Shown here piece by piece: positions 1 through 64,000 of a stretch of DNA of 64,000 bases. The stretch's first letter is position 1. Every line of letters starts with the position of its first letter. Source of the DNA: Sphingobacterium kitahiroshimense (GTDB lineage Bacteria; Bacteroidota; Bacteroidia; Sphingobacteriales; Sphingobacteriaceae); NCBI RefSeq assembly GCF_025961315.1, contig NZ_JAOQNK010000001.1:1550001-1614000 (forward strand), in the 5' to 3' direction. The position numbers were made by a program, and so were the translations under genes. Under the pieces are notes generated by a model, which was not told the origin of the DNA, searched no databases, and worked only from the letters and a program-made list of their open reading frames with translations.

Positions 1-121
1 CTGCAGCAGTCAGATTAAAATAAATATTTGCTGGCCGGTCATACGTCATGACCGATACTTTTTTGCAAGAAAAGAACATAGAAATGCCAAGTGTCATGAT
101 TAAAAATGTAGTATATTTCAT
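1..121 (-). CDS. DUF4843-like SusCD-operon lipoprotein (partial)
   Basis: Only the first 40 or so codons are inside the window; the gene runs off the left edge. The minus-strand reading frame opens with ATG at 121 and gives a hydrophobic signal segment ending in a lipobox (FFSC, Cys at residue 19), then a KKVSVMTYDRPANIYF segment. A lipoprotein whose mature start has a Tyr-Asp...Ile-Tyr-Phe pattern directly after a SusD gene is typical of the DUF4843 family, third gene of many SusC/SusD operons. It begins 12 bases after the SusD stop, so it is almost certainly cotranscribed with it. Function of the family is unknown; surface binding is the usual inference. The family call is based on a short stretch. 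Confidence 0.65.
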   Translation of the reverse strand, partial: MKYTTFLIMTLGISMFFSCKKVSVMTYDRPANIYFNLTAA

Positions 122-133
122 TTTGATGTTCAA

Positions 134-1627
134 TTATCTTTGTCCATAAATTATTTCATCATCAGGAAGCGGCCACGTAAATACCTGCTGGTTCACGGGT
201 ATTAAAGCTCCCTGCTGACCAACTATAGGTTGATTTAATCGTTTATATGCAAAAAATAGCTGCCCCTCCGCATACATTTCCTTACGATACTCCTTTATCA
301 GCACCTGACGAAAAGCAGCTTGGCTCATCATTTCCAGCTTCTGCCCGATTCCCCGATTTTGCCTCACCTCATCTAAATAAGCAAGTGCTTGAGCAGGATC
401 ATTGCCAAAAGTGCATTCAGCAGCGATATAATACATTTCACTTAACCTTACTGCTGGGGCGACCAAGTAATGCAAGTTGGCCGAAAAGTTCTCGCTGAAA
501 ACATTTCTTCTATATTTGAGCAAAGGAGAAATAAAAGCTGAACCTACGCTTGTACTTCCAAACCACTGCGTATAGCGCATATCGCTCCCTCCAGCCCCAC
601 CAACATCATATATAATCTTCGCTTCCTCTTGATCCAGGTACATCCCCGAGTTTCCCTCTGTAAACCACTCGTTATTAAACGTGTTGCTCATTGCAGGGAT
701 ATACCAAGCAAACAACAATTCTTTATACAGGATACGGTCCTTTTTATCGGCATCAACTGCCAGGAAATCCGTACGATTTGTCCACGGAAACTTCTTTGCA
801 ACAATAATTTCTTTGGCATATGCTAACGCTTTTATTTGGTCGCCTTTATACAAATTAACACGAGCAAGTAAGCCACATACCGCAAAATAGTTCAGTCTGT
901 GTCTCCTATTTTGCAAGAAAAGATTTCGGTCGCTGAGTTCCGAATTTTCTAGTGTGTCTGTACTTGTCGGATAACCGACAATGTAGGATTTCTGGCGAAT
1001 GGGGTCTATTTTTAACAAATCCTTCGCCTGTTCCAAATCACGGATTACGGAGTCCAGCACTTGAGATACAGAGGACAATTTTGTCGATTTGTTGGAATAA
1101 GTTGTAACGTATGGTATTGCATCCACTTTATCATTGATAACAGGCGCTGGAGCAAATAATCTCAGGGCATCAAAATGCAGAAAAGCGCGCAAGGCCAATG
1201 CCTCCCCTTTAATCAAGGCGTAGTTGTTACCAATAAAAAGATTTTGTTTTTTATCGACTTCGCCTAGAATCAAATTAGCATTGACAATGCCATTATATAA
1301 GCCTTTCCATACATCATCCTTACGAGCGGTGAAATTCGCATCGTTGTACCTGAAGTTTTTAGTTTGCTGGTATCTTAATGGGTCATTACTGGGAATGGTA
1401 TAGTTTTGGACCAATACTTCAGATGTACCGATGGTCAACTCTTTACCATATAAATCACTTTTCGCAGCTCTGGTGTAAACACCTATAAGAGCCTCTTTAA
1501 AGCCATCTTCTGTCGAGAACAGAATATTCTTATCCACATCACTTTCAGGCTGTATATCAAGCCATTTCGCACAAGAAAAAAAACCTAAAGTGGAAATAAA
1601 CATTAGTGTTATATAAATCTTTTTCAT
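134..1627 (-). CDS. SusD/RagB-family nutrient-binding lipoprotein
   Basis: A 497-residue lipoprotein (signal peptide with Cys at about residue 19, FFSC). The mature start WLDIQPES and the following DGFKEALIGVYTRAA segment are the classic SusD N-terminal helix; the C-terminal half carries the usual RLSEMYYIAAEC and LDEVRQNRG motifs. SusD proteins cap the SusC porin and bind the incoming glycan or peptide on the cell surface. It starts 28 bases after the SusC stop and is followed by a DUF4843-like lipoprotein, so it is the third gene of the sigma/FecR/SusC/SusD operon order. The substrate cannot be read from sequence; no glycoside hydrolase or peptidase lies in the visible part of the locus. 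Confidence 0.95.
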   Translation of the reverse strand: MKKIYITLMFISTLGFFSCAKWLDIQPESDVDKNILFSTEDGFKEALIGVYTRAAKSDLYGKELTIGTSEVLVQNYTIPSNDPLRYQQTKNFRYNDANFTARKDDVWKGLYNGIVNANLILGEVDKKQNLFIGNNYALIKGEALALRAFLHFDALRLFAPAPVINDKVDAIPYVTTYSNKSTKLSSVSQVLDSVIRDLEQAKDLLKIDPIRQKSYIVGYPTSTDTLENSELSDRNLFLQNRRHRLNYFAVCGLLARVNLYKGDQIKALAYAKEIIVAKKFPWTNRTDFLAVDADKKDRILYKELLFAWYIPAMSNTFNNEWFTEGNSGMYLDQEEAKIIYDVGGAGGSDMRYTQWFGSTSVGSAFISPLLKYRRNVFSENFSANLHYLVAPAVRLSEMYYIAAECTFGNDPAQALAYLDEVRQNRGIGQKLEMMSQAAFRQVLIKEYRKEMYAEGQLFFAYKRLNQPIVGQQGALIPVNQQVFTWPLPDDEIIYGQR

Positions 1628-1655
1628 TCTTCAATTAGTATAAGTCATTAAATAT

Positions 1656-4600
1656 TTATAAGCCCGCTTGAAGGGTAAAAGAGATACTCCGCGCGAAAGG
1701 ATAATTTATCCCACGTTCTTGCTTGACCGATGACCAACGAAAGATATCATTTGCAACCAGCCCCATCCGTAAGCTTGACAGTGCTAATTTTTTTGTAAAA
1801 GCTTTTCCAGCATCATATGAAATATTGAGTGACTGAAGCGCAAGTAAACGATCTGGCATTATAAATCGCGAAGAGACACGTGTCTGTCCAAGGTCTTGAA
1901 TACTCTTATAGAAAGACACATCCCCCGGGTTTTTCCATTTTTCTTCCAGCACCCGGCTATCTACATTATATCTTGGATCTGCATTTTCCACCCGGTCCAC
2001 CAAAGTTTGATTATAAGTTTTACCGCCCACCCGTGTTTGAAAATAAGCCACCATCATAAATTGCTTATAACGCAGCGTTCCTCCGAAAAAACCTTCTATT
2101 TTAGGAGTGGCCACAGCCACTACATCGATATCCTTCGCATCCCAGTCATAGGTCAACGATCCATCTTTTTTAATGAAAACTTCCTTTCCATTTTCAGGGT
2201 CGATACCAAGCGATGGCACGGCATAAATGGCATCTAACGATTGTCCTTCCTTGTATCTCAGCAAAGGCACAGCCATCAGATCACTTCCCTGCTGTGACTC
2301 ATCCACCCTATCGTTATAACTTTTCAGTGCATTGGAAATCCGGATGATCTTATTTTCGTTCCGAACTAAATTAGCCAGCAAACTAAGCGTCCAGTTTTCG
2401 TTGCGGATAGGTATCCAGTTTGCATTAAGCTCAAAACCTTTATTTTCCATATCACCCAGATTTTCTTTATAGGATGTAAATCCGGTGGAAGGTGCTAAGT
2501 TGATGTCCGCCAAAATATCCCGTGTTATCTTATGATAATATCTTGGAGAAAATGTCAAGCGGTCGTTCCAGAAACCTAAGTCAATCCCAACATCTGTATT
2601 TTGGGTCTTTTGCCAGGTCAGATTCTCATTGCCATAATTCCGGACTGTACTACCTAACCCCGATGAATACCAGTTACTTTTATCATAATTGTAAGTAGTT
2701 CTTGCCATGTAGGGATCAAACTGCACAGAACCTGTCAGACCGATCGTTGTCCGCACACGTAACTGGCTAATAGATTCATTATCGAACCAGGATTCCTTAT
2801 GTATATTCCAGCCGATACCCGTTGACCAAAATGGAGCAGAACGCCTGTTAGCTCCAAATTTAGATGAACCATCGATCCGCAAGGTGGCATCAAAAAGATA
2901 CCTACTGTCAAATGAATAGTTTGAACTCAAGAATGCACCAAATAACCTGGAAGCGCTTAAGCTGCTTTGTGGACTTGCATTTTCAGCATACCCCTTTGCA
3001 AAACCGACACTTGTAAAACGATCATTAGGAAAACCTACAGCTGTAAAAGAACGCTCATCATAACTTTCCGTTCTTATATTTGTTCCCGCTACAATATTGA
3101 AATTATGTTTTTCGATTGTCCGCATCCAGTTCGCCCGCACATTGGCATCCCAGTACAGTTCATTATTCGTATAACTGGTATAACTACCTTTTAAATCTGT
3201 TTGACTTGTCGGATAATAAAAAAAATCATTGGCCAAAGGCGAACGGAAGTTGTCATTATTGTTTAGTCTCTTCAGTAAGCTTACTTGTCCACGCAATCGC
3301 AAACCATTGCCTAGATCTAGATCTGCAGATAGATTATCTAATAGTTCGGTATAGCCTAATTTGTTGAAGCTACTTAAAGTAGCATTATAAAGTGGGTTCA
3401 ATACATGCTCCCTTTGGCTTGACCCTGAGTTGGCGACCCTGGTCCAAACATCAATTTCCTGAAGAATATTACCGTTATCGTCTTTCATCCGATAATAGGG
3501 GTTCATCAGCACATAATCTGAAAAATTACCATATGGAGATTCCGTACCATTCACGATGGTCACTGATAATTCATTTTGGAAGCGAACTTTATTACGAAGA
3601 TTGTAGCTGAAATTCAGACCTCCAGAATATTGGTTTCTACCGGACCCTTTCATGACTCCAGGTCGTGTCTGGTAACGAAGGTCCACGCCATATCTGAATG
3701 TTTCTGCACCTCCCTGGATGTACAGTCCATGCTTTTGCCCAACAGCAGTTCGCACAGGCTGAGAGAGCCAGTACGTGTCTACTCCGCCCAATACATTTGC
3801 TAATTTGCTATAATATAATTGATCAAGAACATCTTGCGACTGTCGTTGTAAATCACTATCATAGAGCCCTGCCAATTTTTCGTAAGCTAATTTATCTGGC
3901 GCATTCAAGACTTTATATCCGGTCAGATCAGGAACATTGACATTGCTTTCATGCGTATAAGTCAGCTGTAACTTTCCATCTTTAGGTGCTTTTGTCGTGA
4001 TCACCATTACCCCATTTGCAGCACGTGATCCATAGATCGCTGTTGCTGCAGCGTCTTTTAAAATGGTTACACTCTCAATACGGGTCATATCCAGATCCAA
4101 AACTTTTTGAACACTAACTTCAAAACCATCCATAATAAAGGCAGGCATATTGATCGAGGTCGTAATATTATCACGTCGCAGTACCTCATTATTTCCAGAA
4201 GGCAAGGAAGAAGATCCTCTGACATTGATATTGGGAAGCGCATTGGGATTAGATCCTGCTAAATTATTGTCCAGTAACTTGAATGATGGATCGAACACTT
4301 GCATCGCTTGGAGCACATTCTGAGGATTCACCTGTCTTAATTCTTCTCCGCTTTTGGTAACCGCAGTACCTGTGTAAGAATCTTTTTTGATGACCTGATA
4401 CCCCGTTACGACCACTTGCTCAAGTGCATTAGGCTCCTCCTCCATGCGAATAGAATAGTCAAATTTATCATCCAATAACTGCAATAAATAAGTCCGATAT
4501 CCCACCATACTCATGGTCAGCGTACCCTTTGCTTCCCCCAGAAAAAATTGTCCATTTTGATCTGAAATCGTGACTGGTTTCCCATTGTGAAGCACCGTTA

Positions 4601-5021
4601 CTCCGTTTAAGGGATTTTGATCCTTACCCCTTACGGTAACTTTGATCTCTCGCTGTGAAGGTTTTTTAACCGCCGGAGCAGTTTTTTGATTGGTAGTATG
4701 CGATAGTTGTTCCAAGAATATTGTTTTTGAATCAATCGTATAGCTCATATCCTGATCCTTTAAAATCTGATCAAGAAAAACCTTAAGTGTCACCTTTTCG
4801 ACTTTCACGGTTATCGGCTTTGCCCTATCAAGTAATTTTTTGGCACCCATGAACTCATAATTAGTCTGTTTCTTGATCGCCTGCAATACTTCTGTAAGTG
4901 CCACATCGCGACCCGAATAGGTAATGGTTTGCGCATTCAAATTTTGACAGATGAAAAATAGAAGCACAACAAACAATGACAATGGCTTTGTCACTTTTAA
5001 AGAGTAAGAATTTATTTTCAT
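1656..5021 (-). CDS. SusC/RagA TonB-dependent transporter with STN signalling domain
   Basis: An 1121-residue outer-membrane transporter. After a signal peptide (to about residue 31) comes a secretin/TonB N-terminal (STN) domain at about 32-85, then a carboxypeptidase-regulatory-like domain (about 127-200), the TonB-box-like VVVTGYQ stretch, the plug domain with INVRGSSSLPSG and TRIESVTILKDAAATAIYGSRAANGVMVITTK-type motifs, and a long beta-barrel ending in an aromatic-poor LQAGL. The STN domain is the part that talks to a FecR anti-sigma factor, and exactly such a FecR and ECF sigma pair lies directly upstream. It imports a large ligand delivered by the SusD downstream, using TonB energy. Confidence 0.96.
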   Translation of the reverse strand: MKINSYSLKVTKPLSLFVVLLFFICQNLNAQTITYSGRDVALTEVLQAIKKQTNYEFMGAKKLLDRAKPITVKVEKVTLKVFLDQILKDQDMSYTIDSKTIFLEQLSHTTNQKTAPAVKKPSQREIKVTVRGKDQNPLNGVTVLHNGKPVTISDQNGQFFLGEAKGTLTMSMVGYRTYLLQLLDDKFDYSIRMEEEPNALEQVVVTGYQVIKKDSYTGTAVTKSGEELRQVNPQNVLQAMQVFDPSFKLLDNNLAGSNPNALPNINVRGSSSLPSGNNEVLRRDNITTSINMPAFIMDGFEVSVQKVLDLDMTRIESVTILKDAAATAIYGSRAANGVMVITTKAPKDGKLQLTYTHESNVNVPDLTGYKVLNAPDKLAYEKLAGLYDSDLQRQSQDVLDQLYYSKLANVLGGVDTYWLSQPVRTAVGQKHGLYIQGGAETFRYGVDLRYQTRPGVMKGSGRNQYSGGLNFSYNLRNKVRFQNELSVTIVNGTESPYGNFSDYVLMNPYYRMKDDNGNILQEIDVWTRVANSGSSQREHVLNPLYNATLSSFNKLGYTELLDNLSADLDLGNGLRLRGQVSLLKRLNNNDNFRSPLANDFFYYPTSQTDLKGSYTSYTNNELYWDANVRANWMRTIEKHNFNIVAGTNIRTESYDERSFTAVGFPNDRFTSVGFAKGYAENASPQSSLSASRLFGAFLSSNYSFDSRYLFDATLRIDGSSKFGANRRSAPFWSTGIGWNIHKESWFDNESISQLRVRTTIGLTGSVQFDPYMARTTYNYDKSNWYSSGLGSTVRNYGNENLTWQKTQNTDVGIDLGFWNDRLTFSPRYYHKITRDILADINLAPSTGFTSYKENLGDMENKGFELNANWIPIRNENWTLSLLANLVRNENKIIRISNALKSYNDRVDESQQGSDLMAVPLLRYKEGQSLDAIYAVPSLGIDPENGKEVFIKKDGSLTYDWDAKDIDVVAVATPKIEGFFGGTLRYKQFMMVAYFQTRVGGKTYNQTLVDRVENADPRYNVDSRVLEEKWKNPGDVSFYKSIQDLGQTRVSSRFIMPDRLLALQSLNISYDAGKAFTKKLALSSLRMGLVANDIFRWSSVKQERGINYPFARSISFTLQAGL

Positions 5022-5118
5022 TAATAATGTTTAGGTTAGTTTGTCGGACTAGGTCCAATAAAATTCATATAGGCTTTCGTGTTAAGTTGTTTCTAATAGT
5101 CCTCCTTTCTTTTTAAAA

Positions 5119-6288
5119 TCAGTTCTTTTCTATGATTAATTTTCCATTTGCTGTAAAATGGTAATGTAAATTCTGGTCTTTTAAGATCTTTAATATGGTA
5201 CTCAGTTTACTGGTGCGATACGTTCCACCGAAAAACTCGACATCAGGCATCTGGCCCCTGTACTCAACATCCACATTATACCACCGTGACAAATCGTCCA
5301 TGACTTCAAAGAGAGACTTTCCGTCAAAATTAAATCGGCCGTCTACCCAAGCCAGTTCCTGATCCACATCAACAGCACGGCTGGTTAGCTTACCTTTATT
5401 TACAAGAGACTGGTAACCTGGCAATAGAACAATATGCTTTCCACTAGTTAATTCTTTTACTTGTACTTTACCCTCCAGCAGTGTTGTTCTCATATCACTC
5501 TTGTTACCATAGGTATTCACATTAAAATGAGTACCAAGGACAGAAACTTGCTGATTTGCAGTTTCAACGATAAAGGGTTGATTTTTACGCTTGGCAACCT
5601 CAAAATAGGCTTCGCCATGCACATTGACCTCACGTTTATCCGTTGCAAATACGGTAGGATAACGAAGTGTCGTTGCCGCATTTAATTTGACACGTGTACC
5701 ATCAGGTAAAATAACATCATAAATACCTCCTCGAGGAGTTTCAATTGTGGCAAATTGAGCTGCTTGTGTCTCTGCCACTTCCCCCCCATCATCATAATGA
5801 ACTCCTTTATTACTGATAAAGACTTCACTTTCACGCTCATTGAGCTGAAATTGGCGTCCATCAGAAAAAGTTACTATAGCTCGGTTTTTAGCAGGAAGTC
5901 TATCTGTCTGTGACAGTTGGTTTTCAGCAGGAATTTTTAAGCCAATCTGGTTATAGTACCAAACTGATCCAAAAGCAATAAGCAAACATGCTGCGGCAAC
6001 ATACGGTAGCAGACGTTTAAATTGAAAAGCTTTTTGAGGAACAGGCCTTACAAATAGTTTTGATCTTACTTTCTCAAAATCTCTATTTTTCTCAAATTCC
6101 TGTAAACTTTCAAAAGCCTTTTTTTGCATTATCTGATCAAAGCAACGTTTGTAAACCGCTTGATTCTCTGGAGACTCACTCAACCATTTTTTTATAAGCA
6201 AACGGTCTTCAGCGTGCTGTTCACCCTTCATTTCTTGAACAATGAGGGTGCTAATACGAATCAATAATTCTTCTTCTGTTAGGTTCAT
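5119..6288 (-). CDS. FecR-family anti-sigma factor
   Basis: The ATG at 6288 (protein starting MNLTEEEL, 389 residues) is preferred over an ATG 30 bases earlier, because FecR proteins normally start a few residues before this helical N-terminal domain. The cytoplasmic N-terminal domain (about 1-90) would hold the sigma factor; one membrane segment follows at about 94-111 (LLPYVAAACLLIAFGSVW); the periplasmic FecR domain (about 180-275, with the ETPRGGIYDVILPDGTRVKLNA signature) and a C-terminal DUF4974 domain receive the signal from the STN domain of the SusC encoded 98 bases downstream. The sigma gene precedes it by 66 bases. This is a standard cell-surface signalling unit. Confidence 0.95.
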   Translation of the reverse strand: MNLTEEELLIRISTLIVQEMKGEQHAEDRLLIKKWLSESPENQAVYKRCFDQIMQKKAFESLQEFEKNRDFEKVRSKLFVRPVPQKAFQFKRLLPYVAAACLLIAFGSVWYYNQIGLKIPAENQLSQTDRLPAKNRAIVTFSDGRQFQLNERESEVFISNKGVHYDDGGEVAETQAAQFATIETPRGGIYDVILPDGTRVKLNAATTLRYPTVFATDKREVNVHGEAYFEVAKRKNQPFIVETANQQVSVLGTHFNVNTYGNKSDMRTTLLEGKVQVKELTSGKHIVLLPGYQSLVNKGKLTSRAVDVDQELAWVDGRFNFDGKSLFEVMDDLSRWYNVDVEYRGQMPDVEFFGGTYRTSKLSTILKILKDQNLHYHFTANGKLIIEKN

Positions 6289-6354
6289 AATATCTCTTTT
6301 CAATAATAGATACCGCACCGAATTAAAAAAGTACTAAAGAAGAATAAAAAAAAA

Positions 6355-6942
6355 TTAAATTTTTGAAGAAAAGAATACGATGGACATCAGGTAATGAAAA
6401 GAATCGCGGCTTAATAGCTTTCGCAATAAGCTTAAGGCGCGCAGTTTCTGATTCTTTACAGTTTGAATGTTAATATTTAACAAGTCGGCCACTTCCTGAT
6501 TGCTATGACCTTCTAAATACGTAAGCTCCACGATCTCACGTGCTTTAGGAGGAAGTTTATTAAGAGCATGATACAGCTCTGCCATCGTTTCTGTATACAC
6601 GATTTCCTGAAGTTGATTCGATTGATTTTGATCCTGAAGATGGATATAAGTATCCACCCGATTAAATCTTCTTTGCCGAGAAGCTTGATAATTTAGTCCC
6701 AAACGACGTGCAGTTTGATATAAGGCGGCTTTGAGATGCTGCATACTTTCATAATTGCGTTTACTTTGCCATAGTCGGATAAAACTTTCCTCTGCTATAT
6801 CTTCCGATTCTTTAGACTCATAAACAAAACTTGATGCAAACAAACAGATACGAGCAAAATAGCGATGGTATATATACGCACATGCTTCTTCTTTTCCTTC
6901 AGAGAAGTCTTCAAGCAATTCTTTTTCGCTTGTATATTTCAT
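6355..6942 (-). CDS. ECF-type RNA polymerase sigma factor (FecI-like)
   Basis: A 195-residue sigma-70 family protein with region 2 at about residues 25-90 (DIAEESFIRLWQ motif) and a helix-turn-helix region 4 at about 125-180 (LPPKAREIVELTYLEGHSNQEVADLLNI type). It is the first gene of the minus-strand operon with FecR, SusC and SusD, and should direct transcription of the SusC/SusD genes when the ligand is bound outside. Its own promoter probably has the TAnnTTTG element at 6983-6990. The C-terminus (MSIVFFSSKI) is a little longer and more hydrophobic than usual. Confidence 0.95.
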   Translation of the reverse strand: MKYTSEKELLEDFSEGKEEACAYIYHRYFARICLFASSFVYESKESEDIAEESFIRLWQSKRNYESMQHLKAALYQTARRLGLNYQASRQRRFNRVDTYIHLQDQNQSNQLQEIVYTETMAELYHALNKLPPKAREIVELTYLEGHSNQEVADLLNINIQTVKNQKLRALSLLRKLLSRDSFHYLMSIVFFSSKI

Positions 6943-6982
6943 TCATAAATCTATTTTCAGGTTCGGTAGCTGTTTTAAAACT

Positions 6983-6990
6983 CAAATATA
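6983..6990 (-). promoter_or_regulatory. Bacteroidota -7 promoter element before the ECF sigma gene
   Basis: The minus strand reads TATATTTG, an exact match to the Bacteroidota -7 consensus TAnnTTTG, about 40 bases before the sigma-factor start codon. No clear -33 TTTG was found at ideal spacing, so this is a moderate call. Confidence 0.4.
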
Positions 6991-7167
6991 TACATAAAAG
7001 TTATAAAATATACCGCAAAAAACATGAAACAGGAGATTCAAGTAGAGTCTTCTCTCTCCCGCAATAGAGAAACATACCACCGCTTCAGTAAATAATCTAA
7101 TAGGACACTTTCCGAATAGAATTGTTTACAAGAGCGTTTTCAAAAATGGAAATTAATTTTGTATATT

Positions 7168-7243
7168 AGGATTCGATTAAATCATCAATTCGGGCTTGGC
7201 TTGATGAATTGCCCCAGATAGTAAACTATCTGGGGCTTTTTTC
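7168..7243 (+). ncRNA. Putative small RNA with two hairpins, copy 1
   Basis: A block at about 7129-7243 is repeated at about 14570-14683. It has an exact TAnnTTTG promoter element (TAATTTTG, 7154-7161), then hairpin 1 (TCATCAA 7182-7188 with TTGATGA 7201-7207) and a strong terminator hairpin (GCCCCAGATAG 7211-7221 with CTATCTGGGGC 7226-7236) followed by a run of T. There is no ORF. Base changes between the two copies keep the stems as G-U pairs, which argues for a folded RNA. The stretch 6943-7490 holds no other feature that I can see. The transcript start is inferred from the promoter spacing. It could also be no more than a duplicated terminator region. Confidence 0.55.
7211..7242 (+). terminator. 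Rho-independent terminator of sRNA copy 1
   Basis: An 11-base perfect stem (GCCCCAGATAG / CTATCTGGGGC) with a four-base loop, followed by six T. It closes the putative small RNA and isolates the next gene from upstream transcription. Confidence 0.85.
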
Positions 7244-7490
7244 ATATCATTTTGATTTTCCCCATAATTCTTCAGCGAAATCATGTGAGTACTTGTATAA
7301 GCTGTATTATTATAAGTATTTACATCTTTTGAAAAATTCATAAAAATTCCTATATTGAAGATAATTACAAAGTGATCAGCTAAGATTATATTTCTTTCTT
7401 CTTAAAATGAAGTTAGTATTTAAGTAAGGTATAATCTGTTTTTTACCTTTCCCATTATTCTATTTAAATATTTTTAAATCATTAATAAAT

Positions 7491-8660
7491 ATGGTTATGA
7501 GATTACATTGCTTAATTGTTTTAACGATATTAATGACATTTTCTGCTATTGTGTATGGACAAGACCATGTTAAAGTCAGAATAAATCTCAGAGGTATTGA
7601 CAAAGAGAAATTAATAGTGCATTTTGATGACGGTATTGTATTAGACGTACTTGAACTAGACCAAGCAGATTCTAGTATTAACATTGATAAACCTGTCTAT
7701 ACACGCTACCCTACATTAAATGTCACTTATGATCGTAAATATGATAAAAACTATTTCATAGATAGTAATCTCAGTATTTTGAATCTTTTTTATGATCCAA
7801 AGAGGAAAGAAACGCCATTTTATTCTGAAGGTAATACCCATATAACTGCTATTTATGATACGGCTTCAAATGAGATTTATCGTAATCTTAAAAGAGAGCA
7901 AGAAATAGAATTGATAAAACTGAATAATCTGTTTACAAAGCATGGTAGTGAGCTTCGCACGAATGATTCTATTAAATACGAACTTGCTAATACCGTGAAA
8001 GTCATCAACACTAAATCACTGGACTACCTAACACCATATGCCAATGACTTTTTTTCTTTTTACTATTTCAAAGATCAAGTACTTGGATTAGCTAGTTTAG
8101 TAGAAAATGATTCAGAATATTACAGTAACTTATTAGCGTATTACAATAATACATTTCCGGATGAATTTAGAAATACGAAGGAAGGGAAAAAAATCGCCGC
8201 TCAGTTACAGCAAAAAATATCACCTACACGTCTAAAAGAGAATGAAATTTTACCAGATATTCACTTTAAAGATATCAATCGCGGGGCAATTAAACTTAAA
8301 AACTCGAAAGAAAATTTTGTTTTGTTAGATTTTTGGGCAAGTTGGTGTGGACCTTGTTTACAACAGATACCAGATATCACGGAGCTGCGTAAGCAATTCT
8401 CCACAGATGTATTGAAGATAGTTAGCATTTCGATTGATAGAGATTCCACTAGTTTTATCAATAGTGTAAAGGAACATAAGATGGACTGGATACATAGTTT
8501 GGATAGAGGTAGTTTGTTGAGCGATTCACTAGGTATCAGCAGCGTTCCAACACTTTTGTTATTGAATCGACATGGTAAGATCGTTTACTATAAAAACGGA
8601 GGAAAACTTGATGTAGATAGAATTCGTGCAATTATTAGGGAGGATTCGTGCAATTATTAG
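7491..8660 (+). CDS. Exported TlpA-like thioredoxin-fold protein
   Basis: A 389-residue protein with a Sec signal peptide (VLTILMTFSAIVYGQ), a poorly conserved N-terminal half of the DUF4369-like kind, and a C-terminal TlpA/AhpC-type thioredoxin domain from about residue 250. The active site is W285-C286-G-P-C289 in the usual FWASWCGPC context, so both redox cysteines are present. Such proteins reduce or exchange disulfides in the periplasm. The gene stands alone between the small RNA copy 1 and a long AT-rich gap. An ATG at 7497 is an equally good start. A 22-base tandem duplication at its end alters the last residues (see the repeat at 8622). Confidence 0.88.
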   Translation: MVMRLHCLIVLTILMTFSAIVYGQDHVKVRINLRGIDKEKLIVHFDDGIVLDVLELDQADSSINIDKPVYTRYPTLNVTYDRKYDKNYFIDSNLSILNLFYDPKRKETPFYSEGNTHITAIYDTASNEIYRNLKREQEIELIKLNNLFTKHGSELRTNDSIKYELANTVKVINTKSLDYLTPYANDFFSFYYFKDQVLGLASLVENDSEYYSNLLAYYNNTFPDEFRNTKEGKKIAAQLQQKISPTRLKENEILPDIHFKDINRGAIKLKNSKENFVLLDFWASWCGPCLQQIPDITELRKQFSTDVLKIVSISIDRDSTSFINSVKEHKMDWIHSLDRGSLLSDSLGISSVPTLLLLNRHGKIVYYKNGGKLDVDRIRAIIREDSCNY

Positions 8661-8665
8661 GGAGG
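8622..8665 (+). repeat. 22-bp perfect tandem duplication at the end of the thioredoxin gene
   Basis: The unit at 8622-8643 is repeated exactly at 8644-8665. Without the second unit the frame would stop at a TGA straight after Glu-Asp; with it the frame gains SCNY before the TAG at 8658-8660. It is probably a recent slippage event. Confidence 0.9.
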
Positions 8666-8956
8666 ATTGATGTTTAGACAATATCATTTTTTAAATTAAA
8701 CCTTTATCTTGATTTCTAAGCTAAGGTACATAAAAGATAGATCTCAGCTAATTTAAAGACGCATGAATCCTCTGTCATTTCAAAATGTAAATGGCTAGAT
8801 TATCCTAAAAAAAAAGTTTAAAAATATTTTTTGTCATGAACCTTTTTATGGGACAGTTGTTTTATTATTGAAAACTATAGCAAACCTGCTTTTTATAAAG
8901 CAGCAAATAAATCGACGTAGTACAGTAGAAAATCCAAATGCACCCAAAACTTTTGG

Positions 8957-9046
8957 ATGACGAAACAAAAAAGAGGAAACGATAAGAAACATAAAAAAAA
9001 TTACTATACACCAAAACGTCAAGATAAAGGGTCTAATGAAAATTAG
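8957..9046 (+). CDS. Possible small basic protein (29 aa)
   Basis: The frame from ATG 8957 to TAG 9046 codes for a very basic, Lys-rich 29-residue peptide (starts MTKQKRGNDKKHKKNYY). Its stop codon falls inside the terminator stem at 9029-9050, as is common for short transcripts, which suggests a real small message or small RNA. I do not recognise a family. It could be chance: the region is A-rich, and A-rich DNA easily gives Lys-rich frames. Confidence 0.35.
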   Translation: MTKQKRGNDKKHKKNYYTPKRQDKGSNEN

Positions 9047-9054
9047 GCCCTTTT
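9029..9054 (+). terminator. Rho-independent terminator
   Basis: Perfect nine-base stem GGGTCTAAT / ATTAGGCCC (one G-C/T-G adjustment) with a GAAA tetraloop and a T run. It must end a transcript that begins in the 8661-9000 gap or in the thioredoxin gene. Confidence 0.8.
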
Positions 9055-9272
9055 GACTTTAAAGAACTCTCCAATTAGCATGAAATCCATTAAGAAGATC
9101 AAAATGGATTATTTTTTATACCATTCAATGTTTTGATAATTTACACTGACGTAAATTTAGATTTCACTAATAATAAGCAAAAAAATGCAATCAATTAGGA
9201 ACATTTAAAATCCCCTTTTTTAATATACTATTTAAATTTGTGCCAATTAATTATTTTTCAACAGTATAATTA

Positions 9273-9303
9273 TTTCGCTAATATGGGATTTTTCATATCT
9301 TTG
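9273..9303 (+). promoter_or_regulatory. Probable promoter of the first IPT lipoprotein array
   Basis: An exact -7 element TATCTTTG at 9296-9303 lies 28 bases before the ATG at 9332, with a weaker TTTCG at the -33 position (9273-9277). Confidence 0.5.
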
Positions 9304-9331
9304 CGATCTAATAGCCATCTTAATTATACTT

Positions 9332-11029
9332 ATGAAAAGACAGCATCTTTTGCGATGTTTATTATTTATATTAATCATGCAAATTTCCTGTAACAAAGTG
9401 GAAACAATCCCCATGGAAGATACCAAACCTATCCGGATTGAAACCCAAGGAATTGAAATCACCGAAGATAAGAAAACCATTTTGACAGCCAATATCTTAC
9501 ATCTTAACACAGATAAGGTTATTGAACATGGATTTGAATTCTTATACATTAGCTATATTGACAACCAGTCAATAGAAAAAACTAAAACCTATCCAATAAC
9601 AGAAAAGGCTGTTCCCGGTCGAGTTTCATTAGCCTTAGAAGATAATATTCTAAATGAGCTAACGAATTTATCACGATACCGTTACTATATTAAAACTGAT
9701 AAAGATGAAATAAAAGGTAATTATGTTCCCCTATATATCACTACTACACAAGATTTCAGTATTCATCCCAATCAAGCAATTACCGGCTATTCTGGTGAAA
9801 CTGTAAAACTGAAAGGAAATTTTAAAGATGTCTCCATAAAATATGATTTATATATTGGTGACCATCCTACTCCGATTCCTTACAACATCAGTAATAACAG
9901 TATCGATTTAAGCTTTACGCTACCCGTCAATGGGTTTAAAGAAGAAGCTTCTGTTTATCTAATTAAAAAAGAAGATACCTCAAATTATCCTTCTCAGTTT
10001 TATATCGCTTCAGTAAAATATCTGACCCGTATCAATCCGCCAGATGATTACAATATTTCTCCTTACTCTTATCTACATTTAACTGTAAAAGAAGGGCCCG
10101 CTTACAACAGTTCCATTATTATTGGCAATAAACTTGTTCCTTATCGCGATTACATTATGCTCAGCGATTACATAAGTCCTGACGATGGTGATGTATTCCG
10201 TTTAGGCTATTATGATGGACGGGACACAGTAATTTTCCCTAAAAAATTACAAATTTTCCGTCCCGACATAAATAAAATATACTTTCCTTCGCTACGAGCT
10301 CATCCTTCTGGAAATGCGCTTGTATTAGGATTAAGCCATGATCAATTATTTGGCGATGTTGCCTTTTCATTAGGTTCGCACCCCGTACATATGGGATATG
10401 ATAATCAAGGTATTTATTCCATCTATCCAGGAAGCTTACCTGATGGTGAATACCCATTGGAAATAAAATCCAAAAATTACCATCTCATATCCCAAAAGAA
10501 ACTAAAAATAGAAACCTTAAAAGCAACCCATCTAACTCAAAACGGTCAGGATATGGGAAGTACGGTCACCGTATTTGGCAACTTTATTAAGGGACACCAT
10601 TATAATATCATGTTAGATAACAATGGTCACTATGGCATACCTGCTGAAGAAGGCAAACTAAATTTTACCATCCCTATGCTCAAAGGCGGCAAACACAATC
10701 TCACAATTGGTTATACAGATGCTCATGAAAATTCAAGTACAGCAATTCAGACCAATCTCACTATAGAAGTTAACCAATTTACATTCACTAGTTTCTCTCC
10801 GCTTAAGGGAAACACCAGCACAAACATAAGGCTAAAAGGTAAATCGATAGCATTTGCGATGATTTATTTTGGAGATAACTGGGTACATGCTTCGCAAGTT
10901 GGCAATTCGCATGACGAAGTAATAATCAGTCTACCCTTTATGACACAACCCGGGAAATACAAAATCAGTGCCCGGATAGGTGAACGCTGGTTACAACTTT
11001 CAGATGCATTTGAAGTAACTAATCCCTAA
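9332..11029 (+). CDS. IPT/TIG-type surface lipoprotein, paralogue 1
   Basis: A 565-residue lipoprotein (Cys20, QISC). The N-terminal domain (about 30-135) has the pattern 'IEHGFEF...RYRYYIKTDKDE', as in fibronectin-like domains of Bacteroidota lipoproteins; the rest is several beta-sandwich repeats, the last (about 485-562) a clear IPT/TIG domain beginning SFSPLKGNTSTNIRLKGKSI. It opens a three-gene array in which all members share this plan. No enzyme motif is visible. The role is likely ligand or polymer binding at the outer membrane, by inference only. Ten bases separate it from the next paralogue, so the array is one operon. Confidence 0.85.
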   Translation: MKRQHLLRCLLFILIMQISCNKVETIPMEDTKPIRIETQGIEITEDKKTILTANILHLNTDKVIEHGFEFLYISYIDNQSIEKTKTYPITEKAVPGRVSLALEDNILNELTNLSRYRYYIKTDKDEIKGNYVPLYITTTQDFSIHPNQAITGYSGETVKLKGNFKDVSIKYDLYIGDHPTPIPYNISNNSIDLSFTLPVNGFKEEASVYLIKKEDTSNYPSQFYIASVKYLTRINPPDDYNISPYSYLHLTVKEGPAYNSSIIIGNKLVPYRDYIMLSDYISPDDGDVFRLGYYDGRDTVIFPKKLQIFRPDINKIYFPSLRAHPSGNALVLGLSHDQLFGDVAFSLGSHPVHMGYDNQGIYSIYPGSLPDGEYPLEIKSKNYHLISQKKLKIETLKATHLTQNGQDMGSTVTVFGNFIKGHHYNIMLDNNGHYGIPAEEGKLNFTIPMLKGGKHNLTIGYTDAHENSSTAIQTNLTIEVNQFTFTSFSPLKGNTSTNIRLKGKSIAFAMIYFGDNWVHASQVGNSHDEVIISLPFMTQPGKYKISARIGERWLQLSDAFEVTNP

Positions 11030-11038
11030 ACGAAGATT

Positions 11039-12757
11039 ATGAAAACAGCATTTTATACAAAAAAATACGTTTTTTTGTTCGCACCTTTTTTTATGGCGAT
11101 TATCCTATCCATAACATCAAGCTGCAAAAAAGAAAACACAACGACCATTTTCGATACCAGATCTATTCAAATCGTAAACGAAGGTGTCAGTGAAATTAGT
11201 GATGACAAGATCATACTAAACGGTATAATCGAAAATTTAAACAGTGAAACCATAATAGATCATGGATTTATCATTAAAGAAGAAAACCAACAGACTGCAG
11301 GAACAACCATAAGTCTTGGCAATACCCCAAAAATTGGCCCATTTCAATATACCTATATCCCACATACCAAACCCGAATTGGGCAATAGCTTCAGTTATCA
11401 TTTTTATCTTAAAACAGACAAATCCTATTATAAATCAGGTGAATACTATTTTAAAGTCGATGGCATAAAGATAATTCAGTCGGGTACATTTGCACAAGCT
11501 ACAGGCGATACCGTTCATATTAAAGGTGAGTTTTCAAAAGTTGATAGCAAATACAGTATAGATATTCTTGATCTCAATGCACGTCAGATTCCTATTGTAT
11601 TAAATAAGGAAAAAACGCAATTATCATTTGTTATGCCTGCGACATTAGGGACACATAATAAAATTGTTAAGGCAACTCTTAATCGTTATGAATCAACAAA
11701 ATTTTACAGCAGACCACTCATCAATCTACGCACATTAGGTCGTATTACCGCGCCCACAAAATTAAATTATTTTTTATATGAACCCGTTGCTTTTGGGGGA
11801 GTAAATTCTTATGAGGTTAATAATTATGACGGCAGCCTACGTTTGATCATAGGTGAACTGCAGATTCCCTTCAGTCCGAATGTCAATTTAAGTACCTTAA
11901 GTAATTTAAAAGGTAGCAGCTTTCGTATCGGGTATTTAAATGGCCGAGACTCTGTCATATTTCCACAACAGATAGCGATCAACAGACCAACTGCAGATCT
12001 TTTTCAATTGACAGCAAAAGAAGCGCACCCGAACACTTTGATCAAATTGCGATTTGATGATTACACCAAGTACTATTACAACTTAGAAAGACCCACGTTG
12101 ATCTTTACGGATCGTGGTAACAGTTACACCATACCAAACAGTCCACATGATTATTCTGAATATTATCTCGGAGAGATTCCCGAAGCCACCTATAACGTTA
12201 ACCTCAAACATGCAATAGGTTCCGTACAGTCTAGTCAACAAGTAAATATTAAAAAATTACATTGGACTCTCCCTACCCAATCCGATTATTATCCAGGAGA
12301 CAATATTACGATTAGTGGAAATTTTATCGATGGCAATCATTATACGTTAAAATTAGAAAACAGCGATTATATTTATGAACTTCCTGTTGTAAAAGACAAA
12401 TTGCAATTTCAGATCCCTTCAATTGCTCATGGGAATACAAGTTGGAAAATCGGATACAAACAATACGATGGCAGTACGTACTTTACAAGTGATGCTTTAA
12501 AGTTTAATGTATTATCACCTGCTTTTGATTCATTTTCTCCTTCTAAAGGAACTGTAGGAGAAGTCATCGTTATGAAAGGCAGAGCGATCAAGTATGCTCA
12601 ACATTTCTTTTTAGGGGATATTCCAATCATTCCGATAATCTCCAACAATGATGAAATCATGTTTCAAATCCCACTCAGCATGTCAAAAGGAAAGATCAGA
12701 TTATCAATCGTCACTAATGGAAAAACGATTTCTCCTGGTTATCTTGAAATTTACTAA
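11039..12757 (+). CDS. IPT/TIG-type surface lipoprotein, paralogue 2
   Basis: A 572-residue paralogue of its neighbours. The lipobox ends at Cys29 (TSSC) and is followed by KKEN, a Lys-acid pattern like the surface-export signals known for Bacteroidota lipoproteins. The first domain carries 'IIDHGFIIKEE' and 'YHFYLKTDKSYYKSGEYYF'; the last 80 residues are an IPT/TIG domain (SFSPSKGTVGEVIVMKGRAI). Its closest relative in the window appears to be the gene at 15421: both share the GRI/RIGY-NGRD and MRLSI-type C-terminal features, so the pair 11039+12780 corresponds to 15421+17180. Function unknown. Confidence 0.85.
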   Translation: MKTAFYTKKYVFLFAPFFMAIILSITSSCKKENTTTIFDTRSIQIVNEGVSEISDDKIILNGIIENLNSETIIDHGFIIKEENQQTAGTTISLGNTPKIGPFQYTYIPHTKPELGNSFSYHFYLKTDKSYYKSGEYYFKVDGIKIIQSGTFAQATGDTVHIKGEFSKVDSKYSIDILDLNARQIPIVLNKEKTQLSFVMPATLGTHNKIVKATLNRYESTKFYSRPLINLRTLGRITAPTKLNYFLYEPVAFGGVNSYEVNNYDGSLRLIIGELQIPFSPNVNLSTLSNLKGSSFRIGYLNGRDSVIFPQQIAINRPTADLFQLTAKEAHPNTLIKLRFDDYTKYYYNLERPTLIFTDRGNSYTIPNSPHDYSEYYLGEIPEATYNVNLKHAIGSVQSSQQVNIKKLHWTLPTQSDYYPGDNITISGNFIDGNHYTLKLENSDYIYELPVVKDKLQFQIPSIAHGNTSWKIGYKQYDGSTYFTSDALKFNVLSPAFDSFSPSKGTVGEVIVMKGRAIKYAQHFFLGDIPIIPIISNNDEIMFQIPLSMSKGKIRLSIVTNGKTISPGYLEIY

Positions 12758-12779
12758 TCCATCATACTATATATACGAT

Positions 12780-14477
12780 ATGAAACGCATTATATATCTC
12801 TTAGTCGTAACAATAATCACGTTAGGTAGTTGTACCAAAACCGAAAATAAAGTAGAGGCTGTCGACACCAAACCTATAAATTTAGAAGCACCTATAGTTG
12901 ACGGAATATCCAAGGAAGGAGCCACACTTTCGTGCCGTATCCTTTCTCTCAACAATGAGTCTGTCCAAGACTATGGAGTTCTGATCTATAAGATGGAAAG
13001 TGGAAATTTGAAAAAAGAGCAAGAGATATCGGTCGGTAAAGACGTAAAAATTGGAAAACTTAATTACTCCTTTCTTCCGAAGGGAGGATTAAAGAGTTAT
13101 GAAACCTATGCTATTGCTTTTTATATACAAACCGAAAAAGGATTTTATAGATCAATTCCCACTACAATCCACTGGAATAATATCGCTATACAAGCTGTTG
13201 ATCAAAAAAATGTCACATCGGGTGAAAAAATTATTGTTAACGGAAATTTTGAAGGCATCGACGAATCATATTTCGTCCTCAATTCTGGTAATCAATCAAG
13301 TGTTTCCTATCAAATAAGTTCAGATAAAAAAAGTTTAACCTTTGATATCCCTAAAACCACAGTACCACACGGGACTACAATGGAATTTTATCTGCAAAAT
13401 AAAACAAATAATAGTTCTTTACCTGGGTATGAAAGCTATTTACTGGCACGCGTTAAAATAGTCGGTACTATTGATCCGATCACTGTCACTCAGATTTACT
13501 TAGGCACTCCGATCAAGCTTACAGGAAAAAATCTACCCAATATGTATGATTCGCCAGCAGACTTTCAATTGATTGTAAACGGAATAAAAGTAAAATATCA
13601 AAATCCATTAAACTTAATAGATGTGGAAGGGTTAAAGGGCAATAATTTTAAGATTGGTTATACTAATGGTAAAGAAGAGATCATATTCCCTATTCCCGTC
13701 AAGCTATTTACACCTAATAAAGACGATATCAGTTTTGCTACACAAGTAGTACATCCAAAGAGCACATTGCAGATTAAAGGTCTAAAATTTGGGCAATTCT
13801 TTAATTACAGTCAAGTGACAGTCCTATTCGACGGCAAAGCATTGCCACCTAGCTACGATTATAACGATGAGTATTTAAATGTTACCGTCCCTGATGTAGC
13901 AAACGGCTTTTATAGTGTTGGTATCAACAGTGCCTTTTATGATAAACTAGAAAGCAAAAATAAGATTGAAGTTCGAAAACTTGTGTTATCAAATATAGAT
14001 GTGCAGCAAGCTTACGTTGGCGATAAAATTACGATCAAAGGTTCCTTTATTGATGGTCAACAATATGGTTTGGCATTAAATGACAATGGATATTTTGATG
14101 TGAAAGCCGATAATGGAGAAGTAAGCTTCCTGGTTCCAGATAGTAAGACTGGCCATACCGCTATTAAAATATATTACTATGGAACCAATGATCAATATTA
14201 TGCCGGAGAAAATCTTTCTTTCAAAATAGAAAAAAGTAGCATCAGCAGCGTAAGTCCACTGCAAGCATACCCTGGCGACCTGATTACCGTAAAAGGAAAT
14301 GGATTGACACAGGCTAGTTTTGTTTATTTAGGTGGAAAGTATGTTAATGTTGTAAATAGAACCAAAGATGGATTTCAATTTTTAGCACCATCCAATTTTA
14401 TCCAGTCTAAAGGACGTGTTACCATCAATATCAATGAGGATATTATCCAGTCGGACGACTATATTGAAATCAAGTAA
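12780..14477 (+). CDS. IPT/TIG-type surface lipoprotein, paralogue 3 (B type)
   Basis: The ATG at 12780 is chosen because it starts a perfect lipoprotein signal (MKRIIYLLVVTIITLGSC, Cys18); the open frame extends 132 bases further upstream into the previous gene but without signal features. The mature protein (565 residues before cleavage) starts TKTENKVEA and has the same order of domains as its paralogues, ending in an IPT/TIG domain (VSPLQAYPGDLITVKGNGL). It is the 'B' type together with the gene at 17180: both start with Cys-x-Lys-Thr-Glu and have 'QDYGVLIY'/'TDYGIVIG' in the first domain. A terminator follows at 14520. Confidence 0.85.
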   Translation: MKRIIYLLVVTIITLGSCTKTENKVEAVDTKPINLEAPIVDGISKEGATLSCRILSLNNESVQDYGVLIYKMESGNLKKEQEISVGKDVKIGKLNYSFLPKGGLKSYETYAIAFYIQTEKGFYRSIPTTIHWNNIAIQAVDQKNVTSGEKIIVNGNFEGIDESYFVLNSGNQSSVSYQISSDKKSLTFDIPKTTVPHGTTMEFYLQNKTNNSSLPGYESYLLARVKIVGTIDPITVTQIYLGTPIKLTGKNLPNMYDSPADFQLIVNGIKVKYQNPLNLIDVEGLKGNNFKIGYTNGKEEIIFPIPVKLFTPNKDDISFATQVVHPKSTLQIKGLKFGQFFNYSQVTVLFDGKALPPSYDYNDEYLNVTVPDVANGFYSVGINSAFYDKLESKNKIEVRKLVLSNIDVQQAYVGDKITIKGSFIDGQQYGLALNDNGYFDVKADNGEVSFLVPDSKTGHTAIKIYYYGTNDQYYAGENLSFKIEKSSISSVSPLQAYPGDLITVKGNGLTQASFVYLGGKYVNVVNRTKDGFQFLAPSNFIQSKGRVTININEDIIQSDDYIEIK

Positions 14478-14519
14478 TAATGCATGATACGAGCATAGTC
14501 AAACAGTAAAAATAATAAA

Positions 14520-14543
14520 AGCACCCAGTGAGAGGTGCTTTTT
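14520..14543 (+). terminator. Rho-independent terminator of lipoprotein array 1
   Basis: Stem AGCACC / GGTGCT with an eight-base loop and a T run, 43 bases after the stop of the third lipoprotein gene. Confidence 0.85.
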
Positions 14544-14608
14544 CCTTTCCATCACTGCTGGCATTTTTTCAAGAGTACTATCAAAAATGGAAATTAGTTT
14601 AGTATATT

Positions 14609-14683
14609 AGGGTCTGGTTAATCATCAATTCGGACTTGGTTTGATGGATTGCCCTAGATAGTTACATATCTGGGGCTTTTTTT
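14609..14683 (+). ncRNA. Putative small RNA with two hairpins, copy 2
   Basis: Second copy of the block at 7129-7243, including about 40 bases upstream of the predicted start. The -7 element is TAGTTTAG (one mismatch). Hairpin 1 is TCATCAA 14622-14628 / TTGATGG 14641-14647; the terminator hairpin is GCCCTAGATAG 14651-14661 / ATATCTGGGGC 14666-14676 followed by seven T. Relative to copy 1, substitutions in stem 1 and in the terminator stem give G-U pairs rather than mismatches (one terminal pair is lost), consistent with selection on the RNA fold. Confidence 0.55.
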
Positions 14684-14803
14684 GTGGTAATACAAAAAGC
14701 AATTATGGTTTAGATAAAGATTTAATTAAAGACTCCTTTTCTATGTTTAAGAATTATTGAGGATAGATATCGCTTTTTTTATATTCCCCTTAGAACTGTT
14801 TCA

Positions 14804-14945
14804 GCTAGTAAGAAAGTTATGAGGTGACATTGTTAATAGGTTAGTTAAATGGTGAGGAGTGGCGATTGTTAATCCGTTAGTAAGAAAGTTATGGGATTAG
14901 ATCGTAAGCAGGTTAATTAAACGGCTATGAGACTGCGGAATCAGT
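14804..14945 (+). repeat. 72-bp imperfect tandem repeat, two units
   Basis: The segment AGTAAGAAAGTTATG occurs at 14807 and again at 14879, and AGGTTAGTTAAATGG / AGGTTAATTAAACGG are also 72 bases apart. The units are diverged, non-coding in all frames that I tried, and have no evident function. Confidence 0.6.
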
Positions 14946-15084
14946 ACTTTAGAAATCGTATACTTTAGTTCCTCATGAAATTAATATTATGTACCACTTA
15001 CCCTTTGGTATATTATAAAATTTTGCGTTATTTCACAATGTTGATAATTAATCTAAATACATTTTCCCCAAACAAAACGTTCTG

Positions 15085-15249
15085 ATGCTTTATGCACGCG
15101 TTACTGCTGAGGAGATCAAAGAATTACAACAACTAAAAGGCAATACCAGTGTCCATAACTTCCTCATGCAGCTAAAACACTTGATTAGAAGTGATACAAT
15201 AAAAAGCTATGTAATAAATAATAAATATTTATATTTGAACGAAATATAA
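15085..15249 (+). CDS. Small hypothetical protein or gene remnant (54 aa)
   Basis: An open frame from ATG 15085 to TAA 15249 codes for a 54-residue, mixed-charge, helical peptide (MLYARVTAEEIKELQQLKGN at its start). The codon use and the amphipathic pattern look protein-like, unlike the surrounding DNA, and the first 35 residues resemble the start of a DNA-binding or transposase-type helix bundle. It may be the end of a decayed gene. I do not recognise a family. Confidence 0.35.
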   Translation: MLYARVTAEEIKELQQLKGNTSVHNFLMQLKHLIRSDTIKSYVINNKYLYLNEI

Positions 15250-15420
15250 ATCACCTTTTATACTAAAGTTAAGTTGCTCTCCAAAATCCATGTAGTCTTT
15301 TAGTTTCTATGCTCTTATTTCATTTAAGACTGGACCTTAAAGTATACCTGCTATTAAAGATCAATCTACAGCCATAATAAAAAGATTTTTTATGCACATC
15401 AAATAACATTTTTAATTAGC

Positions 15421-17154
15421 ATGTACTTTAAGTTTACCAATTCCATTCTGCGCACGGCACTTCCTTACAGCCTGCTCATCTTTACTATTTCTTTCTTTTT
15501 ACTAAGCTGCAGTAAAGAAGAAAAAATAACTATGATCGATACAACTCCAATTTCAATAGAAATAGATGGTTACAAAAACTTAAAAAAAGATGAAATCACA
15601 TTGTTAGGTAAAGTAACCTACCTAAATGATGAAAAAATTATTGATTTTGGATGGATTATCCAAGAACGTTTATTTGATGAGTCAGGAAAAGAAAAAGTGG
15701 TGGAAACTACAATCAGCATGGGCAAAGATCCAAAAGTAGGTACCGTCGAATATCATTACAAACCCAAAAAAAAGTTCGAATTCAATCAAGATTATAGTTA
15801 TTTCTTATACTTAAAGACTGAAGAAAATGTTTACCGTTCAGAAAGCAATTCCTTTGTATTTAATGGCCTTGTTATAAAGACAGAGAAAACGTTAAAAGCT
15901 GCATTTGGCGATCAAGTAACCATAGAGGGGGATTTCAGTATAATAAATAGCGACTTTCAGCTCCAAATTGATGATTTTACAACGACAAGTATTCCTTATG
16001 AAGTAAAAAAAAATGGAACAATACTTAATTTTCAATTTCCCAAAAACCCTGGAAACATTTTCAGTGGTGAAGAACTAAATATTACCCTTAATAAAGTTGA
16101 TCGAAACAAAACATACCGTGCCATTATAGGAAAAATTAAAGTCATAGCCACTGCAGAAGTGTCTGCAAAATTAAGTTACAAGTTTAGCGAGTCAATTGAC
16201 TTTACGTCAAATGATTATTCACCTTCTAATCCACGCAATGGTTATCTAAAACTACTAATTGGAGACAATATTATTGATTTCACCAATAACGTCTATTTTA
16301 GGCACCTCAAAAAGGTCTCTCCGACCATGCGTATTGGATATATTAATGATCGAGATACTGTTATCTTTAAAGATGTCGTTACTTTTGAATTACCAGACCA
16401 AAAGCTAATTAATTTTAGCAGTATTGCTGTACATCCCCATTCCGATTTCAAACTTACAGGTGTAAATTTTGGTCAATACTTCACCAATCTTAATCCAATT
16501 GCACTTTTCGATAATAAATATCAAATATCATATCATGAGAATAATAATAGTTTCGTCGTCCCCGATATCCCAGACGGCACCTATAGTCTTACATTAAGAT
16601 ATCCGATAGGTACATTAAACATACCCAAAAACATTGAAGTCAGAAAATTAAAATGGACCAGTTTATCTACTATTAATCCCCATTATGGTGAAACTGTCAC
16701 TATCAAGGGTAATTTTATCAAAGGTCAAGAGTATAGGATATTGACTCCCGAAAATCAAGACCAAGCGACGGTAGTTGCAGAAAAAGAAAATCAACTCGAA
16801 GTCGTAATATCGCCAAGATCTTTCTCTTCAGGTGAATGGAAAATAGGATATCGTGACCAGGATTACAACTTTACTTACAACGATAAAAGTCAATTTGTAA
16901 CAATCAAATCACCTGTGCTTACTTCAGCCAGCCCTCTCCGCGGAAGAATAGGCCAAGTGATCACACTGAAAGGAGCAGGTATTTCCTATATTAATCGCGT
17001 TATGCTCGGCGATATGGATGTATACCGCACCGAAATAAACAATAATGAAATTCAAATCACAGTACCATCTTATGCACCAAAAGGCAAGATGAGATTGTCA
17101 ATTATTACAAAAGACCAAATAAACACGCTACCAGAATTATTTGAAGTTTATTAA
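15421..17154 (+). CDS. IPT/TIG-type surface lipoprotein, paralogue 4
   Basis: A 577-residue lipoprotein (Cys30 in FFLLSC, followed by SKEEK, a surface-export-like acidic stretch). First domain with 'IIDFGWIIQE' and 'YFLYLKTEENVYRSES'; several beta-sandwich repeats; C-terminal IPT/TIG domain (SASPLRGRIGQVITLKGAGI, about residues 498-575). It is closest to paralogue 2 at 11039 and is followed 25 bases later by a B-type paralogue, just as paralogue 2 is, so the two-gene array is best read as a duplicated A-B pair. No enzyme motif is visible; extracellular binding is an inference. Confidence 0.85.
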   Translation: MYFKFTNSILRTALPYSLLIFTISFFLLSCSKEEKITMIDTTPISIEIDGYKNLKKDEITLLGKVTYLNDEKIIDFGWIIQERLFDESGKEKVVETTISMGKDPKVGTVEYHYKPKKKFEFNQDYSYFLYLKTEENVYRSESNSFVFNGLVIKTEKTLKAAFGDQVTIEGDFSIINSDFQLQIDDFTTTSIPYEVKKNGTILNFQFPKNPGNIFSGEELNITLNKVDRNKTYRAIIGKIKVIATAEVSAKLSYKFSESIDFTSNDYSPSNPRNGYLKLLIGDNIIDFTNNVYFRHLKKVSPTMRIGYINDRDTVIFKDVVTFELPDQKLINFSSIAVHPHSDFKLTGVNFGQYFTNLNPIALFDNKYQISYHENNNSFVVPDIPDGTYSLTLRYPIGTLNIPKNIEVRKLKWTSLSTINPHYGETVTIKGNFIKGQEYRILTPENQDQATVVAEKENQLEVVISPRSFSSGEWKIGYRDQDYNFTYNDKSQFVTIKSPVLTSASPLRGRIGQVITLKGAGISYINRVMLGDMDVYRTEINNNEIQITVPSYAPKGKMRLSIITKDQINTLPELFEVY

Positions 17155-17179
17155 TTTAATATACAGCACAAAATTAGCA

Positions 17180-18862
17180 ATGAAAACTCTAATCCATTAT
17201 ATCTTATTTTTAATCACGCTACTGGTTATAGGATGCAGCAAGACAGAAGACCGTGTAGAAGCTGGAATCACAAAACCATTTCTTTTTGACGAGATGAAGC
17301 TTGAAAGCATGAATGGGGAAAGTATTGTCTTTTCAAGCAAACTCTTAGAGGAAAATAAGGATAAAATAACAGACTACGGTATTGTGATAGGATATACCCA
17401 AAGCGGAGAAACAAATGAAGAAAAAATTTCACTTGGTACAACGCCTATATTGGGACCGATTTCTTACGAATATAAACCGAAATCACCATTCAAAGTGGCG
17501 ACAGATTACTACGTACAATTCTATATCCAAACAGCAAAAGGATTTTACACGAGTCATAAATTACCCTTCACAGCTGGTTACCTACAAGTAACAGAAGGGC
17601 TTCACCAATATGCCAATACGGGAGATACCATATCGGTAGGAGGCAATTTTGATGGTATTGATAAGGACTTCAAATTAAAAAACTCAATAAATGATGTAAG
17701 TATACCATTCACCATCAACACGGAAAAAAATCTTATCACATTTATTGTACCCCAAAATTCCTTAGATCATGGGGCTGGTATCCGTTTCAATCTCGTTAAA
17801 CAAAAATCTAACACTGAAAAATTTATTTTTGAATTATGTGAAACGATCATTGTGGCCAAATTAAACCCTCCTTCAGAAAAAAAAGTGTATCTAACAGATG
17901 CCATTACCTTCACTGGAACTAATCTCCCCGGACCATATAGTTACAGGGATGAGTTATGGTTATTAATAGGTGGACAAAAGTTCAAGTTTCAAAGTACGAT
18001 ATCCCTAGCGATTATAGATGGCCTTAAAGGTACAAGTTTCAAAATTGGTTATTTAAGTGGTAATGATAGCATTATCTTCCCCCACCCTATTGAACTTCTT
18101 CAGCCTGGGGGACAAAACATACATATATCCCCTAAAGTTGTCCACCCATCTTCAAATTCTCTTATTACTGGTGATAATTTTGAAAAATTTTACGGAGCGG
18201 CATGGAACACGATATATGTTGGAAAACAAGTAGTAGAGAAGCCAAGTTATTACGACCGAGGGTTTTCATTTAAGATTCCTCAAATGAAAGACGGAACATA
18301 TACAGTGACAATTTCCAATCCATTTTTTAACATAAGCAGTACCGAAACAGTAGAAGTCCGCAAATTAAAAATAGCCGACATCAGTACTACGACCGTATAT
18401 CCTGAAGAAAAAATTACGATAAAAGGTAATTTTATAGATTATACCAACTATGTAGTACGTATTGGCGAACATGAGGTTATTGCATTAGCACTAAATGGAG
18501 AAATTACGTTTAACAACAGCTCAGAAAGTAGTGGCACTAAAACCGTTTCAGTCTGCTATGTAGCAAATGATGGTGAAACGACTTTTGCGGATAAAACTTT
18601 TAACGTCAAATCTGAAAAAGGATTTATTAGTTCCGTCAATAAAACTGAAGGCTATCCTGGAGATGTGATTACTGTTAAGGGAAAAGGGTTTTCAGTATTT
18701 GCCACTTACAAATTAGGTAATACTCCAATTATTATGCTTAATAGAACGTCTGATGAATTTACATTTTTGATTCCCACAAATTTGCCAAAAGGAAAAAGTA
18801 AAATATCAATCAACATGGGTGACTACATACTTGAATCACCAGATTATCTTGACATAAAATAA
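17180..18862 (+). CDS. IPT/TIG-type surface lipoprotein, paralogue 5 (B type)
   Basis: The ATG at 17180 is used since it begins a clean lipoprotein signal (MKTLIHYILFLITLLVIGC, Cys19); an ATG 39 bases upstream would overlap the previous gene and spoil the signal. The 560-residue product has 'TDYGIVIGYTQSGE' in its first domain, the conserved 'FKIGYLSGNDSIIFP' stretch in its middle, and a final IPT/TIG domain starting SVNKTEGYPGDVITVKGKGF. Its closest relative here is the gene at 12780. It ends the second array; no strong T-rich terminator follows at once, but a hairpin occurs at 18956-18980. Confidence 0.85.
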   Translation: MKTLIHYILFLITLLVIGCSKTEDRVEAGITKPFLFDEMKLESMNGESIVFSSKLLEENKDKITDYGIVIGYTQSGETNEEKISLGTTPILGPISYEYKPKSPFKVATDYYVQFYIQTAKGFYTSHKLPFTAGYLQVTEGLHQYANTGDTISVGGNFDGIDKDFKLKNSINDVSIPFTINTEKNLITFIVPQNSLDHGAGIRFNLVKQKSNTEKFIFELCETIIVAKLNPPSEKKVYLTDAITFTGTNLPGPYSYRDELWLLIGGQKFKFQSTISLAIIDGLKGTSFKIGYLSGNDSIIFPHPIELLQPGGQNIHISPKVVHPSSNSLITGDNFEKFYGAAWNTIYVGKQVVEKPSYYDRGFSFKIPQMKDGTYTVTISNPFFNISSTETVEVRKLKIADISTTTVYPEEKITIKGNFIDYTNYVVRIGEHEVIALALNGEITFNNSSESSGTKTVSVCYVANDGETTFADKTFNVKSEKGFISSVNKTEGYPGDVITVKGKGFSVFATYKLGNTPIIMLNRTSDEFTFLIPTNLPKGKSKISINMGDYILESPDYLDIK

Positions 18863-18955
18863 AATATCAATCAACAATGCCTTAAACAATTAGGAAGATT
18901 AACGTCACTTCTGGAGTTTCATGCATAAAACAAAAAATAATACCTTTTATAATAA

Positions 18956-18980
18956 AGGGGATAGCAAAAAGCTACCCCCT
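18956..18980 (-). terminator. Hairpin after the small membrane-protein genes, copy 1
   Basis: AGGGGATAGC and GCTACCCCCT form a 10-base stem with one mismatch around an A5 loop. The equivalent hairpin at 23982-24010 is longer. It lies in the convergent space between the lipoprotein array (plus) and the small minus-strand genes and may terminate both. Confidence 0.5.
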
Positions 18981-19030
18981 ATAAACTGTGAACCTTTAAA
19001 GTTAATCTCGTCTCATTTTAGGAGAAAAAA

Positions 19031-19204
19031 CTAGTCGCTTTTACGTCGCCGTACTCTACCTAGGAGCCTACTGGTCACAAAACTCACAACTGTACCTAAT
19101 GCTGCCATCAAGGCTGTTTGGAATAAATCCCCCAAAGAAAAGCTTGCCCAGGTCGAACACAGCTTCCCACCTATAGTACCGATCCGTATATCATTCCATT
19201 TCAT
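19031..19204 (-). CDS. Small holin-like membrane protein (57 aa), copy 1
   Basis: The ATG at 19204 gives a 57-residue protein (MKWNDIRIGTIGGK at the start) with one membrane-spanning or amphipathic helix (LFQTALMAALGTVVSFVTSRLL) and a strongly basic tail (RVRRRKSD). Nearly the same protein is encoded at 24062-24235. The start codon overlaps the end of the preceding small gene by 14 bases in both copies, so the two are translationally coupled. Size and topology recall phage holins, and the complete copy sits beside a DUF5675 gene often found in phages; this is only an analogy. Confidence 0.7.
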   Translation of the reverse strand: MKWNDIRIGTIGGKLCSTWASFSLGDLFQTALMAALGTVVSFVTSRLLGRVRRRKSD

Positions 19205-19416
19205 CATGAACCTCCTTTTCTTTTTGTGAAGAATCCTCCGCCAGTGGTGGCGACTCCCCCACTCCTTTTTTATCTTTATCATCCAGCACCGTTTCTACCA
19301 CACCAAGACCCAGCGCGATGTATTTAATAATATTCAATGCCTTTCCCGGCAATTTAATCGGCGTCATAATCACAACCTGTAGAGCATGGCTTATTTTTTT
19401 GAATTATATTTTTCAC
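19191..19416 (-). pseudogene. Small membrane protein, N-terminally frameshifted copy
   Basis: Homologue of the 74-residue gene at 24222-24446. The C-terminal 58 codons are intact from ATG 19367 (TPIKLPGKALNIIKYIALGL onward), but an extra base in the A run of the first codons (seven rather than six in the equivalent stretch, about 19393-19399) puts the N-terminal 16 codons out of frame, and the start codon equivalent is GTG (19416) rather than ATG. A shortened protein could still be made from 19367, keeping the single membrane helix. Confidence 0.65.
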
Positions 19417-19501
19417 CTGTTTATTAATTTTTTTTCAATTGAACAACTGTGATTTACAAAACGAATACGGTTTCCCGTAAAATCCACCATTAGTATTAAA
19501 A

Positions 19502-19509
19502 TATATTCG
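19502..19509 (+). promoter_or_regulatory. Possible -7 element for the ubiquitin gene
   Basis: TATATTCG differs from TAnnTTTG at one base and lies about 50 bases before the probable start. No convincing -33 element was seen. Confidence 0.25.
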
Positions 19510-19559
19510 CAGCAGAATTAAATATTTAAAAAAACACAATTCAAACGATAATTATAAAT

Positions 19560-19886
19560 ATAAAAAAAATCCTACTTACAGGCCTAGTATTAAGCTTATG
19601 TCTTAATCCTTGCTCAATTTTTGCAAATAAGTCCATTGAGACAAGTACTTTAGCTAATGCAGCTAGTTTTCAAATTTTTGTAAAAACACTTACTGGTAAA
19701 ACAATTACCCTAGAAGTAACCTCATCTACCACCATACAAAATGTAAAATTTAAAATTCAAGATAAAGAAGGATTCAAACCTGATCAACAAAGGATAATTT
19801 TTGGTGGTAAACAATTGGAAGATGGCAGAACATTATCTGATTACAATATTGGTAAAGAGGCTACTATTTTTCTCGTTCTAAAATAA
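19560..19886 (+). CDS. Exported eukaryotic-type ubiquitin homologue
   Basis: The frame codes for a Sec signal peptide ([21 protein letters not shown]), a 16-residue linker ([14 protein letters not shown]) and a 72-residue domain beginning [17 protein letters not shown]. Aligned by hand to eukaryotic ubiquitin, 57 of residues 1-72 are identical. All seven lysines (6, 11, 27, 29, 33, 48, 63) and the Leu8/Ile44/Val70 patch are kept. It stops after LVLK, so the Leu-Arg-Gly-Gly tail needed for conjugation is absent. There is no ATG, GTG or TTG in frame: the position expected for Met is ATA at 19560 (AAT ATA AAA AAA ATC), so either a rare start is used or the start is mutated. There are no internal stops or frameshifts, and a good terminator follows. 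The only precedent that I know is the secreted ubiquitin BfUbb of Bacteroides fragilis, which is linked to antagonism between strains. Confidence 0.9.
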
Positions 19887-19898
19887 TAAAATAGTGAA

Positions 19899-19941
19899 TT
19901 AGACCAGAAAAAGTATCATAAACTTTACTGGTCTAATCTTT
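19899..19941 (+). terminator. Terminator of the ubiquitin gene
   Basis: Long stem: TTAGACCAG (19899-19907) pairs with CTGGTCTAA (19928-19936), and the inner AAAGT/ACTTT also pairs; TCTTTA follows. It ends transcription 13 bases after the ubiquitin stop and implies that the gene is its own unit, separate from the JAMM lipoprotein gene. Confidence 0.75.
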
Positions 19942-20103
19942 ACACGCAAATTTAAAAATAACAACTTGCGTCCCGAAAGATCCAATTTAAAACATTGCCT
20001 GAGAAAGCGATGGATAAAAAATTACACTCGGCACAGTTGAAAAGAATTTACTCAAAGTGCTTTTCCCTATGGCCTTTGTGTAACATAAACAACAAGTATT
20101 ATT

Positions 20104-21669
20104 ATGTTAAGACCAAATAAAAAAAAAATAAAGTATTTATCAATAATTACAATACTATTTTTCCTTATTTTAAATTCATGTAGTGATGACAATAAATATG
20201 ATTTTTCATCACACGAAAACAAACAAAAATCAGCAAACATCAAAGAGATAAAGAACTGGTATAATCAATTAGGAATTGAAAAGAGGATGTATGACACTTT
20301 GACTTCAGATTTAATAACCACTTATATTCCAAAATGGGATAAAGCAAGATATTCAGAAGTAAATGATTCTACAAATCATACCATAATTCCTTTATCAATA
20401 ATTAGTAAGAAAGGAGATAAGGAACTCTTAGGAAAATCTCTTTATAATGAGTCTTTTTTACTGGTTAAAAATAACAATGATTTTTATTTTGGTAATTTTT
20501 TTCCCGACGAAAACTCGAAACAATCATCAGATGAAAATTTTCTACAAAATGGAACGTTAATCTTAATTGATGTTATATCAAGACATCAATTTACATATAT
20601 TTATAAAAATGGTAATGCACAATTTCAAAAACCAAAATTAGATAGTAAAAAAATGTCTTTTTATGACGATGAATACATTGTACTTAGATCTTGTGCAATA
20701 GTAAATTTGTGCACTTGGTATACAATATGTCCTGACGGGATTGTTACCTTAGCACCAAGTCGTGGCGGAGCATGTAATCCACCATATCACCTAGGCTTCT
20801 GTAGGGATGGTAGTTTTGCAGGTGAGTGGAAGCAAAGAACACAAACACATACTACAATAGAGTGTCAAGACGTATTATGGCCAATTCCACCAAAAGATGA
20901 ACCGGGTTGGGGGGGAGGTGGATCTACTATTGATATAGAAAATCCCATTGAACGAATTGCAAGTTTATATCATTCCGAAGGATTTAGACAATTTCCTATA
21001 GATCCTTGTGATGCAATAAAAAAAGCAAATGAATTAACATCAAATCCCCAAGTTATATCAAAGATAAATGATATAAAAAATAAAACTTTGGAAAATGGGG
21101 CATATATTTATTCATCATCTAATACAGATATGACTACTAAATATGTTGGACCTCATATATCAAGTCCAAATGAAAGTTTAATAGAAATCGGTACTCCAAG
21201 CTGGAGCTCATCAGGTGGTTATGCCACAGGTTTCATCCACAACCACCCTAATGGAGGTGCACCCAGTCCATCAGATATTTTTGTTCCGGCCCAAGATCTA
21301 ATCGATTTTGCTTCAGATAAGACCATGTCTTATGAAATGCTTAAAGGGTATATTCAGAATTATACGTCCATAATTGTAAGTGGTGAATATGTTTACACGG
21401 TAACTATTCGAGATCCTTTCTTTTTTGCTTTGGCGCAAAATAGTCATAAATCAAAAAGAGGTTATGAAAAAGCAAGATTTACAGAAAAAATACATGATTT
21501 TATAGAAAACACAGACGGAACCAAAGAGGATGTTCAGAGAGGTGGAGACGCAGCGTTATTAGATTTATATGGTAAACTAATCAATATTAGCAAACAAAAA
21601 ATAGGAGAACCCAATACGAATAAAGCACTTATTTTCACAAATGGTGTTGCTAGTTTAAAAGATTGTTAA
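20104..21669 (+). CDS. Surface lipoprotein with JAMM-like metalloprotease domain
   Basis: A 521-residue lipoprotein: signal peptide with Cys26 (LNSC), then SDDN, which matches the Ser-Asp-Asp type of surface-export signal. A central part with several cysteines (about 197-240) and a Gly-rich linker (GWGGGGS, about 270) lead to a C-terminal domain with H379-N-H381-P-N-G-G-A-P-S388-P-S-D391 and candidate catalytic Glu357 or Glu361. JAMM/MPN isopeptidases use E...HxHx7Sx2D; here the loop is one residue shorter. JAMM enzymes cut isopeptide or peptide bonds of ubiquitin-like proteins, and a ubiquitin gene ends 218 bases upstream. Similar HNHP domains also occur in polymorphic toxin proteins, so a toxin or immunity role is an alternative. 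Eleven bases separate it from the next gene. Confidence 0.75.
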   Translation: MLRPNKKKIKYLSIITILFFLILNSCSDDNKYDFSSHENKQKSANIKEIKNWYNQLGIEKRMYDTLTSDLITTYIPKWDKARYSEVNDSTNHTIIPLSIISKKGDKELLGKSLYNESFLLVKNNNDFYFGNFFPDENSKQSSDENFLQNGTLILIDVISRHQFTYIYKNGNAQFQKPKLDSKKMSFYDDEYIVLRSCAIVNLCTWYTICPDGIVTLAPSRGGACNPPYHLGFCRDGSFAGEWKQRTQTHTTIECQDVLWPIPPKDEPGWGGGGSTIDIENPIERIASLYHSEGFRQFPIDPCDAIKKANELTSNPQVISKINDIKNKTLENGAYIYSSSNTDMTTKYVGPHISSPNESLIEIGTPSWSSSGGYATGFIHNHPNGGAPSPSDIFVPAQDLIDFASDKTMSYEMLKGYIQNYTSIIVSGEYVYTVTIRDPFFFALAQNSHKSKRGYEKARFTEKIHDFIENTDGTKEDVQRGGDAALLDLYGKLINISKQKIGEPNTNKALIFTNGVASLKDC

Positions 21670-21679
21670 TTTAAAAAAT

Positions 21680-22249
21680 ATGATGATGAAAAAATTTATT
21701 CTAATAACAATTTCATTTTTGGTTGGAGCGACCATTTGTAAAGCTCAGGAATTTATAGGCTTGAAAAAAGGATATACCACTCCAGAACAAGTTAATAACG
21801 CTAGAAAAAAAATACATGCGGATTGGTTTGGATCCATAATAGAGCAAGATCCAATATTAATAGGTTCATTAAAGCGGAATTCCGCTTATTTTGAAATGGA
21901 TTATAAAAATCAAGGTTTCATAAATAAAGGTTTTCTATCTATAACAAATAAAAAGCCTAACACTACAAACAAAACTATTGATGAAATAATTAAATTTGAT
22001 ACTAACTGGTATTTTCAAGAAACAAAAGTAGAAAATCGAGTGACTGGCTTTATCAGAAGTACAGTAATTCAAGCCGGTTACTACTTTGATGATACACTTA
22101 CAATTATTTATATCTATTTTTTAAACAATAACACAAAAGAAATTGTTCTAGCTAAACCAGAAATCCTCGGCACAAAGGATGAAAAAATTGCTTTTACTAA
22201 AGATTTTATTAAGAAATATGCTAATATAAAATGGAAGATAAAAATATAA
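21680..22249 (+). CDS. Small exported protein of unknown function
   Basis: A 189-residue protein with three possible ATG starts in a row and a clear Sec signal peptide (FILITISFLVGATICKAQ). The mature part is mixed alpha/beta, with no motif that I recognise. It begins 11 bases after the JAMM lipoprotein gene and ends before a strong terminator at 22319, so the two form an operon. Its likely partner is therefore the JAMM protein; an inhibitor, substrate or immunity role is possible but unsupported. Confidence 0.75.
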   Translation: MMMKKFILITISFLVGATICKAQEFIGLKKGYTTPEQVNNARKKIHADWFGSIIEQDPILIGSLKRNSAYFEMDYKNQGFINKGFLSITNKKPNTTNKTIDEIIKFDTNWYFQETKVENRVTGFIRSTVIQAGYYFDDTLTIIYIYFLNNNTKEIVLAKPEILGTKDEKIAFTKDFIKKYANIKWKIKI

Positions 22250-22574
22250 ATGTATCCGATCTAAATACGTTTTATAAAAATTCATTATTAAGACACATAA
22301 TTTTAAATTAAAGAATTGATATTGAATCAGATCGGACGATCTGATTCAATATTTTTTATTTCTAGCCATCTATAAAGCTGCTATAATACACATATACGAG
22401 ATGAAAGTGGTGTTGTTCATATATTCAAAAATACATATCTATTCCATTAGTAATAAAATCACAACAACAAATCCATCATTTTTAAATTAAAAACATGAAT
22501 TTCATTCGCATTTCAAATTTTATAATAGTTGTCATTAAATCATTCGAACACATTTATTTATATTTGAATTAGAA
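22250..22574. other. Intergenic stretch
   Basis: Contains the terminator at 22319-22358. The rest (22359-22574) is AT-rich and presumably holds the kinase promoter; I see no ORF or clear promoter element. Confidence 0.5.
22319..22358 (+). terminator. Strong rho-independent terminator after the JAMM operon
   Basis: Fifteen-base perfect stem ATATTGAATCAGATC / GATCTGATTCAATAT with a four-base loop and a T run, 70 bases after the stop codon. Confidence 0.95.
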
Positions 22575-23887
22575 ATGGGAAAAGAAAAAGTAAAAATTAG
22601 AAATTATAAAAAAAATAAAATAATTCTTGCTACATCAGCCGTTCTAATAATTGTTGCGTCAATATTTATACTCGGAAATATAAATTCGAGCATTGACGAA
22701 TTGAACGCTAGTGAAATGCTCGATGTCGCTAATCATAAGTACGAAATTGTAACTCAAGAACTTGAAATTCTTGATAAAATCTACACATACTTACCCGAAA
22801 GTGATAGTATTTTTCTTGCAAATATCCATATTGACACAAGATCTAAGAACAATCTATATAATTTAAATGAAAGTAATAGCTTCAAAAATGCCATAAGTGT
22901 TGACTTAAATACATTAAATAACTACCTAGCAAATCGAAAATATGGACACCGTAGTTACTTCAAGCTTTTCGACAAATCAGGAATCTGTTTAATAAGCCCT
23001 GAAAAGAAGGATATTGGAAAATACTATGACAGGTATAAATTCAATGAAATTGATAAAAAAATTATTAAGTCAGATTTCCTTGGTATAGATGTTTTTGTAA
23101 AGAATTATCCGTCAAATATAATTTTCAAAGACGCGACAATCATAGTTTCTGTTCCAATATTAACATTTAAAGAAGATGTTCAAAAGCTATCAAACCACAG
23201 TTTGCTACTAGGACTAGGCGACATGTTTATTGTCTCCCTATTATTTTATTTGTTCATTTTGGAACAAAGGAAAATCGAACGGTTGCAATTGCAAAATCTT
23301 GGCAAGGAAAATGAACACAATAAAATAAAATACCTTCATCTGCGAGAGCAATTTAATCCTCATTTTTTATTTAATTCATTAGGATCTCTGACGCATTTAA
23401 TTGGGAAAGACATAGAGCTATCCAAAAAATTTATAGTCAAGATGACCAAGTTTTACCGAAAAATAATACAGACCAATGCAAAAGAACTTGCTACTGTACA
23501 TGAAGAGATAGAATTGGCTAAAGATTACATTTTTTTACAAAAGGTACGTTTTGGAGACTCCATAAGTGAAATTCAATATCACTTACCTGATCATGTATTG
23601 ACCTAAAACTACCGAGGTTTTCAATTCAAATGCTTTTTGAAAATGCAATTAATAGCAGTCAATTTTCATCTAAAGCACCACTTAAAATTACAATTGACTT
23701 TGATCATGAAAACATGACTCTTAAAATCGTATATACTTTTGTTGCAAAATCTTCTACTTATCTAGATAATACTGATAAAAGTTTCATACTTTTAAAATCA
23801 ATTTATCAGTATTATAATACAGATAAATTTGATTATCAAATTATTGAGAATAATTTTTCAGTAACCTTGCCGCTGATTGAAGAATAA
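22575..23887 (+). pseudogene. LytS-type sensor histidine kinase, frameshifted
   Basis: The 5' part (22575-23606) codes for a membrane anchor (about residues 16-36), an extracytoplasmic sensor domain, a second membrane segment (about 212-232) and a His_kinase domain with EQFNPHFLFNSLGSL (phospho-acceptor His263). It stops at TAA 23604-23606. A one-base shift restores KLPRFSIQMLFENAI, the N-box region, and the frame at 23630-23887 continues to the end. A lost C in the run near 23600 explains this. The usual Gly-rich ATP-binding motif is also degenerate in the tail. No response-regulator gene follows. It is probably inactive as a kinase. Confidence 0.8.
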
Positions 23888-23981
23888 AAACATTAGCTAA
23901 ATACCTAACTCTTCATTATCATCTCCAATCTCAGGGTAAGTTTTTGAATGTATAAAAGAAAGTGTAATACCACTTTATATT

Positions 23982-24010
23982 AAAGGGGATAGTAAAAAGC
24001 TATCCCCTTT
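23982..24010 (-). terminator. Hairpin ending the module operon
   Basis: AAAGGGGATAGT / GCTATCCCCTTT, 12-base stem (one G-U) around an A5 loop. On the minus strand it lies 50 bases after the stop of the 57-codon gene. Confidence 0.65.
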
Positions 24011-24061
24011 AGTTTGTGAACCTTTAAAGTTAATCTCGTCTCATTTAATAGGGAGAAAAAA

Positions 24062-24235
24062 CTAGTCGCTTTTACGTCGCCGTACTCTCCCTAAAAGCTT
24101 ACTTGTCACAAAACTCACCACCGTACCCACCACAGCCATTAAGGCTGTTTGTAGGAGATCCCCTAAAGAAAAGCTTGCCCAGATTGAACACAAAGTACCC
24201 CCGATAGTGCCTATCCGGATATCATTCCATTTCAT
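24062..24235 (-). CDS. Small holin-like membrane protein (57 aa), copy 2
   Basis: Read from the minus strand at ATG 24235: MKWNDIRIGTIGGTLC, a hydrophobic segment LLQTALMAVVGTVVSFVTSKLL, and a basic RVRRRKSD tail. It differs from the copy at 19031-19204 at a handful of residues, all conservative, which suggests that both are or were under selection. Its start overlaps the end of the 74-residue gene by 14 bases. It is the last gene of the complete module (252-aa protein, DUF5675, 74 aa, 57 aa). Confidence 0.75.
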   Translation of the reverse strand: MKWNDIRIGTIGGTLCSIWASFSLGDLLQTALMAVVGTVVSFVTSKLLGRVRRRKSD

Positions 24236-24446
24236 CCCTTACCTCCTTTTCTTCCTGCTGCACGATAGGTACAGCTGGTGGCGACTTCCCCACTCCTTTT
24301 TTATCTTTATCATCCATTACGGTCTCCACCACACCAAGACCCAGTGCGATGTATTTAATAATATTTAATGCCTTGCCCGGCAGTTTAATCGGCGCCATAA
24401 GCACCACCTGTAGCGCACGGCTTATTTTTTGAATTATATTTTTCAT
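24222..24446 (-). CDS. Small membrane protein (74 aa) of the module
   Basis: ATG 24446 starts MKNIIQKISRALQVVL; an upstream open stretch to 24509 has no conserved counterpart. One membrane helix (ALNIIKYIALGLGVVETVM) follows a Lys/Pro-rich segment, and the C-terminus is acidic (EEKEVRDEME). The reading frame is intact, unlike the copy at 19191-19416. It lies between the DUF5675 gene and the 57-residue gene. I do not recognise the family. With the next gene, it could form a two-component membrane-active or anchoring pair. Confidence 0.7.
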   Translation of the reverse strand: MKNIIQKISRALQVVLMAPIKLPGKALNIIKYIALGLGVVETVMDDKDKKGVGKSPPAVPIVQQEEKEVRDEME

Positions 24447-24540
24447 TTGTTTAATTGTTAGTAGGTTAGAAACTATTACTCTTAACTCCGTTACCACATC
24501 ACTCGTCACTCTGTTACTTCGTTACTCCTTCACTACGTCA

Positions 24541-24945
24541 CTACTTAATATGTAAAAACACGTCCTGCTCCATATCCCAAAGCGAATAAACCAGAGACTT
24601 CAATTTTGCGAGTGCCTTTTTACTTTCCGTACCGCAACCTTCCCCTGTCAGTGTAGTGACCGGAGCGATGCATCCCAATAACTGCTTCTGTGCATCGTTG
24701 GCCGCATGGATCAATATCGCTTCGCGTCCCAGTACAGCAGGAATTCCGATCTGCTTTCCATGTCTGGTATACTTTCGTTTTTCCAATTTATAACTCCCTA
24801 CCGGGATACAGCTGAGCCTTGGCAGGTTATTGCGCCAGGGTAATTCGATAGTACGGCAGATGACCTCACCTTCAAAAGTAAGTGTACCGTTCGTTCCCTG
24901 CTCTCCATAAATCCGTTGGAGATGCAAGATTTTTTTTGTTGACAT
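24541..24945 (-). CDS. DUF5675-family protein
   Basis: A 134-residue protein with the DUF5675 hallmarks: a short N-terminal strand pair (LHLQRIYGEQGTNGTLTF), then CRTIELPWRNN, the CIPVGSYKLEKR loop, an ILIHAAN motif and a Gly-Cys-Gly turn near residue 104. The 'IPxGxY...IHxGN' arrangement recalls L,D-transpeptidase or peptidoglycan-related folds, and the family is common in phages and prophage remnants of Bacteroidota, but its biochemical function is not established. It has no signal peptide. Located in the module downstream of the 252-residue protein. Confidence 0.8.
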   Translation of the reverse strand: MSTKKILHLQRIYGEQGTNGTLTFEGEVICRTIELPWRNNLPRLSCIPVGSYKLEKRKYTRHGKQIGIPAVLGREAILIHAANDAQKQLLGCIAPVTTLTGEGCGTESKKALAKLKSLVYSLWDMEQDVFLHIK

Positions 24946-25067
24946 TTTTTGATTGATTAAAAAGAATAAGAAGTTCTTTTTAGATGAAAGGATATATCAG
25001 GAGGCACAAGTTCATCAATAACGAACGGCCTCCTGAAGATATCCCATCAATACACGATTAAATTAGG

Positions 25068-25826
25068 TTACGGTATCACGACCTGATGAATGGTCAGCGC
25101 ATTGTACTGCCCATTTGCCAATGGATAATAAGCACCGTTCACAAGCTGATAATACCCTGTCCCTACCAGTACCATCACACTTTTATCAGGATCATGAACA
25201 ATAGTCGCCGCAATATCCAGATCCATAGGCTGCATTTCACCAAGCATGATATAAGCAGACCGCTGGATCACAGGACGCTGATCTGTTTCATCTCCCGAGA
25301 ACTCCTGCAGCACCAACGTGTACTGCACATGCGTTGCCCCACTCAGCTTGGCAATATGCAGATTCGGAATCAATTGCTCGCATGTTAAAAAACCTTCACC
25401 GCTAAAATTGTCGAAGGAAACCGACAACGGTTTTAACGTGATATTTTTTAAACTGGCGCGCTGATTACATTCCAGACCATTCAGCAGCACCATGTTCTGC
25501 GGTACTAAAACGCGTTCCCCGCGGACACTCACCGGATCCATCTGGATGACTTTTAACATCCGGCTCGCCAGCCTGGAGCTGAATTTGTTGTCCGCATTTT
25601 CAAACAGCACATCGCGCAACAGATCGCGTAGCTTTTTGCCCTCCTGCTGCGCTCTGCCAAATTCACTGCCGTTCTCACGGGTACGTGCAAATGCTGGATC
25701 ATTGGCAATACGGTCACCCGATACACCGGTTTTCATACGTGCCTGATAACCCACACTTTTTGATTTGTAAAAGGAAAGATCCCCGATCGTTCCATTTAAT
25801 TTGATTAAACTTTCTACTCTTGCCAT
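25068..25826 (-). CDS. Uncharacterised Bacteroidota 252-aa family protein
   Basis: The 252-residue protein begins MARVESLIKLNGTIGDLSFY and continues with GVSGDRIANDPAFARTRENG, a segment that I associate with a widespread, multi-copy and uncharacterised Bacteroidota family. There is no signal peptide. The N-terminal third is rich in charged helix; the C-terminal part looks all-beta. A truncated copy, with a 12-base in-frame deletion, lies at 36767-37144. It is the first gene of the minus-strand module and faces the divergent 65-residue gene across an 11-bp phased repeat array. Confidence 0.7.
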   Translation of the reverse strand: MARVESLIKLNGTIGDLSFYKSKSVGYQARMKTGVSGDRIANDPAFARTRENGSEFGRAQQEGKKLRDLLRDVLFENADNKFSSRLASRMLKVIQMDPVSVRGERVLVPQNMVLLNGLECNQRASLKNITLKPLSVSFDNFSGEGFLTCEQLIPNLHIAKLSGATHVQYTLVLQEFSGDETDQRPVIQRSAYIMLGEMQPMDLDIAATIVHDPDKSVMVLVGTGYYQLVNGAYYPLANGQYNALTIHQVVIP

Positions 25827-26369
25827 GACATTATTGTTTTGACACTGCTAAGATGATCATCAGTACAAAAGCACTGGGATCAAAAGCGTGGAAAAGAAGA
25901 AAAATGCGGAAAAATGATACTGAATTGGCGTAATAAATTGACGAAAATGTACCGAAATGAGAATAAAACTATTTTTTATAGAAAAAACTTATCTTAGTAA
26001 ATGAATAACCAATAACATCATTTTCTGGAGAGGAATCAAACCTAATCTGCAAAGCTTAAGGAATAAAGTATGCTTTAAACTTGGACGTTACCTAGTGATC
26101 AAGCATGGCATAAGCGTATATAAAGCGTAGATAGAGCATAGATACAGTGTAAAAACAGTATGTTTCATGCACTTACAACGCACTTAACACGCACTTAGCC
26201 TATGCGCATACTGTACATAGCAAAATAAGCTTTATGCGTGCTTGATTTATGCTTTATACCTGCTTAACAGGTGGTTTGATAGGATATGTTTGTCTGCGGG
26301 AGTAACAAATCACGAACAATCCAGATGATCTGATTATCAAAAGATCATCCCTCTAAAAACCAGGATAAC
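25827..26369. other. Divergent control region of the module, complete copy
   Basis: Non-coding 540 bases, repeated with good similarity at 37145-37674. It includes the 11-bp phased array at 26114-26223 and presumably both divergent promoters. Conservation of this non-coding DNA between copies suggests that it is a functional part of the unit. Confidence 0.6.
26114..26223 (+). repeat. Array of about ten 11-bp phased units
   Basis: Successive units start GCGTATATAAA, GCGTAGATAGA, GCATAGATACA, GTGTAAAAACA, GTATGTTTCAT, GCACTTACAAC, GCACTTAACAC, GCACTTAGCCT and so on, each 11 bases long and mostly starting with G. In the copy at 37431-37529 exactly one unit (11 bases) is missing, which shows that 11 bp is the true repeat unit. 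Spacing near one helical turn would place bound proteins on one face of the DNA. Probable operator or iteron. Confidence 0.7.
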
Positions 26370-26567
26370 ATGAAAAATAACGATCGTTTATGCATATACC
26401 CCAAAGAAGCGGCGGTTATATTAGGACGTACAGAAAAACACACCTACAAAATCTTCCAGTCTATACGCGATTGCTACGGACTGAAAGCAAACCAGTATGT
26501 CAGCATCAGTATATTTGCGGAGTATACTGGATTACCGGAAGAAGAAATTAGAAAGCTACTGCTCTAA
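26370..26567 (+). CDS. Small helix-turn-helix-like protein (65 aa), copy 1
   Basis: A 65-residue protein with 'IYPKEAAVILGRTEKHTYKI' near its start and 'YVSISIFAEYTGLPEEEIRKLL' at its end, like excisionase/MerR-type winged helix proteins that read 'xxxAAxxLGxSxxTxxR'. A nearly identical copy is at 37675-37872 (Glu to Asp at one place), and a decayed piece is at 29914-29969. It stands divergent from the 252-residue gene, with the phased repeats between them, so it is the obvious candidate to bind that array. A conserved hairpin follows (26581-26604). Confidence 0.75.
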   Translation: MKNNDRLCIYPKEAAVILGRTEKHTYKIFQSIRDCYGLKANQYVSISIFAEYTGLPEEEIRKLLL

Positions 26568-26580
26568 TTAGCTTTAAATA

Positions 26581-26604
26581 GAAACAGCTGGAGAGGACTG
26601 TTTC
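26581..26604 (+). terminator. Conserved hairpin after the 65-aa gene, copy 1
   Basis: GAAACAG / CTGTTTC with a ten-base loop; the same hairpin occurs at 29983-30006 and 37886-37909. It lacks a long T run, so it may be a weak terminator or an end signal of the module. Confidence 0.5.
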
Positions 26605-26662
26605 TAAACAAGCTACCCTGAAAAGTAAAGGCAGGAATTATTTACTTCAATAAGCAACAAAA

Positions 26663-26689
26663 AAAGACTGCCTTTTGTTAGACAGTCTT
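26663..26689 (-). terminator. Terminator of the hydrolase operon
   Basis: On the minus strand AAGACTG / CAGTCTT stem followed by a T7 run (26657-26664 are A on the plus strand), 34 bases after the hydrolase stop. Confidence 0.85.
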
Positions 26690-26722
26690 GTAAAAAAATT
26701 GACCCGTAAGGAATTGATAGTA

Positions 26723-27817
26723 TTATTTCAAATTATCTTTAAAAAACGTTTCCAATCTGTCAAAAGGAATTTTATCCTTTTTATCGTATAGATCGACATG
26801 ATCGGCACCAGGTATTATAACCAGTTCCTTTGGCCCTGAAATCATTTTATAAACATCTTCAGAATAATAGCGCGAATGCGCATTTTCTCCAGCAACAAGC
26901 ATGACCGCACGAGCTCCGATCATTTCAATGTTTGCATGCATCGGAAAACTAAAAAATGACATCGGTGTTGTAGCTGTCCAGGCTGTGGTAGAATTGATAG
27001 ATCTGGAATGAAAACCACGCGCTGTTCTATAATAATCAAAGAAAGAGGCTAGTACAGGATCGGGATTAGCAGGCAACGTTTCAGGAAGTATACGTGTTCC
27101 TTTTATCATATTGCCGTTTTCATCAAACGGTACTTCATGCAGCCCCACTGCATAGTTGCCATTCTCCGCATCTTTCCAGCGCTGCTGACTTAAGTAATCG
27201 ACAACTTGTTGACGCTGCTCTTGGGTATAACTGTCTTGATAGCTTCGGCTGATACTACGGGACATATCGTACATCGAGGCAGTAGCTACCGCCTTGATCC
27301 GCGAATCGCTTGTCGCTGCCGTAAGCGCCATACCACTCAGACCACAGATCGCCATTAGACCAATACGATTTCGGTCAACAGTAGGCAATAGTCCAATATA
27401 ATCTACCGCAGCACTGAAATCTTCCGTAAAGATATCAGGTGAAGCGACACCGCGAACCTCGCCACCGCTTTCCCCCGTAAAAGAAGGGTCAAAAGCTAAG
27501 GTCACAAACCCTCTAGAGGCCAGTTCGCTTGCATATAAACCAGATGACTGTTCTTTTACAGCTCCAAACGGCCCGCTTAATACCAAAGCAGGTAGTTTCT
27601 CGGTTCCCGCATTTTTCGGCGTATATAAATCTCCGGAAACCATGATTCCATAACGGTTCTTAAAAGTAATTTCCTTACGCTCTACCTTATCGTTCAGTTG
27701 AAACGTATAATGTTCTTGATTTTCCATTTCTTTTTGATTTTGAGTTAATAACGTCTGACCATACGATTGCCCCAACAGGATCAAAGAAACCGCTATTAAA
27801 ATTGATAGTTTTTTCAT
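26723..27817 (-). CDS. Exported alpha/beta hydrolase
   Basis: Starts at ATG 27817 (a GTG lies one codon earlier). Signal peptide ISILIAVSLILLGQSYGQ-like at the N-terminus, then an alpha/beta-hydrolase fold of the dienelactone-hydrolase/YcjY kind: LPALVLSGPFGAVKEQ oxyanion region, FVTLAFDPSFTGES, and 'RIGLMAICGLSGMAL' where a nucleophile elbow is expected (Cys in place of the usual Ser, in G-x-C-G-x-S arrangement, as in several family members), and a C-terminal 'IPGADHVDLYDK' with the catalytic His. 364 residues. It is the last gene of an operon with the cyclophilin-like and acetyltransferase genes. Substrate unknown. Confidence 0.85.
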   Translation of the reverse strand: MKKLSILIAVSLILLGQSYGQTLLTQNQKEMENQEHYTFQLNDKVERKEITFKNRYGIMVSGDLYTPKNAGTEKLPALVLSGPFGAVKEQSSGLYASELASRGFVTLAFDPSFTGESGGEVRGVASPDIFTEDFSAAVDYIGLLPTVDRNRIGLMAICGLSGMALTAATSDSRIKAVATASMYDMSRSISRSYQDSYTQEQRQQVVDYLSQQRWKDAENGNYAVGLHEVPFDENGNMIKGTRILPETLPANPDPVLASFFDYYRTARGFHSRSINSTTAWTATTPMSFFSFPMHANIEMIGARAVMLVAGENAHSRYYSEDVYKMISGPKELVIIPGADHVDLYDKKDKIPFDRLETFFKDNLK

Positions 27818-27856
27818 CACTTTATTTTTCTAATTATGAAGATTAACCTTCACATA

Positions 27857-28336
27857 CTATTGTTCCACCAGTTCAAAATATACGTTCTTTACAGTACCTG
27901 TAACATTGAATGCATCAATACCCTCGGTTATTCTACCTATCCTGATCAAGTCTCGGGAGCCTGAATAACTGCCATAAAAAATAGCAATATTACCCCACGG
28001 AGCATATACATTTATATCTCCAATTTTAGGGTCGCCAACGGCTTTTCGTGCTGCTGTAGATAATTTTTTCGGTGGGTAGAATATCTTTTCTTTACCGGCG
28101 AAGTCCTCCATATCAACAGTTAAAGGAAGTTGGGCAATGAAATCTCTTGTAGTAGGATTTTCATACAAAATTGCCATAACCACCTTATCTCCACTAGTTA
28201 TTTTCAATTTCATAGCTTTTTTGTTTGCTAGAGTGTCCTTTTGGATTTCATTTTTAACCCTATTTTCCGATGGCGTACAGGCACTGCTCTGTAAGCTGGT
28301 AAAAAGGAATAGCAGCATATACATCATCCTTTCCAT
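27857..28336 (-). CDS. Exported cyclophilin-like fold protein
   Basis: Start at ATG 28336; a GTG one codon upstream touches the stop of the acetyltransferase gene, so the two are tightly coupled. An N-terminal hydrophobic segment ends in QSSAC (possible lipoprotein Cys). The mature part (MKLKITSGDKVVMAILYENP to the end) matches the cyclophilin-like family typified by 'VVMAILYENPTTRDFIAQLPLT' and 'NIAIFYGSYSGSRDLIRIGRI'. These small proteins are related in fold to peptidyl-prolyl isomerases but usually lack the catalytic residues; their role is unknown. Often found next to flavodoxin, AraC or hydrolase genes, as here. Confidence 0.8.
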   Translation of the reverse strand: MERMMYMLLFLFTSLQSSACTPSENRVKNEIQKDTLANKKAMKLKITSGDKVVMAILYENPTTRDFIAQLPLTVDMEDFAGKEKIFYPPKKLSTAARKAVGDPKIGDINVYAPWGNIAIFYGSYSGSRDLIRIGRITEGIDAFNVTGTVKNVYFELVEQ

Positions 28337-28338
28337 CA

Positions 28339-28902
28339 CTATTCAATGTGCTTCAGCATTTTCGCCGGGATCCCCCCGAAAACGCAATTATCGGGTACAT
28401 CTTTTGAAACAACTGCACCTGCCGCGACAACAGAATTTTCGCCAATGGTCACGCCTGCCAGTATAGTCGCATTTGCTCCGATCCATGCATTTCTTTTAAT
28501 GTGAATATGGCCAGGAACCAGCGATTGTCTGTCTTTAGCGGCTATCGGATGCCCTTCCGACAGCAGACTGACTTTGGGTGCAATCTGCACATTGTCTTCT
28601 ATCGTGATACCGCCCAGGTCCAAAAAAACACAATCAAAATTGATAAAAACGTTTTTACCGATCTTGGTATTTTTCCCATAATTGATATACAAGGGTGTAA
28701 AAACCGCCGTATTTTCATCAATTTCTGTTGCTGTAATCTGCGATAACAAATTGCGTACCTCGGCAGGATCATCAGAACTGTTCATCTGGAGAAGCAACTT
28801 TTTTGTAGCAAAGGAAGCTTCCCTCAATTTATATGCTTCGGGATCACCTGCTGGTACAGTTTCACCGTTTCGCAAGCGTTCAAAAATATCAACTGTTTGC
28901 AT
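28339..28902 (-). CDS. Sugar O-acetyltransferase (left-handed beta-helix)
   Basis: A 187-residue member of the maltose/galactoside O-acetyltransferase group. The N-terminal 'MQTVDIFERLRNGETVPAGD' part matches the Mac domain; from about residue 70 hexapeptide repeats form a left-handed beta-helix (IGKNVFINFDCVFLDLGGITI, LAGVTIGENSVVAAGAVVSKDVPDN), ending with the GGIPAKMLKHIE signature. It would transfer acetyl groups from acetyl-CoA. A good ribosome-binding site (AAAGGAGA) precedes the ATG. It heads the operon with the cyclophilin-like and hydrolase genes. Confidence 0.92.
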   Translation of the reverse strand: MQTVDIFERLRNGETVPAGDPEAYKLREASFATKKLLLQMNSSDDPAEVRNLLSQITATEIDENTAVFTPLYINYGKNTKIGKNVFINFDCVFLDLGGITIEDNVQIAPKVSLLSEGHPIAAKDRQSLVPGHIHIKRNAWIGANATILAGVTIGENSVVAAGAVVSKDVPDNCVFGGIPAKMLKHIE

Positions 28903-28924
28903 TATATCTCCTTTATTTACAATA

Positions 28925-28932
28925 CAAAATTA
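28925..28932 (-). promoter_or_regulatory. -7 element before the acetyltransferase operon
   Basis: Minus strand TAATTTTG, an exact TAnnTTTG match, 23 bases before the start codon and just after the AraC gene's terminator. Confidence 0.45.
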
Positions 28933-28941
28933 AAGCAAAAA

Positions 28942-28965
28942 CCTCACAACAGCATTGTTGTGAGG
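28942..28965 (-). terminator. Terminator of the AraC-family gene
   Basis: Ten-base perfect stem CCTCACAACA / TGTTGTGAGG with a T5 run on the minus strand. It separates the AraC regulator transcript from the acetyltransferase operon. Confidence 0.9.
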
Positions 28966-28995
28966 CTCAATTATCTTTTCTCTAAAGCTCAATTT

Positions 28996-29817
28996 TTAAG
29001 CTTCTGTAGGCGGTACGCCATATTGCTTTTTAAATGCCGTAGAAAAATGTGAGGGATTTTTAAAACCCACTTCCACATAAACTTCCTGTACTTTTTTGCC
29101 CTCTTCTTTCAGTTTAACGTAGGCCGCTTCCAGCCGTTTTTTGATCAACCATTTTTGGGGGCTAAGGTTACTGATTTTTTGAAAATCCCTTTTAAATGTT
29201 GCCAAACTCCGCCCCGTATAGGCAGCAATCTGTTCCATCGTGAGGTCGTCCATATAATGATCGTTCAGAAACTCCAGGATATCGATCTTCCAAGGGTCAG
29301 TAAAATCAAATAATATAGGATAAAAAATATCCGAATTATCCAGCAGCGCATAAATACCTTCCAGCAATTTAAGATGAGTAACACCATCGGTCGGTTTTAT
29401 ATTTTCATCAAAATAAGGCGTGAGCGATTGAAACAGACTAGTGATAGCAGGGCTCGGTTCAATCTTAACAACATTTTTATCAGAAATCACGACTCTTTTA
29501 GGCAAGTACGCCTTATCAAACTTACTGTAAAACTCGCGCAATATGCTCCGGTTGAATGTCAAAGAAATTCCTTTATATAATTCACTTCCTTTGCTGTTTT
29601 TGTACATTGTCAATCGGTGGTTTCGCCTTACAAATGCACATTCACCAGCTTTTATTGTAGTTCTTTTATTTCCGTCCACTATAATCTGCTCGCCCGAATA
29701 CAGGTACACCAAAACATGCTCTGGTGCTGCATGAATACATTTTTCACTAAAATCTGTAAAACAGGAAAGGAAAATACCCGAATAGCTTATTGTCTTTAAT
29801 GTATCAGTCTGTTTCAT
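28996..29817 (-). CDS. AraC-family transcriptional regulator
   Basis: A 273-residue regulator: N-terminal cupin-like sensing region (about 20-150, with GECAFVRRNHRLTMYK) and a C-terminal double helix-turn-helix (about 172-270; 'MEQIAAYTGRSLATFKRDFQ' and 'VYVEVGFKNPSHFSTAFKKQYGVPP', the standard second-motif signature). It is encoded just upstream of, and in the same direction as, the acetyltransferase/cyclophilin-like/hydrolase operon, whose control is a reasonable guess. An exact -7 element (TAGCTTTG on the minus strand, 29855-29862) lies 38 bases before its start. Confidence 0.93.
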   Translation of the reverse strand: MKQTDTLKTISYSGIFLSCFTDFSEKCIHAAPEHVLVYLYSGEQIIVDGNKRTTIKAGECAFVRRNHRLTMYKNSKGSELYKGISLTFNRSILREFYSKFDKAYLPKRVVISDKNVVKIEPSPAITSLFQSLTPYFDENIKPTDGVTHLKLLEGIYALLDNSDIFYPILFDFTDPWKIDILEFLNDHYMDDLTMEQIAAYTGRSLATFKRDFQKISNLSPQKWLIKKRLEAAYVKLKEEGKKVQEVYVEVGFKNPSHFSTAFKKQYGVPPTEA

Positions 29818-29913
29818 CGTTGACAGTTTATATTACATATTTATTAGATAAAGACAAAGCTACGCATTTCAATTTAGGAGAATATTTCTGTCCGGCTCAA
29901 AGTTGCTACACCA

Positions 29914-29969
29914 AGATATTTGCAAGTATAGTATTGCTAGAACAAGAAATTACAAAACTACTGCTTTAA
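29914..29969 (+). pseudogene. Decayed third copy of the 65-aa gene (3' end)
   Basis: The last 18 or so codons of the 65-residue gene can be aligned here: ATATTTGC...AAGAAATTACAAAACTACTGC, ending in TAA at 29967-29969 (EQEITKLLL), with a short deletion upstream that breaks the frame. The conserved hairpin follows at 29983-30006. Confidence 0.6.
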
Positions 29970-29982
29970 TAAGTTTTAAACA

Positions 29983-30006
29983 GAAACAGCTGGAGAGGAC
30001 TGTTTC
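29983..30006 (+). terminator. Conserved hairpin after the 65-aa gene remnant
   Basis: Same GAAACAG / CTGTTTC hairpin with the same loop as at 26581 and 37886. Confidence 0.5.
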
Positions 30007-30035
30007 TTTCAATAAAAGAGTCTAATATTAAAACG

Positions 30036-30389
30036 TTATTTCCTTATCGGAATCCAGCTATCCCAGCCATCATGCACAAGGGTATTCCTGCGTTCCCATA
30101 AAGCTTTAATATTTTTATCCGATATCCCTTTTCCAAAAGTCAACATGGAAGTAATGTCTTCAGCAGACATATAGTATCGTTCAAAAGGTCTTTCTCGCGT
30201 TACATACCGCATACCCATCTGCGTAGATCCATCAACGGAATCTAGATCGAGCTTTTTAAATAATCGTTCGGGTAAAAGTGTGATCATAATTGGTTTTTTG
30301 ATAACGTCGACTCGAGTTTCACTCAAATACGAAAACATTTCTTCCTCTCGGGATAGCACATAGCTGTCCCCTTTGCAAGTTTTTTGCAT
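30036..30389 (-). CDS. Truncated or chimeric member of the 246-aa repeat family
   Basis: The first 75 or so residues (MQKTCKGDSYVLSREEEMFS onward, to ERPFERYY) match the start of the protein encoded at 48783-49475. The last 40 residues (ISDKNIKALWERRNTLVHDG onward) have no counterpart there, so the gene is a fusion of a 5' fragment with foreign sequence, or a shortened variant. The 340 bases upstream are also shared (30390-30735 with 49524-49817). Function unknown; possibly a non-functional relic. Confidence 0.5.
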   Translation of the reverse strand: MQKTCKGDSYVLSREEEMFSYLSETRVDVIKKPIMITLLPERLFKKLDLDSVDGSTQMGMRYVTRERPFERYYMSAEDITSMLTFGKGISDKNIKALWERRNTLVHDGWDSWIPIRK

Positions 30390-30735
30390 TTTTCTAAGGT
30401 TTAAAATTGCTTCCCTTATACCCTATCCGATTGGACATAACTTAAGCATTCAGGAAACCAGGTAAAAAAAATAAAGAAAGAAGATGTGATCAAATAGTCT
30501 TCGTCGAATGATTATGTAATGGTCTCCGCTATTGCATAACCATTTGAAGAACAAAACCGATTTTTATGATATTAAAGTATTATGATAAAATATTAACGAA
30601 AATTATTTGCTTTAATAAAGAAAAGATTGTACTTTTAAAGTGGCAATTAGAAAAGTAGGCCTCCGATCCTCTTTTTCTTGGAGCATATACAACTGTGCAC
30701 TAATAAAATAAAAGTCGGTAACATACAACCATTCA
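30390..30735. repeat. Conserved 5' region of the 246-aa family, copy 1
   Basis: About 340 non-coding bases upstream of the 30389 start are similar to those upstream of 49475, including the blocks 'GTAGGCCTCCGATCCTCTTT' (about 30655) and 'GTGCACTAATAAAATAAAAG' (about 30693). This suggests that a unit of promoter region plus gene was copied. 30736-30906 shows only remnants. Confidence 0.7.
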
Positions 30736-30906
30736 GGAATGGTAAGAAGCTGATAATAACCTATCAAGAAATTAAGGAGATCAAGAAAATTTAAGAATAA
30801 GAAAGGTGAAGATGTTAATGATCCTCTCTACCTGATTCACAAACCTATGGACGAAAGCTTAATAGGAAAGGCTAAAAGGAAGTTAGAAAATCAATAATAA
30901 CATTAA

Positions 30907-31080
30907 ATGAAACATCAATTTACACTACCAGCTTTACCTGATTCCAATTTTGAGATAGAAGTTTCATTTTGGACAGGTAAGCAAACATTATACAAAGACG
31001 AAGTTCCCGTGGAGCGATCCACTGAAAAAGGCAAGCCTTTTTTAATACAAGATAATAACGGAGATATTGTGAAAAGCTAA
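30907..31080 (+). CDS. Hypothetical protein (57 aa), perhaps truncated
   Basis: ATG 30907 to TAA 31080 codes for a 57-residue protein (MKHQFTLPALPDSNFEIEVS first) that looks like the start of a larger beta-rich protein with 'FWTGKQTLYKDEVPVER'; it then stops after DIVKS. No membrane segment remains. I do not know the family. Seven bases separate it from the next gene. Confidence 0.5.
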   Translation: MKHQFTLPALPDSNFEIEVSFWTGKQTLYKDEVPVERSTEKGKPFLIQDNNGDIVKS

Positions 31081-31086
31081 AAAGTT

Positions 31087-31569
31087 ATGATTATGAAAGC
31101 AACAAAAATATATGCAGTTATGACAAATGATAAAAGCATAGCGTATGTTACTAATTTGGAGGCTGTATTTTCAACGTATGAAAAGGCAGAGAACCACATT
31201 AATCAGCTATTCCCAAATACAGTGAACACCACTAGAGAAATATGTGAATTTGATTTGGACCCCTATGAAAATCAGATTCTTAATAAACTTAATTATTACT
31301 TTTTAGCTGCGTACTGTAAAGATGATTTCTACCAGATACAGGTCGATAAAACCTCTGACCATATATTTTCTCAGAATATGAACTATTTAGATGTCGACGG
31401 TGATCCGACAGAACAAGAGCCGGATTTCACCTATTATTGCTTTGCAGCATCTGCTGAAGAAGCGCTAACGAAATTTAAAGCCGAGCTCCTACCCTATATG
31501 AAAGCACATAACATCAATTTACCATTTGCTGAGCCGAAAATAAATCTTAGTGGAAAATATTTCTATTAG
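31087..31569 (+). CDS. Hypothetical cytoplasmic protein (160 aa)
   Basis: A 160-residue protein (a second ATG at 31093 is equally likely) with no signal peptide or membrane segment; acidic, with a 'TYEKAENHINQLFP' helix and a C-terminal 'SAEEALTKFKAEL' helix. No recognised domain. The codon use is ordinary for the region. It may be an immunity or antitoxin type protein, given the small mixed genes around it, but nothing in the sequence proves that. Confidence 0.6.
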   Translation: MIMKATKIYAVMTNDKSIAYVTNLEAVFSTYEKAENHINQLFPNTVNTTREICEFDLDPYENQILNKLNYYFLAAYCKDDFYQIQVDKTSDHIFSQNMNYLDVDGDPTEQEPDFTYYCFAASAEEALTKFKAELLPYMKAHNINLPFAEPKINLSGKYFY

Positions 31570-31594
31570 CGGACATCAAAACATAATCACATCA

Positions 31595-31777
31595 GTCATT
31601 GATAATGAATATGCTGAGCTGGGCTAGAAAATATTTACCCCGTTTCAGGGGGAAAGTTTGGTGACTAACGCATTGAAATTGATATTAAATCGTATCGAAG
31701 CGAAAACAGATCAGAATAGTTTAAAAGCACATAAACTTGGATATAAAACATTTTCTCCACAATGTGCAGAAAATTGA
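31595..31777 (+). pseudogene. Decayed GNAT acetyltransferase remnant
   Basis: In one frame the sequence gives VIDNEYAELG, stop, KIFTPFQGESLVTNALKLI and NRIEAKTDQNSLKAHKLGY, matching the core of the GNAT protein encoded at 51817-52350 (YAELGYEMLPEFQGKG and NRIEAKTHRDNLKSRKL). There is a TAG at 31625-31627 and a deletion of about eight residues. It sits just before a 196-residue-family gene, the reverse of the order seen at 51.2-52.3 kb. Confidence 0.75.
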
Positions 31778-31834
31778 ATGCTCGCTTTAAGGCATTCTTA
31801 AAAAGTATAAAATAAAAAAAATGGATAAATAGAT

Positions 31835-32425
31835 ATGAATGATTTAATTAAATCCTTTGAGCAAAAGCTTGTGGCATTTGATCAAGAAAGTATTGAAAGA
31901 GACCTTATTATAAAAGCTAAAAAAGAAAAAGAAAAAATAGAAAATGATAACTATTGGAGTAATTTCAAAAAATTTCAAAAAGAGTTCGAACGATTAGTCT
32001 GTACTGACTTCAAGAAACTCTATAGTGCTTTGAAAGACCCTCTCATGCAAAGAAATATCGTACTTAGACACGAATCGCATAGAAGTATTGGTCGCAAATA
32101 TTTTGATTTAAAGTTTTATACTTACGCATTGATCTCACTTAGTGACCGATCACTATGTGTGAGTGATAGGTGGAATAAACAAGCCTTTATTTTATTAAAA
32201 GGTGATCATGTAAAAAATACGATTTCACTTTATGATTGTAATCAGGACTTAGAATATATATCTATTTTTTTTGAGAACAATGTACTCGATAACCCATTAG
32301 AGCAGTTTCTGATCGAGGATTATAAGTTTACTTTATTGAAACCTCATATTGAAAAGTGGTTAGATCGCAATTTGGACAGAATTCTTAAGACTGAAAATTA
32401 CAAATCGAATAACAACATTATTTGA
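31835..32425 (+). CDS. 196-aa paralogous protein, copy 1
   Basis: A 196-residue protein with a helical, highly charged N-terminus (MNDLIKSFEQKLVAFDQESI) and a C-terminal half containing SLYDCNQDLEYISIFF and FTLLKPHIEKWLDRNLDRI. It is a full paralogue of 51204-51794, and a 26-codon 5' fragment of a third copy is at 32604. No known domain. The pattern of repeated copies next to GNAT genes and remnants suggests an immunity- or effector-type cassette that duplicates, but this is inference. Confidence 0.7.
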   Translation: MNDLIKSFEQKLVAFDQESIERDLIIKAKKEKEKIENDNYWSNFKKFQKEFERLVCTDFKKLYSALKDPLMQRNIVLRHESHRSIGRKYFDLKFYTYALISLSDRSLCVSDRWNKQAFILLKGDHVKNTISLYDCNQDLEYISIFFENNVLDNPLEQFLIEDYKFTLLKPHIEKWLDRNLDRILKTENYKSNNNII

Positions 32426-32603
32426 CCCTAAAAGCTGTTACTTACACAAACATGGAATTTCGTTGGTGACTGGAAAGTTTATCGTCTGGGGGAACGTTTA
32501 TTAACAGTAGAGCTGACAGAATTTAGGCATTAATCTCTGCAGGAGGATTACAAATTTAAGAAAACGAGAAAGAATTTGGGATAAAATAAAATATTAGACT
32601 GAT

Positions 32604-32681
32604 ATGGAAGACCTTATTAAATCACTAGAAAAAAGTCTTTTAGACTTTGATAAAGAAAGCATTGAAAAAGACTTAACAAGA
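32604..32681 (+). pseudogene. 5' fragment of a third 196-aa family gene
   Basis: The first 26 codons (MEDLIKSLEKSLLDFDKESI, then EKDLTR) match the start of the 196-residue genes, and the 50 bases upstream are nearly identical to those before 51204. After codon 26 the frame runs into unrelated sequence that leads into the receptor gene at 32833. Confidence 0.7.
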
Positions 32682-32832
32682 GGTTTATTAAAATATCAGA
32701 AGATATTAAAGATGATATTATTAACATCTTTAATCAGGATAAGAACCTTATTTTCGATTATAAGAATAATCTCTCTTTATTGTCAGGTCTCTCCGGCATA
32801 TTCCTTTCAATATCCAATAATAATTCAAACTT

Positions 32833-35514
32833 ATGGCGAAAGCTAATACTTTTATAAAATCAATTGCTCTTTTTGTCTTCATTTCTATAATGGGAAAGAC
32901 AAATGCACAAATGATAACAGGAAAGGTAAGTACAGAAGAAGGTATTTCATTAAATGGAGCTATTGTCAATATTATCCATCAAAAAGATTCTATCTTTCAT
33001 TCCTTTGGACGGACAGACGAGAAAGGTAAATTTTCCTTACCCGCCCCATTAGAAAAGGGAACGTATTTACTTGTATTCGTATATCCTAAACATACGGATG
33101 TGGCTGTTCCATTACGTGTAGATGAACTATTCCAGGGAAAGGAACTAGATGCTATCAAACTTCCGTTGAACTCTATTTTTCTAGAGGAAGTCACAATTAC
33201 TGCAAAAGGCCTTATGAATATCAAAGGTGACACCTTGGAATACAATATTAGCAGCCTTAAACTTGCACCAAATTCCCGAGTGGAAGATGTTATAAATCAG
33301 TTGCCCGGAATGCAAATTACCAAAGGAGGACAGATTTTCTCACATGGGAAGGTTATTGAAAGAGTTTTGGTAGATGGAGAGCCTTTCTTCGGAAATGATC
33401 CCACATTAGTTACGAAAAACCTTCGTTCCGATATGGTCGATAAAATTCAAGTTTACGACGATGCTAGTAAAAACGAAAAAATTACCGGAATCAAGGACAA
33501 TAACAAAATGAAAACGATCGATATAAAACTTAAAGAAGACAAGAAAAGAGGCGTATTCGGAATGGCTCAATTGGGTTATCTGAATAGATATTATAACAAT
33601 ATGTTTATGTTGAACAGGTTTAACGGTAAGGAAAAGATATTCGGATATGGCGTCATGAGCAACACGGGAAAATTAGGCATCGGTTATAAAAGCATGACAA
33701 GTGGTGGAGGTAGCTTGGGTAGTGATTTTGACGGGAATACAGGTAAATTCACAGGAGAAGGAAGACCGAAAGTTTATAGCAGTGGAATGGTTTATTCTAA
33801 CGATTGGGAAAAGTATAAACTAAACACTAATGTAAGTGTCAAAGGTATGACCGTAAAGGGGGATAAGGAAGTATATCAGGTCATTGATGTCAAAGACCAA
33901 CCAAGGGAAAACACAAGTACAATGGACTTCAAAAGAACGTCACATGAGCAAAATTTTGTCCTCAATTTTGAGAATAAAGGAAGTTCAAAGCTTTATGTTT
34001 CTCTCAATGCTGGACATGAACGGGCTTTAGAAATTGATCAAAAAAAGTCTCTAATGAAGTATATTGGCGAGGCGGGTGTGATCAAAAATATAGAACAAGG
34101 CAATGATTCAAAAGAAGATATTTTTCAAACCAACCTAAATGTTAATTGGTCCACAAAGCTCAAAAAAGAGGGTAGAAAAATAGCTATAGGTTTTCAGCCT
34201 AGTCTTACAACTGCCTCCAAGGATACCTATATTAAAATAACTAATAATACCCAAAAACAGTCGACGGTTTCGGAACTTAAGACAGAAGGTGATAAGCATG
34301 AAAATAATTTAGATTTTAGTCTTAGCTATAGTGAACCGGTTTTCGAGGGTGCTCTTATTAGCAGCGTCGAGAGCAAGAGCCATATTAGCGGTAGTAGGTC
34401 AAATATAGAGAGTCAGGAAGCGCTCTATTCTCATATATTAGAAGGCGACTTTAAATACAACTATATGGTCAAAAGGTTCAAATCTGTATATCGGAGGACC
34501 ATAAAAGGTTTCACAACAGAATTTGGAACTGCTCTATCATTGGAGAGATCCAATCTGAAAGATATAGCTAAAGGTAATATAACCCGTAAGAACTTCCTTT
34601 TTTTACAACCTACAGCAGATCTGGAATATAAATTCAGTCAAAACCATACTATAGAAGGTCACTATAGTAAAACCAATATTTCCCCGACTTCTTATCTTGT
34701 CCAGCCTTTCGGAGACGCCAGTGATCTGCTAAATATATACACGGGTAATACAGAATTGGAGCCTAGGTCTATTAATAGTTTTTCTTTAAATTACCATAAC
34801 TTCAAGCTCCAAAAGTTAAGAGCAATCAACGCTTCGTTTGAATATAAACTGAAATATAATGATATCGGTTATTCCATTCTAACTAGTGAGGACCGTAATA
34901 CCATTAAACCTATAAACATCGAGAAGTCAACTTATGACTATACGTTTAACTCATCATACGGGAAGGAAGTGAGCAATAAAAAAGACTATCTATGGTTACA
35001 GCTTGAAGGAAAGAAAAGTATGAGTTATAGTTATGTGGATAAAACAGAAAACAGATTAAGTAATCTATCCGTCAAATTTACCCCAACTTTAACGTTTAAA
35101 GAACGTGCAGGAATTCAATTTAACTTAGGAACAGGACCTATTTTTGAAAATCTGAACTATTCGCAAAATGAAGACCTTAACTTTGAAGGAATTGGTTTTC
35201 AAGGAAATGGAGACCTCAATATAAGTTTTCCACTGAACTTCCGATTGGAGCAACGCTTCAATTATGTTTATAAACCGCAGAACAAATTACTTGGTACAAC
35301 TTTGAACCAATTACTATGGGACATATCGCTGATTAAAAACTTCGGGAAGGAAAATATTTTCACAGCAGAACTCTCTGTGAATGATCTTCTTAATCAGAAT
35401 TTGGGACTGCAGAGAGTATATGGCAACACGGGATTTATCGAAAGTAAATATTCGACAATTAACAGGTATTTCTTATTATCCTTTAAATGGGACTTAAACA
35501 GAATGGGGGAATAA
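32833..35514 (+). CDS. TonB-receptor-like outer-membrane beta-barrel protein
   Basis: An 893-residue protein with signal peptide (IALFVFISIMGKTNAQ), a carboxypeptidase-regulatory-like domain (about 30-110, MITGKVSTEEGISLNGAIVN), a plug-like domain (FLEEVTITAKGL; VIERVLVDGEPFFGNDPTL; VDKIQVYDDAS) and a C-terminal beta-barrel of the outer-membrane beta-barrel family type. The protein is shorter than SusC and has no SusD partner. The next gene, one base after its stop, codes for a GLPGLI protein, and this pairing is common in Bacteroidota. Ligand unknown; a peptide or metal is usually suspected. Confidence 0.9.
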   Translation: MAKANTFIKSIALFVFISIMGKTNAQMITGKVSTEEGISLNGAIVNIIHQKDSIFHSFGRTDEKGKFSLPAPLEKGTYLLVFVYPKHTDVAVPLRVDELFQGKELDAIKLPLNSIFLEEVTITAKGLMNIKGDTLEYNISSLKLAPNSRVEDVINQLPGMQITKGGQIFSHGKVIERVLVDGEPFFGNDPTLVTKNLRSDMVDKIQVYDDASKNEKITGIKDNNKMKTIDIKLKEDKKRGVFGMAQLGYLNRYYNNMFMLNRFNGKEKIFGYGVMSNTGKLGIGYKSMTSGGGSLGSDFDGNTGKFTGEGRPKVYSSGMVYSNDWEKYKLNTNVSVKGMTVKGDKEVYQVIDVKDQPRENTSTMDFKRTSHEQNFVLNFENKGSSKLYVSLNAGHERALEIDQKKSLMKYIGEAGVIKNIEQGNDSKEDIFQTNLNVNWSTKLKKEGRKIAIGFQPSLTTASKDTYIKITNNTQKQSTVSELKTEGDKHENNLDFSLSYSEPVFEGALISSVESKSHISGSRSNIESQEALYSHILEGDFKYNYMVKRFKSVYRRTIKGFTTEFGTALSLERSNLKDIAKGNITRKNFLFLQPTADLEYKFSQNHTIEGHYSKTNISPTSYLVQPFGDASDLLNIYTGNTELEPRSINSFSLNYHNFKLQKLRAINASFEYKLKYNDIGYSILTSEDRNTIKPINIEKSTYDYTFNSSYGKEVSNKKDYLWLQLEGKKSMSYSYVDKTENRLSNLSVKFTPTLTFKERAGIQFNLGTGPIFENLNYSQNEDLNFEGIGFQGNGDLNISFPLNFRLEQRFNYVYKPQNKLLGTTLNQLLWDISLIKNFGKENIFTAELSVNDLLNQNLGLQRVYGNTGFIESKYSTINRYFLLSFKWDLNRMGE

Positions 35515-36288
35515 ATGATACGATACTTTATTTTTTTTGTTTTACTGATAATGATATCAATCGATTCGAAGGCGCAATATAACCACATGGCAGATCAAGG
35601 GAAAATCGAATATGAATTCAAAATCAACAGATTTGAACGGGCCAAAAAGCTTTTGGGAGCTCAGGCAAGTTCGACTAGATATCGTGATTATATATTGTCT
35701 CTTCAAGACAATCGTTTTCTTATAAGGACCTATCAGATGGAATTTGATCAAAATCACACTTTCTACGGACTAGTAAACAAAGAAGAATCACAGGACTTTA
35801 TTGACCTATTAATTGGCATTCCTACTTCAGCAGTACTACGTGATAATGAAACTGATTCGACCTTCATGAAAAAACAATTCGGTGAAGAGAATTTCTTTTT
35901 AGCTGAAAAATCTAAAAACATCAAATGGAAATATACAAACGAAAGAATGGACATAATGGGCTATGAATGCCGTCGCGCTAATGGCCTTTTTATGGATTCG
36001 ATATACGTTGTGGCTTTTTACTGCCCTGATATTAACGTTCGCTCAGGACCTTCTTTATTTTGGGGTCTGCCTGGAATGATTCTAGGCATTTCCCTCCCAC
36101 AAGACCATATCAATATCTTTGCTACGAAAATAGATCTGAATGAAAACCCATCGATAAGAGGTGAAACAGTAATAAACAGAACTGAGCAAAAGTCATTTTC
36201 AGAATTTAGCGAATATCTTAAAAATATTTTGGGAAATCGTTTTGATAAAGATAAATGGGATATGAATATGCGCGGTATAAGATTTTAA
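35515..36288 (+). CDS. GLPGLI-family exported protein
   Basis: A 257-residue protein with a signal peptide (FFVLLIMISIDSKAQ) and the family motif WGLPGMILGI at residues 183-192, preceded by GPSLF. Its ATG directly follows the stop of the receptor gene, so the two are coupled. GLPGLI proteins are defined only by the motif and by linkage to TonB-receptor-like genes; their function is not known. Confidence 0.93.
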   Translation: MIRYFIFFVLLIMISIDSKAQYNHMADQGKIEYEFKINRFERAKKLLGAQASSTRYRDYILSLQDNRFLIRTYQMEFDQNHTFYGLVNKEESQDFIDLLIGIPTSAVLRDNETDSTFMKKQFGEENFFLAEKSKNIKWKYTNERMDIMGYECRRANGLFMDSIYVVAFYCPDINVRSGPSLFWGLPGMILGISLPQDHINIFATKIDLNENPSIRGETVINRTEQKSFSEFSEYLKNILGNRFDKDKWDMNMRGIRF

Positions 36289-36394
36289 AAATCCAAGCCA
36301 TTGCTCAGGCGAACCCTATGGGCCATTTTAAATGATATCCTAAGCTGGTTCTATATGATTTATTTTGCTTTTACGCGATAGAAAAATCTAAAAA

Positions 36395-36838
36395 ATGGAA
36401 GCAACAAAAGGGATGAATTATAGTCAAATTATCATAAAGAAAATTACAATAGTTGTATGTTTTATTTGTGCAATAGGACATTCATCGTATGGAAAGAAGA
36501 AATACCTCCTATTAGATAGTCTGAAACACTCCTATAATGTAGAAAGGTACACTTTAAAGATGGATTCATTATATCGTGTTGCGAGTACAGTTGAACTTTT
36601 CAATATTATATTGCCAGAACAAGAAGGTTTGGTACTAATTTCTGTTTTACCTCCAAATTTAAATGACAAAGGTTTATGGACAAAAATCAATATTGAAAAT
36701 ATTGCAGTAGACGATTATATAAAACCTGCCGATTATACTAAATATTTTGAATTTACACTGCATATCCTAAACCCTCATACCCTGCCATTTCACCTGAATA
36801 AGAAAAACATTCAGCAGCACCATGTTCTGCGGTACTAG
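36395..36838 (+). CDS. Exported protein truncated by a module copy
   Basis: Starts MEATKGMNYSQ (or at ATG 36413) with a membrane/signal segment (ITIVVCFICAIGHSSYGKK). The last 10 or so codons (from about 36809) are read from the antisense strand of the 252-residue-family copy, so the native C-terminus has been lost. It lies 106 bases after the GLPGLI gene and may once have been part of that locus. No recognised domain. Confidence 0.55.
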   Translation: MEATKGMNYSQIIIKKITIVVCFICAIGHSSYGKKKYLLLDSLKHSYNVERYTLKMDSLYRVASTVELFNIILPEQEGLVLISVLPPNLNDKGLWTKINIENIAVDDYIKPADYTKYFEFTLHILNPHTLPFHLNKKNIQQHHVLRY

Positions 36839-37144
36839 CACGCGTTCCCCGCGGACACTGACCGGATCCATCTGGATGACTTTTAACATCCGGCTCGCCA
36901 GCCTGGAGCTAAATTTGTTGTCCGCATTTTCAAACAGCACATCGCGTAGCTTTTTGCCTTCCTGCTGTGCTCTGCCAAATTCACTGCCGTTCTCACGAGT
37001 ACGTGCAAATGCTGGATCATTGGCAATACGGTCGCCCGATACACCGGTTTTCATACGTGCCTGATAACCCACACTATTTGATTTGTAAAAGGAAAGATCC
37101 CCGATCGTTCCTTTTAATTTGATTAAACTTTCTACTCTTGCCAT
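36767..37144 (-). pseudogene. Truncated copy of the 252-aa family gene
   Basis: The first 113 codons match the gene at 25068-25826 almost exactly, except for a 12-base in-frame deletion between two CATCGCG copies (RDLLRDVLF becomes RDVLF). The match ends at about 36809, after which the frame runs into the tail of the preceding exported-protein gene. The module's DUF5675 and small membrane genes are absent here. Confidence 0.85.
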
Positions 37145-37674
37145 GACATTATTGTTTTGACACTGCTGAGATGATCATCAGTACAAAAGCACCAGAAACA
37201 AAAGCGTATAAAAAGGGGAAAATGCGGAATAATGATACTGAATTGGTTCGCTAAATTGACAAAAATGTAGCGGAATGCAAATAAAACTATATTATACAGA
37301 AAAACTTATCTTAGTAAATGAATAACCAATAACATCATTTTCTGGAGAGGAATTAAACCTAATCTGTAAAGCTTAAGGAATAAAGTATGCTGTAAACTTG
37401 AACGTTACTTAGTGATAAGGCATGGCATAAGCATATATAGAGCGTAGATACAGTTTAAAAACAGTATGTTTCATGCACTTACTACGCACTTACCACGCAC
37501 TTCGCCTGCATACATACTGTTTATAGCAAAATAAACTTTATGCGTGCTTAATCCACACTTTATACCTGCTTAACAGGTGGTTTGATAGGATATGTTTGTC
37601 TGCCGGAATAACAATCACGAACAATCCAGATGATCTGATAATCAAAAGCTCATCCCTCTAAAAACTAGGATAAC
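37145..37674. other. Divergent control region of the module, partial copy
   Basis: Counterpart of 25827-26369, with many single-base changes and the one-unit-shorter 11-bp array (37431-37529). No ORF. Confidence 0.6.
37431..37529 (+). repeat. Array of nine 11-bp phased units
   Basis: Units GCATATATAGA, GCGTAGATACA, GTTTAAAAACA, GTATGTTTCAT, GCACTTACTAC, GCACTTACCAC, GCACTTCGCCT, GCATACATACT, GTTTATAGCAA. It is one unit shorter than at 26114. Confidence 0.7.
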
Positions 37675-37872
37675 ATGAAAAATAACGATCGTTTATGCAT
37701 ATACCCCAAAGAAGCGGCGGTTATATTAGGACGTACAGAAAAACACACCTACAAAATCTTCCAGTCTATACGCGATTGCTACGGACTGAAAGCAAACCAG
37801 TATGTCAGCATCAGTATATTTGCGGACTATACCGGATTACCGGAAGAAGAAATTAGAAAGCTACTGCTCTAA
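37675..37872 (+). CDS. Small helix-turn-helix-like protein (65 aa), copy 2
   Basis: Identical to the protein at 26370-26567 except Glu to Asp in 'IFADYTG'. The protein is much better conserved between the copies than the flanking non-coding DNA, which points to selection and a continuing function. It is followed by the same hairpin at 37886. It faces a truncated 252-residue gene, so this copy may act on other module copies in trans. Confidence 0.75.
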   Translation: MKNNDRLCIYPKEAAVILGRTEKHTYKIFQSIRDCYGLKANQYVSISIFADYTGLPEEEIRKLLL

Positions 37873-37885
37873 TAAATTTTAAATA

Positions 37886-37909
37886 GAAACAGCTGGAGAG
37901 GACTGTTTC
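37886..37909 (+). terminator. Conserved hairpin after the 65-aa gene, copy 2
   Basis: GAAACAG / CTGTTTC with the same loop as the two other copies; also in the convergent space before the response-regulator stop at 37928. Confidence 0.5.
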
Positions 37910-37927
37910 TAAACAAATTTGATCAAT

Positions 37928-38662
37928 CTATTCCGCTTGATTTATAAAAGATAGCAGTTCCTGGTAATCCAACGCTGAAACAGGGATCTTCATCTTGAGA
38001 TCTTTAATTACAATTTTCGTATGCGTATAGCCCTCAATGGCCTTACGATGGATGACATAGCTTCTTCCTATTCTCATAAAATCTTGCAACGGCAACTGGT
38101 TGTACAGTTCTGTTAACGTAATATTGGATTGCAACTTTTCAATATGATTATCCGCACCTTTCAAATAAACGGTCAATTCCTTCCCGTTAATTTCAGCTAA
38201 ATAAATATGTGCTTTATCAATGATCTTCATCACTTTTGTTTCCATACAGCGTAAGGATATCGTGGTTGATTTTCGGACGCGTGTAGCGGCACGCTTATCT
38301 ACCTCTGCGACTGCAAGATTTAAAGTTCTTACCAATTTCTCATGGCCAACCATCTTATCCACATACCCTACGGCCTGCATATCGTATGATTCATACGCAT
38401 AACTGTTATGTCCTGAACAGATCACCACTACCGGTGGATCGGGTAATGATTGAATCAAAGTAAACCCGTCCATTCCCGGCATATCCATATCTAAAAAAAG
38501 AATATCGACCTTATTCTGCGTGATAAAAGATCTAGCTTCAAATGGATCCGACTGGATAGGCAAAACATTTAAAAAATCAAACGCTTTGAGCCGATCGCGC
38601 AATACCCGCACAGCATCTGGCAGATCGTCTACCAGCAGCACCAGATATAAATCCTGTTTCAT
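37928..38662 (-). CDS. LytTR-type response regulator
   Basis: A 244-residue protein with an N-terminal receiver domain (acidic pair D12-D13, phospho-acceptor D58 in LFLDMDMPGMDGF, Lys/Ser/Thr positions as in CheY-like proteins) and a C-terminal LytTR DNA-binding domain (about 145-240, with FMRIGRSYVIHRKAIEGY). The start overlaps the stop of the kinase gene by four bases (38659-38662). It regulates genes through LytTR-type direct repeats; possible targets nearby are the acyltransferase and 45-residue peptide genes upstream in the same direction. Confidence 0.93.
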   Translation of the reverse strand: MKQDLYLVLLVDDLPDAVRVLRDRLKAFDFLNVLPIQSDPFEARSFITQNKVDILFLDMDMPGMDGFTLIQSLPDPPVVVICSGHNSYAYESYDMQAVGYVDKMVGHEKLVRTLNLAVAEVDKRAATRVRKSTTISLRCMETKVMKIIDKAHIYLAEINGKELTVYLKGADNHIEKLQSNITLTELYNQLPLQDFMRIGRSYVIHRKAIEGYTHTKIVIKDLKMKIPVSALDYQELLSFINQAE

Positions 38663-39729
38663 CTGTTCAGTACAGTTATCTGAAAAATAAACATGCCTTC
38701 CTGATCCCGATAGCTGATGGATATAGGCCAGTCATCCGCCTCTATTTTATGTTTCATCAAAGAAAACCCAGTACCAAGCGATTGTATGCTGGATCTTTTC
38801 ACAGCATCATATTGATTTGTAAATGTCATGATCAAATGACTTCGAACCTGCTCCCAGTCTACATGTAGACCACAGTATCCTTTTCTCCATATGCCATATT
38901 TGAGTGCGTTCTCTACCGGCAAAAGCAATAAACCAGCTGGTAAGCGTCCTTCCCAACTCTGCAACGGTTTATTAAATTGAACTGCTTGATCTCCGTACAC
39001 CAAACAGATTAATTTCGTAAAGGATAAGAACATATCACATTCATCCTCCGCCGAAACCCCGTCATTGAGGTTATCAGAATCCAGCATATAACCCATCAAA
39101 CTAGTAAATTCCAGATAATAAGCCTCCATCAATTTAGGATCTTTCGTCAGATTCTGCTGATAGCTCAAAGCCACAAAGTTTTTAACAAAATGAGGCGCAA
39201 TATGTCTTGATTCCAATTGAAGTGCATAGCGCTCCATTTTATTTTGCATCTTGTTTTCCCTGAGGTTCGAAGCTAGATATTTAAAAAAAACTTTGACACC
39301 GACTATCGCAAATGGCACTATATTGACTAAAATCGAGGAAAACAGTAACCGGAATAAAAATTGAATGAAAGAAAAAGGATATTTACCGCTATCAAAATAA
39401 ATTCCGAACTGCGGCAGCAAGCTATAAACCAATCCATATACCACTATAGGGATAGATAGCATAAGCTTCAGCCAAGCCCACAAAAAAGGTCTCTTTTTAT
39501 TCCAGTGGTCTGCTTGGAAAAGACCATCAAATATCCGGTAAAATCCAAATCCATAACACGTATACAGCAAACCAATAATCATAAACTTACTCTCTTGAAT
39601 ATCTTTCAATTTCACCGACCAGTTCAACGTAGTAAAAAAGAAAGTTATTCCGATAAAAATTAAAGTAAGGCTTATCCATTTAGGGAGTACAAATTTCATT
39701 AGGTTCTTCGGTCTTTGATTAACAAGCAA
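38659..39729 (-). CDS. LytS/YehU-type sensor histidine kinase
   Basis: A 356-residue kinase with about four membrane segments in residues 15-150 and a His_kinase domain beginning at the H-box 'SRHIAPHFVKNFVALS' (His180; the usual NPHFLFN is altered) and the N-box 'LPAGLLLLPVENALKYGIW'. The ATP-binding region is short, ending LGTGFSLMKHKIEAD. Two genes of a coupled kinase/regulator pair. In Gram-positives, LytTR pairs often sense peptides, and here a 45-codon peptide gene lies upstream; this is only an analogy. Confidence 0.88.
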   Translation of the reverse strand: MLVNQRPKNLMKFVLPKWISLTLIFIGITFFFTTLNWSVKLKDIQESKFMIIGLLYTCYGFGFYRIFDGLFQADHWNKKRPFLWAWLKLMLSIPIVVYGLVYSLLPQFGIYFDSGKYPFSFIQFLFRLLFSSILVNIVPFAIVGVKVFFKYLASNLRENKMQNKMERYALQLESRHIAPHFVKNFVALSYQQNLTKDPKLMEAYYLEFTSLMGYMLDSDNLNDGVSAEDECDMFLSFTKLICLVYGDQAVQFNKPLQSWEGRLPAGLLLLPVENALKYGIWRKGYCGLHVDWEQVRSHLIMTFTNQYDAVKRSSIQSLGTGFSLMKHKIEADDWPISISYRDQEGMFIFQITVLNR

Positions 39730-39769
39730 TTTAATAAATATTTCCTAAAAATCAATTTGGAAAATAATA

Positions 39770-40645
39770 TTAATGATACAGCATATAATTTACACGATCA
39801 AAGAATGCCCAGCCATTATGAATAGGCAATTTCACGAAATGAGTAAGTACCTTTTCATCTTTGTTTATATATAACTGATTAGGATTCCACATGCCATTCC
39901 TGTGCAGATACCCCCAACATTCCCAACGATAAGGTTGCTGTTGCATCACTGCGGCTAAACCAGCAAACAAACTCACCATTGTTTTTAGCACATAGCTTTC
40001 CCTCGACATTGAAGAATCAGGAAGAGAAATATGCATAAGATCCAGTATCAATACATCTTCTATCATATGAGAATGCAAGGCATAAATCGGGCATTTGAGC
40101 AGATAGCTGATTACAGAAATGCCTGGCTTCACGGCTAGTTTCCCAGCAAGAAAATCAACTTCAACACGTTTGTCAACCGCAGAAGCAGCGCTGGTACCAT
40201 CGGCAAATATCAACACGTGACGGCGTTGCTTCAAACTTGATTTGACTTTAAAGATGAGCATTGGATCATCACTAAAAAAATAACAGCATTTCGCTCCATT
40301 TACGGTGCATTTTCTTTGCAAAGCTGTCAGAACAGCTGTGTTTTTCTCCCATACAGCCCGATCCATCACAAGATCAAATGCAATACCCTCATCTGCCAAT
40401 TTCTGTGGCCAGAACAAGTGATCGCCCAAATGGAAAAGTACCAAAATGCCAGCCGGCAATCCATACCAATCGATCTGATCAGATAGACGCATACTTTGTA
40501 AATCAAGAAGTTTATTTTTTGGGCTGTGATAGTGCTGCCATTCCTGAAAAATAACAATATGCTGTTCCCAAGCTATATCCGGTATAAAATGATGCAGATG
40601 CGAAGAGAATAATGCAAAACCCCAAGTATTCAGTGTATTGTTCAT
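39770..40645 (-). CDS. LpxL-like acyltransferase-family protein
   Basis: A 291-residue protein that follows the layout of the lipid A/lysophospholipid acyltransferase family: 'LVLFHLGDHLFWPQKLADEG' (His72 where the HX4D/E motif is expected), a later 'VLIFADGTS' segment, a basic patch and 'KPGISVISYLLKCPIYALHS' in the positions of the family's substrate strands. Similarity is remote, and the acidic partner of the catalytic His is not in the normal position, so activity is uncertain. It lies between the kinase and the 45-residue peptide gene and may acylate or bind that peptide. Confidence 0.5.
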   Translation of the reverse strand: MNNTLNTWGFALFSSHLHHFIPDIAWEQHIVIFQEWQHYHSPKNKLLDLQSMRLSDQIDWYGLPAGILVLFHLGDHLFWPQKLADEGIAFDLVMDRAVWEKNTAVLTALQRKCTVNGAKCCYFFSDDPMLIFKVKSSLKQRRHVLIFADGTSAASAVDKRVEVDFLAGKLAVKPGISVISYLLKCPIYALHSHMIEDVLILDLMHISLPDSSMSRESYVLKTMVSLFAGLAAVMQQQPYRWECWGYLHRNGMWNPNQLYINKDEKVLTHFVKLPIHNGWAFFDRVNYMLYH

Positions 40646-40705
40646 AACGGTTTTATTTAAGCACTTTGCCTCAGAACTGAGGCAAAGCGCAAGTGTTATC
40701 GTTTC

Positions 40706-40843
40706 TTAAAATAAGATTGGACATTTTAACTCCATCTCATCATCTTTATCTTTGCTTAGCATAGCTGATAATTCTGTCCATTCCATGCATGTCAACCCAT
40801 TCATCTGACGCACATCTCTGATTTCTATATTTTTCAATTTCAT
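40706..40843 (-). CDS. Small peptide, possible precursor (45 aa)
   Basis: ATG 40843 to TAA 40706 codes for 45 residues: a charged leader (MKLKNIEIRDVRQMNGLTCM), then an acidic Lys/Asp helix and a CPILF C-terminus, with two Cys. The size, the charged leader and the neighbours (LpxL-like enzyme, LytTR kinase/regulator pair) fit a modified or secreted peptide precursor. No Gly-Gly cleavage site is seen. I do not recognise the family, and a chance ORF cannot be ruled out, although the codon choice looks coding. Confidence 0.5.
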   Translation of the reverse strand: MKLKNIEIRDVRQMNGLTCMEWTELSAMLSKDKDDEMELKCPILF

Positions 40844-41133
40844 AATATTAGTCGTTTAAATTTTTAAAATAGTCTTCCCCTGGCCATAGCGGAAAGACAA
40901 TGTTTATTGTGAATTCACATGTCAAAAATGGGTATGAAATTGAGACTAAACCAAATAAAACCCTACATAGGCAATAAAGGAGATTGAACGCCAAAAGCTT
41001 ATCCCTGAAGCCGCTCATACCAAAAAAAGCGAGATTGATACCAAAAAAATGCCTGTGTGCGATTATTTTCAATACCCGGACGCAATCTTTATATATTTAA
41101 AAGTTTAAGCCCTTTAAAACCATTAAAGCCATT

Positions 41134-41688
41134 ATGAATATATCTGATCATGAGCAGCATTTTTTTGAATTTATGAGTCAAAATTACCCGATCCCACCAC
41201 AGTTGTGGAAGGAACTTAAAACCGTGTTGGAAATTAAAAAAATCAAGAAAAATAGATACCTCACTGCGGAGCAATTTGATCTGCATTTTATCTTGGACGG
41301 TATGATCATCAAGCGTATTGAAAATGAATCTGAAGCACGCGAGGATGTCGTGGATTTTATCAGCACCAACCAATTGATCTATCATATCGAAAAGATGGAT
41401 CATAGCCAATTTGAAGCAGATGTCGACTCGACGGTGATTTTGATCAGGAACAGTAACCTGTCTAAAGTCTTAGAAAAACACCCTATATTTCTCAAACATC
41501 TCGAACATTTATTTGGCGAGGTATTGATAAGACGCAGTTACCGAGGTAAACTCATTCACCTCACAGCCAGGGAACGGATCTTGAAATTTAAAGAGGATTA
41601 TCCCGAAGCCTACAAATACTGTAGTGTCAATGATAAAAGTTCCTTTTTAGGAATGACCGCTGCATACTATAGCAATATTAACATTTAA
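41134..41688 (+). CDS. Crp/Fnr-family transcriptional regulator
   Basis: A 184-residue regulator: a cyclic-nucleotide-binding-like N-terminal domain (about 20-130, with LHFILDGMIIKRIENE and LIYHIEKM) and a short C-terminal helix-turn-helix (about 145-184; TARERILKFKEDYPEAYKYC, SSFLGMTAAYYSNI) as in many Bacteroidota Crp/Fnr proteins. It is divergent from the 45-residue peptide gene across 290 bases that presumably hold both promoters. No Fnr-type cluster-binding cysteines. Confidence 0.88.
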   Translation: MNISDHEQHFFEFMSQNYPIPPQLWKELKTVLEIKKIKKNRYLTAEQFDLHFILDGMIIKRIENESEAREDVVDFISTNQLIYHIEKMDHSQFEADVDSTVILIRNSNLSKVLEKHPIFLKHLEHLFGEVLIRRSYRGKLIHLTARERILKFKEDYPEAYKYCSVNDKSSFLGMTAAYYSNINI

Positions 41689-42435
41689 ACGGTACTCAAT
41701 TAATAGCGCTATTCAGATTGGTCAACCACCCATTTCATCAATCTGAATAGCAAAATAGACTCACGTTAAGGATTATCAATTCATGACTTGCGAGAAATTC
41801 AAAGATTTATTTCATCAAATTTAATGATGCAAATCTCATAATTTCATGTTGCATATCTCGAATTTTAAAGATTCAAACCACCCCTTCTGCCCCTAACTTT
41901 ACTTTAATTGATCGGTACAATAATTACGGATGTCTCCTCTCCCATTGGTGGTTAGCAGATTGATCAAAATAAAAGATGCAACGGGTGGACGCCAACGAGA
42001 GCGATACCTACATGATACAAGCAGAACCAAAGTTCACCCAAAGCATCTTAAATTATAAACTAGATTTTTAAACATGAAGCGACAACAGACAAATAGTACA
42101 GGACAATCTGGAAGGCAGCCAAAAGGAAGACGCTTTGCTAGCTCTATGATGAGCTACGGGTCTACAGCTATGAGCTGCAGGACTGCTGGACAGATTGCGG
42201 TAAATCGCAGGTCTTTACTGGGGAGCTGCTGTTGCGCAGGTCCGGTGCGTGATGCACATGGACGTAGATATACCTTATTCCCCAGAAAATGGTACGGGGA
42301 AAAAGTTTTTGGTCGAATAAGGAGTCCTAAAGCCAAAAAAAGCAGTTCCCATTTGGCAACTGCAGGGGGCCAATACGCTGATAACGTATTGTGATCAATT
42401 AACTAAATTATGATAATATTTTAAATGATATCCAT
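41689..42435. other. Long gap with no well-supported gene
   Basis: The 750 bases include an open frame at 42074-42394 (106 codons, higher G+C, Cys/Arg-rich product) and a 42-codon frame at 41930-42058. Both lack recognisable protein features and are judged more likely to be chance. Two imperfect inverted repeats occur near 41815-41870. Otherwise nothing is seen. Confidence 0.45.
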
Positions 42436-42663
42436 ATGAATTGGTTTCAATTAAATGTTGCAGGAAACCCTACAGATCCTAATAATTATACGGATCTAGG
42501 TACAGGTACACCATCATGTCCGACTGGTACAAATAAAATTTGTGCTATTCAGGCGGATCCAGATGGCAGTGGAAATCCAGATATCACTGATTCTCTAAAA
42601 GATGATATGATATCGGCTTTACACAATAGAAGTTCCTCTGCAACTGTGCAATTAAAATCTTAA
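42436..42663 (+). CDS. DUF6520-like small protein lacking a signal peptide
   Basis: A 75-residue protein: MNWFQLNVAGNPTDPNNYTD, a Cys pair (CPTGTNKIC) and a C-terminal 'ITDSLKDDMISALHNR' helix. It resembles the mature part of small exported Bacteroidota proteins that end in NP-NYT...C...CAIQA. Their N-terminal signal peptide is missing here, so it is either a cytoplasmic variant or a truncated gene. It has its own terminator (42691-42717) and lies convergent to the TlpA gene. Confidence 0.55.
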   Translation: MNWFQLNVAGNPTDPNNYTDLGTGTPSCPTGTNKICAIQADPDGSGNPDITDSLKDDMISALHNRSSSATVQLKS

Positions 42664-42690
42664 AAGAGATCTAAATCTTTTAAGAATCAA

Positions 42691-42717
42691 AGGGCCAGCT
42701 CACACTGGCCCTTTCTG
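42691..42717 (+). terminator. Bidirectional terminator
   Basis: AGGGCCAG / CTGGCCCT stem with T-rich flank on the plus strand and AAAG on the left side, so it may also stop the minus-strand TlpA operon (stop at 42726). Confidence 0.85.
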
Positions 42718-42725
42718 TATATAAC

Positions 42726-43973
42726 CTAGTTAATTATTTCTTTGAATTCTAACACTTCAATAGACCGATTCTCTAAAACCAATTCTAATCCATAACTATC
42801 CAAAATTGTATTCAATTCATCCAAATTTTTATATGTAGATAGTTCTAAATTAATTTTCTCTTCAACTTCATCTATAGCGGGAGGATACTGGCCACTAAAG
42901 TCAAGTACGAACATCAATCCTGAAGTACTTTCCACTTTTTTAATTTTATCTCCTTGCCTAACAATCCTAGTGATTCTCTTATTCTTTCGCTTTAATACCA
43001 AACAAAGCCTTTCTTTATTAGTCCATTGTACCTGTAAGCCTAACATCGTATTTAAATCATGTAGAATCAATTCAGCCCAGCCAGCTTCACTTTGTTGACC
43101 GAACTGAGTTCGTTTATATGATATACCATTTTCTCTAATCCATTCTTGATAACTTTTAGAAGACATTTCATCATAAAAATAACGGCTTGAATCCCGTACA
43201 TTCCAAACAATACGTTGTGGTAGTAACAAATAAGTTGGTTTTTTAATCTTTGTCCAAAGGGATGTATAAGCACCAAAAATGTCCATATTATTAAAGTATA
43301 CACTTACGTTTCCTACGGAATCTTTATTTATATTTAAGCCACTTACCTGAGTCAAAGTCGAATCATAACCTGACAAAATCACAGTACCCAAAATGGATTT
43401 ATCGCTATTAGTAATAGCCGACTCCCTATTAAAAGTTGGCAATTGCTTAAAATCATCTTTTACAGGCACATCTATTTTTCCCTTCAGCAATAGATCGGTA
43501 AGATACTTCTCTTTGACATAGTCAGCATGTGTAATTGCCTGCACAAGCCCCTTATAAATCCAAACCGAATGTGGTACAGATTGATGCGGAAACATCTGAT
43601 GTAAAACCGTATCTGCAACTATCGTGGGGAGTATCGCTTTCTTCTCCTGCAGGAACTTGTTCTTTTTATAGAAGTTTTCAATCGTATTTTTATCTTGGTA
43701 GGTAAGCATATAAATTTCGATTTTGCCATCCATACTTTTTTGCAAAGCTTTCAACTTTGGCATACTTGCAATACAAGAAGTGCAATAGGTATCAAAAAAC
43801 TCTAAGATGATTACTTTAGACTGTGAGGATTGTAAATCCAGTACTCCCCCACTTAACAACTTAATTGGCTCCATAACTGGAAATTGACTCCCAACTTGCA
43901 ATGATCCTTGTTTAACTTGTCCTTCAGCCAATGCTGTAAAAGACAATAAAAGTGCTATTATATAATATTTCAT
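42726..43973 (-). CDS. TlpA-family protein of the second SusCD operon
   Basis: A 415-residue protein with a signal peptide (IIALLLSFTALAEGQ) and an N-terminal redoxin/TlpA domain (about 25-150) with C64-T-S-C67 in FFDTYCTSCIASMPKLK, a non-standard but intact CxxC. The C-terminal 250 residues are of unknown fold; this two-part design is typical of thioredoxin-like proteins coded with SusC/SusD pairs in Sphingobacteriaceae. Its start is 2 bases from the SusD stop. It presumably keeps a periplasmic partner reduced. Confidence 0.88.
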   Translation of the reverse strand: MKYYIIALLLSFTALAEGQVKQGSLQVGSQFPVMEPIKLLSGGVLDLQSSQSKVIILEFFDTYCTSCIASMPKLKALQKSMDGKIEIYMLTYQDKNTIENFYKKNKFLQEKKAILPTIVADTVLHQMFPHQSVPHSVWIYKGLVQAITHADYVKEKYLTDLLLKGKIDVPVKDDFKQLPTFNRESAITNSDKSILGTVILSGYDSTLTQVSGLNINKDSVGNVSVYFNNMDIFGAYTSLWTKIKKPTYLLLPQRIVWNVRDSSRYFYDEMSSKSYQEWIRENGISYKRTQFGQQSEAGWAELILHDLNTMLGLQVQWTNKERLCLVLKRKNKRITRIVRQGDKIKKVESTSGLMFVLDFSGQYPPAIDEVEEKINLELSTYKNLDELNTILDSYGLELVLENRSIEVLEFKEIIN

Positions 43974-43975
43974 TT

Positions 43976-45334
43976 TTATCTTTTATTTTGTTCCAACTTT
44001 CCTAATTCTATGACATCCTGCGGAATCAGCAACGCGTATTTTAGACTACCGGGCTCCAATTCGTATTCTTGACCATCTATTACTCTCTTCAAAGTAGTTG
44101 GAAATTTTCCTTCAGTATTCAATCGCTTTAAATCAGACCATCGAATCCCCCTGAACACCAATTCCTTCCTTCTTTCCATCAAAATCTTCTGTAAAATCAC
44201 AGTCTCGTCTGTAGCATTAAAATCTACATAAAGATCTTTAGTCCAGCGATTTTTCAGAAGAAAGTTTAAATCCAGCAGCGCCTGAGTCACTTTCCCAGTT
44301 CTCACCGCAGCTTCAGCTCGGATCAGGTACATTTCAGCAGTCGTCAACCCAACAAAAAGTCCAGCCGCAGTATTATTGTAAGATCCTTTAAAGGCGTAAG
44401 TTCCTACACTTGTTCCTGTATTGGGTTTAAATAGAATCTTTTTCCTTAAATCATTCTGATCGTATGATCGGTATAAAACAGAATCAATTTTAGCGGCTCC
44501 CTGCACTAAAACACTGCTATTACCAGTAATAGCTTGAAATAAAACTTCTCGGTTAAACCGCTGGACAGGCAATGCAACAGCACTGTTTAAAGAATTGTAA
44601 TCCAATAGTTCCGAATTCAGCTGCAAAGCCGAATCAGCATATCGATATGCTTTTTCATATTCGTTCATTTCCAGATAAATCCTGGCCATCCCGCCGAAGG
44701 CCGCTTCCTTATAAGGTCTCCCCTTCAATAAACCTTTTGGAGGTAGAAGATTTATTGCCGACTGATAATCTGACAACACCTGTTGATAGCTATCTTTTAA
44801 AGAAGCACGTTGTACCGCATTGTCCAAATCAGGCTTTAACCTTAAAGGAATTCCTAAGGTAGAGGATGCCTTTCCCTGTTCATAAGGTAATGTATAGATA
44901 CCAAGTAGCTGGTGAAATGCGAATCCTCTAAAAAAATATGCAGCACCCTTCAATTCGTTATATTTCAATCGCTCGCCCATGTCTATATTTATGCCGGACA
45001 ATGTTTCCAAAACTTGATTACTCTGATAAATAACTTTGTAAGTTGTTTGCCATGAAGTAGCTGTATTCATCACAGCATCATTCCATACATATGTATTTCG
45101 CTCATCCAGTGTAGAGATTGCCTGCCAGCTCGCAGTAGTCAAATAATAATTATCAGATGCCACTTCTCCTAAAGATGGAAATCCTGAATTCATAGTAGAA
45201 TAATCATTTAACAGCAGCTCACAGTCTTCTAATAACTCCGGTACTACCATTTTCTTATCGGGTTTCAGATCTAAAAAATCAGAGCAGGATATAAATAACA
45301 AAGCCAGTCCTATATTCAATATTATTTTTTTCAT
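43976..45334 (-). CDS. SusD/RagB-family lipoprotein
   Basis: A 452-residue SusD homologue with lipobox (LALLFISC, Cys at about 17) followed by SDFLDLKPDKKM, the standard opening. Typical segments follow: NQVLETL, LKGAAYFFRGFAFHQLLGIYTLPYEQGK, and TTAEMYLIRAEAAVRTG near the C-terminus. It binds the ligand over the SusC pore. Part of the SusC-SusD-TlpA operon; the kind of ligand is unknown, and no hydrolase gene is linked. Confidence 0.95.
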   Translation of the reverse strand: MKKIILNIGLALLFISCSDFLDLKPDKKMVVPELLEDCELLLNDYSTMNSGFPSLGEVASDNYYLTTASWQAISTLDERNTYVWNDAVMNTATSWQTTYKVIYQSNQVLETLSGINIDMGERLKYNELKGAAYFFRGFAFHQLLGIYTLPYEQGKASSTLGIPLRLKPDLDNAVQRASLKDSYQQVLSDYQSAINLLPPKGLLKGRPYKEAAFGGMARIYLEMNEYEKAYRYADSALQLNSELLDYNSLNSAVALPVQRFNREVLFQAITGNSSVLVQGAAKIDSVLYRSYDQNDLRKKILFKPNTGTSVGTYAFKGSYNNTAAGLFVGLTTAEMYLIRAEAAVRTGKVTQALLDLNFLLKNRWTKDLYVDFNATDETVILQKILMERRKELVFRGIRWSDLKRLNTEGKFPTTLKRVIDGQEYELEPGSLKYALLIPQDVIELGKLEQNKR

Positions 45335-45346
45335 GATAAGAGGAGA

Positions 45347-48300
45347 TTAAAGTGAAAATTTTAAACCTAATGAAACGGCTAATGCATCTGGGCTGCTTAT
45401 TCCATATTCTGGATCAATACCAAATTTATTCGCTCTCCATATCGTCCCTAAGTTTTGAGCATAACAATAAACCTGTGGGTTTTTTATTAGTTTAGAAGAA
45501 GTGAACCGATAAGATAATTGAAAATCACGCAATTTGATCTGATCTGCTTTCTCCACCAATGCAGATGAATAATTGTAGAACATCGAAGCATTATAATCGA
45601 CCGGATAATTAAAAGCAGGAACATCTGTCCATTTTTCATCGCCAGGTTTTTGCCATCTTCGAGCATAATCCTTATGGCCTGTTTCATATTCCCAGAACAT
45701 GTAATCATTGAAAGAATGCCGCATAAAAACATGGCCAAGCTGAAAACTGATATTAAAAGAAGCTTCCCAATTTTTAAATGTGAAGGTGTTGCGTAATGCG
45801 CCAAAATACAGTGGAACTAAAGAACCCATATTGTCTGCATCAGCTATCTGTGTTCCGTTATAAATAGCAGCATAGTCCTTCGACACAGCACCATCAACAT
45901 ATCCTTGTGGCTTTCCAGTTTCAGGGTCAAGACCAGCCCATTTAAATGCATACTGTCCAAAAAGGTCCCCACCCTCTACCGGAGATTGTATAATGGAGCC
46001 GGCACCTGCAATATAATTGTTGGCCCTTGTGTTACTTAAATAGGACTTGGTTACTTTAGTACGATTATAGGAAAATACAACATTACTTAACCATGCAAAA
46101 TTTCTACTTATCACATTCTTACTTTGTAACGATAGGTCTACTCCGGTTCCCAAAAGATTAGCACTATTAACAGATAAAGAAGTAAAACCGGATGTAGGAT
46201 CAATTCTTGTAGAAGATATAAGGTCGCGAGGAGTTTTTCTATAATATTCAATTGATCCTGAAATCCGATGATCTTTTGTTGCAAAATCCAAACCGAAGTT
46301 AAGCATACCAACAGTTTCCCATCTTAAAGTTGGATTTGGCGGAGACTGTATCCGCGCATAAGGCAGATTTGTTATCGGATGTACTTGATTCTGCAAAGAC
46401 ATGATGGGATAGGCCGCAGTATTATTGTTGATATTTCCATTGTGACCATACGTAGCACGAAGTTTCAGATAAGCAATACCATCATAATCTTTAATAAATG
46501 ATTCGTTCGACATCACCCAAGAGGCGCCAACAGACCAAAAGGGTTTACCTCTGTTATTGGATTTTACACCAAATAAATTGGATGCATCTTTCCGTGCACT
46601 CGCACTTAAAATATACTTAGCATCAAATGAATAGGATGCATTAGTAAAATAGGAAACAAACCGATTATTGATATGAGATAACGGCATTTCAGCAAATATT
46701 CGTGATGTACCCAAATACCCATTTGCTAATGGCAATTGAGAAACATAATCTACAGGGCTGTACATCAGTCTATCTTTATTATAACCAAAATAAATACTGC
46801 TGTTTGACTTCGATATATTTTGCCTCATTTCGTAGCCCGCTATTGCATTTAATTCGTGCCTATCTTTCCATTTTATATCATAATTAACTTGTAACCTTCC
46901 TTGCTGTGCTGTATTTTCACTATTGTAAATAGACATTTTATCACCGTTAGGTATGTTCCATTTGATCGATTGATCATCGTAAACAGCATAAGAATTAATC
47001 AGTTGCCTCATATAATAAGATTCAGCTCCTAGCAATGTTTCATCTACGCTGTTTGATTTACGATACGAAAACAAACCATAAAGATTTAATCCTTTTATGA
47101 TTTCCCATTTAGAGTCAAAATTTATAATATTTTCTCTCGTATTGATCTGTTGCGAACTCTGATCCAATTCCGCAAGCGGAAAATACTTCCAACTCAATAA
47201 CCGGCCATTACCTGCCGTATCCTGATATGCAGGAAGTGGTCCATTTCCAATAACTTCAACAGGATTTCCATTTTCATCAGCCAATCGGGCATAGGGATAG
47301 TTACCTCCGAACATTAATTGATATTGATTCAAATTACTATATCCAAACTCTTTATTTTTAACTTCTGTAACTCTCATATCAATACCAAAAGATAGATTGT
47401 TAAGTGGTTTCATCTGAAAATAATTCCTCAGATTAAGTCTTTCATTGGAAGAGGTAACGACTTGATTTAAATTTTTATCAAATCCCACTGAAAACAGATT
47501 TGAAAACTTGGCCGAGCCAGCTGTCAGTTGAGCACTATACTGCTGTTTAACTGCTTTTCGATAGATATACTTCGAGAAGTCTTTTCTAGAATCAATCTCT
47601 TTTAATTTATCTAATTCAAGTTCCAGTTGTGTACTGGATATTTCATTATTACGTGCATCTTTTAATAAAAGCAGAACTGGAGACAATCGATTAAAAATAT
47701 CATCCAATTTATAATCGTATGCTCCCTTATCAAACAAATAGCGCTCAGCTTCTATATAATCTTTAGACGTCATGGCTGGCTGATAGAATAGATCAGGTTT
47801 ATCTACGATCGTAAAATTGCTATTAAAACTGAGTCTTGCTGACGAATTAAACTGAGCTTTTTTTGTCGTTATAACAATCACCCCATTCCCAGATTGCGCT
47901 CCCCAGATCGACGAAGCTGCGGCATCTTTCAGCACGGTGATATTTTCAATATCATTTGGATTGATATTATTAAAATCACCTTGATATGGCATACCATCTA
48001 AAACAATTAATGGCCAAACATTAGAACGCATTGAACTCTGCCCCCTAACATTTAGATTCAACAATTTTCCTCTCGAGTCAGTTCTCATTTTGGTTGTAGA
48101 TATACTCGGCACCACATCTTCCAACCTGCTCACAAAATCTGTCGACACCTTCCTATTGAAAAGTTTATTATCAACAAACTCGAAACTTCCCGTTGCACGC
48201 TCTTTAGGAATTTTCTGATATCCAGTCGACACCACCTCCACTTCGTCAAGTTTATTATCCTCAGGTATCAATTTAACGATTATTGATACTCCTGAGGTAT

Positions 48301-48670
48301 AATTGATTTCTTGACTTTTGTAGCCGACATAAGTGAATTTCACCAAACCTTTCAGATTCTCGACCGAAAGGCTGAAAGTTCCATCTTTCTTGGTAGAGGT
48401 TCTAGCTTTTTCGGCTTCGACTCGGACCGACACGCCATCTAATGGTTTGTTATCTATAGAAGATACAACCGTACCGCGCAACACATGATTCTTAGGCCCA
48501 TCAGCCCCGCTGTCCTTGCGGGGCGTCTGAGCACTACTCAACATATGAAAGGTCATGAATAAGCACACTGAGAGCACCTTACTGATCAGCAGTATGTCTG
48601 CTCCTCGTGGCTTTAATAGCTTCCGGAGATATCCCCAGAGCTTGTTTATATATATTATATATGTGTTCAT
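45347..48670 (-). CDS. SusC/RagA TonB-dependent transporter (no STN domain)
   Basis: An 1107-residue transporter. The N-terminus has a hydrophobic signal (about 27-47), then directly a carboxypeptidase-like domain (VLRGTVVSSIDNKPLDGVSV), the 'VVSTGYQKIPKERATGSFE' box, and a plug with LNVRGQSSMRSNVWPLIVLDG and NITVLKDAAASSIWGAQSGN. A beta-barrel ends with LGLKFSL. There is no STN domain and no FecR/sigma pair, unlike the first SusC. The 'KERATGSF' type normally occurs with TlpA-like partners, as here. Confidence 0.95.
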   Translation of the reverse strand: MNTYIIYINKLWGYLRKLLKPRGADILLISKVLSVCLFMTFHMLSSAQTPRKDSGADGPKNHVLRGTVVSSIDNKPLDGVSVRVEAEKARTSTKKDGTFSLSVENLKGLVKFTYVGYKSQEINYTSGVSIIVKLIPEDNKLDEVEVVSTGYQKIPKERATGSFEFVDNKLFNRKVSTDFVSRLEDVVPSISTTKMRTDSRGKLLNLNVRGQSSMRSNVWPLIVLDGMPYQGDFNNINPNDIENITVLKDAAASSIWGAQSGNGVIVITTKKAQFNSSARLSFNSNFTIVDKPDLFYQPAMTSKDYIEAERYLFDKGAYDYKLDDIFNRLSPVLLLLKDARNNEISSTQLELELDKLKEIDSRKDFSKYIYRKAVKQQYSAQLTAGSAKFSNLFSVGFDKNLNQVVTSSNERLNLRNYFQMKPLNNLSFGIDMRVTEVKNKEFGYSNLNQYQLMFGGNYPYARLADENGNPVEVIGNGPLPAYQDTAGNGRLLSWKYFPLAELDQSSQQINTRENIINFDSKWEIIKGLNLYGLFSYRKSNSVDETLLGAESYYMRQLINSYAVYDDQSIKWNIPNGDKMSIYNSENTAQQGRLQVNYDIKWKDRHELNAIAGYEMRQNISKSNSSIYFGYNKDRLMYSPVDYVSQLPLANGYLGTSRIFAEMPLSHINNRFVSYFTNASYSFDAKYILSASARKDASNLFGVKSNNRGKPFWSVGASWVMSNESFIKDYDGIAYLKLRATYGHNGNINNNTAAYPIMSLQNQVHPITNLPYARIQSPPNPTLRWETVGMLNFGLDFATKDHRISGSIEYYRKTPRDLISSTRIDPTSGFTSLSVNSANLLGTGVDLSLQSKNVISRNFAWLSNVVFSYNRTKVTKSYLSNTRANNYIAGAGSIIQSPVEGGDLFGQYAFKWAGLDPETGKPQGYVDGAVSKDYAAIYNGTQIADADNMGSLVPLYFGALRNTFTFKNWEASFNISFQLGHVFMRHSFNDYMFWEYETGHKDYARRWQKPGDEKWTDVPAFNYPVDYNASMFYNYSSALVEKADQIKLRDFQLSYRFTSSKLIKNPQVYCYAQNLGTIWRANKFGIDPEYGISSPDALAVSLGLKFSL

Positions 48671-48714
48671 TGTTGTTAATTTTTGGATAAAGCTTCCCCT
48701 ATCACCGTTTCTTG

Positions 48715-48749
48715 CCGAGGGTTGACCAGGTCGTCAATGTATCCCTCGG
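48715..48749 (-). promoter_or_regulatory. Hairpin in the leader of the second SusC operon
   Basis: CCGAGGG (48715-48721) pairs with CCCTCGG (48743-48749), with an inner GAC/GTC pair. It lies 45 bases before the SusC start, without a T run, so it is more likely a leader structure than a terminator. It might also end the upstream gene at 48783. Confidence 0.4.
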
Positions 48750-48782
48750 AAGAATCGGCGTCCACAGGTAGTGAAACTTTAT

Positions 48783-49475
48783 TTAATTCTTTTCTAATAT
48801 GAGTTCTTGATTCTTTTCTACTGCAGCTTTAGCTTTTATGATCAGCATGAGCTGTTCCTCCCATAGCAATTCGACAGACTCGCCACGAATGGTCAGTACT
48901 TTTCTGCTGTCTTTGACAATAGTCAGTTTTTCGACCCGTGCATCGATCCCAAAGTGCTCATTCAGATCGTTCAATATCCTTTGGCAGTATTCTTCCCGTT
49001 CTGTCCGAGCAGGTACAGTCAGTTCATAGCAGTAAGTGGATATAGGATCTCCTTTATACTTTGGTAAAAACTGTTCACTATGCTCCCCGAGTATCAGTAT
49101 CTGATCGGTCGGAAAGTTTGCGGGCAGTCCCAAAGCAAATAGATAGATCTCATAAATGGCCATATTGATCAGTGATATCCGAAGCACATCGGTACTGTCA
49201 TTTCGAACCACTGAGCTAAAGGAATCCGACGGCTCTAACAATCGTATCATCAACGAATAATAGCGCTGAGGCGGTCTTTCCCGCATCAGATATTTCATCG
49301 CCGACTGTTTGGAGATCTGAGTAGATGATGACTCAGGCTTCTTAAAAAATCGCTCTGGTAAAAGTGTTATCATAGTTCGTTTTTTGATAACGGGGACACA
49401 CTTTTCACTCAAATACGAAAACATTTCTTCCTCTCGAGATAGCGCATAGCTGTCCCCTTTGCAAGTTTTTTGCAT
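48783..49475 (-). CDS. Uncharacterised protein of a duplicated family
   Basis: ATG 49475 (MQKTCKGDSYALSREEEMFS) is used because the copy at 30389 begins at the same place; a further 16 codons upstream are also open. The 230-residue protein has no signal peptide, a 'RERPPQRYY' segment, a central hydrophobic 'INMAIYEIYLFALGLPANFP' and a C-terminal alpha/beta part ending 'ELILEKN'. No recognised domain. It precedes the SusC operon on the same strand, and 112 bases with a hairpin separate them, so shared transcription is possible. Confidence 0.6.
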   Translation of the reverse strand: MQKTCKGDSYALSREEEMFSYLSEKCVPVIKKRTMITLLPERFFKKPESSSTQISKQSAMKYLMRERPPQRYYSLMIRLLEPSDSFSSVVRNDSTDVLRISLINMAIYEIYLFALGLPANFPTDQILILGEHSEQFLPKYKGDPISTYCYELTVPARTEREEYCQRILNDLNEHFGIDARVEKLTIVKDSRKVLTIRGESVELLWEEQLMLIIKAKAAVEKNQELILEKN

Positions 49476-49523
49476 TTTTTTAGTGTTTAAATTGGCTCCC
49501 TTAATCCCTACCCGATTGGACAT

Positions 49524-49817
49524 AACTTGGGCATTAAGGAAACCAGGTTAAAAAAATAAAGAATGAAAATGCAATTATATTGTCTTCGTCAATTGGTTAT
49601 TTGTAGTCTCCGCTATTGCATAATTTGGATTAAAGAACAAAACCGACTTTTATAATATTAATGTATTACGATAAAATATTAACGAACATCATTTGCTTTA
49701 CTAAAGGAAAGATTGTACTTTTAAAGTATCAAGTTGAAAAGTAGGCCTCCGATCCTCTTTTTGTTGGAGCATATAATTGTGCACTAATAAAATAAAAGTC
49801 GGTAACATGAGCCATCA
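49524..49817. repeat. Conserved 5' region of the 246-aa family, copy 2
   Basis: About 290 bases similar to 30390-30735 (shared blocks near 49600, 49740 and 49785). The similarity stops just after GTCGGTAACAT at 49807. Confidence 0.7.
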
Positions 49818-50019
49818 TAAAATGGAAATAAGCTAGTTTTAACCTAATTAGAACGTCATTTTTAGTATTATGTATGGTCAGCAAACCACACTTTTACTAA
49901 AACGCGCCTTTAAGATTTGGAACAAACTTCCCCTATCCTATTTATGCTTATGTTTTTTATTGACGAGCCTATTGCGGCGCTCGAAATACGTTCTTTAAAA
50001 GTTGTAAATGGGCGAACCG

Positions 50020-50124
50020 ATGACTATAATCCTTGATTATGTCGTTGGTAGTTCTGTGGGTGGTTTCAATTCGTTCTATCATAATTTTAAAGGTTATGTG
50101 AACGATGTGACTCGAGAAGCTTAA
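50020..50124 (+). pseudogene. Remnant of an AraC-family regulator (C-terminal end)
   Basis: The 34-codon frame reads DYVVGSSVGGFNSFYHNFKG, which matches the second helix-turn-helix of AraC proteins (VGFSSLSSFNRAFKRY-type), then stops after REA. No upstream remainder of the gene is recognisable. Confidence 0.55.
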
Positions 50125-50147
50125 AGTAAGCTTAATTGGTAAAATAC

Positions 50148-50249
50148 CAATAGAGCGAAACTCAAAACTTCTGAACTGGTGCTGTCAAGAACCGCCACAA
50201 CCAAAATTGTGGTTCCACAGAAGATTTACATGAGCTTCGCTCTATTGAA
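50148..50249. repeat. Nested inverted repeat
   Basis: CAATAGAGCGAA (50148-50159) is exactly complementary to TTCGCTCTATTG (50238-50249), and an inner hairpin CCACAA / TTGTGG lies at 50195-50212. It could be a structured RNA, a bidirectional terminator or a small inverted-repeat element. Confidence 0.5.
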
Positions 50250-50446
50250 TTAATATCACAAAGATAATAAAATCCAATAGATAGCGAGCTCACGATCTAC
50301 TCATGTGGAAATTGACAGCTTCGTTCATGAGTGACATCGTAAAGATGGAAAATTTAAACTCCATCAAATTAGTCGCTTATACTATAACAAAGGTAATAAC
50401 AATAATTCGAAAATAAAAATATTTAATACTCGCATTTTATAAAATT

Positions 50447-51067
50447 ATGGTTTTGCACAAAATTGATGAAGTTGTATTTATTATCGAGCTACTTGAAAGC
50501 TTAAGAAATCATTTCAAGATTGAAAGAAAAGAAATAGACGAGCATGCCAAACTTAAAGCAGGGCAGTATTCTAGAATGATTGGTAAAAGTCAAAAGATTG
50601 ATTTAAAATCATTAAGAGACGTCTGTAAGAATATATATAATTTATCTCTAAAAGCTTTCTTGAATCTCGAGGGTGAATTTCCAACGTACGAAAGTCTACC
50701 AAATAAAATACAAGAATTAACAAAAGGTAGAAATGGTATTAGAGAACAGAAGACACTAAATCTAACGTCTTATTTGGTACTAATCATCAATCAATACTAT
50801 AAACTTGATGATGTAATAACGAATAAATTCATTCGAACTTATTTACCCACTCAACTAAATGGTAAATCAATTGAACTAAGTAAAACAAGCATTAAGAATC
50901 ATTTCAAAGATATCAATGAGGATATACCATCCAAATCAAAAGTGTATAAATTGATTATCCCTTTTTCATTAGAAACAATTGAAAATGCCATCAAAACTGT
51001 AGATCCACTGTGGTATAAGAATTTTTTGGAAAATGCTAAACAAAAGCTCTTATCTGACAAAAAATAG
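50447..51067 (+). CDS. XRE-like DNA-binding protein
   Basis: A 206-residue protein with an N-terminal helix-turn-helix-like segment (IERKEIDEHAKLKAGQYSRM and GKSQKIDLKSLRDVC, about residues 25-70), as in XRE repressors, and a larger helical C-terminal part with no known domain. It stands at the edge of the defence-type island and could control it. The HTH assignment is from the pattern only. Confidence 0.55.
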   Translation: MVLHKIDEVVFIIELLESLRNHFKIERKEIDEHAKLKAGQYSRMIGKSQKIDLKSLRDVCKNIYNLSLKAFLNLEGEFPTYESLPNKIQELTKGRNGIREQKTLNLTSYLVLIINQYYKLDDVITNKFIRTYLPTQLNGKSIELSKTSIKNHFKDINEDIPSKSKVYKLIIPFSLETIENAIKTVDPLWYKNFLENAKQKLLSDKK

Positions 51068-51203
51068 AAAAATTTTCATCAGATATAGATTGTCAAGATG
51101 ACAAAAATCATAAAGTGATTTATGAAGATATTTAAAATAGCGGAGAGTGAATTTTTAAAGAAAACAAGAAAGAATTTGGGATAAAATAAAATAATATACA
51201 GAT

Positions 51204-51794
51204 ATGGATGACCTTATTAATTCACTGGAAAAGAAAATTTTAGAGTTTGATGAAGTAAATTTTGAAAGAGACTTAACAAGAAGAGAAAAAAAGAAAAAAG
51301 AACATCTGAAGTATGAAATATTTTGGATTAAGTTGAAGAAATTCAAACCAGATTTCGAGAGATTAATCTTCAATGATGTAAAAAAACTTTCGGATAATTT
51401 TACAGTCCCTCTTTTAGAAAAAAATATCCTACTTAAAATCGAAACGCACATAAGAAAAAGAGGCAGGATTTTCGGCCCAGATCTTCCAATTTATACGATT
51501 TTGTCGATCACTGACAAAACTATCAGCCGATCTAGTCGTTGGGAAAGAACTTATTTTCTATTAATAAAGGGTAATCATGAAGAAGGTACAATTGAGTTGT
51601 ATGATTGCAATCAAGATTTAGAATACGTATCTGATTTTATTAAAAAAAATGCTTGGGGTAGCCCAATAAAGCAGTTTAAAATAGATGAGTTTAAGTTTGC
51701 CTTATTGAAACCATATATTGAAAAGTGGTTAAAAAAGAATGTAGACAGAATTCAAAAAAGCGAGTCTTTCAAAAAGAAAAATGAGATTGTTTGA
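51204..51794 (+). CDS. 196-aa paralogous protein, copy 2
   Basis: A full-length paralogue of 31835-32425, with the conserved ELYDCNQDLEYVSDFI and FALLKPYIEKWLKKNVDRI parts. The upstream 50 bases are nearly the same as upstream of the fragment at 32604. It overlaps or closely precedes the GNAT gene, with which it presumably forms a unit. No known domain; very Lys-rich N-terminus. Confidence 0.7.
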   Translation: MDDLINSLEKKILEFDEVNFERDLTRREKKKKEHLKYEIFWIKLKKFKPDFERLIFNDVKKLSDNFTVPLLEKNILLKIETHIRKRGRIFGPDLPIYTILSITDKTISRSSRWERTYFLLIKGNHEEGTIELYDCNQDLEYVSDFIKKNAWGSPIKQFKIDEFKFALLKPYIEKWLKKNVDRIQKSESFKKKNEIV

Positions 51795-51816
51795 TCTGAA
51801 AGCCGGCCAAAACAAG

Positions 51817-52350
51817 ATGAGTTTAGAGACAAAATTTAAAGATATGAACCACCAGATGGTATTGAATAATGTTTTGCTGAAATATGTGGACATCATGGAT
51901 ATTAAAGATGTCCATAAATTAAGGACTGATCCAGACGTTGGTAAATTTTTAATGAGAAGTCTTGACCAATCTCTTGAAGAAATTCAAATCTTCGTGGAGG
52001 ATAGAATGAGAATAGACGAGTTTTTCATTATCAGAACAAAAGATACAAATGAATTTGCAGGCACAATTGCGCTGTGGCGTATAGATCTTGATAATCAGTA
52101 TGCTGAATTGGGTTATGAAATGTTACCTGAGTTTCAAGGAAAGGGATTAATGGATAGTGCGTTGAAATTGATACTAAAGCATGCAGCTTCTTTACATATA
52201 AACCGTATCGAAGCGAAAACACATCGGGATAATCTGAAATCACGCAAACTGGTTCAAAGAAATGGTTTTACACTTCTTGAAGACGTTACTGATGACAATT
52301 ATCTTGATAATGTAGTGTATGAATATATAAATGCTAACAATAAAACCTAA
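51817..52350 (+). CDS. GNAT-family N-acetyltransferase (RimJ/RimL-like)
   Basis: ATG 51817 is preferred over 51781 (which would overlap the previous gene by 14 bases) because the family domain starts shortly after it. The 177-residue product has the RimL order: LLKYVDIMDIKDVHKLRTDPDV at the N-terminus, 'FAGTIALWRID' strand, 'AELGYEMLPEFQGKGLMDSA' acetyl-CoA-binding P-loop (Q/RxxGxG/A variant), and NRIEAKTHRDNLKSRKLVQRNGF. It acetylates a small molecule or protein N-terminus. A decayed copy is at 31595. Confidence 0.9.
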   Translation: MSLETKFKDMNHQMVLNNVLLKYVDIMDIKDVHKLRTDPDVGKFLMRSLDQSLEEIQIFVEDRMRIDEFFIIRTKDTNEFAGTIALWRIDLDNQYAELGYEMLPEFQGKGLMDSALKLILKHAASLHINRIEAKTHRDNLKSRKLVQRNGFTLLEDVTDDNYLDNVVYEYINANNKT

Positions 52351-52369
52351 TCAATAAAACGAATAAATT

Positions 52370-52588
52370 ATGACATTAGCCTTCTTAAACCTTGGAACAT
52401 CAGAAATGCTTTTAGCAATTTTCATCGTTCCTTTTATTATTGTTTTATATACTGTTTATCACATTCTAAAAAATAAAAATCTGTCTAGCAATAAGCAGAT
52501 TCTATGGATAATAGTTGTGTTTCTTTTCAATTTCATTGGGAGCATTTTCTACTGGTGGTTTGGTAAAGATAAATCACAAGATATATGA
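52370..52588 (+). CDS. PLDc_N-type small membrane protein
   Basis: A 72-residue protein with two membrane helices (ILLAIFIVPFIIVLYTVYHI-like and ILWIIVVFLFNFIGSIFYWW) and the 'NKQILWIIVVFLFNFIGSIFYWWFGK' signature of the phospholipase D nuclease N-terminal family. It overlaps the start of the abortive-infection gene by four bases (ATGA), so it is cotranslated with it. Confidence 0.85.
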   Translation: MTLAFLNLGTSEMLLAIFIVPFIIVLYTVYHILKNKNLSSNKQILWIIVVFLFNFIGSIFYWWFGKDKSQDI

Positions 52589-53898
52589 GAAAACTAACAT
52601 TACTCCTATTCCTATTAACAATGACGACTATAGTTTTCGGGCAGGACTTTACGAGCACTTCAATGAAGTCTACCACACTATTGACTGTAGCCTCATTAGG
52701 AGTATTAATTGCAATAGTAGTCTCTTGGAGCAGAAATAGTTCAATAGGATATGCTATTTTTCATGGGTTATTCGGCTGGCTGTATGTGATTTATTTTGTA
52801 TTCACAAATAAGATGGACATTGCGTTTATAAAACTCAATAAACTATTTTCAACACTAAATATTGCCGTATTAGTTACAATAACTATGTTAGCAATTATTC
52901 CTACATTTTATTATTTCTATTTAAACAGTCTATTGTATCAGAACAATCCAGCGGAAACAGGGGTAATTGGAGATACACTAGGGGGCTTTTCTGCACCAAT
53001 TATTGGTATTGCCGCAGCAATATTAACATTTTTAGCATTTTGGGTTCAATATAAGGCAAATCAACAACAAGGATATGATCTTAAAATAGAACGTTTTGAA
53101 AACAAATTTTATGAAATGTTACGGGTTCACCGCGACAACGTGGATCAAATAAGTATTAACAATAATGTTACTGGCAGAAAAACTTTTTCTCGATTATTTA
53201 GTGAGCTACGATTCATATATTTTTATTGCTTAAATGACTTAAAAATCCATAAAAATGAAATCGAAATTCCAGCCGAGAAAATATATAACATTGCCTATCT
53301 GATTTTTTTCTTTGGAATTGGTCAAACTTCAAGTCGATTAATAAATGACATCTTAGATGATGAAACAAAACCAATATTTAAAAATCTGTCAAATAGAATT
53401 TTAGAAACCCAAAAAAACTACAGAAAAAATTTACATCAAAATTTAGAAGTAGAATTCAATAATGAAAAAGTAATATTTCAATACGACTACATACCTTTTC
53501 AGGGCCATATGGGGAACTTAAGTCACTATGTGCGACATATATTTCAATTAGTTTCATTTGTGGATACACATTGTCCAGATACAAGTAATGGCGATGCAAA
53601 GAATAATTATATTACCACTATTAGATCTCAATTGTCAACTTATGAGCAAGCTTTTCTCTATTATAATGCACTGTCCGTCTTAGGAACGCCTTGGTTAGAG
53701 AAAGAGAAATCTAAAGAAAGTTTATTAATTAAATATCCAATTTTAAAGAGCTTGCCAAAACCACTTGCTGATTTTTATAGAACACCAGATGAAGTATTTG
53801 GCAATAATGAGAAAAATTCAGAAAACAACATTCTATTCGAATGGACCGAGATAAAAAAGAGGTTTCAAAATATTAATTCAGCAAATGTTGCAAAATGA
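52585..53898 (+). CDS. Putative phage abortive-infection protein
   Basis: A 437-residue protein with a signal-like first helix, several membrane segments (to about residue 155), and a cytoplasmic domain that begins 'KIERFENKFYEMLRVHRDNVDQI', the hallmark of the putative phage abortive-infection (putAbiC) family; later conserved parts are FQGHMGNLSHYVRHIFQLV and YEQAFLYYNALS. It overlaps both neighbours by four bases. Linked to a DUF262/DUF1524 restriction-type gene, so an anti-phage role is very plausible. The mechanism of the family is not known to me. Confidence 0.85.
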   Translation: MRKLTLLLFLLTMTTIVFGQDFTSTSMKSTTLLTVASLGVLIAIVVSWSRNSSIGYAIFHGLFGWLYVIYFVFTNKMDIAFIKLNKLFSTLNIAVLVTITMLAIIPTFYYFYLNSLLYQNNPAETGVIGDTLGGFSAPIIGIAAAILTFLAFWVQYKANQQQGYDLKIERFENKFYEMLRVHRDNVDQISINNNVTGRKTFSRLFSELRFIYFYCLNDLKIHKNEIEIPAEKIYNIAYLIFFFGIGQTSSRLINDILDDETKPIFKNLSNRILETQKNYRKNLHQNLEVEFNNEKVIFQYDYIPFQGHMGNLSHYVRHIFQLVSFVDTHCPDTSNGDAKNNYITTIRSQLSTYEQAFLYYNALSVLGTPWLEKEKSKESLLIKYPILKSLPKPLADFYRTPDEVFGNNEKNSENNILFEWTEIKKRFQNINSANVAK

Positions 53899-56183
53899 TT
53901 AACATAGACAAAGCATTTAACACGGAAAATAGAAGTATTTACGAATACTTTCAACAACCTGGAGTAGGATTTTATATTCCATTATATCAACGTGAATACA
54001 GTTGGGATTCGTCTAATATTGAACAACTGTTAGAAGATATTTCTAAAGGAATAGAAGAATTGTCTGACAACAGTACCGATAATCAAATACGATTTTTGGG
54101 CACCATAATAACAGTAACCGAGTCTGATAAAAATAATATTCAACCTCAAGATACTAAGGCTCTCCCTCCTGCTATAGAGAAAGTTATTGATGGTCAACAA
54201 AGGTTATCTACAATTGCACTAATATCAGCTTTACTCTACAATCAAATATTAATTATACAGGAAAGGTTAGATAAGGCTTCAAAAAAATTGGATGCCCAAT
54301 ACGACCAAGAAGAGATAACTTTAGAAATTGATGAAGCATGTAATGCTTGGAAGGAAAAATTACAATCAATATTTGGTGTAGACTTAACTCGAGGTACTCC
54401 ACGTATAAAACCCAAAATAATACGTGGTAACGTAGATAAGTGGGTAATGAAGGAAGAGAAAAATGAAAGTTATCATTCCCAAATAGCAAGCTATCTGAAT
54501 GCTTTTATTGATTATTTTTTCAATAAAGGTGAAATGCCAACATTTGATAAGCAATCAAACGCTGGTCGAAATCTAAAGGAAGTTCATGGATGGTTAATGA
54601 AAAGAGTAGCATTAGCTCATGTAGATAACTCTGAATTTTGTGACGCTACCACTATTCTAACAAAAATAGATGAGGATAATTTATGGCAATATGAACGTAT
54701 ATCTTTAAGAGAGATATTGACCACCGGTGATGTGACTGATAAAAATTCGTACGCGTACAACCTATCATCCTTAGTTCAAACATTCGCCGTTTGTCATTAC
54801 TTGTTAGATCGTTGTTGTTTTACAATCATAAAACCAGCAAACGATGATTGGGCTTTTGATATGTTTCAATCTTTAAACGCTACAGGTACGCCATTAACTG
54901 CCATTGAAACTTTTAAACCTATTGTTGTACAGACTATACCTAATTTCAAGGAATCTTCTGAAAACGACTATTTTACCAAGATTGAAAAGGCTTTTGAAAA
55001 TTTATCCAGTGCGGCTCAAAAAAGCAAATTAACAAATGAGTTATTAACTTCATTTGCACTACCGATTGAGGGTAAAAAACTGGCTACTCATTTTAGTGCA
55101 CAAAGAAAATGGTTAGATGCGACCTACAATCAACTACCTGATCTTAATGAAAAAACAGATTTTATCAAATTCTTTGGCAATTACACTGAATTTTACGACG
55201 CAATTTGGAATAAATACAAAGCAAAGGATGACGTTCCATTGAGTACACTAATAGGTAGTGCCGATGCAGAGCTGACCTCCTTATTACTTTTATTCTTAAA
55301 AGATAGTAACCATAAAATGGCGATTACTTTTTTAGGTACATTTTATCATGAACTTGTAGAAGGAAAAGAAAATTCTGTAGCCAATTTTACATCCATCGTA
55401 AAAGCTATATCTGCTTTTTATATCATTTGGAGATCAAGCCAATCAAATTCTGGTCTTGATGATGCATACCGTACTTATTTTCGTGGTTCCACAAAAGCTA
55501 ATATAGAAAGTCATACCTGGTTGGAAAATGGTCCATTTGATGTTGCATCAATCAAATCATACTTAAAAAGTGCACTTCCTCACAAAGATAAAAAAGACTG
55601 GTTAGCTAAAGCAACTTCATACTGCGGCTATAAGACGTCATATAGCATTTGCAAGTTTGCTTTAAGAAATGCTGCTCATGATACTATACCAGACGACAAT
55701 AAACCTGGTCTGTTTAAAAAATCAACACCTGGCAAATCTGATTACCTTAGGTTGGAAAAGTGGACAAATGAAGAGTTAAATTCAATTGAACATATAGCAC
55801 CCGAAAAGAATAAAGGTGATTGGGATAATTCTCTTTATGAGGAAGACGAAATGTTTAATTCATTAGGAAACTTAACTCTATTACCGAAAGGGGTTAACAC
55901 TAGTGCTAGTAATAAAGGTTGGCATGAAAAGCAATTGTATTACAAACACCTTGGAGAACAAGACCCTACTCGCTTAGTTGAACTAACAAATAAAGCGACC
56001 GCAGAGGGAATCACACTAAGCGCTGGTAATTTAGCAATATTACAAAAGGCAAAATATGCAGATCATATTCGTCCGTTACTTAATATTCCACCAAATCAAA
56101 AATGGGATAGATATATTGTAGAAGCTAGGTCGGAAAAAATATTGGAAGCTTTATGGGATAGAGTTATAACTTGGTTAGATTAA
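53895..56183 (+). CDS. DUF262/DUF1524 (GmrSD-like) restriction-type protein
   Basis: A 762-residue protein with an N-terminal DUF262 ParB/Srx-like NTPase (YQREYSW at 31-37, FLGTIITV, and DGQQRLS at 99-105) and a C-terminal DUF1524 HNH-type nuclease ('SIEHIAPEK' with His633, 'NSLGNLTLLPKGVNTSASNK'). This order is seen in GmrSD modified-DNA restriction enzymes and in SspE of phosphorothioate-sensing systems. It is coupled to the abortive-infection gene. Which DNA mark it recognises is unknown; a PAPS-reductase (DndC-like) gene at 62672 makes phosphorothioation worth testing. Confidence 0.92.
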   Translation: MINIDKAFNTENRSIYEYFQQPGVGFYIPLYQREYSWDSSNIEQLLEDISKGIEELSDNSTDNQIRFLGTIITVTESDKNNIQPQDTKALPPAIEKVIDGQQRLSTIALISALLYNQILIIQERLDKASKKLDAQYDQEEITLEIDEACNAWKEKLQSIFGVDLTRGTPRIKPKIIRGNVDKWVMKEEKNESYHSQIASYLNAFIDYFFNKGEMPTFDKQSNAGRNLKEVHGWLMKRVALAHVDNSEFCDATTILTKIDEDNLWQYERISLREILTTGDVTDKNSYAYNLSSLVQTFAVCHYLLDRCCFTIIKPANDDWAFDMFQSLNATGTPLTAIETFKPIVVQTIPNFKESSENDYFTKIEKAFENLSSAAQKSKLTNELLTSFALPIEGKKLATHFSAQRKWLDATYNQLPDLNEKTDFIKFFGNYTEFYDAIWNKYKAKDDVPLSTLIGSADAELTSLLLLFLKDSNHKMAITFLGTFYHELVEGKENSVANFTSIVKAISAFYIIWRSSQSNSGLDDAYRTYFRGSTKANIESHTWLENGPFDVASIKSYLKSALPHKDKKDWLAKATSYCGYKTSYSICKFALRNAAHDTIPDDNKPGLFKKSTPGKSDYLRLEKWTNEELNSIEHIAPEKNKGDWDNSLYEEDEMFNSLGNLTLLPKGVNTSASNKGWHEKQLYYKHLGEQDPTRLVELTNKATAEGITLSAGNLAILQKAKYADHIRPLLNIPPNQKWDRYIVEARSEKILEALWDRVITWLD

Positions 56184-56378
56184 CCTGTAGCACCCTCTCA
56201 AAAAATAAATTGTTTTTCTACAATATGAACCCATGTGTTTATATTGTACAGAAATATAATTAGTAAAAAACAGACAAAAGCTAAGTAAGGTCTAATAAGA
56301 AATTAACATATAATACGGGAAACCATAAAATTATAGATTTCAAATAGTATATTTTTAAATAATACTAATTTAATTAAA
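56184..56378. other. Gap before the helicase operon
   Basis: Short AT-rich interval of 195 bases, likely to hold the promoter of the PLD-helicase operon; no clear element was identified. Confidence 0.4.
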
Positions 56379-58613
56379 ATGCTTAAAGATTGCGATTGGT
56401 CCAAAGATAGAGATTATAAAACAGGTTCTGAAGATGATCCTAGGCAATTTTATTTGGATGGACTTACTAATAGCTCCGAATTCCACTTATTATTGGGATA
56501 TTTCAGCTCTGCTGCTATAAATTTACTTGCTTTAGGTTTTGCAACATTTATAAGTCAGGGTGGAAAAATGAGAATGGTAATAAACCATTTACTTTCAAAA
56601 AAAGATAAAGAAGCCCTTGAAAAAGCACAACAAAGTGAGTTCCCCGTAGGTCTATTTGATCTAAGTGATATTGTTCAATTAGCAGCAACACTAAATGAAT
56701 ACGATAGACATTTTTTCGAATGTTTAGCTTATTTGATCGCAAAAAAAAGAATAGAAATCACAATTATTAAACCAAAAGCAGGTAGAGGAATTGCTCACTA
56801 CAAATCTGGTGTTTTCTTTGACGGAGCTAATTATGTTGGGTATAAAGCATCTTGCAATTTTACTTGGAACGGTTTGTCTGAAAATCTTGAAGAGCTAGAA
56901 GCTTTTTTAGATTGGGAAGACGGACGTTCTCATACATTGGTAAGAAAACAACTAAAAGTTATCGACAATTACACTTCGGAATCTGACAATGAGGTGGAAT
57001 ATCTTTCACCGAGCGATATTGAAGTTGCTATTAAAAAACAGTTTGGAGGAAAGGATGTAGATGATCTACTTATACAGGAAAAGGAATTACTTAAAAAAAA
57101 GAGTAAACTTTCATTCAACTCCAAATTAAAGAAGACAATTGAACGAATTGAGGATGAAATAGAAAAAAGAATGTCCATGCCAAGATTTCCTTATGATGAG
57201 GGACCAAGGAAATATCAACAACAAGCTTTTGAAAATTGGAAGAATAATCAACAGCAAGGCTTATTTGCAATGGCGACGGGTACAGGAAAAACAATTACAT
57301 CTCTCAACTGTCTGCTTGAAGTATATAAAAAAACAGGCTATTACAAAGCATTAATACTTGTCCCTACTATCACACTCGTAAACCAATGGGAAAATGAGTG
57401 TAAAAAATTCAACTTCAAATCAATAATTAAAGTTTATTCGAAGGTGCATTGGAAAGATCATTTAGCAGCAATTCTAACTCGTGAAAAGCTCTTTCCAACA
57501 GAGCAAGTATCTTATATTATTATTTCTACATACGCCTCATTTGCAAAAGATAGTACATTTATCGAATTAAATCTATTATCACCTAAAACACTTCTCATTG
57601 CAGATGAATGTCATAATATGGGCTCAAGCAGATTAATCAAGCTACTTGATAAAATAACCTATAAACGAAGAATTGGCCTTTCTGCCACACCCGAAAGGCA
57701 ATATGATTTTGAGGGCAACTTAAAAATGTTTTCTTTCTTTAATAGCGAAAAAGAATATACGTTTGAATACTCAATGAAGGAAGCGATAGAAAGAAAGGTG
57801 TTGTGTCGTTATTATTACTACCCACACTTAGTTTCTCTCACTGAATCTGAAATGAAAGATTATATGGATTTATCTCTAAAAATTTCAAAATTTTATAACT
57901 CTGATACTGATAACTTTGTCAACAACTCCATTTTAACAGCTCTATTATTGGCAAGAAAAAGAATTGTACATAAAGCTTATAATAAAATATCCGTATTCCG
58001 TGACATTTTAAAATATGAATACGCAAAGAAAGGAAATTTAAAATATACTTTGATTTACGTCCCTGAAGGAAACGACCCCAATGACTATTTTGAAACAGAT
58101 ATATACTCCGAAAAAGAAATTACAGACACTGATATCGAGGCAGTACATCTTATTGATGTTTTTACTAATGCTGTTAAAGAAACTGGTAGTCGTGTTACAA
58201 TTAAACAATTCATTTCGGGAACTAATAATAAAGACCTGGTATTAGAACAATTTGCGAATGGTGAAATAGACGTACTAACTTCGATGAAATGTTTAGACGA
58301 AGGAGTTGACGTTCCTCGTTCTGAACTCGCCATCTTTTGCGCAAGCACAGGTAACCCACGACAATTCGTTCAGCGTCGTGGTAGAATATTAAGAAATCAT
58401 GTTGATAAACCATTTGCATATATACACGACCTAGTTGTGATCCCTAAAATAAAGACCCATAATGAAAGTTATAAAATGGAAAGAAATATGCTTAAAAAAG
58501 AATTAGAGCGTGTAAATAACTTTGCCTCTCTAGCTGAGAACAGCTCATATACATTGAATATACTTTTAGATACCATGAATTATTACGATTTAAACCTATA
58601 TAATAATGAATAA
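56379..58613 (+). CDS. PLD-type nuclease fused to a superfamily 2 helicase
   Basis: A 744-residue protein. The N-terminal 200 residues form a PLD-like domain (LLLGYFSSAAINLL, later 'AHYKSGVFFDGANYVGYKAS', HxK motif with a single set of residues). From about 275 there is an SF2 helicase: Walker A ATGTGKT 299-305 (Lys304), DECH 409-412, 'IGLSATPE', and motif VI 'RQFVQRRGRILR' near the C-terminus. This layout is found in restriction or nuclease-helicase subunits of defence systems. It heads a four-gene plus-strand operon. Confidence 0.88.
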   Translation: MLKDCDWSKDRDYKTGSEDDPRQFYLDGLTNSSEFHLLLGYFSSAAINLLALGFATFISQGGKMRMVINHLLSKKDKEALEKAQQSEFPVGLFDLSDIVQLAATLNEYDRHFFECLAYLIAKKRIEITIIKPKAGRGIAHYKSGVFFDGANYVGYKASCNFTWNGLSENLEELEAFLDWEDGRSHTLVRKQLKVIDNYTSESDNEVEYLSPSDIEVAIKKQFGGKDVDDLLIQEKELLKKKSKLSFNSKLKKTIERIEDEIEKRMSMPRFPYDEGPRKYQQQAFENWKNNQQQGLFAMATGTGKTITSLNCLLEVYKKTGYYKALILVPTITLVNQWENECKKFNFKSIIKVYSKVHWKDHLAAILTREKLFPTEQVSYIIISTYASFAKDSTFIELNLLSPKTLLIADECHNMGSSRLIKLLDKITYKRRIGLSATPERQYDFEGNLKMFSFFNSEKEYTFEYSMKEAIERKVLCRYYYYPHLVSLTESEMKDYMDLSLKISKFYNSDTDNFVNNSILTALLLARKRIVHKAYNKISVFRDILKYEYAKKGNLKYTLIYVPEGNDPNDYFETDIYSEKEITDTDIEAVHLIDVFTNAVKETGSRVTIKQFISGTNNKDLVLEQFANGEIDVLTSMKCLDEGVDVPRSELAIFCASTGNPRQFVQRRGRILRNHVDKPFAYIHDLVVIPKIKTHNESYKMERNMLKKELERVNNFASLAENSSYTLNILLDTMNYYDLNLYNNE

Positions 58614-58839
58614 TAAAAATAAAATGCTTCATCTCGTACTTTCCGATGAAAAACTAAGTTTCTTTTATGAATACAACTCTGACGAATATACGACAATAGA
58701 AAATGCATTAAACTCTGAAAACCCTATTGTAGTTACAGTAGCAAAAATAATTGAAGGAATAGATGGAAATCCGGACAAAGGAGTTTATAAAGAAACCTAC
58801 AATGAAATTATCAACTATTTAAATCAAAATATACTATGA
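58606..58839 (+). CDS. Small acidic protein (77 aa) of the helicase operon
   Basis: A 77-residue acidic protein (MNNKNKMLHLVLSDEKLSFF first) whose start overlaps the helicase stop by 8 bases and whose stop overlaps the ATPase start by 4. It has no known domain. The tight double overlap shows that it belongs to the system, perhaps as a bridging or specificity subunit. Confidence 0.75.
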   Translation: MNNKNKMLHLVLSDEKLSFFYEYNSDEYTTIENALNSENPIVVTVAKIIEGIDGNPDKGVYKETYNEIINYLNQNIL

Positions 58840-60968
58840 TTATCAAAGAAATAACTATTGAAAACTTTCGAAGTTATTATGGCATAAATACTATCAAATT
58901 CAATGATGGATTAGTAATTTTCATAGGAGACAATGGGGATGGTAAGACAACATTCTTTGAGGCATTAGAATGGCTATTTGATACAACATCTCAAAAATTA
59001 GATAAACAGCTTATTTCCGAGAAAAAAATATCAGAGTTACCTGAATTTGAAAGCGATGTACTTCGTGTTACAATGACCTTTGATCATGACGGAGAAAAGA
59101 TTTTAGAAAAATCTTTTCAATTTTCTAAAGAATCAAATAATGAGATTAAAGTTTCTGACTTTCAATTTAAAGGTTTTGAAAACAATGGTTCAGAACGAAT
59201 TCCAATTCAAGGTGGAAGATTATTAGACCGATGTTTTGAAGCAGCAATACGTAAATATTGTCTATTCAAAGGCGAAGAAAATTTAAATGTTTTTAATAAT
59301 CCGGATGCACTACAGTATTTAATAGACACTTTCTCAAATATCAGTCAATTTGCCCCATACTGTAGTGAAGATGAACACAACCTAGGCTTTACTGAATATG
59401 CCGAAACTCTATCTAACAAAGCTTTTGAAAAAGCTATGAAATCAGATAGTCAAAACTCGCATCAGGAAAAAGAGTTAAGTGCAAAACTAAATGATGTAAG
59501 AAAAGAATTAAGTGATATTCGCAAAAGATTAAGAAGTAACAGAGAAAATTCCGCTAATTATTCAAGTAAATTAAGTGAATTAGAGAATAGTAAAGAAGCT
59601 AGCTCATTATTAAAAGATATAAACGACCGATTAAAAGCATTTAAAGATAAGAAATATCAAAATGACAGACATATAAATGAAGATTATTCTATAAAGCTTC
59701 TAGACGATATGTGGATACTCTGTGATTTCTCATCAACATTCAATGAATTTCAAGAAAAAGTATCGATCTTCAGTAAAGAAAAACGACGACTTGAACGAGA
59801 GGAAGATAAAATAAAAGGCAAAAAAGAACTAGCTAAAGAAATAGCGGAGGGCATAATCCCGCTATCTCCTAATGTTCCTGATAAAATCTCTATGCAAGAA
59901 ATGATTAAAGATCAGTTTTGTAAAGTATGTGGACGTGAAGCAGAAGAGGGGTCTGACGCACACAACTTTATGATACATAAACTACAGGAACTACTAGATA
60001 GCCAACAGCCTAAAAATGAAATAGAAAAACCTTTATTTTCTAATAACTTTCTAAAAGAATTAGAACAAAAAAGTAATCACCTAGAGTATGATCAAAGCGA
60101 TATCAATAATCTTTTAAATACAATAAAAGACTATATTGAATTTAATGAAGCTAGAAAACTTGAATCTAGTAAGTTTCAAGAAAGTATTAATAAAGACGAA
60201 GATAACAAAAGAAAACTTTTAGCTCAAAATGATCGTTTAACGGAAGAGCAGTTACAAAATTCTTACCAAAATATAAATAACTGGTGGAACAATAAAAGTG
60301 ACGCTGACAATCAAATAACTATCCTAGAAAATGAACTAAGCAGAAAAGAAAAAGAATTAGAAGAATATCAAGAAAGATATAACAATTTAGCAAAAGGATC
60401 TTTTGCTGATACATATCGCAAAATTCATAGTGCCTTGAATAAAATAAAAAATGCTTTTATAAATGCCAAAGATAAAAACACACAAGATTTCCTAAATCTC
60501 TTAGAAGAAAGGGCTAATAAATATCTTGAAAAATTAAATATTGATGGATTTTTTGGTATAATTAGGATAATAGAAATTGACAAAAAGAATACAAAAATAA
60601 CACTAGTTGATAAAAATGGTACTTTTATATCAAGCCCAAACCAAGCCTTAAAAACAACAATGTATATGTCTGTATTATTTGCAGTATCAGACTTAACAGC
60701 TATAAAACGGGAAAATGATTACCCATTAATCTTTGATGCTCCTACAAGTTCATTTTCTCCACAAAAAGAAAGTGATTTTTTTAAAATCATATCTAATATT
60801 AACAAACAATGTATAATATTCACTAAAAGTTTTCTTACTGAAGATGGTAAGTTAGATAACCTTAAAATAGAATCTCAAAACTGTCAAATTTATAGAATAG
60901 AAAAACTACGTCCATTCGACAATTTGGATTTATCCACAATACAAACAAAAATAACACCTATAAAATAA
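58836..60968 (+). CDS. SMC/RecF-type ATPase (DndD-like)
   Basis: A 710-residue ATPase: Walker A GDNGDGKTT (31-39), then long coiled coil (about 200-580) broken by a zinc-hook-like C362-K-V-C365 in FCKVCGRE, and a C-terminal ABC half with 'LIFDAPTSSF' (Asp634). The Walker B glutamate is replaced by Ala (DAP), as in several RecF/DndD-like proteins. It should clamp DNA and drive an ATP-dependent check; with the PLD-helicase it would make a nuclease complex. The match to DndD is in architecture only. Confidence 0.85.
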   Translation: MIIKEITIENFRSYYGINTIKFNDGLVIFIGDNGDGKTTFFEALEWLFDTTSQKLDKQLISEKKISELPEFESDVLRVTMTFDHDGEKILEKSFQFSKESNNEIKVSDFQFKGFENNGSERIPIQGGRLLDRCFEAAIRKYCLFKGEENLNVFNNPDALQYLIDTFSNISQFAPYCSEDEHNLGFTEYAETLSNKAFEKAMKSDSQNSHQEKELSAKLNDVRKELSDIRKRLRSNRENSANYSSKLSELENSKEASSLLKDINDRLKAFKDKKYQNDRHINEDYSIKLLDDMWILCDFSSTFNEFQEKVSIFSKEKRRLEREEDKIKGKKELAKEIAEGIIPLSPNVPDKISMQEMIKDQFCKVCGREAEEGSDAHNFMIHKLQELLDSQQPKNEIEKPLFSNNFLKELEQKSNHLEYDQSDINNLLNTIKDYIEFNEARKLESSKFQESINKDEDNKRKLLAQNDRLTEEQLQNSYQNINNWWNNKSDADNQITILENELSRKEKELEEYQERYNNLAKGSFADTYRKIHSALNKIKNAFINAKDKNTQDFLNLLEERANKYLEKLNIDGFFGIIRIIEIDKKNTKITLVDKNGTFISSPNQALKTTMYMSVLFAVSDLTAIKRENDYPLIFDAPTSSFSPQKESDFFKIISNINKQCIIFTKSFLTEDGKLDNLKIESQNCQIYRIEKLRPFDNLDLSTIQTKITPIK

Positions 60969-60973
60969 CACAA

Positions 60974-61537
60974 ATGGCAAAGGAAAATTTATACGATGTT
61001 TGGGCAAAAAGAAACCCAAAATTTGAAGTGTACTTTGAGGAAATACTGCTGAGGCCATTTACGGAATATGGAGGTGGATCAGTAGAATCAATGTCGAGTA
61101 AAGGAAAAATATTTGGAGCTGGGTATGAGCTTTATATTTATGCTTTCTTTATAGGATTATATTCAAATGGACAAAAAGAATTAAACGAAACGACCAAAGT
61201 CCTTGGCCAACCGATTCAATTCTGGGGTAATCTGGATTCTAAAAAGCTTAGAAAAGGATATCCTAAACTAAGAGAATATATTTTTACCGCATTGATAGCT
61301 AAAACAGAAAACCTGGACCTAATAGCACTTGAAAAAGGAGAAATTAATACAAGAAAAGCTGTAGACTATTTAATTGACTGTATGGAGAAATATGCAAATT
61401 ATGGGTTTCATAAAATGGAAGAAAAAATAAAAATTAATCCTAATTTTTATTATAAAAATACAGGTTTTTTAGATGTTATATTAGACTTAATTCCAAATGC
61501 CAGACAAAATAGTAATACCGATCTAGAAGAGTTATAA
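60974..61537 (+). CDS. Conserved partner of the SMC-like ATPase (187 aa)
   Basis: A 187-residue soluble protein, 5 bases after the ATPase gene. It has 'RPFTEYGGGSVESMSSKGKI' and 'FGAGYELYIYAFFIGLYSNG', then Lys-rich helices. No domain that I can name; not like DndE in sequence. By position it is a subunit of the helicase/ATPase system. A hairpin (ATATCAA / TTGATAT, 61539-61562) follows in the convergent gap. Confidence 0.75.
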   Translation: MAKENLYDVWAKRNPKFEVYFEEILLRPFTEYGGGSVESMSSKGKIFGAGYELYIYAFFIGLYSNGQKELNETTKVLGQPIQFWGNLDSKKLRKGYPKLREYIFTALIAKTENLDLIALEKGEINTRKAVDYLIDCMEKYANYGFHKMEEKIKINPNFYYKNTGFLDVILDLIPNARQNSNTDLEEL

Positions 61538-61538
61538 A

Positions 61539-61591
61539 ATATCAATTGTAAAAGTTGATATCTAAAAGCCTTTTAAAATTTAAAGGCTTTT
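61539..61591. terminator. Bidirectional terminators between convergent operons
   Basis: Two stems: ATATCAA / TTGATAT (about 61539-61562), and AAAAGCCTTT / AAAGGCTTTT (61564-61591), the second overlapping the last codons of the deoxyribosyltransferase-like gene. Suits transcription ending from both sides. Confidence 0.7.
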
Positions 61592-61956
61592 AGATATTCA
61601 ATAGCTTCTTGTAAAGAACTACAAATTACATCAGTTGACTCATGACATATTGCAAAATATTTCTTAAATAAATTATCTTTCTTTGATCTTTCATCAACTA
61701 AAATAATAAGCTTATTTTTAGCCCTAGCATATCCTATCTCAAGTGCTAATCCATATCCGGAAGGATTACTTTCAGACATATAACCAAAGAGGATATCACA
61801 TTTGTCCACATAAAATAAGTCCCAATGAGTATATTTATTGGATTCTTTTAGTGCATGACCAAGAGGATCAAAAATGATAAAATTATTTTGTAATTGCTTT
61901 ATAACCTCATCCTGCCAACCTCCAATAAAACCACCTGCTAAATATAATTTATTCAC
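61573..61956 (-). CDS. Nucleoside 2-deoxyribosyltransferase-like protein
   Basis: A 127-residue protein of the nucleoside 2-deoxyribosyltransferase-like family: 'KLYLAGGFIGGWQDEVIKQL', 'FDPLGHA', 'THWDLFYVDKCDILFGYMSE', and 'PSGYGLALEIGYARAKNKLIILVDE' with the conserved Asp/Glu positions (WD, CD, LE). The fold is related to TIR-type glycosidases that cut nucleotides in defence. It follows the 4-TM gene on the minus strand by 4 bases, so a membrane-linked effector role is possible. Confidence 0.85.
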   Translation of the reverse strand: MNKLYLAGGFIGGWQDEVIKQLQNNFIIFDPLGHALKESNKYTHWDLFYVDKCDILFGYMSESNPSGYGLALEIGYARAKNKLIILVDERSKKDNLFKKYFAICHESTDVICSSLQEAIEYLKAFKF

Positions 61957-61960
61957 CGTG

Positions 61961-62668
61961 TTATTTTAAATATGAAAAAGGAATTTTTTTCGCAATTGAA
62001 TAGAAAAATCTTTTAGAGTTTCCAAGTAATCCAGAAAATATTAACAAAATTACATATATTACTAAAAATTGATTATCCATTTTCAGAAAATGAATATTTA
62101 AATAACCCAACACAAATTGAATAGTGCCTAGTAAAGGCATAAATAACATCATTGTTTCAATATTATCAAATAAAGACGATCTAAACATAAATGTATAAAC
62201 TTTCTGATCCAAACCTTGATTTCTTGATATTAAAATATTTCTAATATCATCAACTTCCATATTATGAACTCTGGTAATACCTTCACCATTCAAGAACAAC
62301 TTTGCTTCCTCAAATATTTCTGAATTTTTCAAGTCTGTTTCCCATTTATCAGACATTCTGTTTTCTATCAACTTCTTTAAATTACTTGTAGAAGTAGGCT
62401 TAAATAGATTAATCAAAAAATTATTAAAACAATCCTGAATAATAGTTTTATATTTTGACATAGAATAAACCACAAATCCAAATACATAAGAAATAACAAT
62501 AACTAAGTAATCAACATTAAATATGCTCCAATCAAATAAAAAGTTATTATTGATCCCAATTGAATCAAGTAAAAAGAAATTGAGAACAATCAAAAACAAA
62601 AAACCTGGAATAAGAAATCCAATAATATCCCAAACAAACTCTTTTAATGACGTTACAAAATCACTCAT
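61961..62668 (-). CDS. Four-helix membrane protein of the island
   Basis: A 235-residue protein with four membrane helices: two at the N-terminus (about 15-35 and 50-70) and two at the C-terminus (about 168-190 and 197-215), and a soluble loop between. No recognised family. Its place between the PAPS-reductase-like and deoxyribosyltransferase-like genes (3 and 4 bases apart) makes it part of that operon. Pore-forming effector or anchor are guesses. Confidence 0.75.
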   Translation of the reverse strand: MSDFVTSLKEFVWDIIGFLIPGFLFLIVLNFFLLDSIGINNNFLFDWSIFNVDYLVIVISYVFGFVVYSMSKYKTIIQDCFNNFLINLFKPTSTSNLKKLIENRMSDKWETDLKNSEIFEEAKLFLNGEGITRVHNMEVDDIRNILISRNQGLDQKVYTFMFRSSLFDNIETMMLFMPLLGTIQFVLGYLNIHFLKMDNQFLVIYVILLIFSGLLGNSKRFFYSIAKKIPFSYLK

Positions 62669-62671
62669 AAT

Positions 62672-63781
62672 CTAAACAAAACAGGCAATACATCCATCAC
62701 CTTCATCGGTGAGGATATCCATTAATAAATTAGAATTAGCAGCAGTAGCCTTTTTAGCTCGTTCCTGACGTTTAATATAATCTCGCTTGATCTGTGCTAC
62801 ACGCTCAGGTTTAGCGAGATCTTCTAAAGGTTCGTCCATCCAAGAATAACCTTCTTTTTCGTATTCCATCGCTTTAGCAAAACGATCGGGATGTTGTTCT
62901 AATAACCAAACCCATTCTATCTTCTGCTGGAAAAAGCAAAAGAAGCAACCTGATCGACTACGGGAATAAGTACCCTTTTTCCCATCTACTTCAAACTCGA
63001 TGGGTTCATAATATGCTGGTACTCCTACTCCACTTTCCCTTAGAATTTTGAAAATATCTGCTTTGATTAAGATATCGTCATTATCTAAAAGTGGAAAGTC
63101 AGTTTCATGGGCCATTGGCTTATCCGTAATCTGCAAAAACTGATAAATCACTTTATTAAATAATGGCGTATCTAAATCAAGTAATAACTTGACTTTCTCT
63201 TCCATTAAAAAGGATTTGGACAATGGTGTCCTGACGACTTCAAAGATGCGCTCTATTGCTGCCGCATCTTCAAATTGCGCATAATATGATTCTATCAATG
63301 GCATATTGACATTGTCAAAAGCCATCTGCATGACATCGACACTCCAAATGTTTTGACGGAAAGGAAATATGGACTGTATATTCTGCTTTTTAGAAATATA
63401 GCCCTCACGATCTTCATCTCCCCGAATACCCACATAGGAAATAACAAGATCGTCGCCAACAAAATCTTCAAAAGGATCTAGCTTTAGCTTTTTGGTACAC
63501 CATCTCGATTGTGATGATGGTAAGTAACCTCCAAATATTTCATAGAAATGATCGAAAGGATTTTGATGACTATCCTCAGCGGCAACAAGCAAGTGTATCT
63601 TTTTACCTAAGTATACTTCTAAGTTATCGATCAGCTGATAAGTTTCTTCAAGCTCCTTACCTGTATCTGTTGTGTAATATTCGACGTCAAGTTCAGGATA
63701 ATGATTTTTCATATAGATGGCAAGGGCAGCACTGTCCTTACCTCCTGATATACCTAATAAATGTCTTACTTTGCGTGCCAT
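62672..63781 (-). CDS. PAPS-reductase-family protein (DndC-like)
   Basis: A 369-residue protein with the N-type ATP pyrophosphatase P-loop S12-G-G-K-D-S17, then 'YYTTDTGKELEETY', 'SRWCTKKLKLDPFE' and 'YVGIRGDEDR'; the C-terminal half carries 'SGCFFCFFQQKIEW', Cys pairs as for an iron-sulphur cluster. These features are those of DndC/SspD-type enzymes that install sulphur into DNA phosphorothioate and of related defence proteins. The gene is 3 bases from the 4-TM gene and downstream of a partial gene that runs off the edge. Cysteine desulfurase and other Dnd genes are not visible in the window. Confidence 0.8.
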   Translation of the reverse strand: MARKVRHLLGISGGKDSAALAIYMKNHYPELDVEYYTTDTGKELEETYQLIDNLEVYLGKKIHLLVAAEDSHQNPFDHFYEIFGGYLPSSQSRWCTKKLKLDPFEDFVGDDLVISYVGIRGDEDREGYISKKQNIQSIFPFRQNIWSVDVMQMAFDNVNMPLIESYYAQFEDAAAIERIFEVVRTPLSKSFLMEEKVKLLLDLDTPLFNKVIYQFLQITDKPMAHETDFPLLDNDDILIKADIFKILRESGVGVPAYYEPIEFEVDGKKGTYSRSRSGCFFCFFQQKIEWVWLLEQHPDRFAKAMEYEKEGYSWMDEPLEDLAKPERVAQIKRDYIKRQERAKKATAANSNLLMDILTDEGDGCIACFV

Positions 63782-63795
63782 ACTTGTCTTTCCTT

Positions 63796-64000
63796 CTATT
63801 TTTTGAGTTGCTCCTCCAACATCCGCGTCAGAATAAAGATATTCAAATTTTTGTCATCAGTCAATGATGCCGTCATTAATTCTTGTTTTTTAACGACTTG
63901 ATCAAATTTTGATTTATTCACCTTGACTACTCGACTTTGTGTACCTGTTCCTATATTAGTCAATTGTATCTTGAAAGCATGATTTAAATCAGTTTCATTG
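63796..64000 (-). CDS. Partial gene, C-terminal end only
   Basis: The minus-strand frame ends at TAG 63796 with a C-terminus reading NLNIFILTRMLEEQLKK and a preceding 'VVKVNKSKFDQVVKKQELMT' stretch; the rest lies beyond the right edge. It precedes the PAPS-reductase-like gene by about 14 bases and is probably cotranscribed. In Dnd-type loci this position is often taken by a DndB/DGQHR-type gene, but 68 residues are too few to call it. Confidence 0.55.
   Translation of the reverse strand, partial: NETDLNHAFKIQLTNIGTGTQSRVVKVNKSKFDQVVKKQELMTASLTDDKNLNIFILTRMLEEQLKK

What the first reader, a model, noticed from the sequence alone, without database searches (positions are those of the whole stretch)
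19560..19886. An exported, near-canonical ubiquitin gene in a Bacteroidota genome
The translated domain matches eukaryotic ubiquitin at 57 of 72 positions by hand alignment, with no gap, behind a bacterial Sec signal peptide and linker. This is far closer than ordinary bacterial beta-grasp proteins (ThiS, MoaD, Ubl of Bil systems). The one bacterial precedent that I know is the secreted ubiquitin BfUbb of Bacteroides fragilis, linked to strain antagonism. It would be an independent or shared horizontal acquisition in another lineage.
Basis: partly seen in the sequence, partly recalled or inferred. Interest (0 to 1): 0.97.

Follow-up and report, generated by a model that had tools for sequence, protein, structure and literature searches.

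The report
Tail-less exported ubiquitin in Sphingobacterium
This Sphingobacterium genome carries a gene for a close relative of eukaryotic ubiquitin that lacks the two-glycine tail used to tag proteins and is predicted to be exported, where it would likely act against rival bacteria as a similar protein of Bacteroides fragilis does; in this species the gene begins with the odd codon ATA, so it may be made weakly or not at all.

Summary
An open frame at 19560-19886 (+) encodes a predicted Sec leader, a linker and a ubiquitin domain identical to vertebrate ubiquitin at 57 of 72 positions. It is not contamination: single 6.29-Mb contig, 100% conserved in Sphingobacterium sp. B16, 94% in S. faecium, ubiquitin codons constrained (dN/dS 0.05 from six changes).

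Three things were missed. No ATG/GTG/TTG precedes the leader: the S. faecium ATG is ATA here and in B16. The protein ends at ubiquitin residue 72, so the LRGG tail is absent. And B. fragilis is not the only parallel: predicted-secreted ubiquitins without the glycine pair occur in Pedobacter (four in tandem), a Flavobacterium-like genome (two), Ruminococcus and others.

Best reading: a BfUbb-type antibacterial protein in a mobile cassette, possibly silenced in this species. Export, toxicity and target are inferred by analogy, not shown. A neighbouring lipoprotein keeps a JAMM-like motif, but that pairing rests on one cassette and the fold was not confirmed. Shared or repeated capture could not be decided.

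The parts
19560..19886 (+). ubiquitin frame: ATA at the start position, 108 codons, stop TAA
   Evidence: ATG at the same place in S. faecium, ATA in B16
19560..19625 (+). predicted Sec leader (residues 1-22, ...SIFA); a second possible cleavage site follows residue 34 (LANA)
   Evidence: read from the sequence; no signal-peptide program was run
19626..19667 (+). linker, residues 23-36
   Evidence: read from the sequence; low model confidence
19668..19883 (+). ubiquitin domain, residues 1-72 of ubiquitin, without LRGG
19894..19943 (+). hairpin after the stop codon; the pair C-G of the window is T-A in S. faecium; no T run follows, so termination is inferred
   Evidence: pair read by eye
20104..21669 (+). 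predicted 521-aa lipoprotein with a JAMM-like motif (E330, H379, H381, S388, D391)
   Evidence: invariant in 10 of 10 aligned proteins; fold not confirmed
21680..22249 (+). 189-aa protein of the cassette, predicted secreted, function unknown
22575..23887 (+). histidine-kinase-like gene (PF06580), one frame of 437 aa in S. faecium, two frames here
18946..19423 (.). left direct repeat bounding the cassette (about 84-90% alike to the right one, with small minus-strand frames)
23974..24453 (.). right direct repeat bounding the cassette

Best explanation
This is a ubiquitin gene, likely captured from a eukaryote or one of its viruses, whose product ends at residue 72 behind a predicted export leader and likely works as a secreted antibacterial protein of the BfUbb type, though in this species its ATA start codon would leave it weakly made or silent. 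Proposed path, every step inferred: Sec export and leader cleavage; release from the cell; uptake by a rival Bacteroidota cell through an outer-membrane SusCD-type transporter; binding of the folded surface, not conjugation, to a periplasmic target such as a peptidyl-prolyl isomerase, whose sequence variation decides who is sensitive. The gene travels in a cassette bounded by direct repeats of about 480 bp that occupies different chromosomal surroundings in related genomes, as gained and lost competition genes do.
For: Ubiquitin domain behind a leader in one frame, conserved in two species with dN/dS 0.05 over the domain, 1 non-synonymous against 5 synonymous changes. No glycine tail here, and GG at 75-76 in 0 of 21 tallied bacterial domains against 161 of 215 database domains with a readable tail. 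Precedent shown by others: BfUbb has a leader, is secreted, lacks the terminal glycine, and as a synthetic 76-aa protein inhibits 13 of 40 B. fragilis strains without an immunity gene being needed (PMC5705921, results and discussion read). Target and import of BfUbb: peptidyl-prolyl isomerase Tyr119 (one passage in PMC12396204) and SusCD (a title in reference lists). Context: cassette with exchanged left flank; a relative in a Pedobacter-group genome lies 417 bp before T6SS TssD, VgrG and a Tle1-like effector; tandem copies in P. cryoconitis (four) and G707 (two).
Against: No assay of export, toxicity, import or target. ATA start in both genomes of the species. Bovine ubiquitin did not inhibit B. 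fragilis (PMC5705921), so the fold alone is not enough, and the last four residues that set BfUbb apart are absent here. BfUbb itself could not be compared. Cassette neighbours do not include a recognised toxin or secretion gene. One leader-bearing ubiquitin with an intact LRGG exists on a contig of the viral collection (L052). The T6SS neighbour and the tandem arrays belong to other genomes.
Confidence: 0.45

Rival explanations
1. In the window's species the gene is a silenced remnant: loss of the ATG makes it a non-producer, while S. faecium keeps a working allele. What the protein once did is left open.
For: ATA in both genomes of the species where S. faecium has ATG, with no other common start before residue 86. 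The kinase-like gene of the same cassette is split here and whole in S. faecium.
Against: The frame has no stop, and its ubiquitin codons show only one non-synonymous change against S. faecium, though decay may simply be recent. A database protein identical except for an initial M exists (P0026, 8 members, longest contig 2120 bases, sources not shown), which may mean strains with a normal start. AUA can initiate weakly in E. coli (recalled).
Confidence: 0.3
2. The ubiquitin and the adjacent JAMM-like lipoprotein work as a pair, the metalloprotease processing, binding or neutralising the ubiquitin.
For: Adjacent in all 3 of the Sphingobacterium genomes with the free-standing gene; E, HxH, S and D invariant in 10 of 10 aligned proteins; one relative bears the source name MPN domain-containing protein.
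Against: Those three share one cassette, so one event. A match to the lipoprotein is in 25 of 93 Sphingobacterium genomes, 22 of them without a counted ubiquitin. A profile of it matches only L002 and L003 among the frames of ten loci, none of the eight others. A hairpin separates the genes. Fold unconfirmed: pTM 0.51 and no Foldseek match at E 0.001, best PDB sequence match E 0.16, JAB-type Pfam models only at E 0.02-0.04 and in other members, none in the window's own protein; HxH to D spacing is 9, not the 10 that I recall for JAMM.
Confidence: 0.12
3. It is a decoy aimed at eukaryotes (amoebae, nematodes or hosts), blocking ubiquitin-binding proteins or the E1 enzyme.
For: All seven lysines, L8, I44, V70 and R42 are kept; recombinant BfUbb inhibited ubiquitination in HeLa extract and bound human E1 covalently (PMC3352274, abstract and first part of results).
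Against: The E1 link of BfUbb was ascribed to its C-terminal cysteine, absent here, and R72 is K. No delivery system into eukaryotic cells was recognised in the cassette.
Confidence: 0.08

Closest known systems
BfUbb (ubb) of Bacteroides fragilis (PMC3352274, PMC5705921)
   Same: Leader-bearing ubiquitin of a Bacteroidota species, no terminal glycine, own small transcription unit reported there and suggested here by the hairpin, patchy occurrence, low-GC surroundings.
   Different: BfUbb is 63% identical to human ubiquitin over 76 residues, has 76 mature residues with a C-terminal cysteine, and its leader is cut right at residue 1. Here 57/72 identity, an end at residue 72, a 14-residue linker and an ATA start. 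Sequences were not compared; activity here unknown.
Bacteroides ubiquitin homologues imported by a SusCD transporter (Tong et al. 2024; title only seen, in two reference lists)
   Same: Presumably the same functional class.
   Different: Paper not held; nothing beyond the title could be checked.
Pedobacter cryoconitis S3M1 tandem ubiquitins (L004) and G707 pair (L045), found here
   Same: Leader plus ubiquitin, ending at or a few residues after residue 72, no glycine pair.
   Different: Leader runs straight into residue 1, ATG starts, tandem copies, other neighbours.
Eukaryotic and viral ubiquitin
   Same: 79% identity, same fold.
   Different: LRGG tail, no leader, used for conjugation.
Bacterial Bil and other E1-linked ubiquitin-like proteins (recalled)
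   Same: Beta-grasp fold.
   Different: Those keep a C-terminal glycine and an E1-like partner (recalled); here there is no glycine, and no such enzyme was recognised among the cassette proteins scanned.

Membership tests
BfUbb-type secreted bacterial ubiquitin | ubiquitin domain close to eukaryotic ubiquitin | tested here: met
   57/72 identical, PF00240 E 3.5e-26
BfUbb-type secreted bacterial ubiquitin | N-terminal signal peptide in frame | tested here: met
   leader read by eye in the frame; it needs initiation at ATA; no prediction program run
BfUbb-type secreted bacterial ubiquitin | no C-terminal Gly-Gly | tested here: met
   stop after K72
BfUbb-type secreted bacterial ubiquitin | 76-residue mature form with C-terminal cysteine, as in BfUbb itself | tested here: not met
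   ends at residue 72 with K; not known to be needed for activity, so I file it as a variant, not as BfUbb
BfUbb-type secreted bacterial ubiquitin | secreted and inhibits related bacteria | not testable with these tools
   needs culture
BfUbb-type secreted bacterial ubiquitin | SusCD import and peptidyl-prolyl isomerase target | not tested
   reference sequences not available
Conjugatable ubiquitin | C-terminal LRGG | tested here: not met
JAMM/MPN metalloprotease (adjacent lipoprotein) | E, HxH, S and D conserved | tested here: met
   10 of 10 rows; HxH to D spacing 9, recalled norm 10
JAMM/MPN metalloprotease (adjacent lipoprotein) | JAMM fold | tested here: inconclusive
   weak model and no fold or sequence match in PDB; Prok-JAB in 4 of 10 members, best E 0.031

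The most novel reading that the evidence does not exclude
Bacteria have turned captured ubiquitin into a class of exported, tail-less antagonism proteins: single genes in mobile cassettes (Sphingobacterium), diverged tandem arrays (Pedobacter, four; a Flavobacterium-like genome, two), a T6SS-linked copy and domains of surface proteins, nearly all without the glycine pair; and the Sphingobacterium cassette couples one of them to a JAMM-type lipoprotein, with the start codon lost in one species to give a non-producer.
Probability: 0.3. Interest if true: 0.85.

Novelty: new variant of a known kind. Interest (0 to 1): 0.62.

Why it matters
Ubiquitin is the emblem of eukaryotic protein tagging. Finding it without its tail, behind export leaders, in several bacterial lineages would mean that bacteria borrowed its folded surface, not its chemistry. 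A tandem set in one Pedobacter strain and a species pair with ATG and ATA alleles give direct ways to test target specificity and loss of production, outside the gut setting where BfUbb is known.

Tried and rejected
Contamination: rejected (single contig, conserved across two species). Chance similarity: rejected. Phage carriage: no match in 50,697 phage records. Plasmids: one match, R. albus pRUMAL01. Deciding one against several captures by tree: failed, 72 columns are too few. Getting the BfUbb sequence: failed; of 353 PDB sequences matched only the best 60 were shown, and none is recognisable as BfUbb. The Nat Commun 2024 paper is not held; the Nat Microbiol 2024 paper was seen only in a passage and a citation. 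Confirming a JAMM fold: failed. Bacteroidota -7 motif TANNTTTG: 93 matches in the window against 92.6 in shuffles, none on the + strand just before the gene. Sigma-70-type scan: 2 sites against 4.1 in shuffles. Rfam in 18500-25000: none at the gathering score. Start efficiency of AUA: the paper measuring it is not held, and passages of another did not bear on it, so that statement is recalled.

Rows dropped; of 7 of 93 matches G071 is a histidine-kinase stretch (seen as L038); of 19 of 399 matches eight were not counted, G071 and seven at E 1.4e-4 to 9.5e-4 in frames of about 1150 aa that I did not read. G160 not counted. G853 (E 6.6e-4) not counted. L007, L008 and L009 (31-36% identity) were left out of tree and tail tally. 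L035, nearly the same as L036, is in the tally but not the tree. The first G707 copy (L045:9293) is in neither because its register shifts by one, and G943 came later; both lack GG by eye. Of 83 distinct database rows 28 went into the tree. In the control tally 54 of 215 database domains lack GG at 75-76; I did not look into why.

Full report
What is there. The frame 19560-19886 on the + strand is open. Its 108 codons give a predicted export leader (residues 1-22), a linker (23-36) and a ubiquitin domain (37-108). An AlphaFold model built on an alignment of nine leader-bearing sequences is confident over the domain and overlays solved ubiquitins. All seven lysines, L8, I44, V70 and R42 are kept; residue 1 is F, 68 is F and 72 is K.

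First, the start. The codon at the expected start is ATA; an in-frame TAA ends one codon before it; the only ATG, GTG or TTG further on is a TTG at 19815, deep in the domain. The S. faecium orthologue has ATG at exactly this place, while Sphingobacterium sp. B16, of the window's species, has ATA too, so it is not a slip in one genome. A database protein identical except for an initial M (P0026, 8 members, longest contig 2120 bases) may come from strains with a normal start, but its sources are not shown. Second, the tail: the protein stops at residue 72, so the LRGG needed for conjugation is absent.

Whose genome. The window lies in a single 6.29-Mb contig, 99.99% complete with 0.81% contamination. 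Named records with the gene are Sphingobacterium sp. B16 (100%) and S. faecium DSM 11690 (94%); their coordinates match G004 (same species) and G023 (same genus). In the genus search 7 of 93 genomes matched: three hold the free-standing gene (G000, G004, G023), three hold the domain inside frames of 651 to 1886 aa (G052, G053, G063), and one (G071) is a histidine-kinase stretch and not counted.

Cassette. The stretch 19065-24468 is 87.6% identical to S. faecium, and 18946-24945 is 99.85% identical to B16; the 9.4-9.5 kb to its left in those two records match nothing in the whole window. It is bounded by direct repeats of about 480 bp, 18946-19423 and 23974-24453, which hold small minus-strand frames, and is followed on the right by DUF5675 and a 252-aa protein; part of that module recurs at 36.8-37.9 kb. 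This looks like exchangeable cargo; how it is exchanged is inferred. GC of the gene is 0.30 and GC3 0.17, near its cassette neighbours (GC 0.28-0.32).

Selection. Between window and S. faecium the ubiquitin codons have dN/dS 0.05 (1 non-synonymous, 5 synonymous changes), leader and linker 0.36, the lipoprotein and the 189-aa gene about 0.20. With so few changes these are rough. After the stop a hairpin (z -5.9) keeps pairing in S. faecium through a double change, C-G to T-A (read by eye). This fits a one-gene transcript, as reported for BfUbb, though no T run follows and the terminator scan did not list it.

Relatives. Of 399 genomes of the family, drawn evenly, 19 matched; after dropping eight, 11 hold a convincing ubiquitin domain, and five of those (the three above, G342, G340) are short leader-plus-ubiquitin genes. 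P. cryoconitis S3M1 (L004; its coordinates match G342) has four in a row at 9210-10612. G340, of the same genus code as G342, has one on the same side of ahcY, 417 bp before two TssD genes, VgrG, a Tle1-like phospholipase and a DUF4280 protein. G707, Flavobacterium-like by leader style only, has two in tandem, one ending ...PPCN. In the phylum draw 6 of 395 genomes count, own included; in the class draw 2 of 395, own included, the other (G943) continuing into what looks by eye like a type IX sorting tail. The R. albus plasmid pRUMAL01 has an annotated ubiquitin family protein; Bacilli and Lachnospiraceae MAGs have fused forms. None of 21 tallied bacterial domains has GG at 75-76, against 161 of 215 database domains with a readable tail. 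One exception outside that tally: L052, a contig of the viral collection, has a bacterial-type leader and an intact LRGG.

Origin. A tree of 53 rows on 72 columns leaves 30 of 50 inner branches open; its bootstrap had not settled. One clade is not rejected for all 20 bacterial rows (AU p 0.195), nor for the 8 free-standing ones (p 0.327), but the free tree shows neither. Shared or repeated capture stays open, and so does whether the tail was lost once or often.

How it likely works. The tested precedent is BfUbb: leader, secretion, no terminal glycine, inhibition of 13 of 40 B. fragilis strains, activity of the synthetic 76-aa protein, no immunity gene needed; bovine ubiquitin was inactive (PMC5705921, results and discussion read). 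PMC3352274 (abstract and first part of the results) adds the C-terminal cysteine and inhibition of ubiquitination in HeLa extract. Later work puts sensitivity at Tyr119 of a peptidyl-prolyl isomerase (passage in PMC12396204) and import at a SusCD transporter (title in reference lists). By analogy the Sphingobacterium protein would be released, imported by a rival and bind a periplasmic target by its folded surface. None of these steps was shown here. In the window's species the ATA start probably lowers or stops production (recalled from start-codon work in E. coli).

The JAMM-like neighbour. The next gene encodes a predicted lipoprotein whose C-terminal domain keeps E330, H379, H381, S388 and D391 in all 10 aligned proteins. 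Ubiquitin beside a deubiquitinase-like motif is tempting, but it is one cassette; a match to some part of the protein is in 25 of 93 Sphingobacterium genomes, 22 of them without a counted ubiquitin; a profile of it matches only L002 and L003 among ten ubiquitin loci searched; and the fold was not confirmed. I treat the pairing as unproven.

In print. Searches for ubiquitin with Sphingobacterium (41 papers, 15 listed), with Pedobacter and signal peptide (5 listed), and for BfUbb and bacterial ubiquitin listed no paper whose title or abstract start is about a Sphingobacteriaceae ubiquitin; passages of the one Pedobacter paper were unrelated. The library lacks most subscription papers, and the SusCD paper asked for is not held, so this does not prove absence.

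Noticed in passing
window 25478-26607 and 36808-37912: Part of the module after the cassette (252-aa protein and 65-aa protein region) recurs 11.3 kb further on at 88-97% identity; such repeats may serve as exchange points for cargo genes.
   Followed up: partly
window 22575-23887: The histidine-kinase-like gene is split into two frames here and is one frame of 437 aa in S. faecium.
   Followed up: no
window 11039-18862: Run of four related predicted lipoproteins (572-609 aa; the one scanned has a TIG domain) just left of the cassette; B16 and S. faecium have other DNA there.
   Followed up: no
window 52585-53898: Protein matching putAbiC, putative phage abortive infection (E 7.3e-16).
   Followed up: no
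L004:9210-10612: Four tandem, diverged leader-plus-ubiquitin genes in Pedobacter cryoconitis S3M1, each ending at residue 72 or 73.
   Followed up: partly
L031:9931-18104: Leader-plus-ubiquitin gene 417 bp before T6SS TssD x2, VgrG, a Tle1-like effector and a DUF4280 protein.
   Followed up: partly
L052:2905-3231: Leader-bearing ubiquitin with an intact LRGG on a contig of the viral collection; a frame at 565-1101 (-) looks by eye like a cyclophilin-type peptidyl-prolyl isomerase.
   Followed up: no
L050:4992-5732: Ruminococcus albus 7 plasmid pRUMAL01 carries a leader-bearing ubiquitin family protein, with a dockerin protein, an AAA ATPase and a transposase within 5 kb.
   Followed up: partly
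L034, L035, L036, L037: Ubiquitin domains embedded in large frames (up to 2669 aa) of Sphingobacteriaceae genomes.
   Followed up: no
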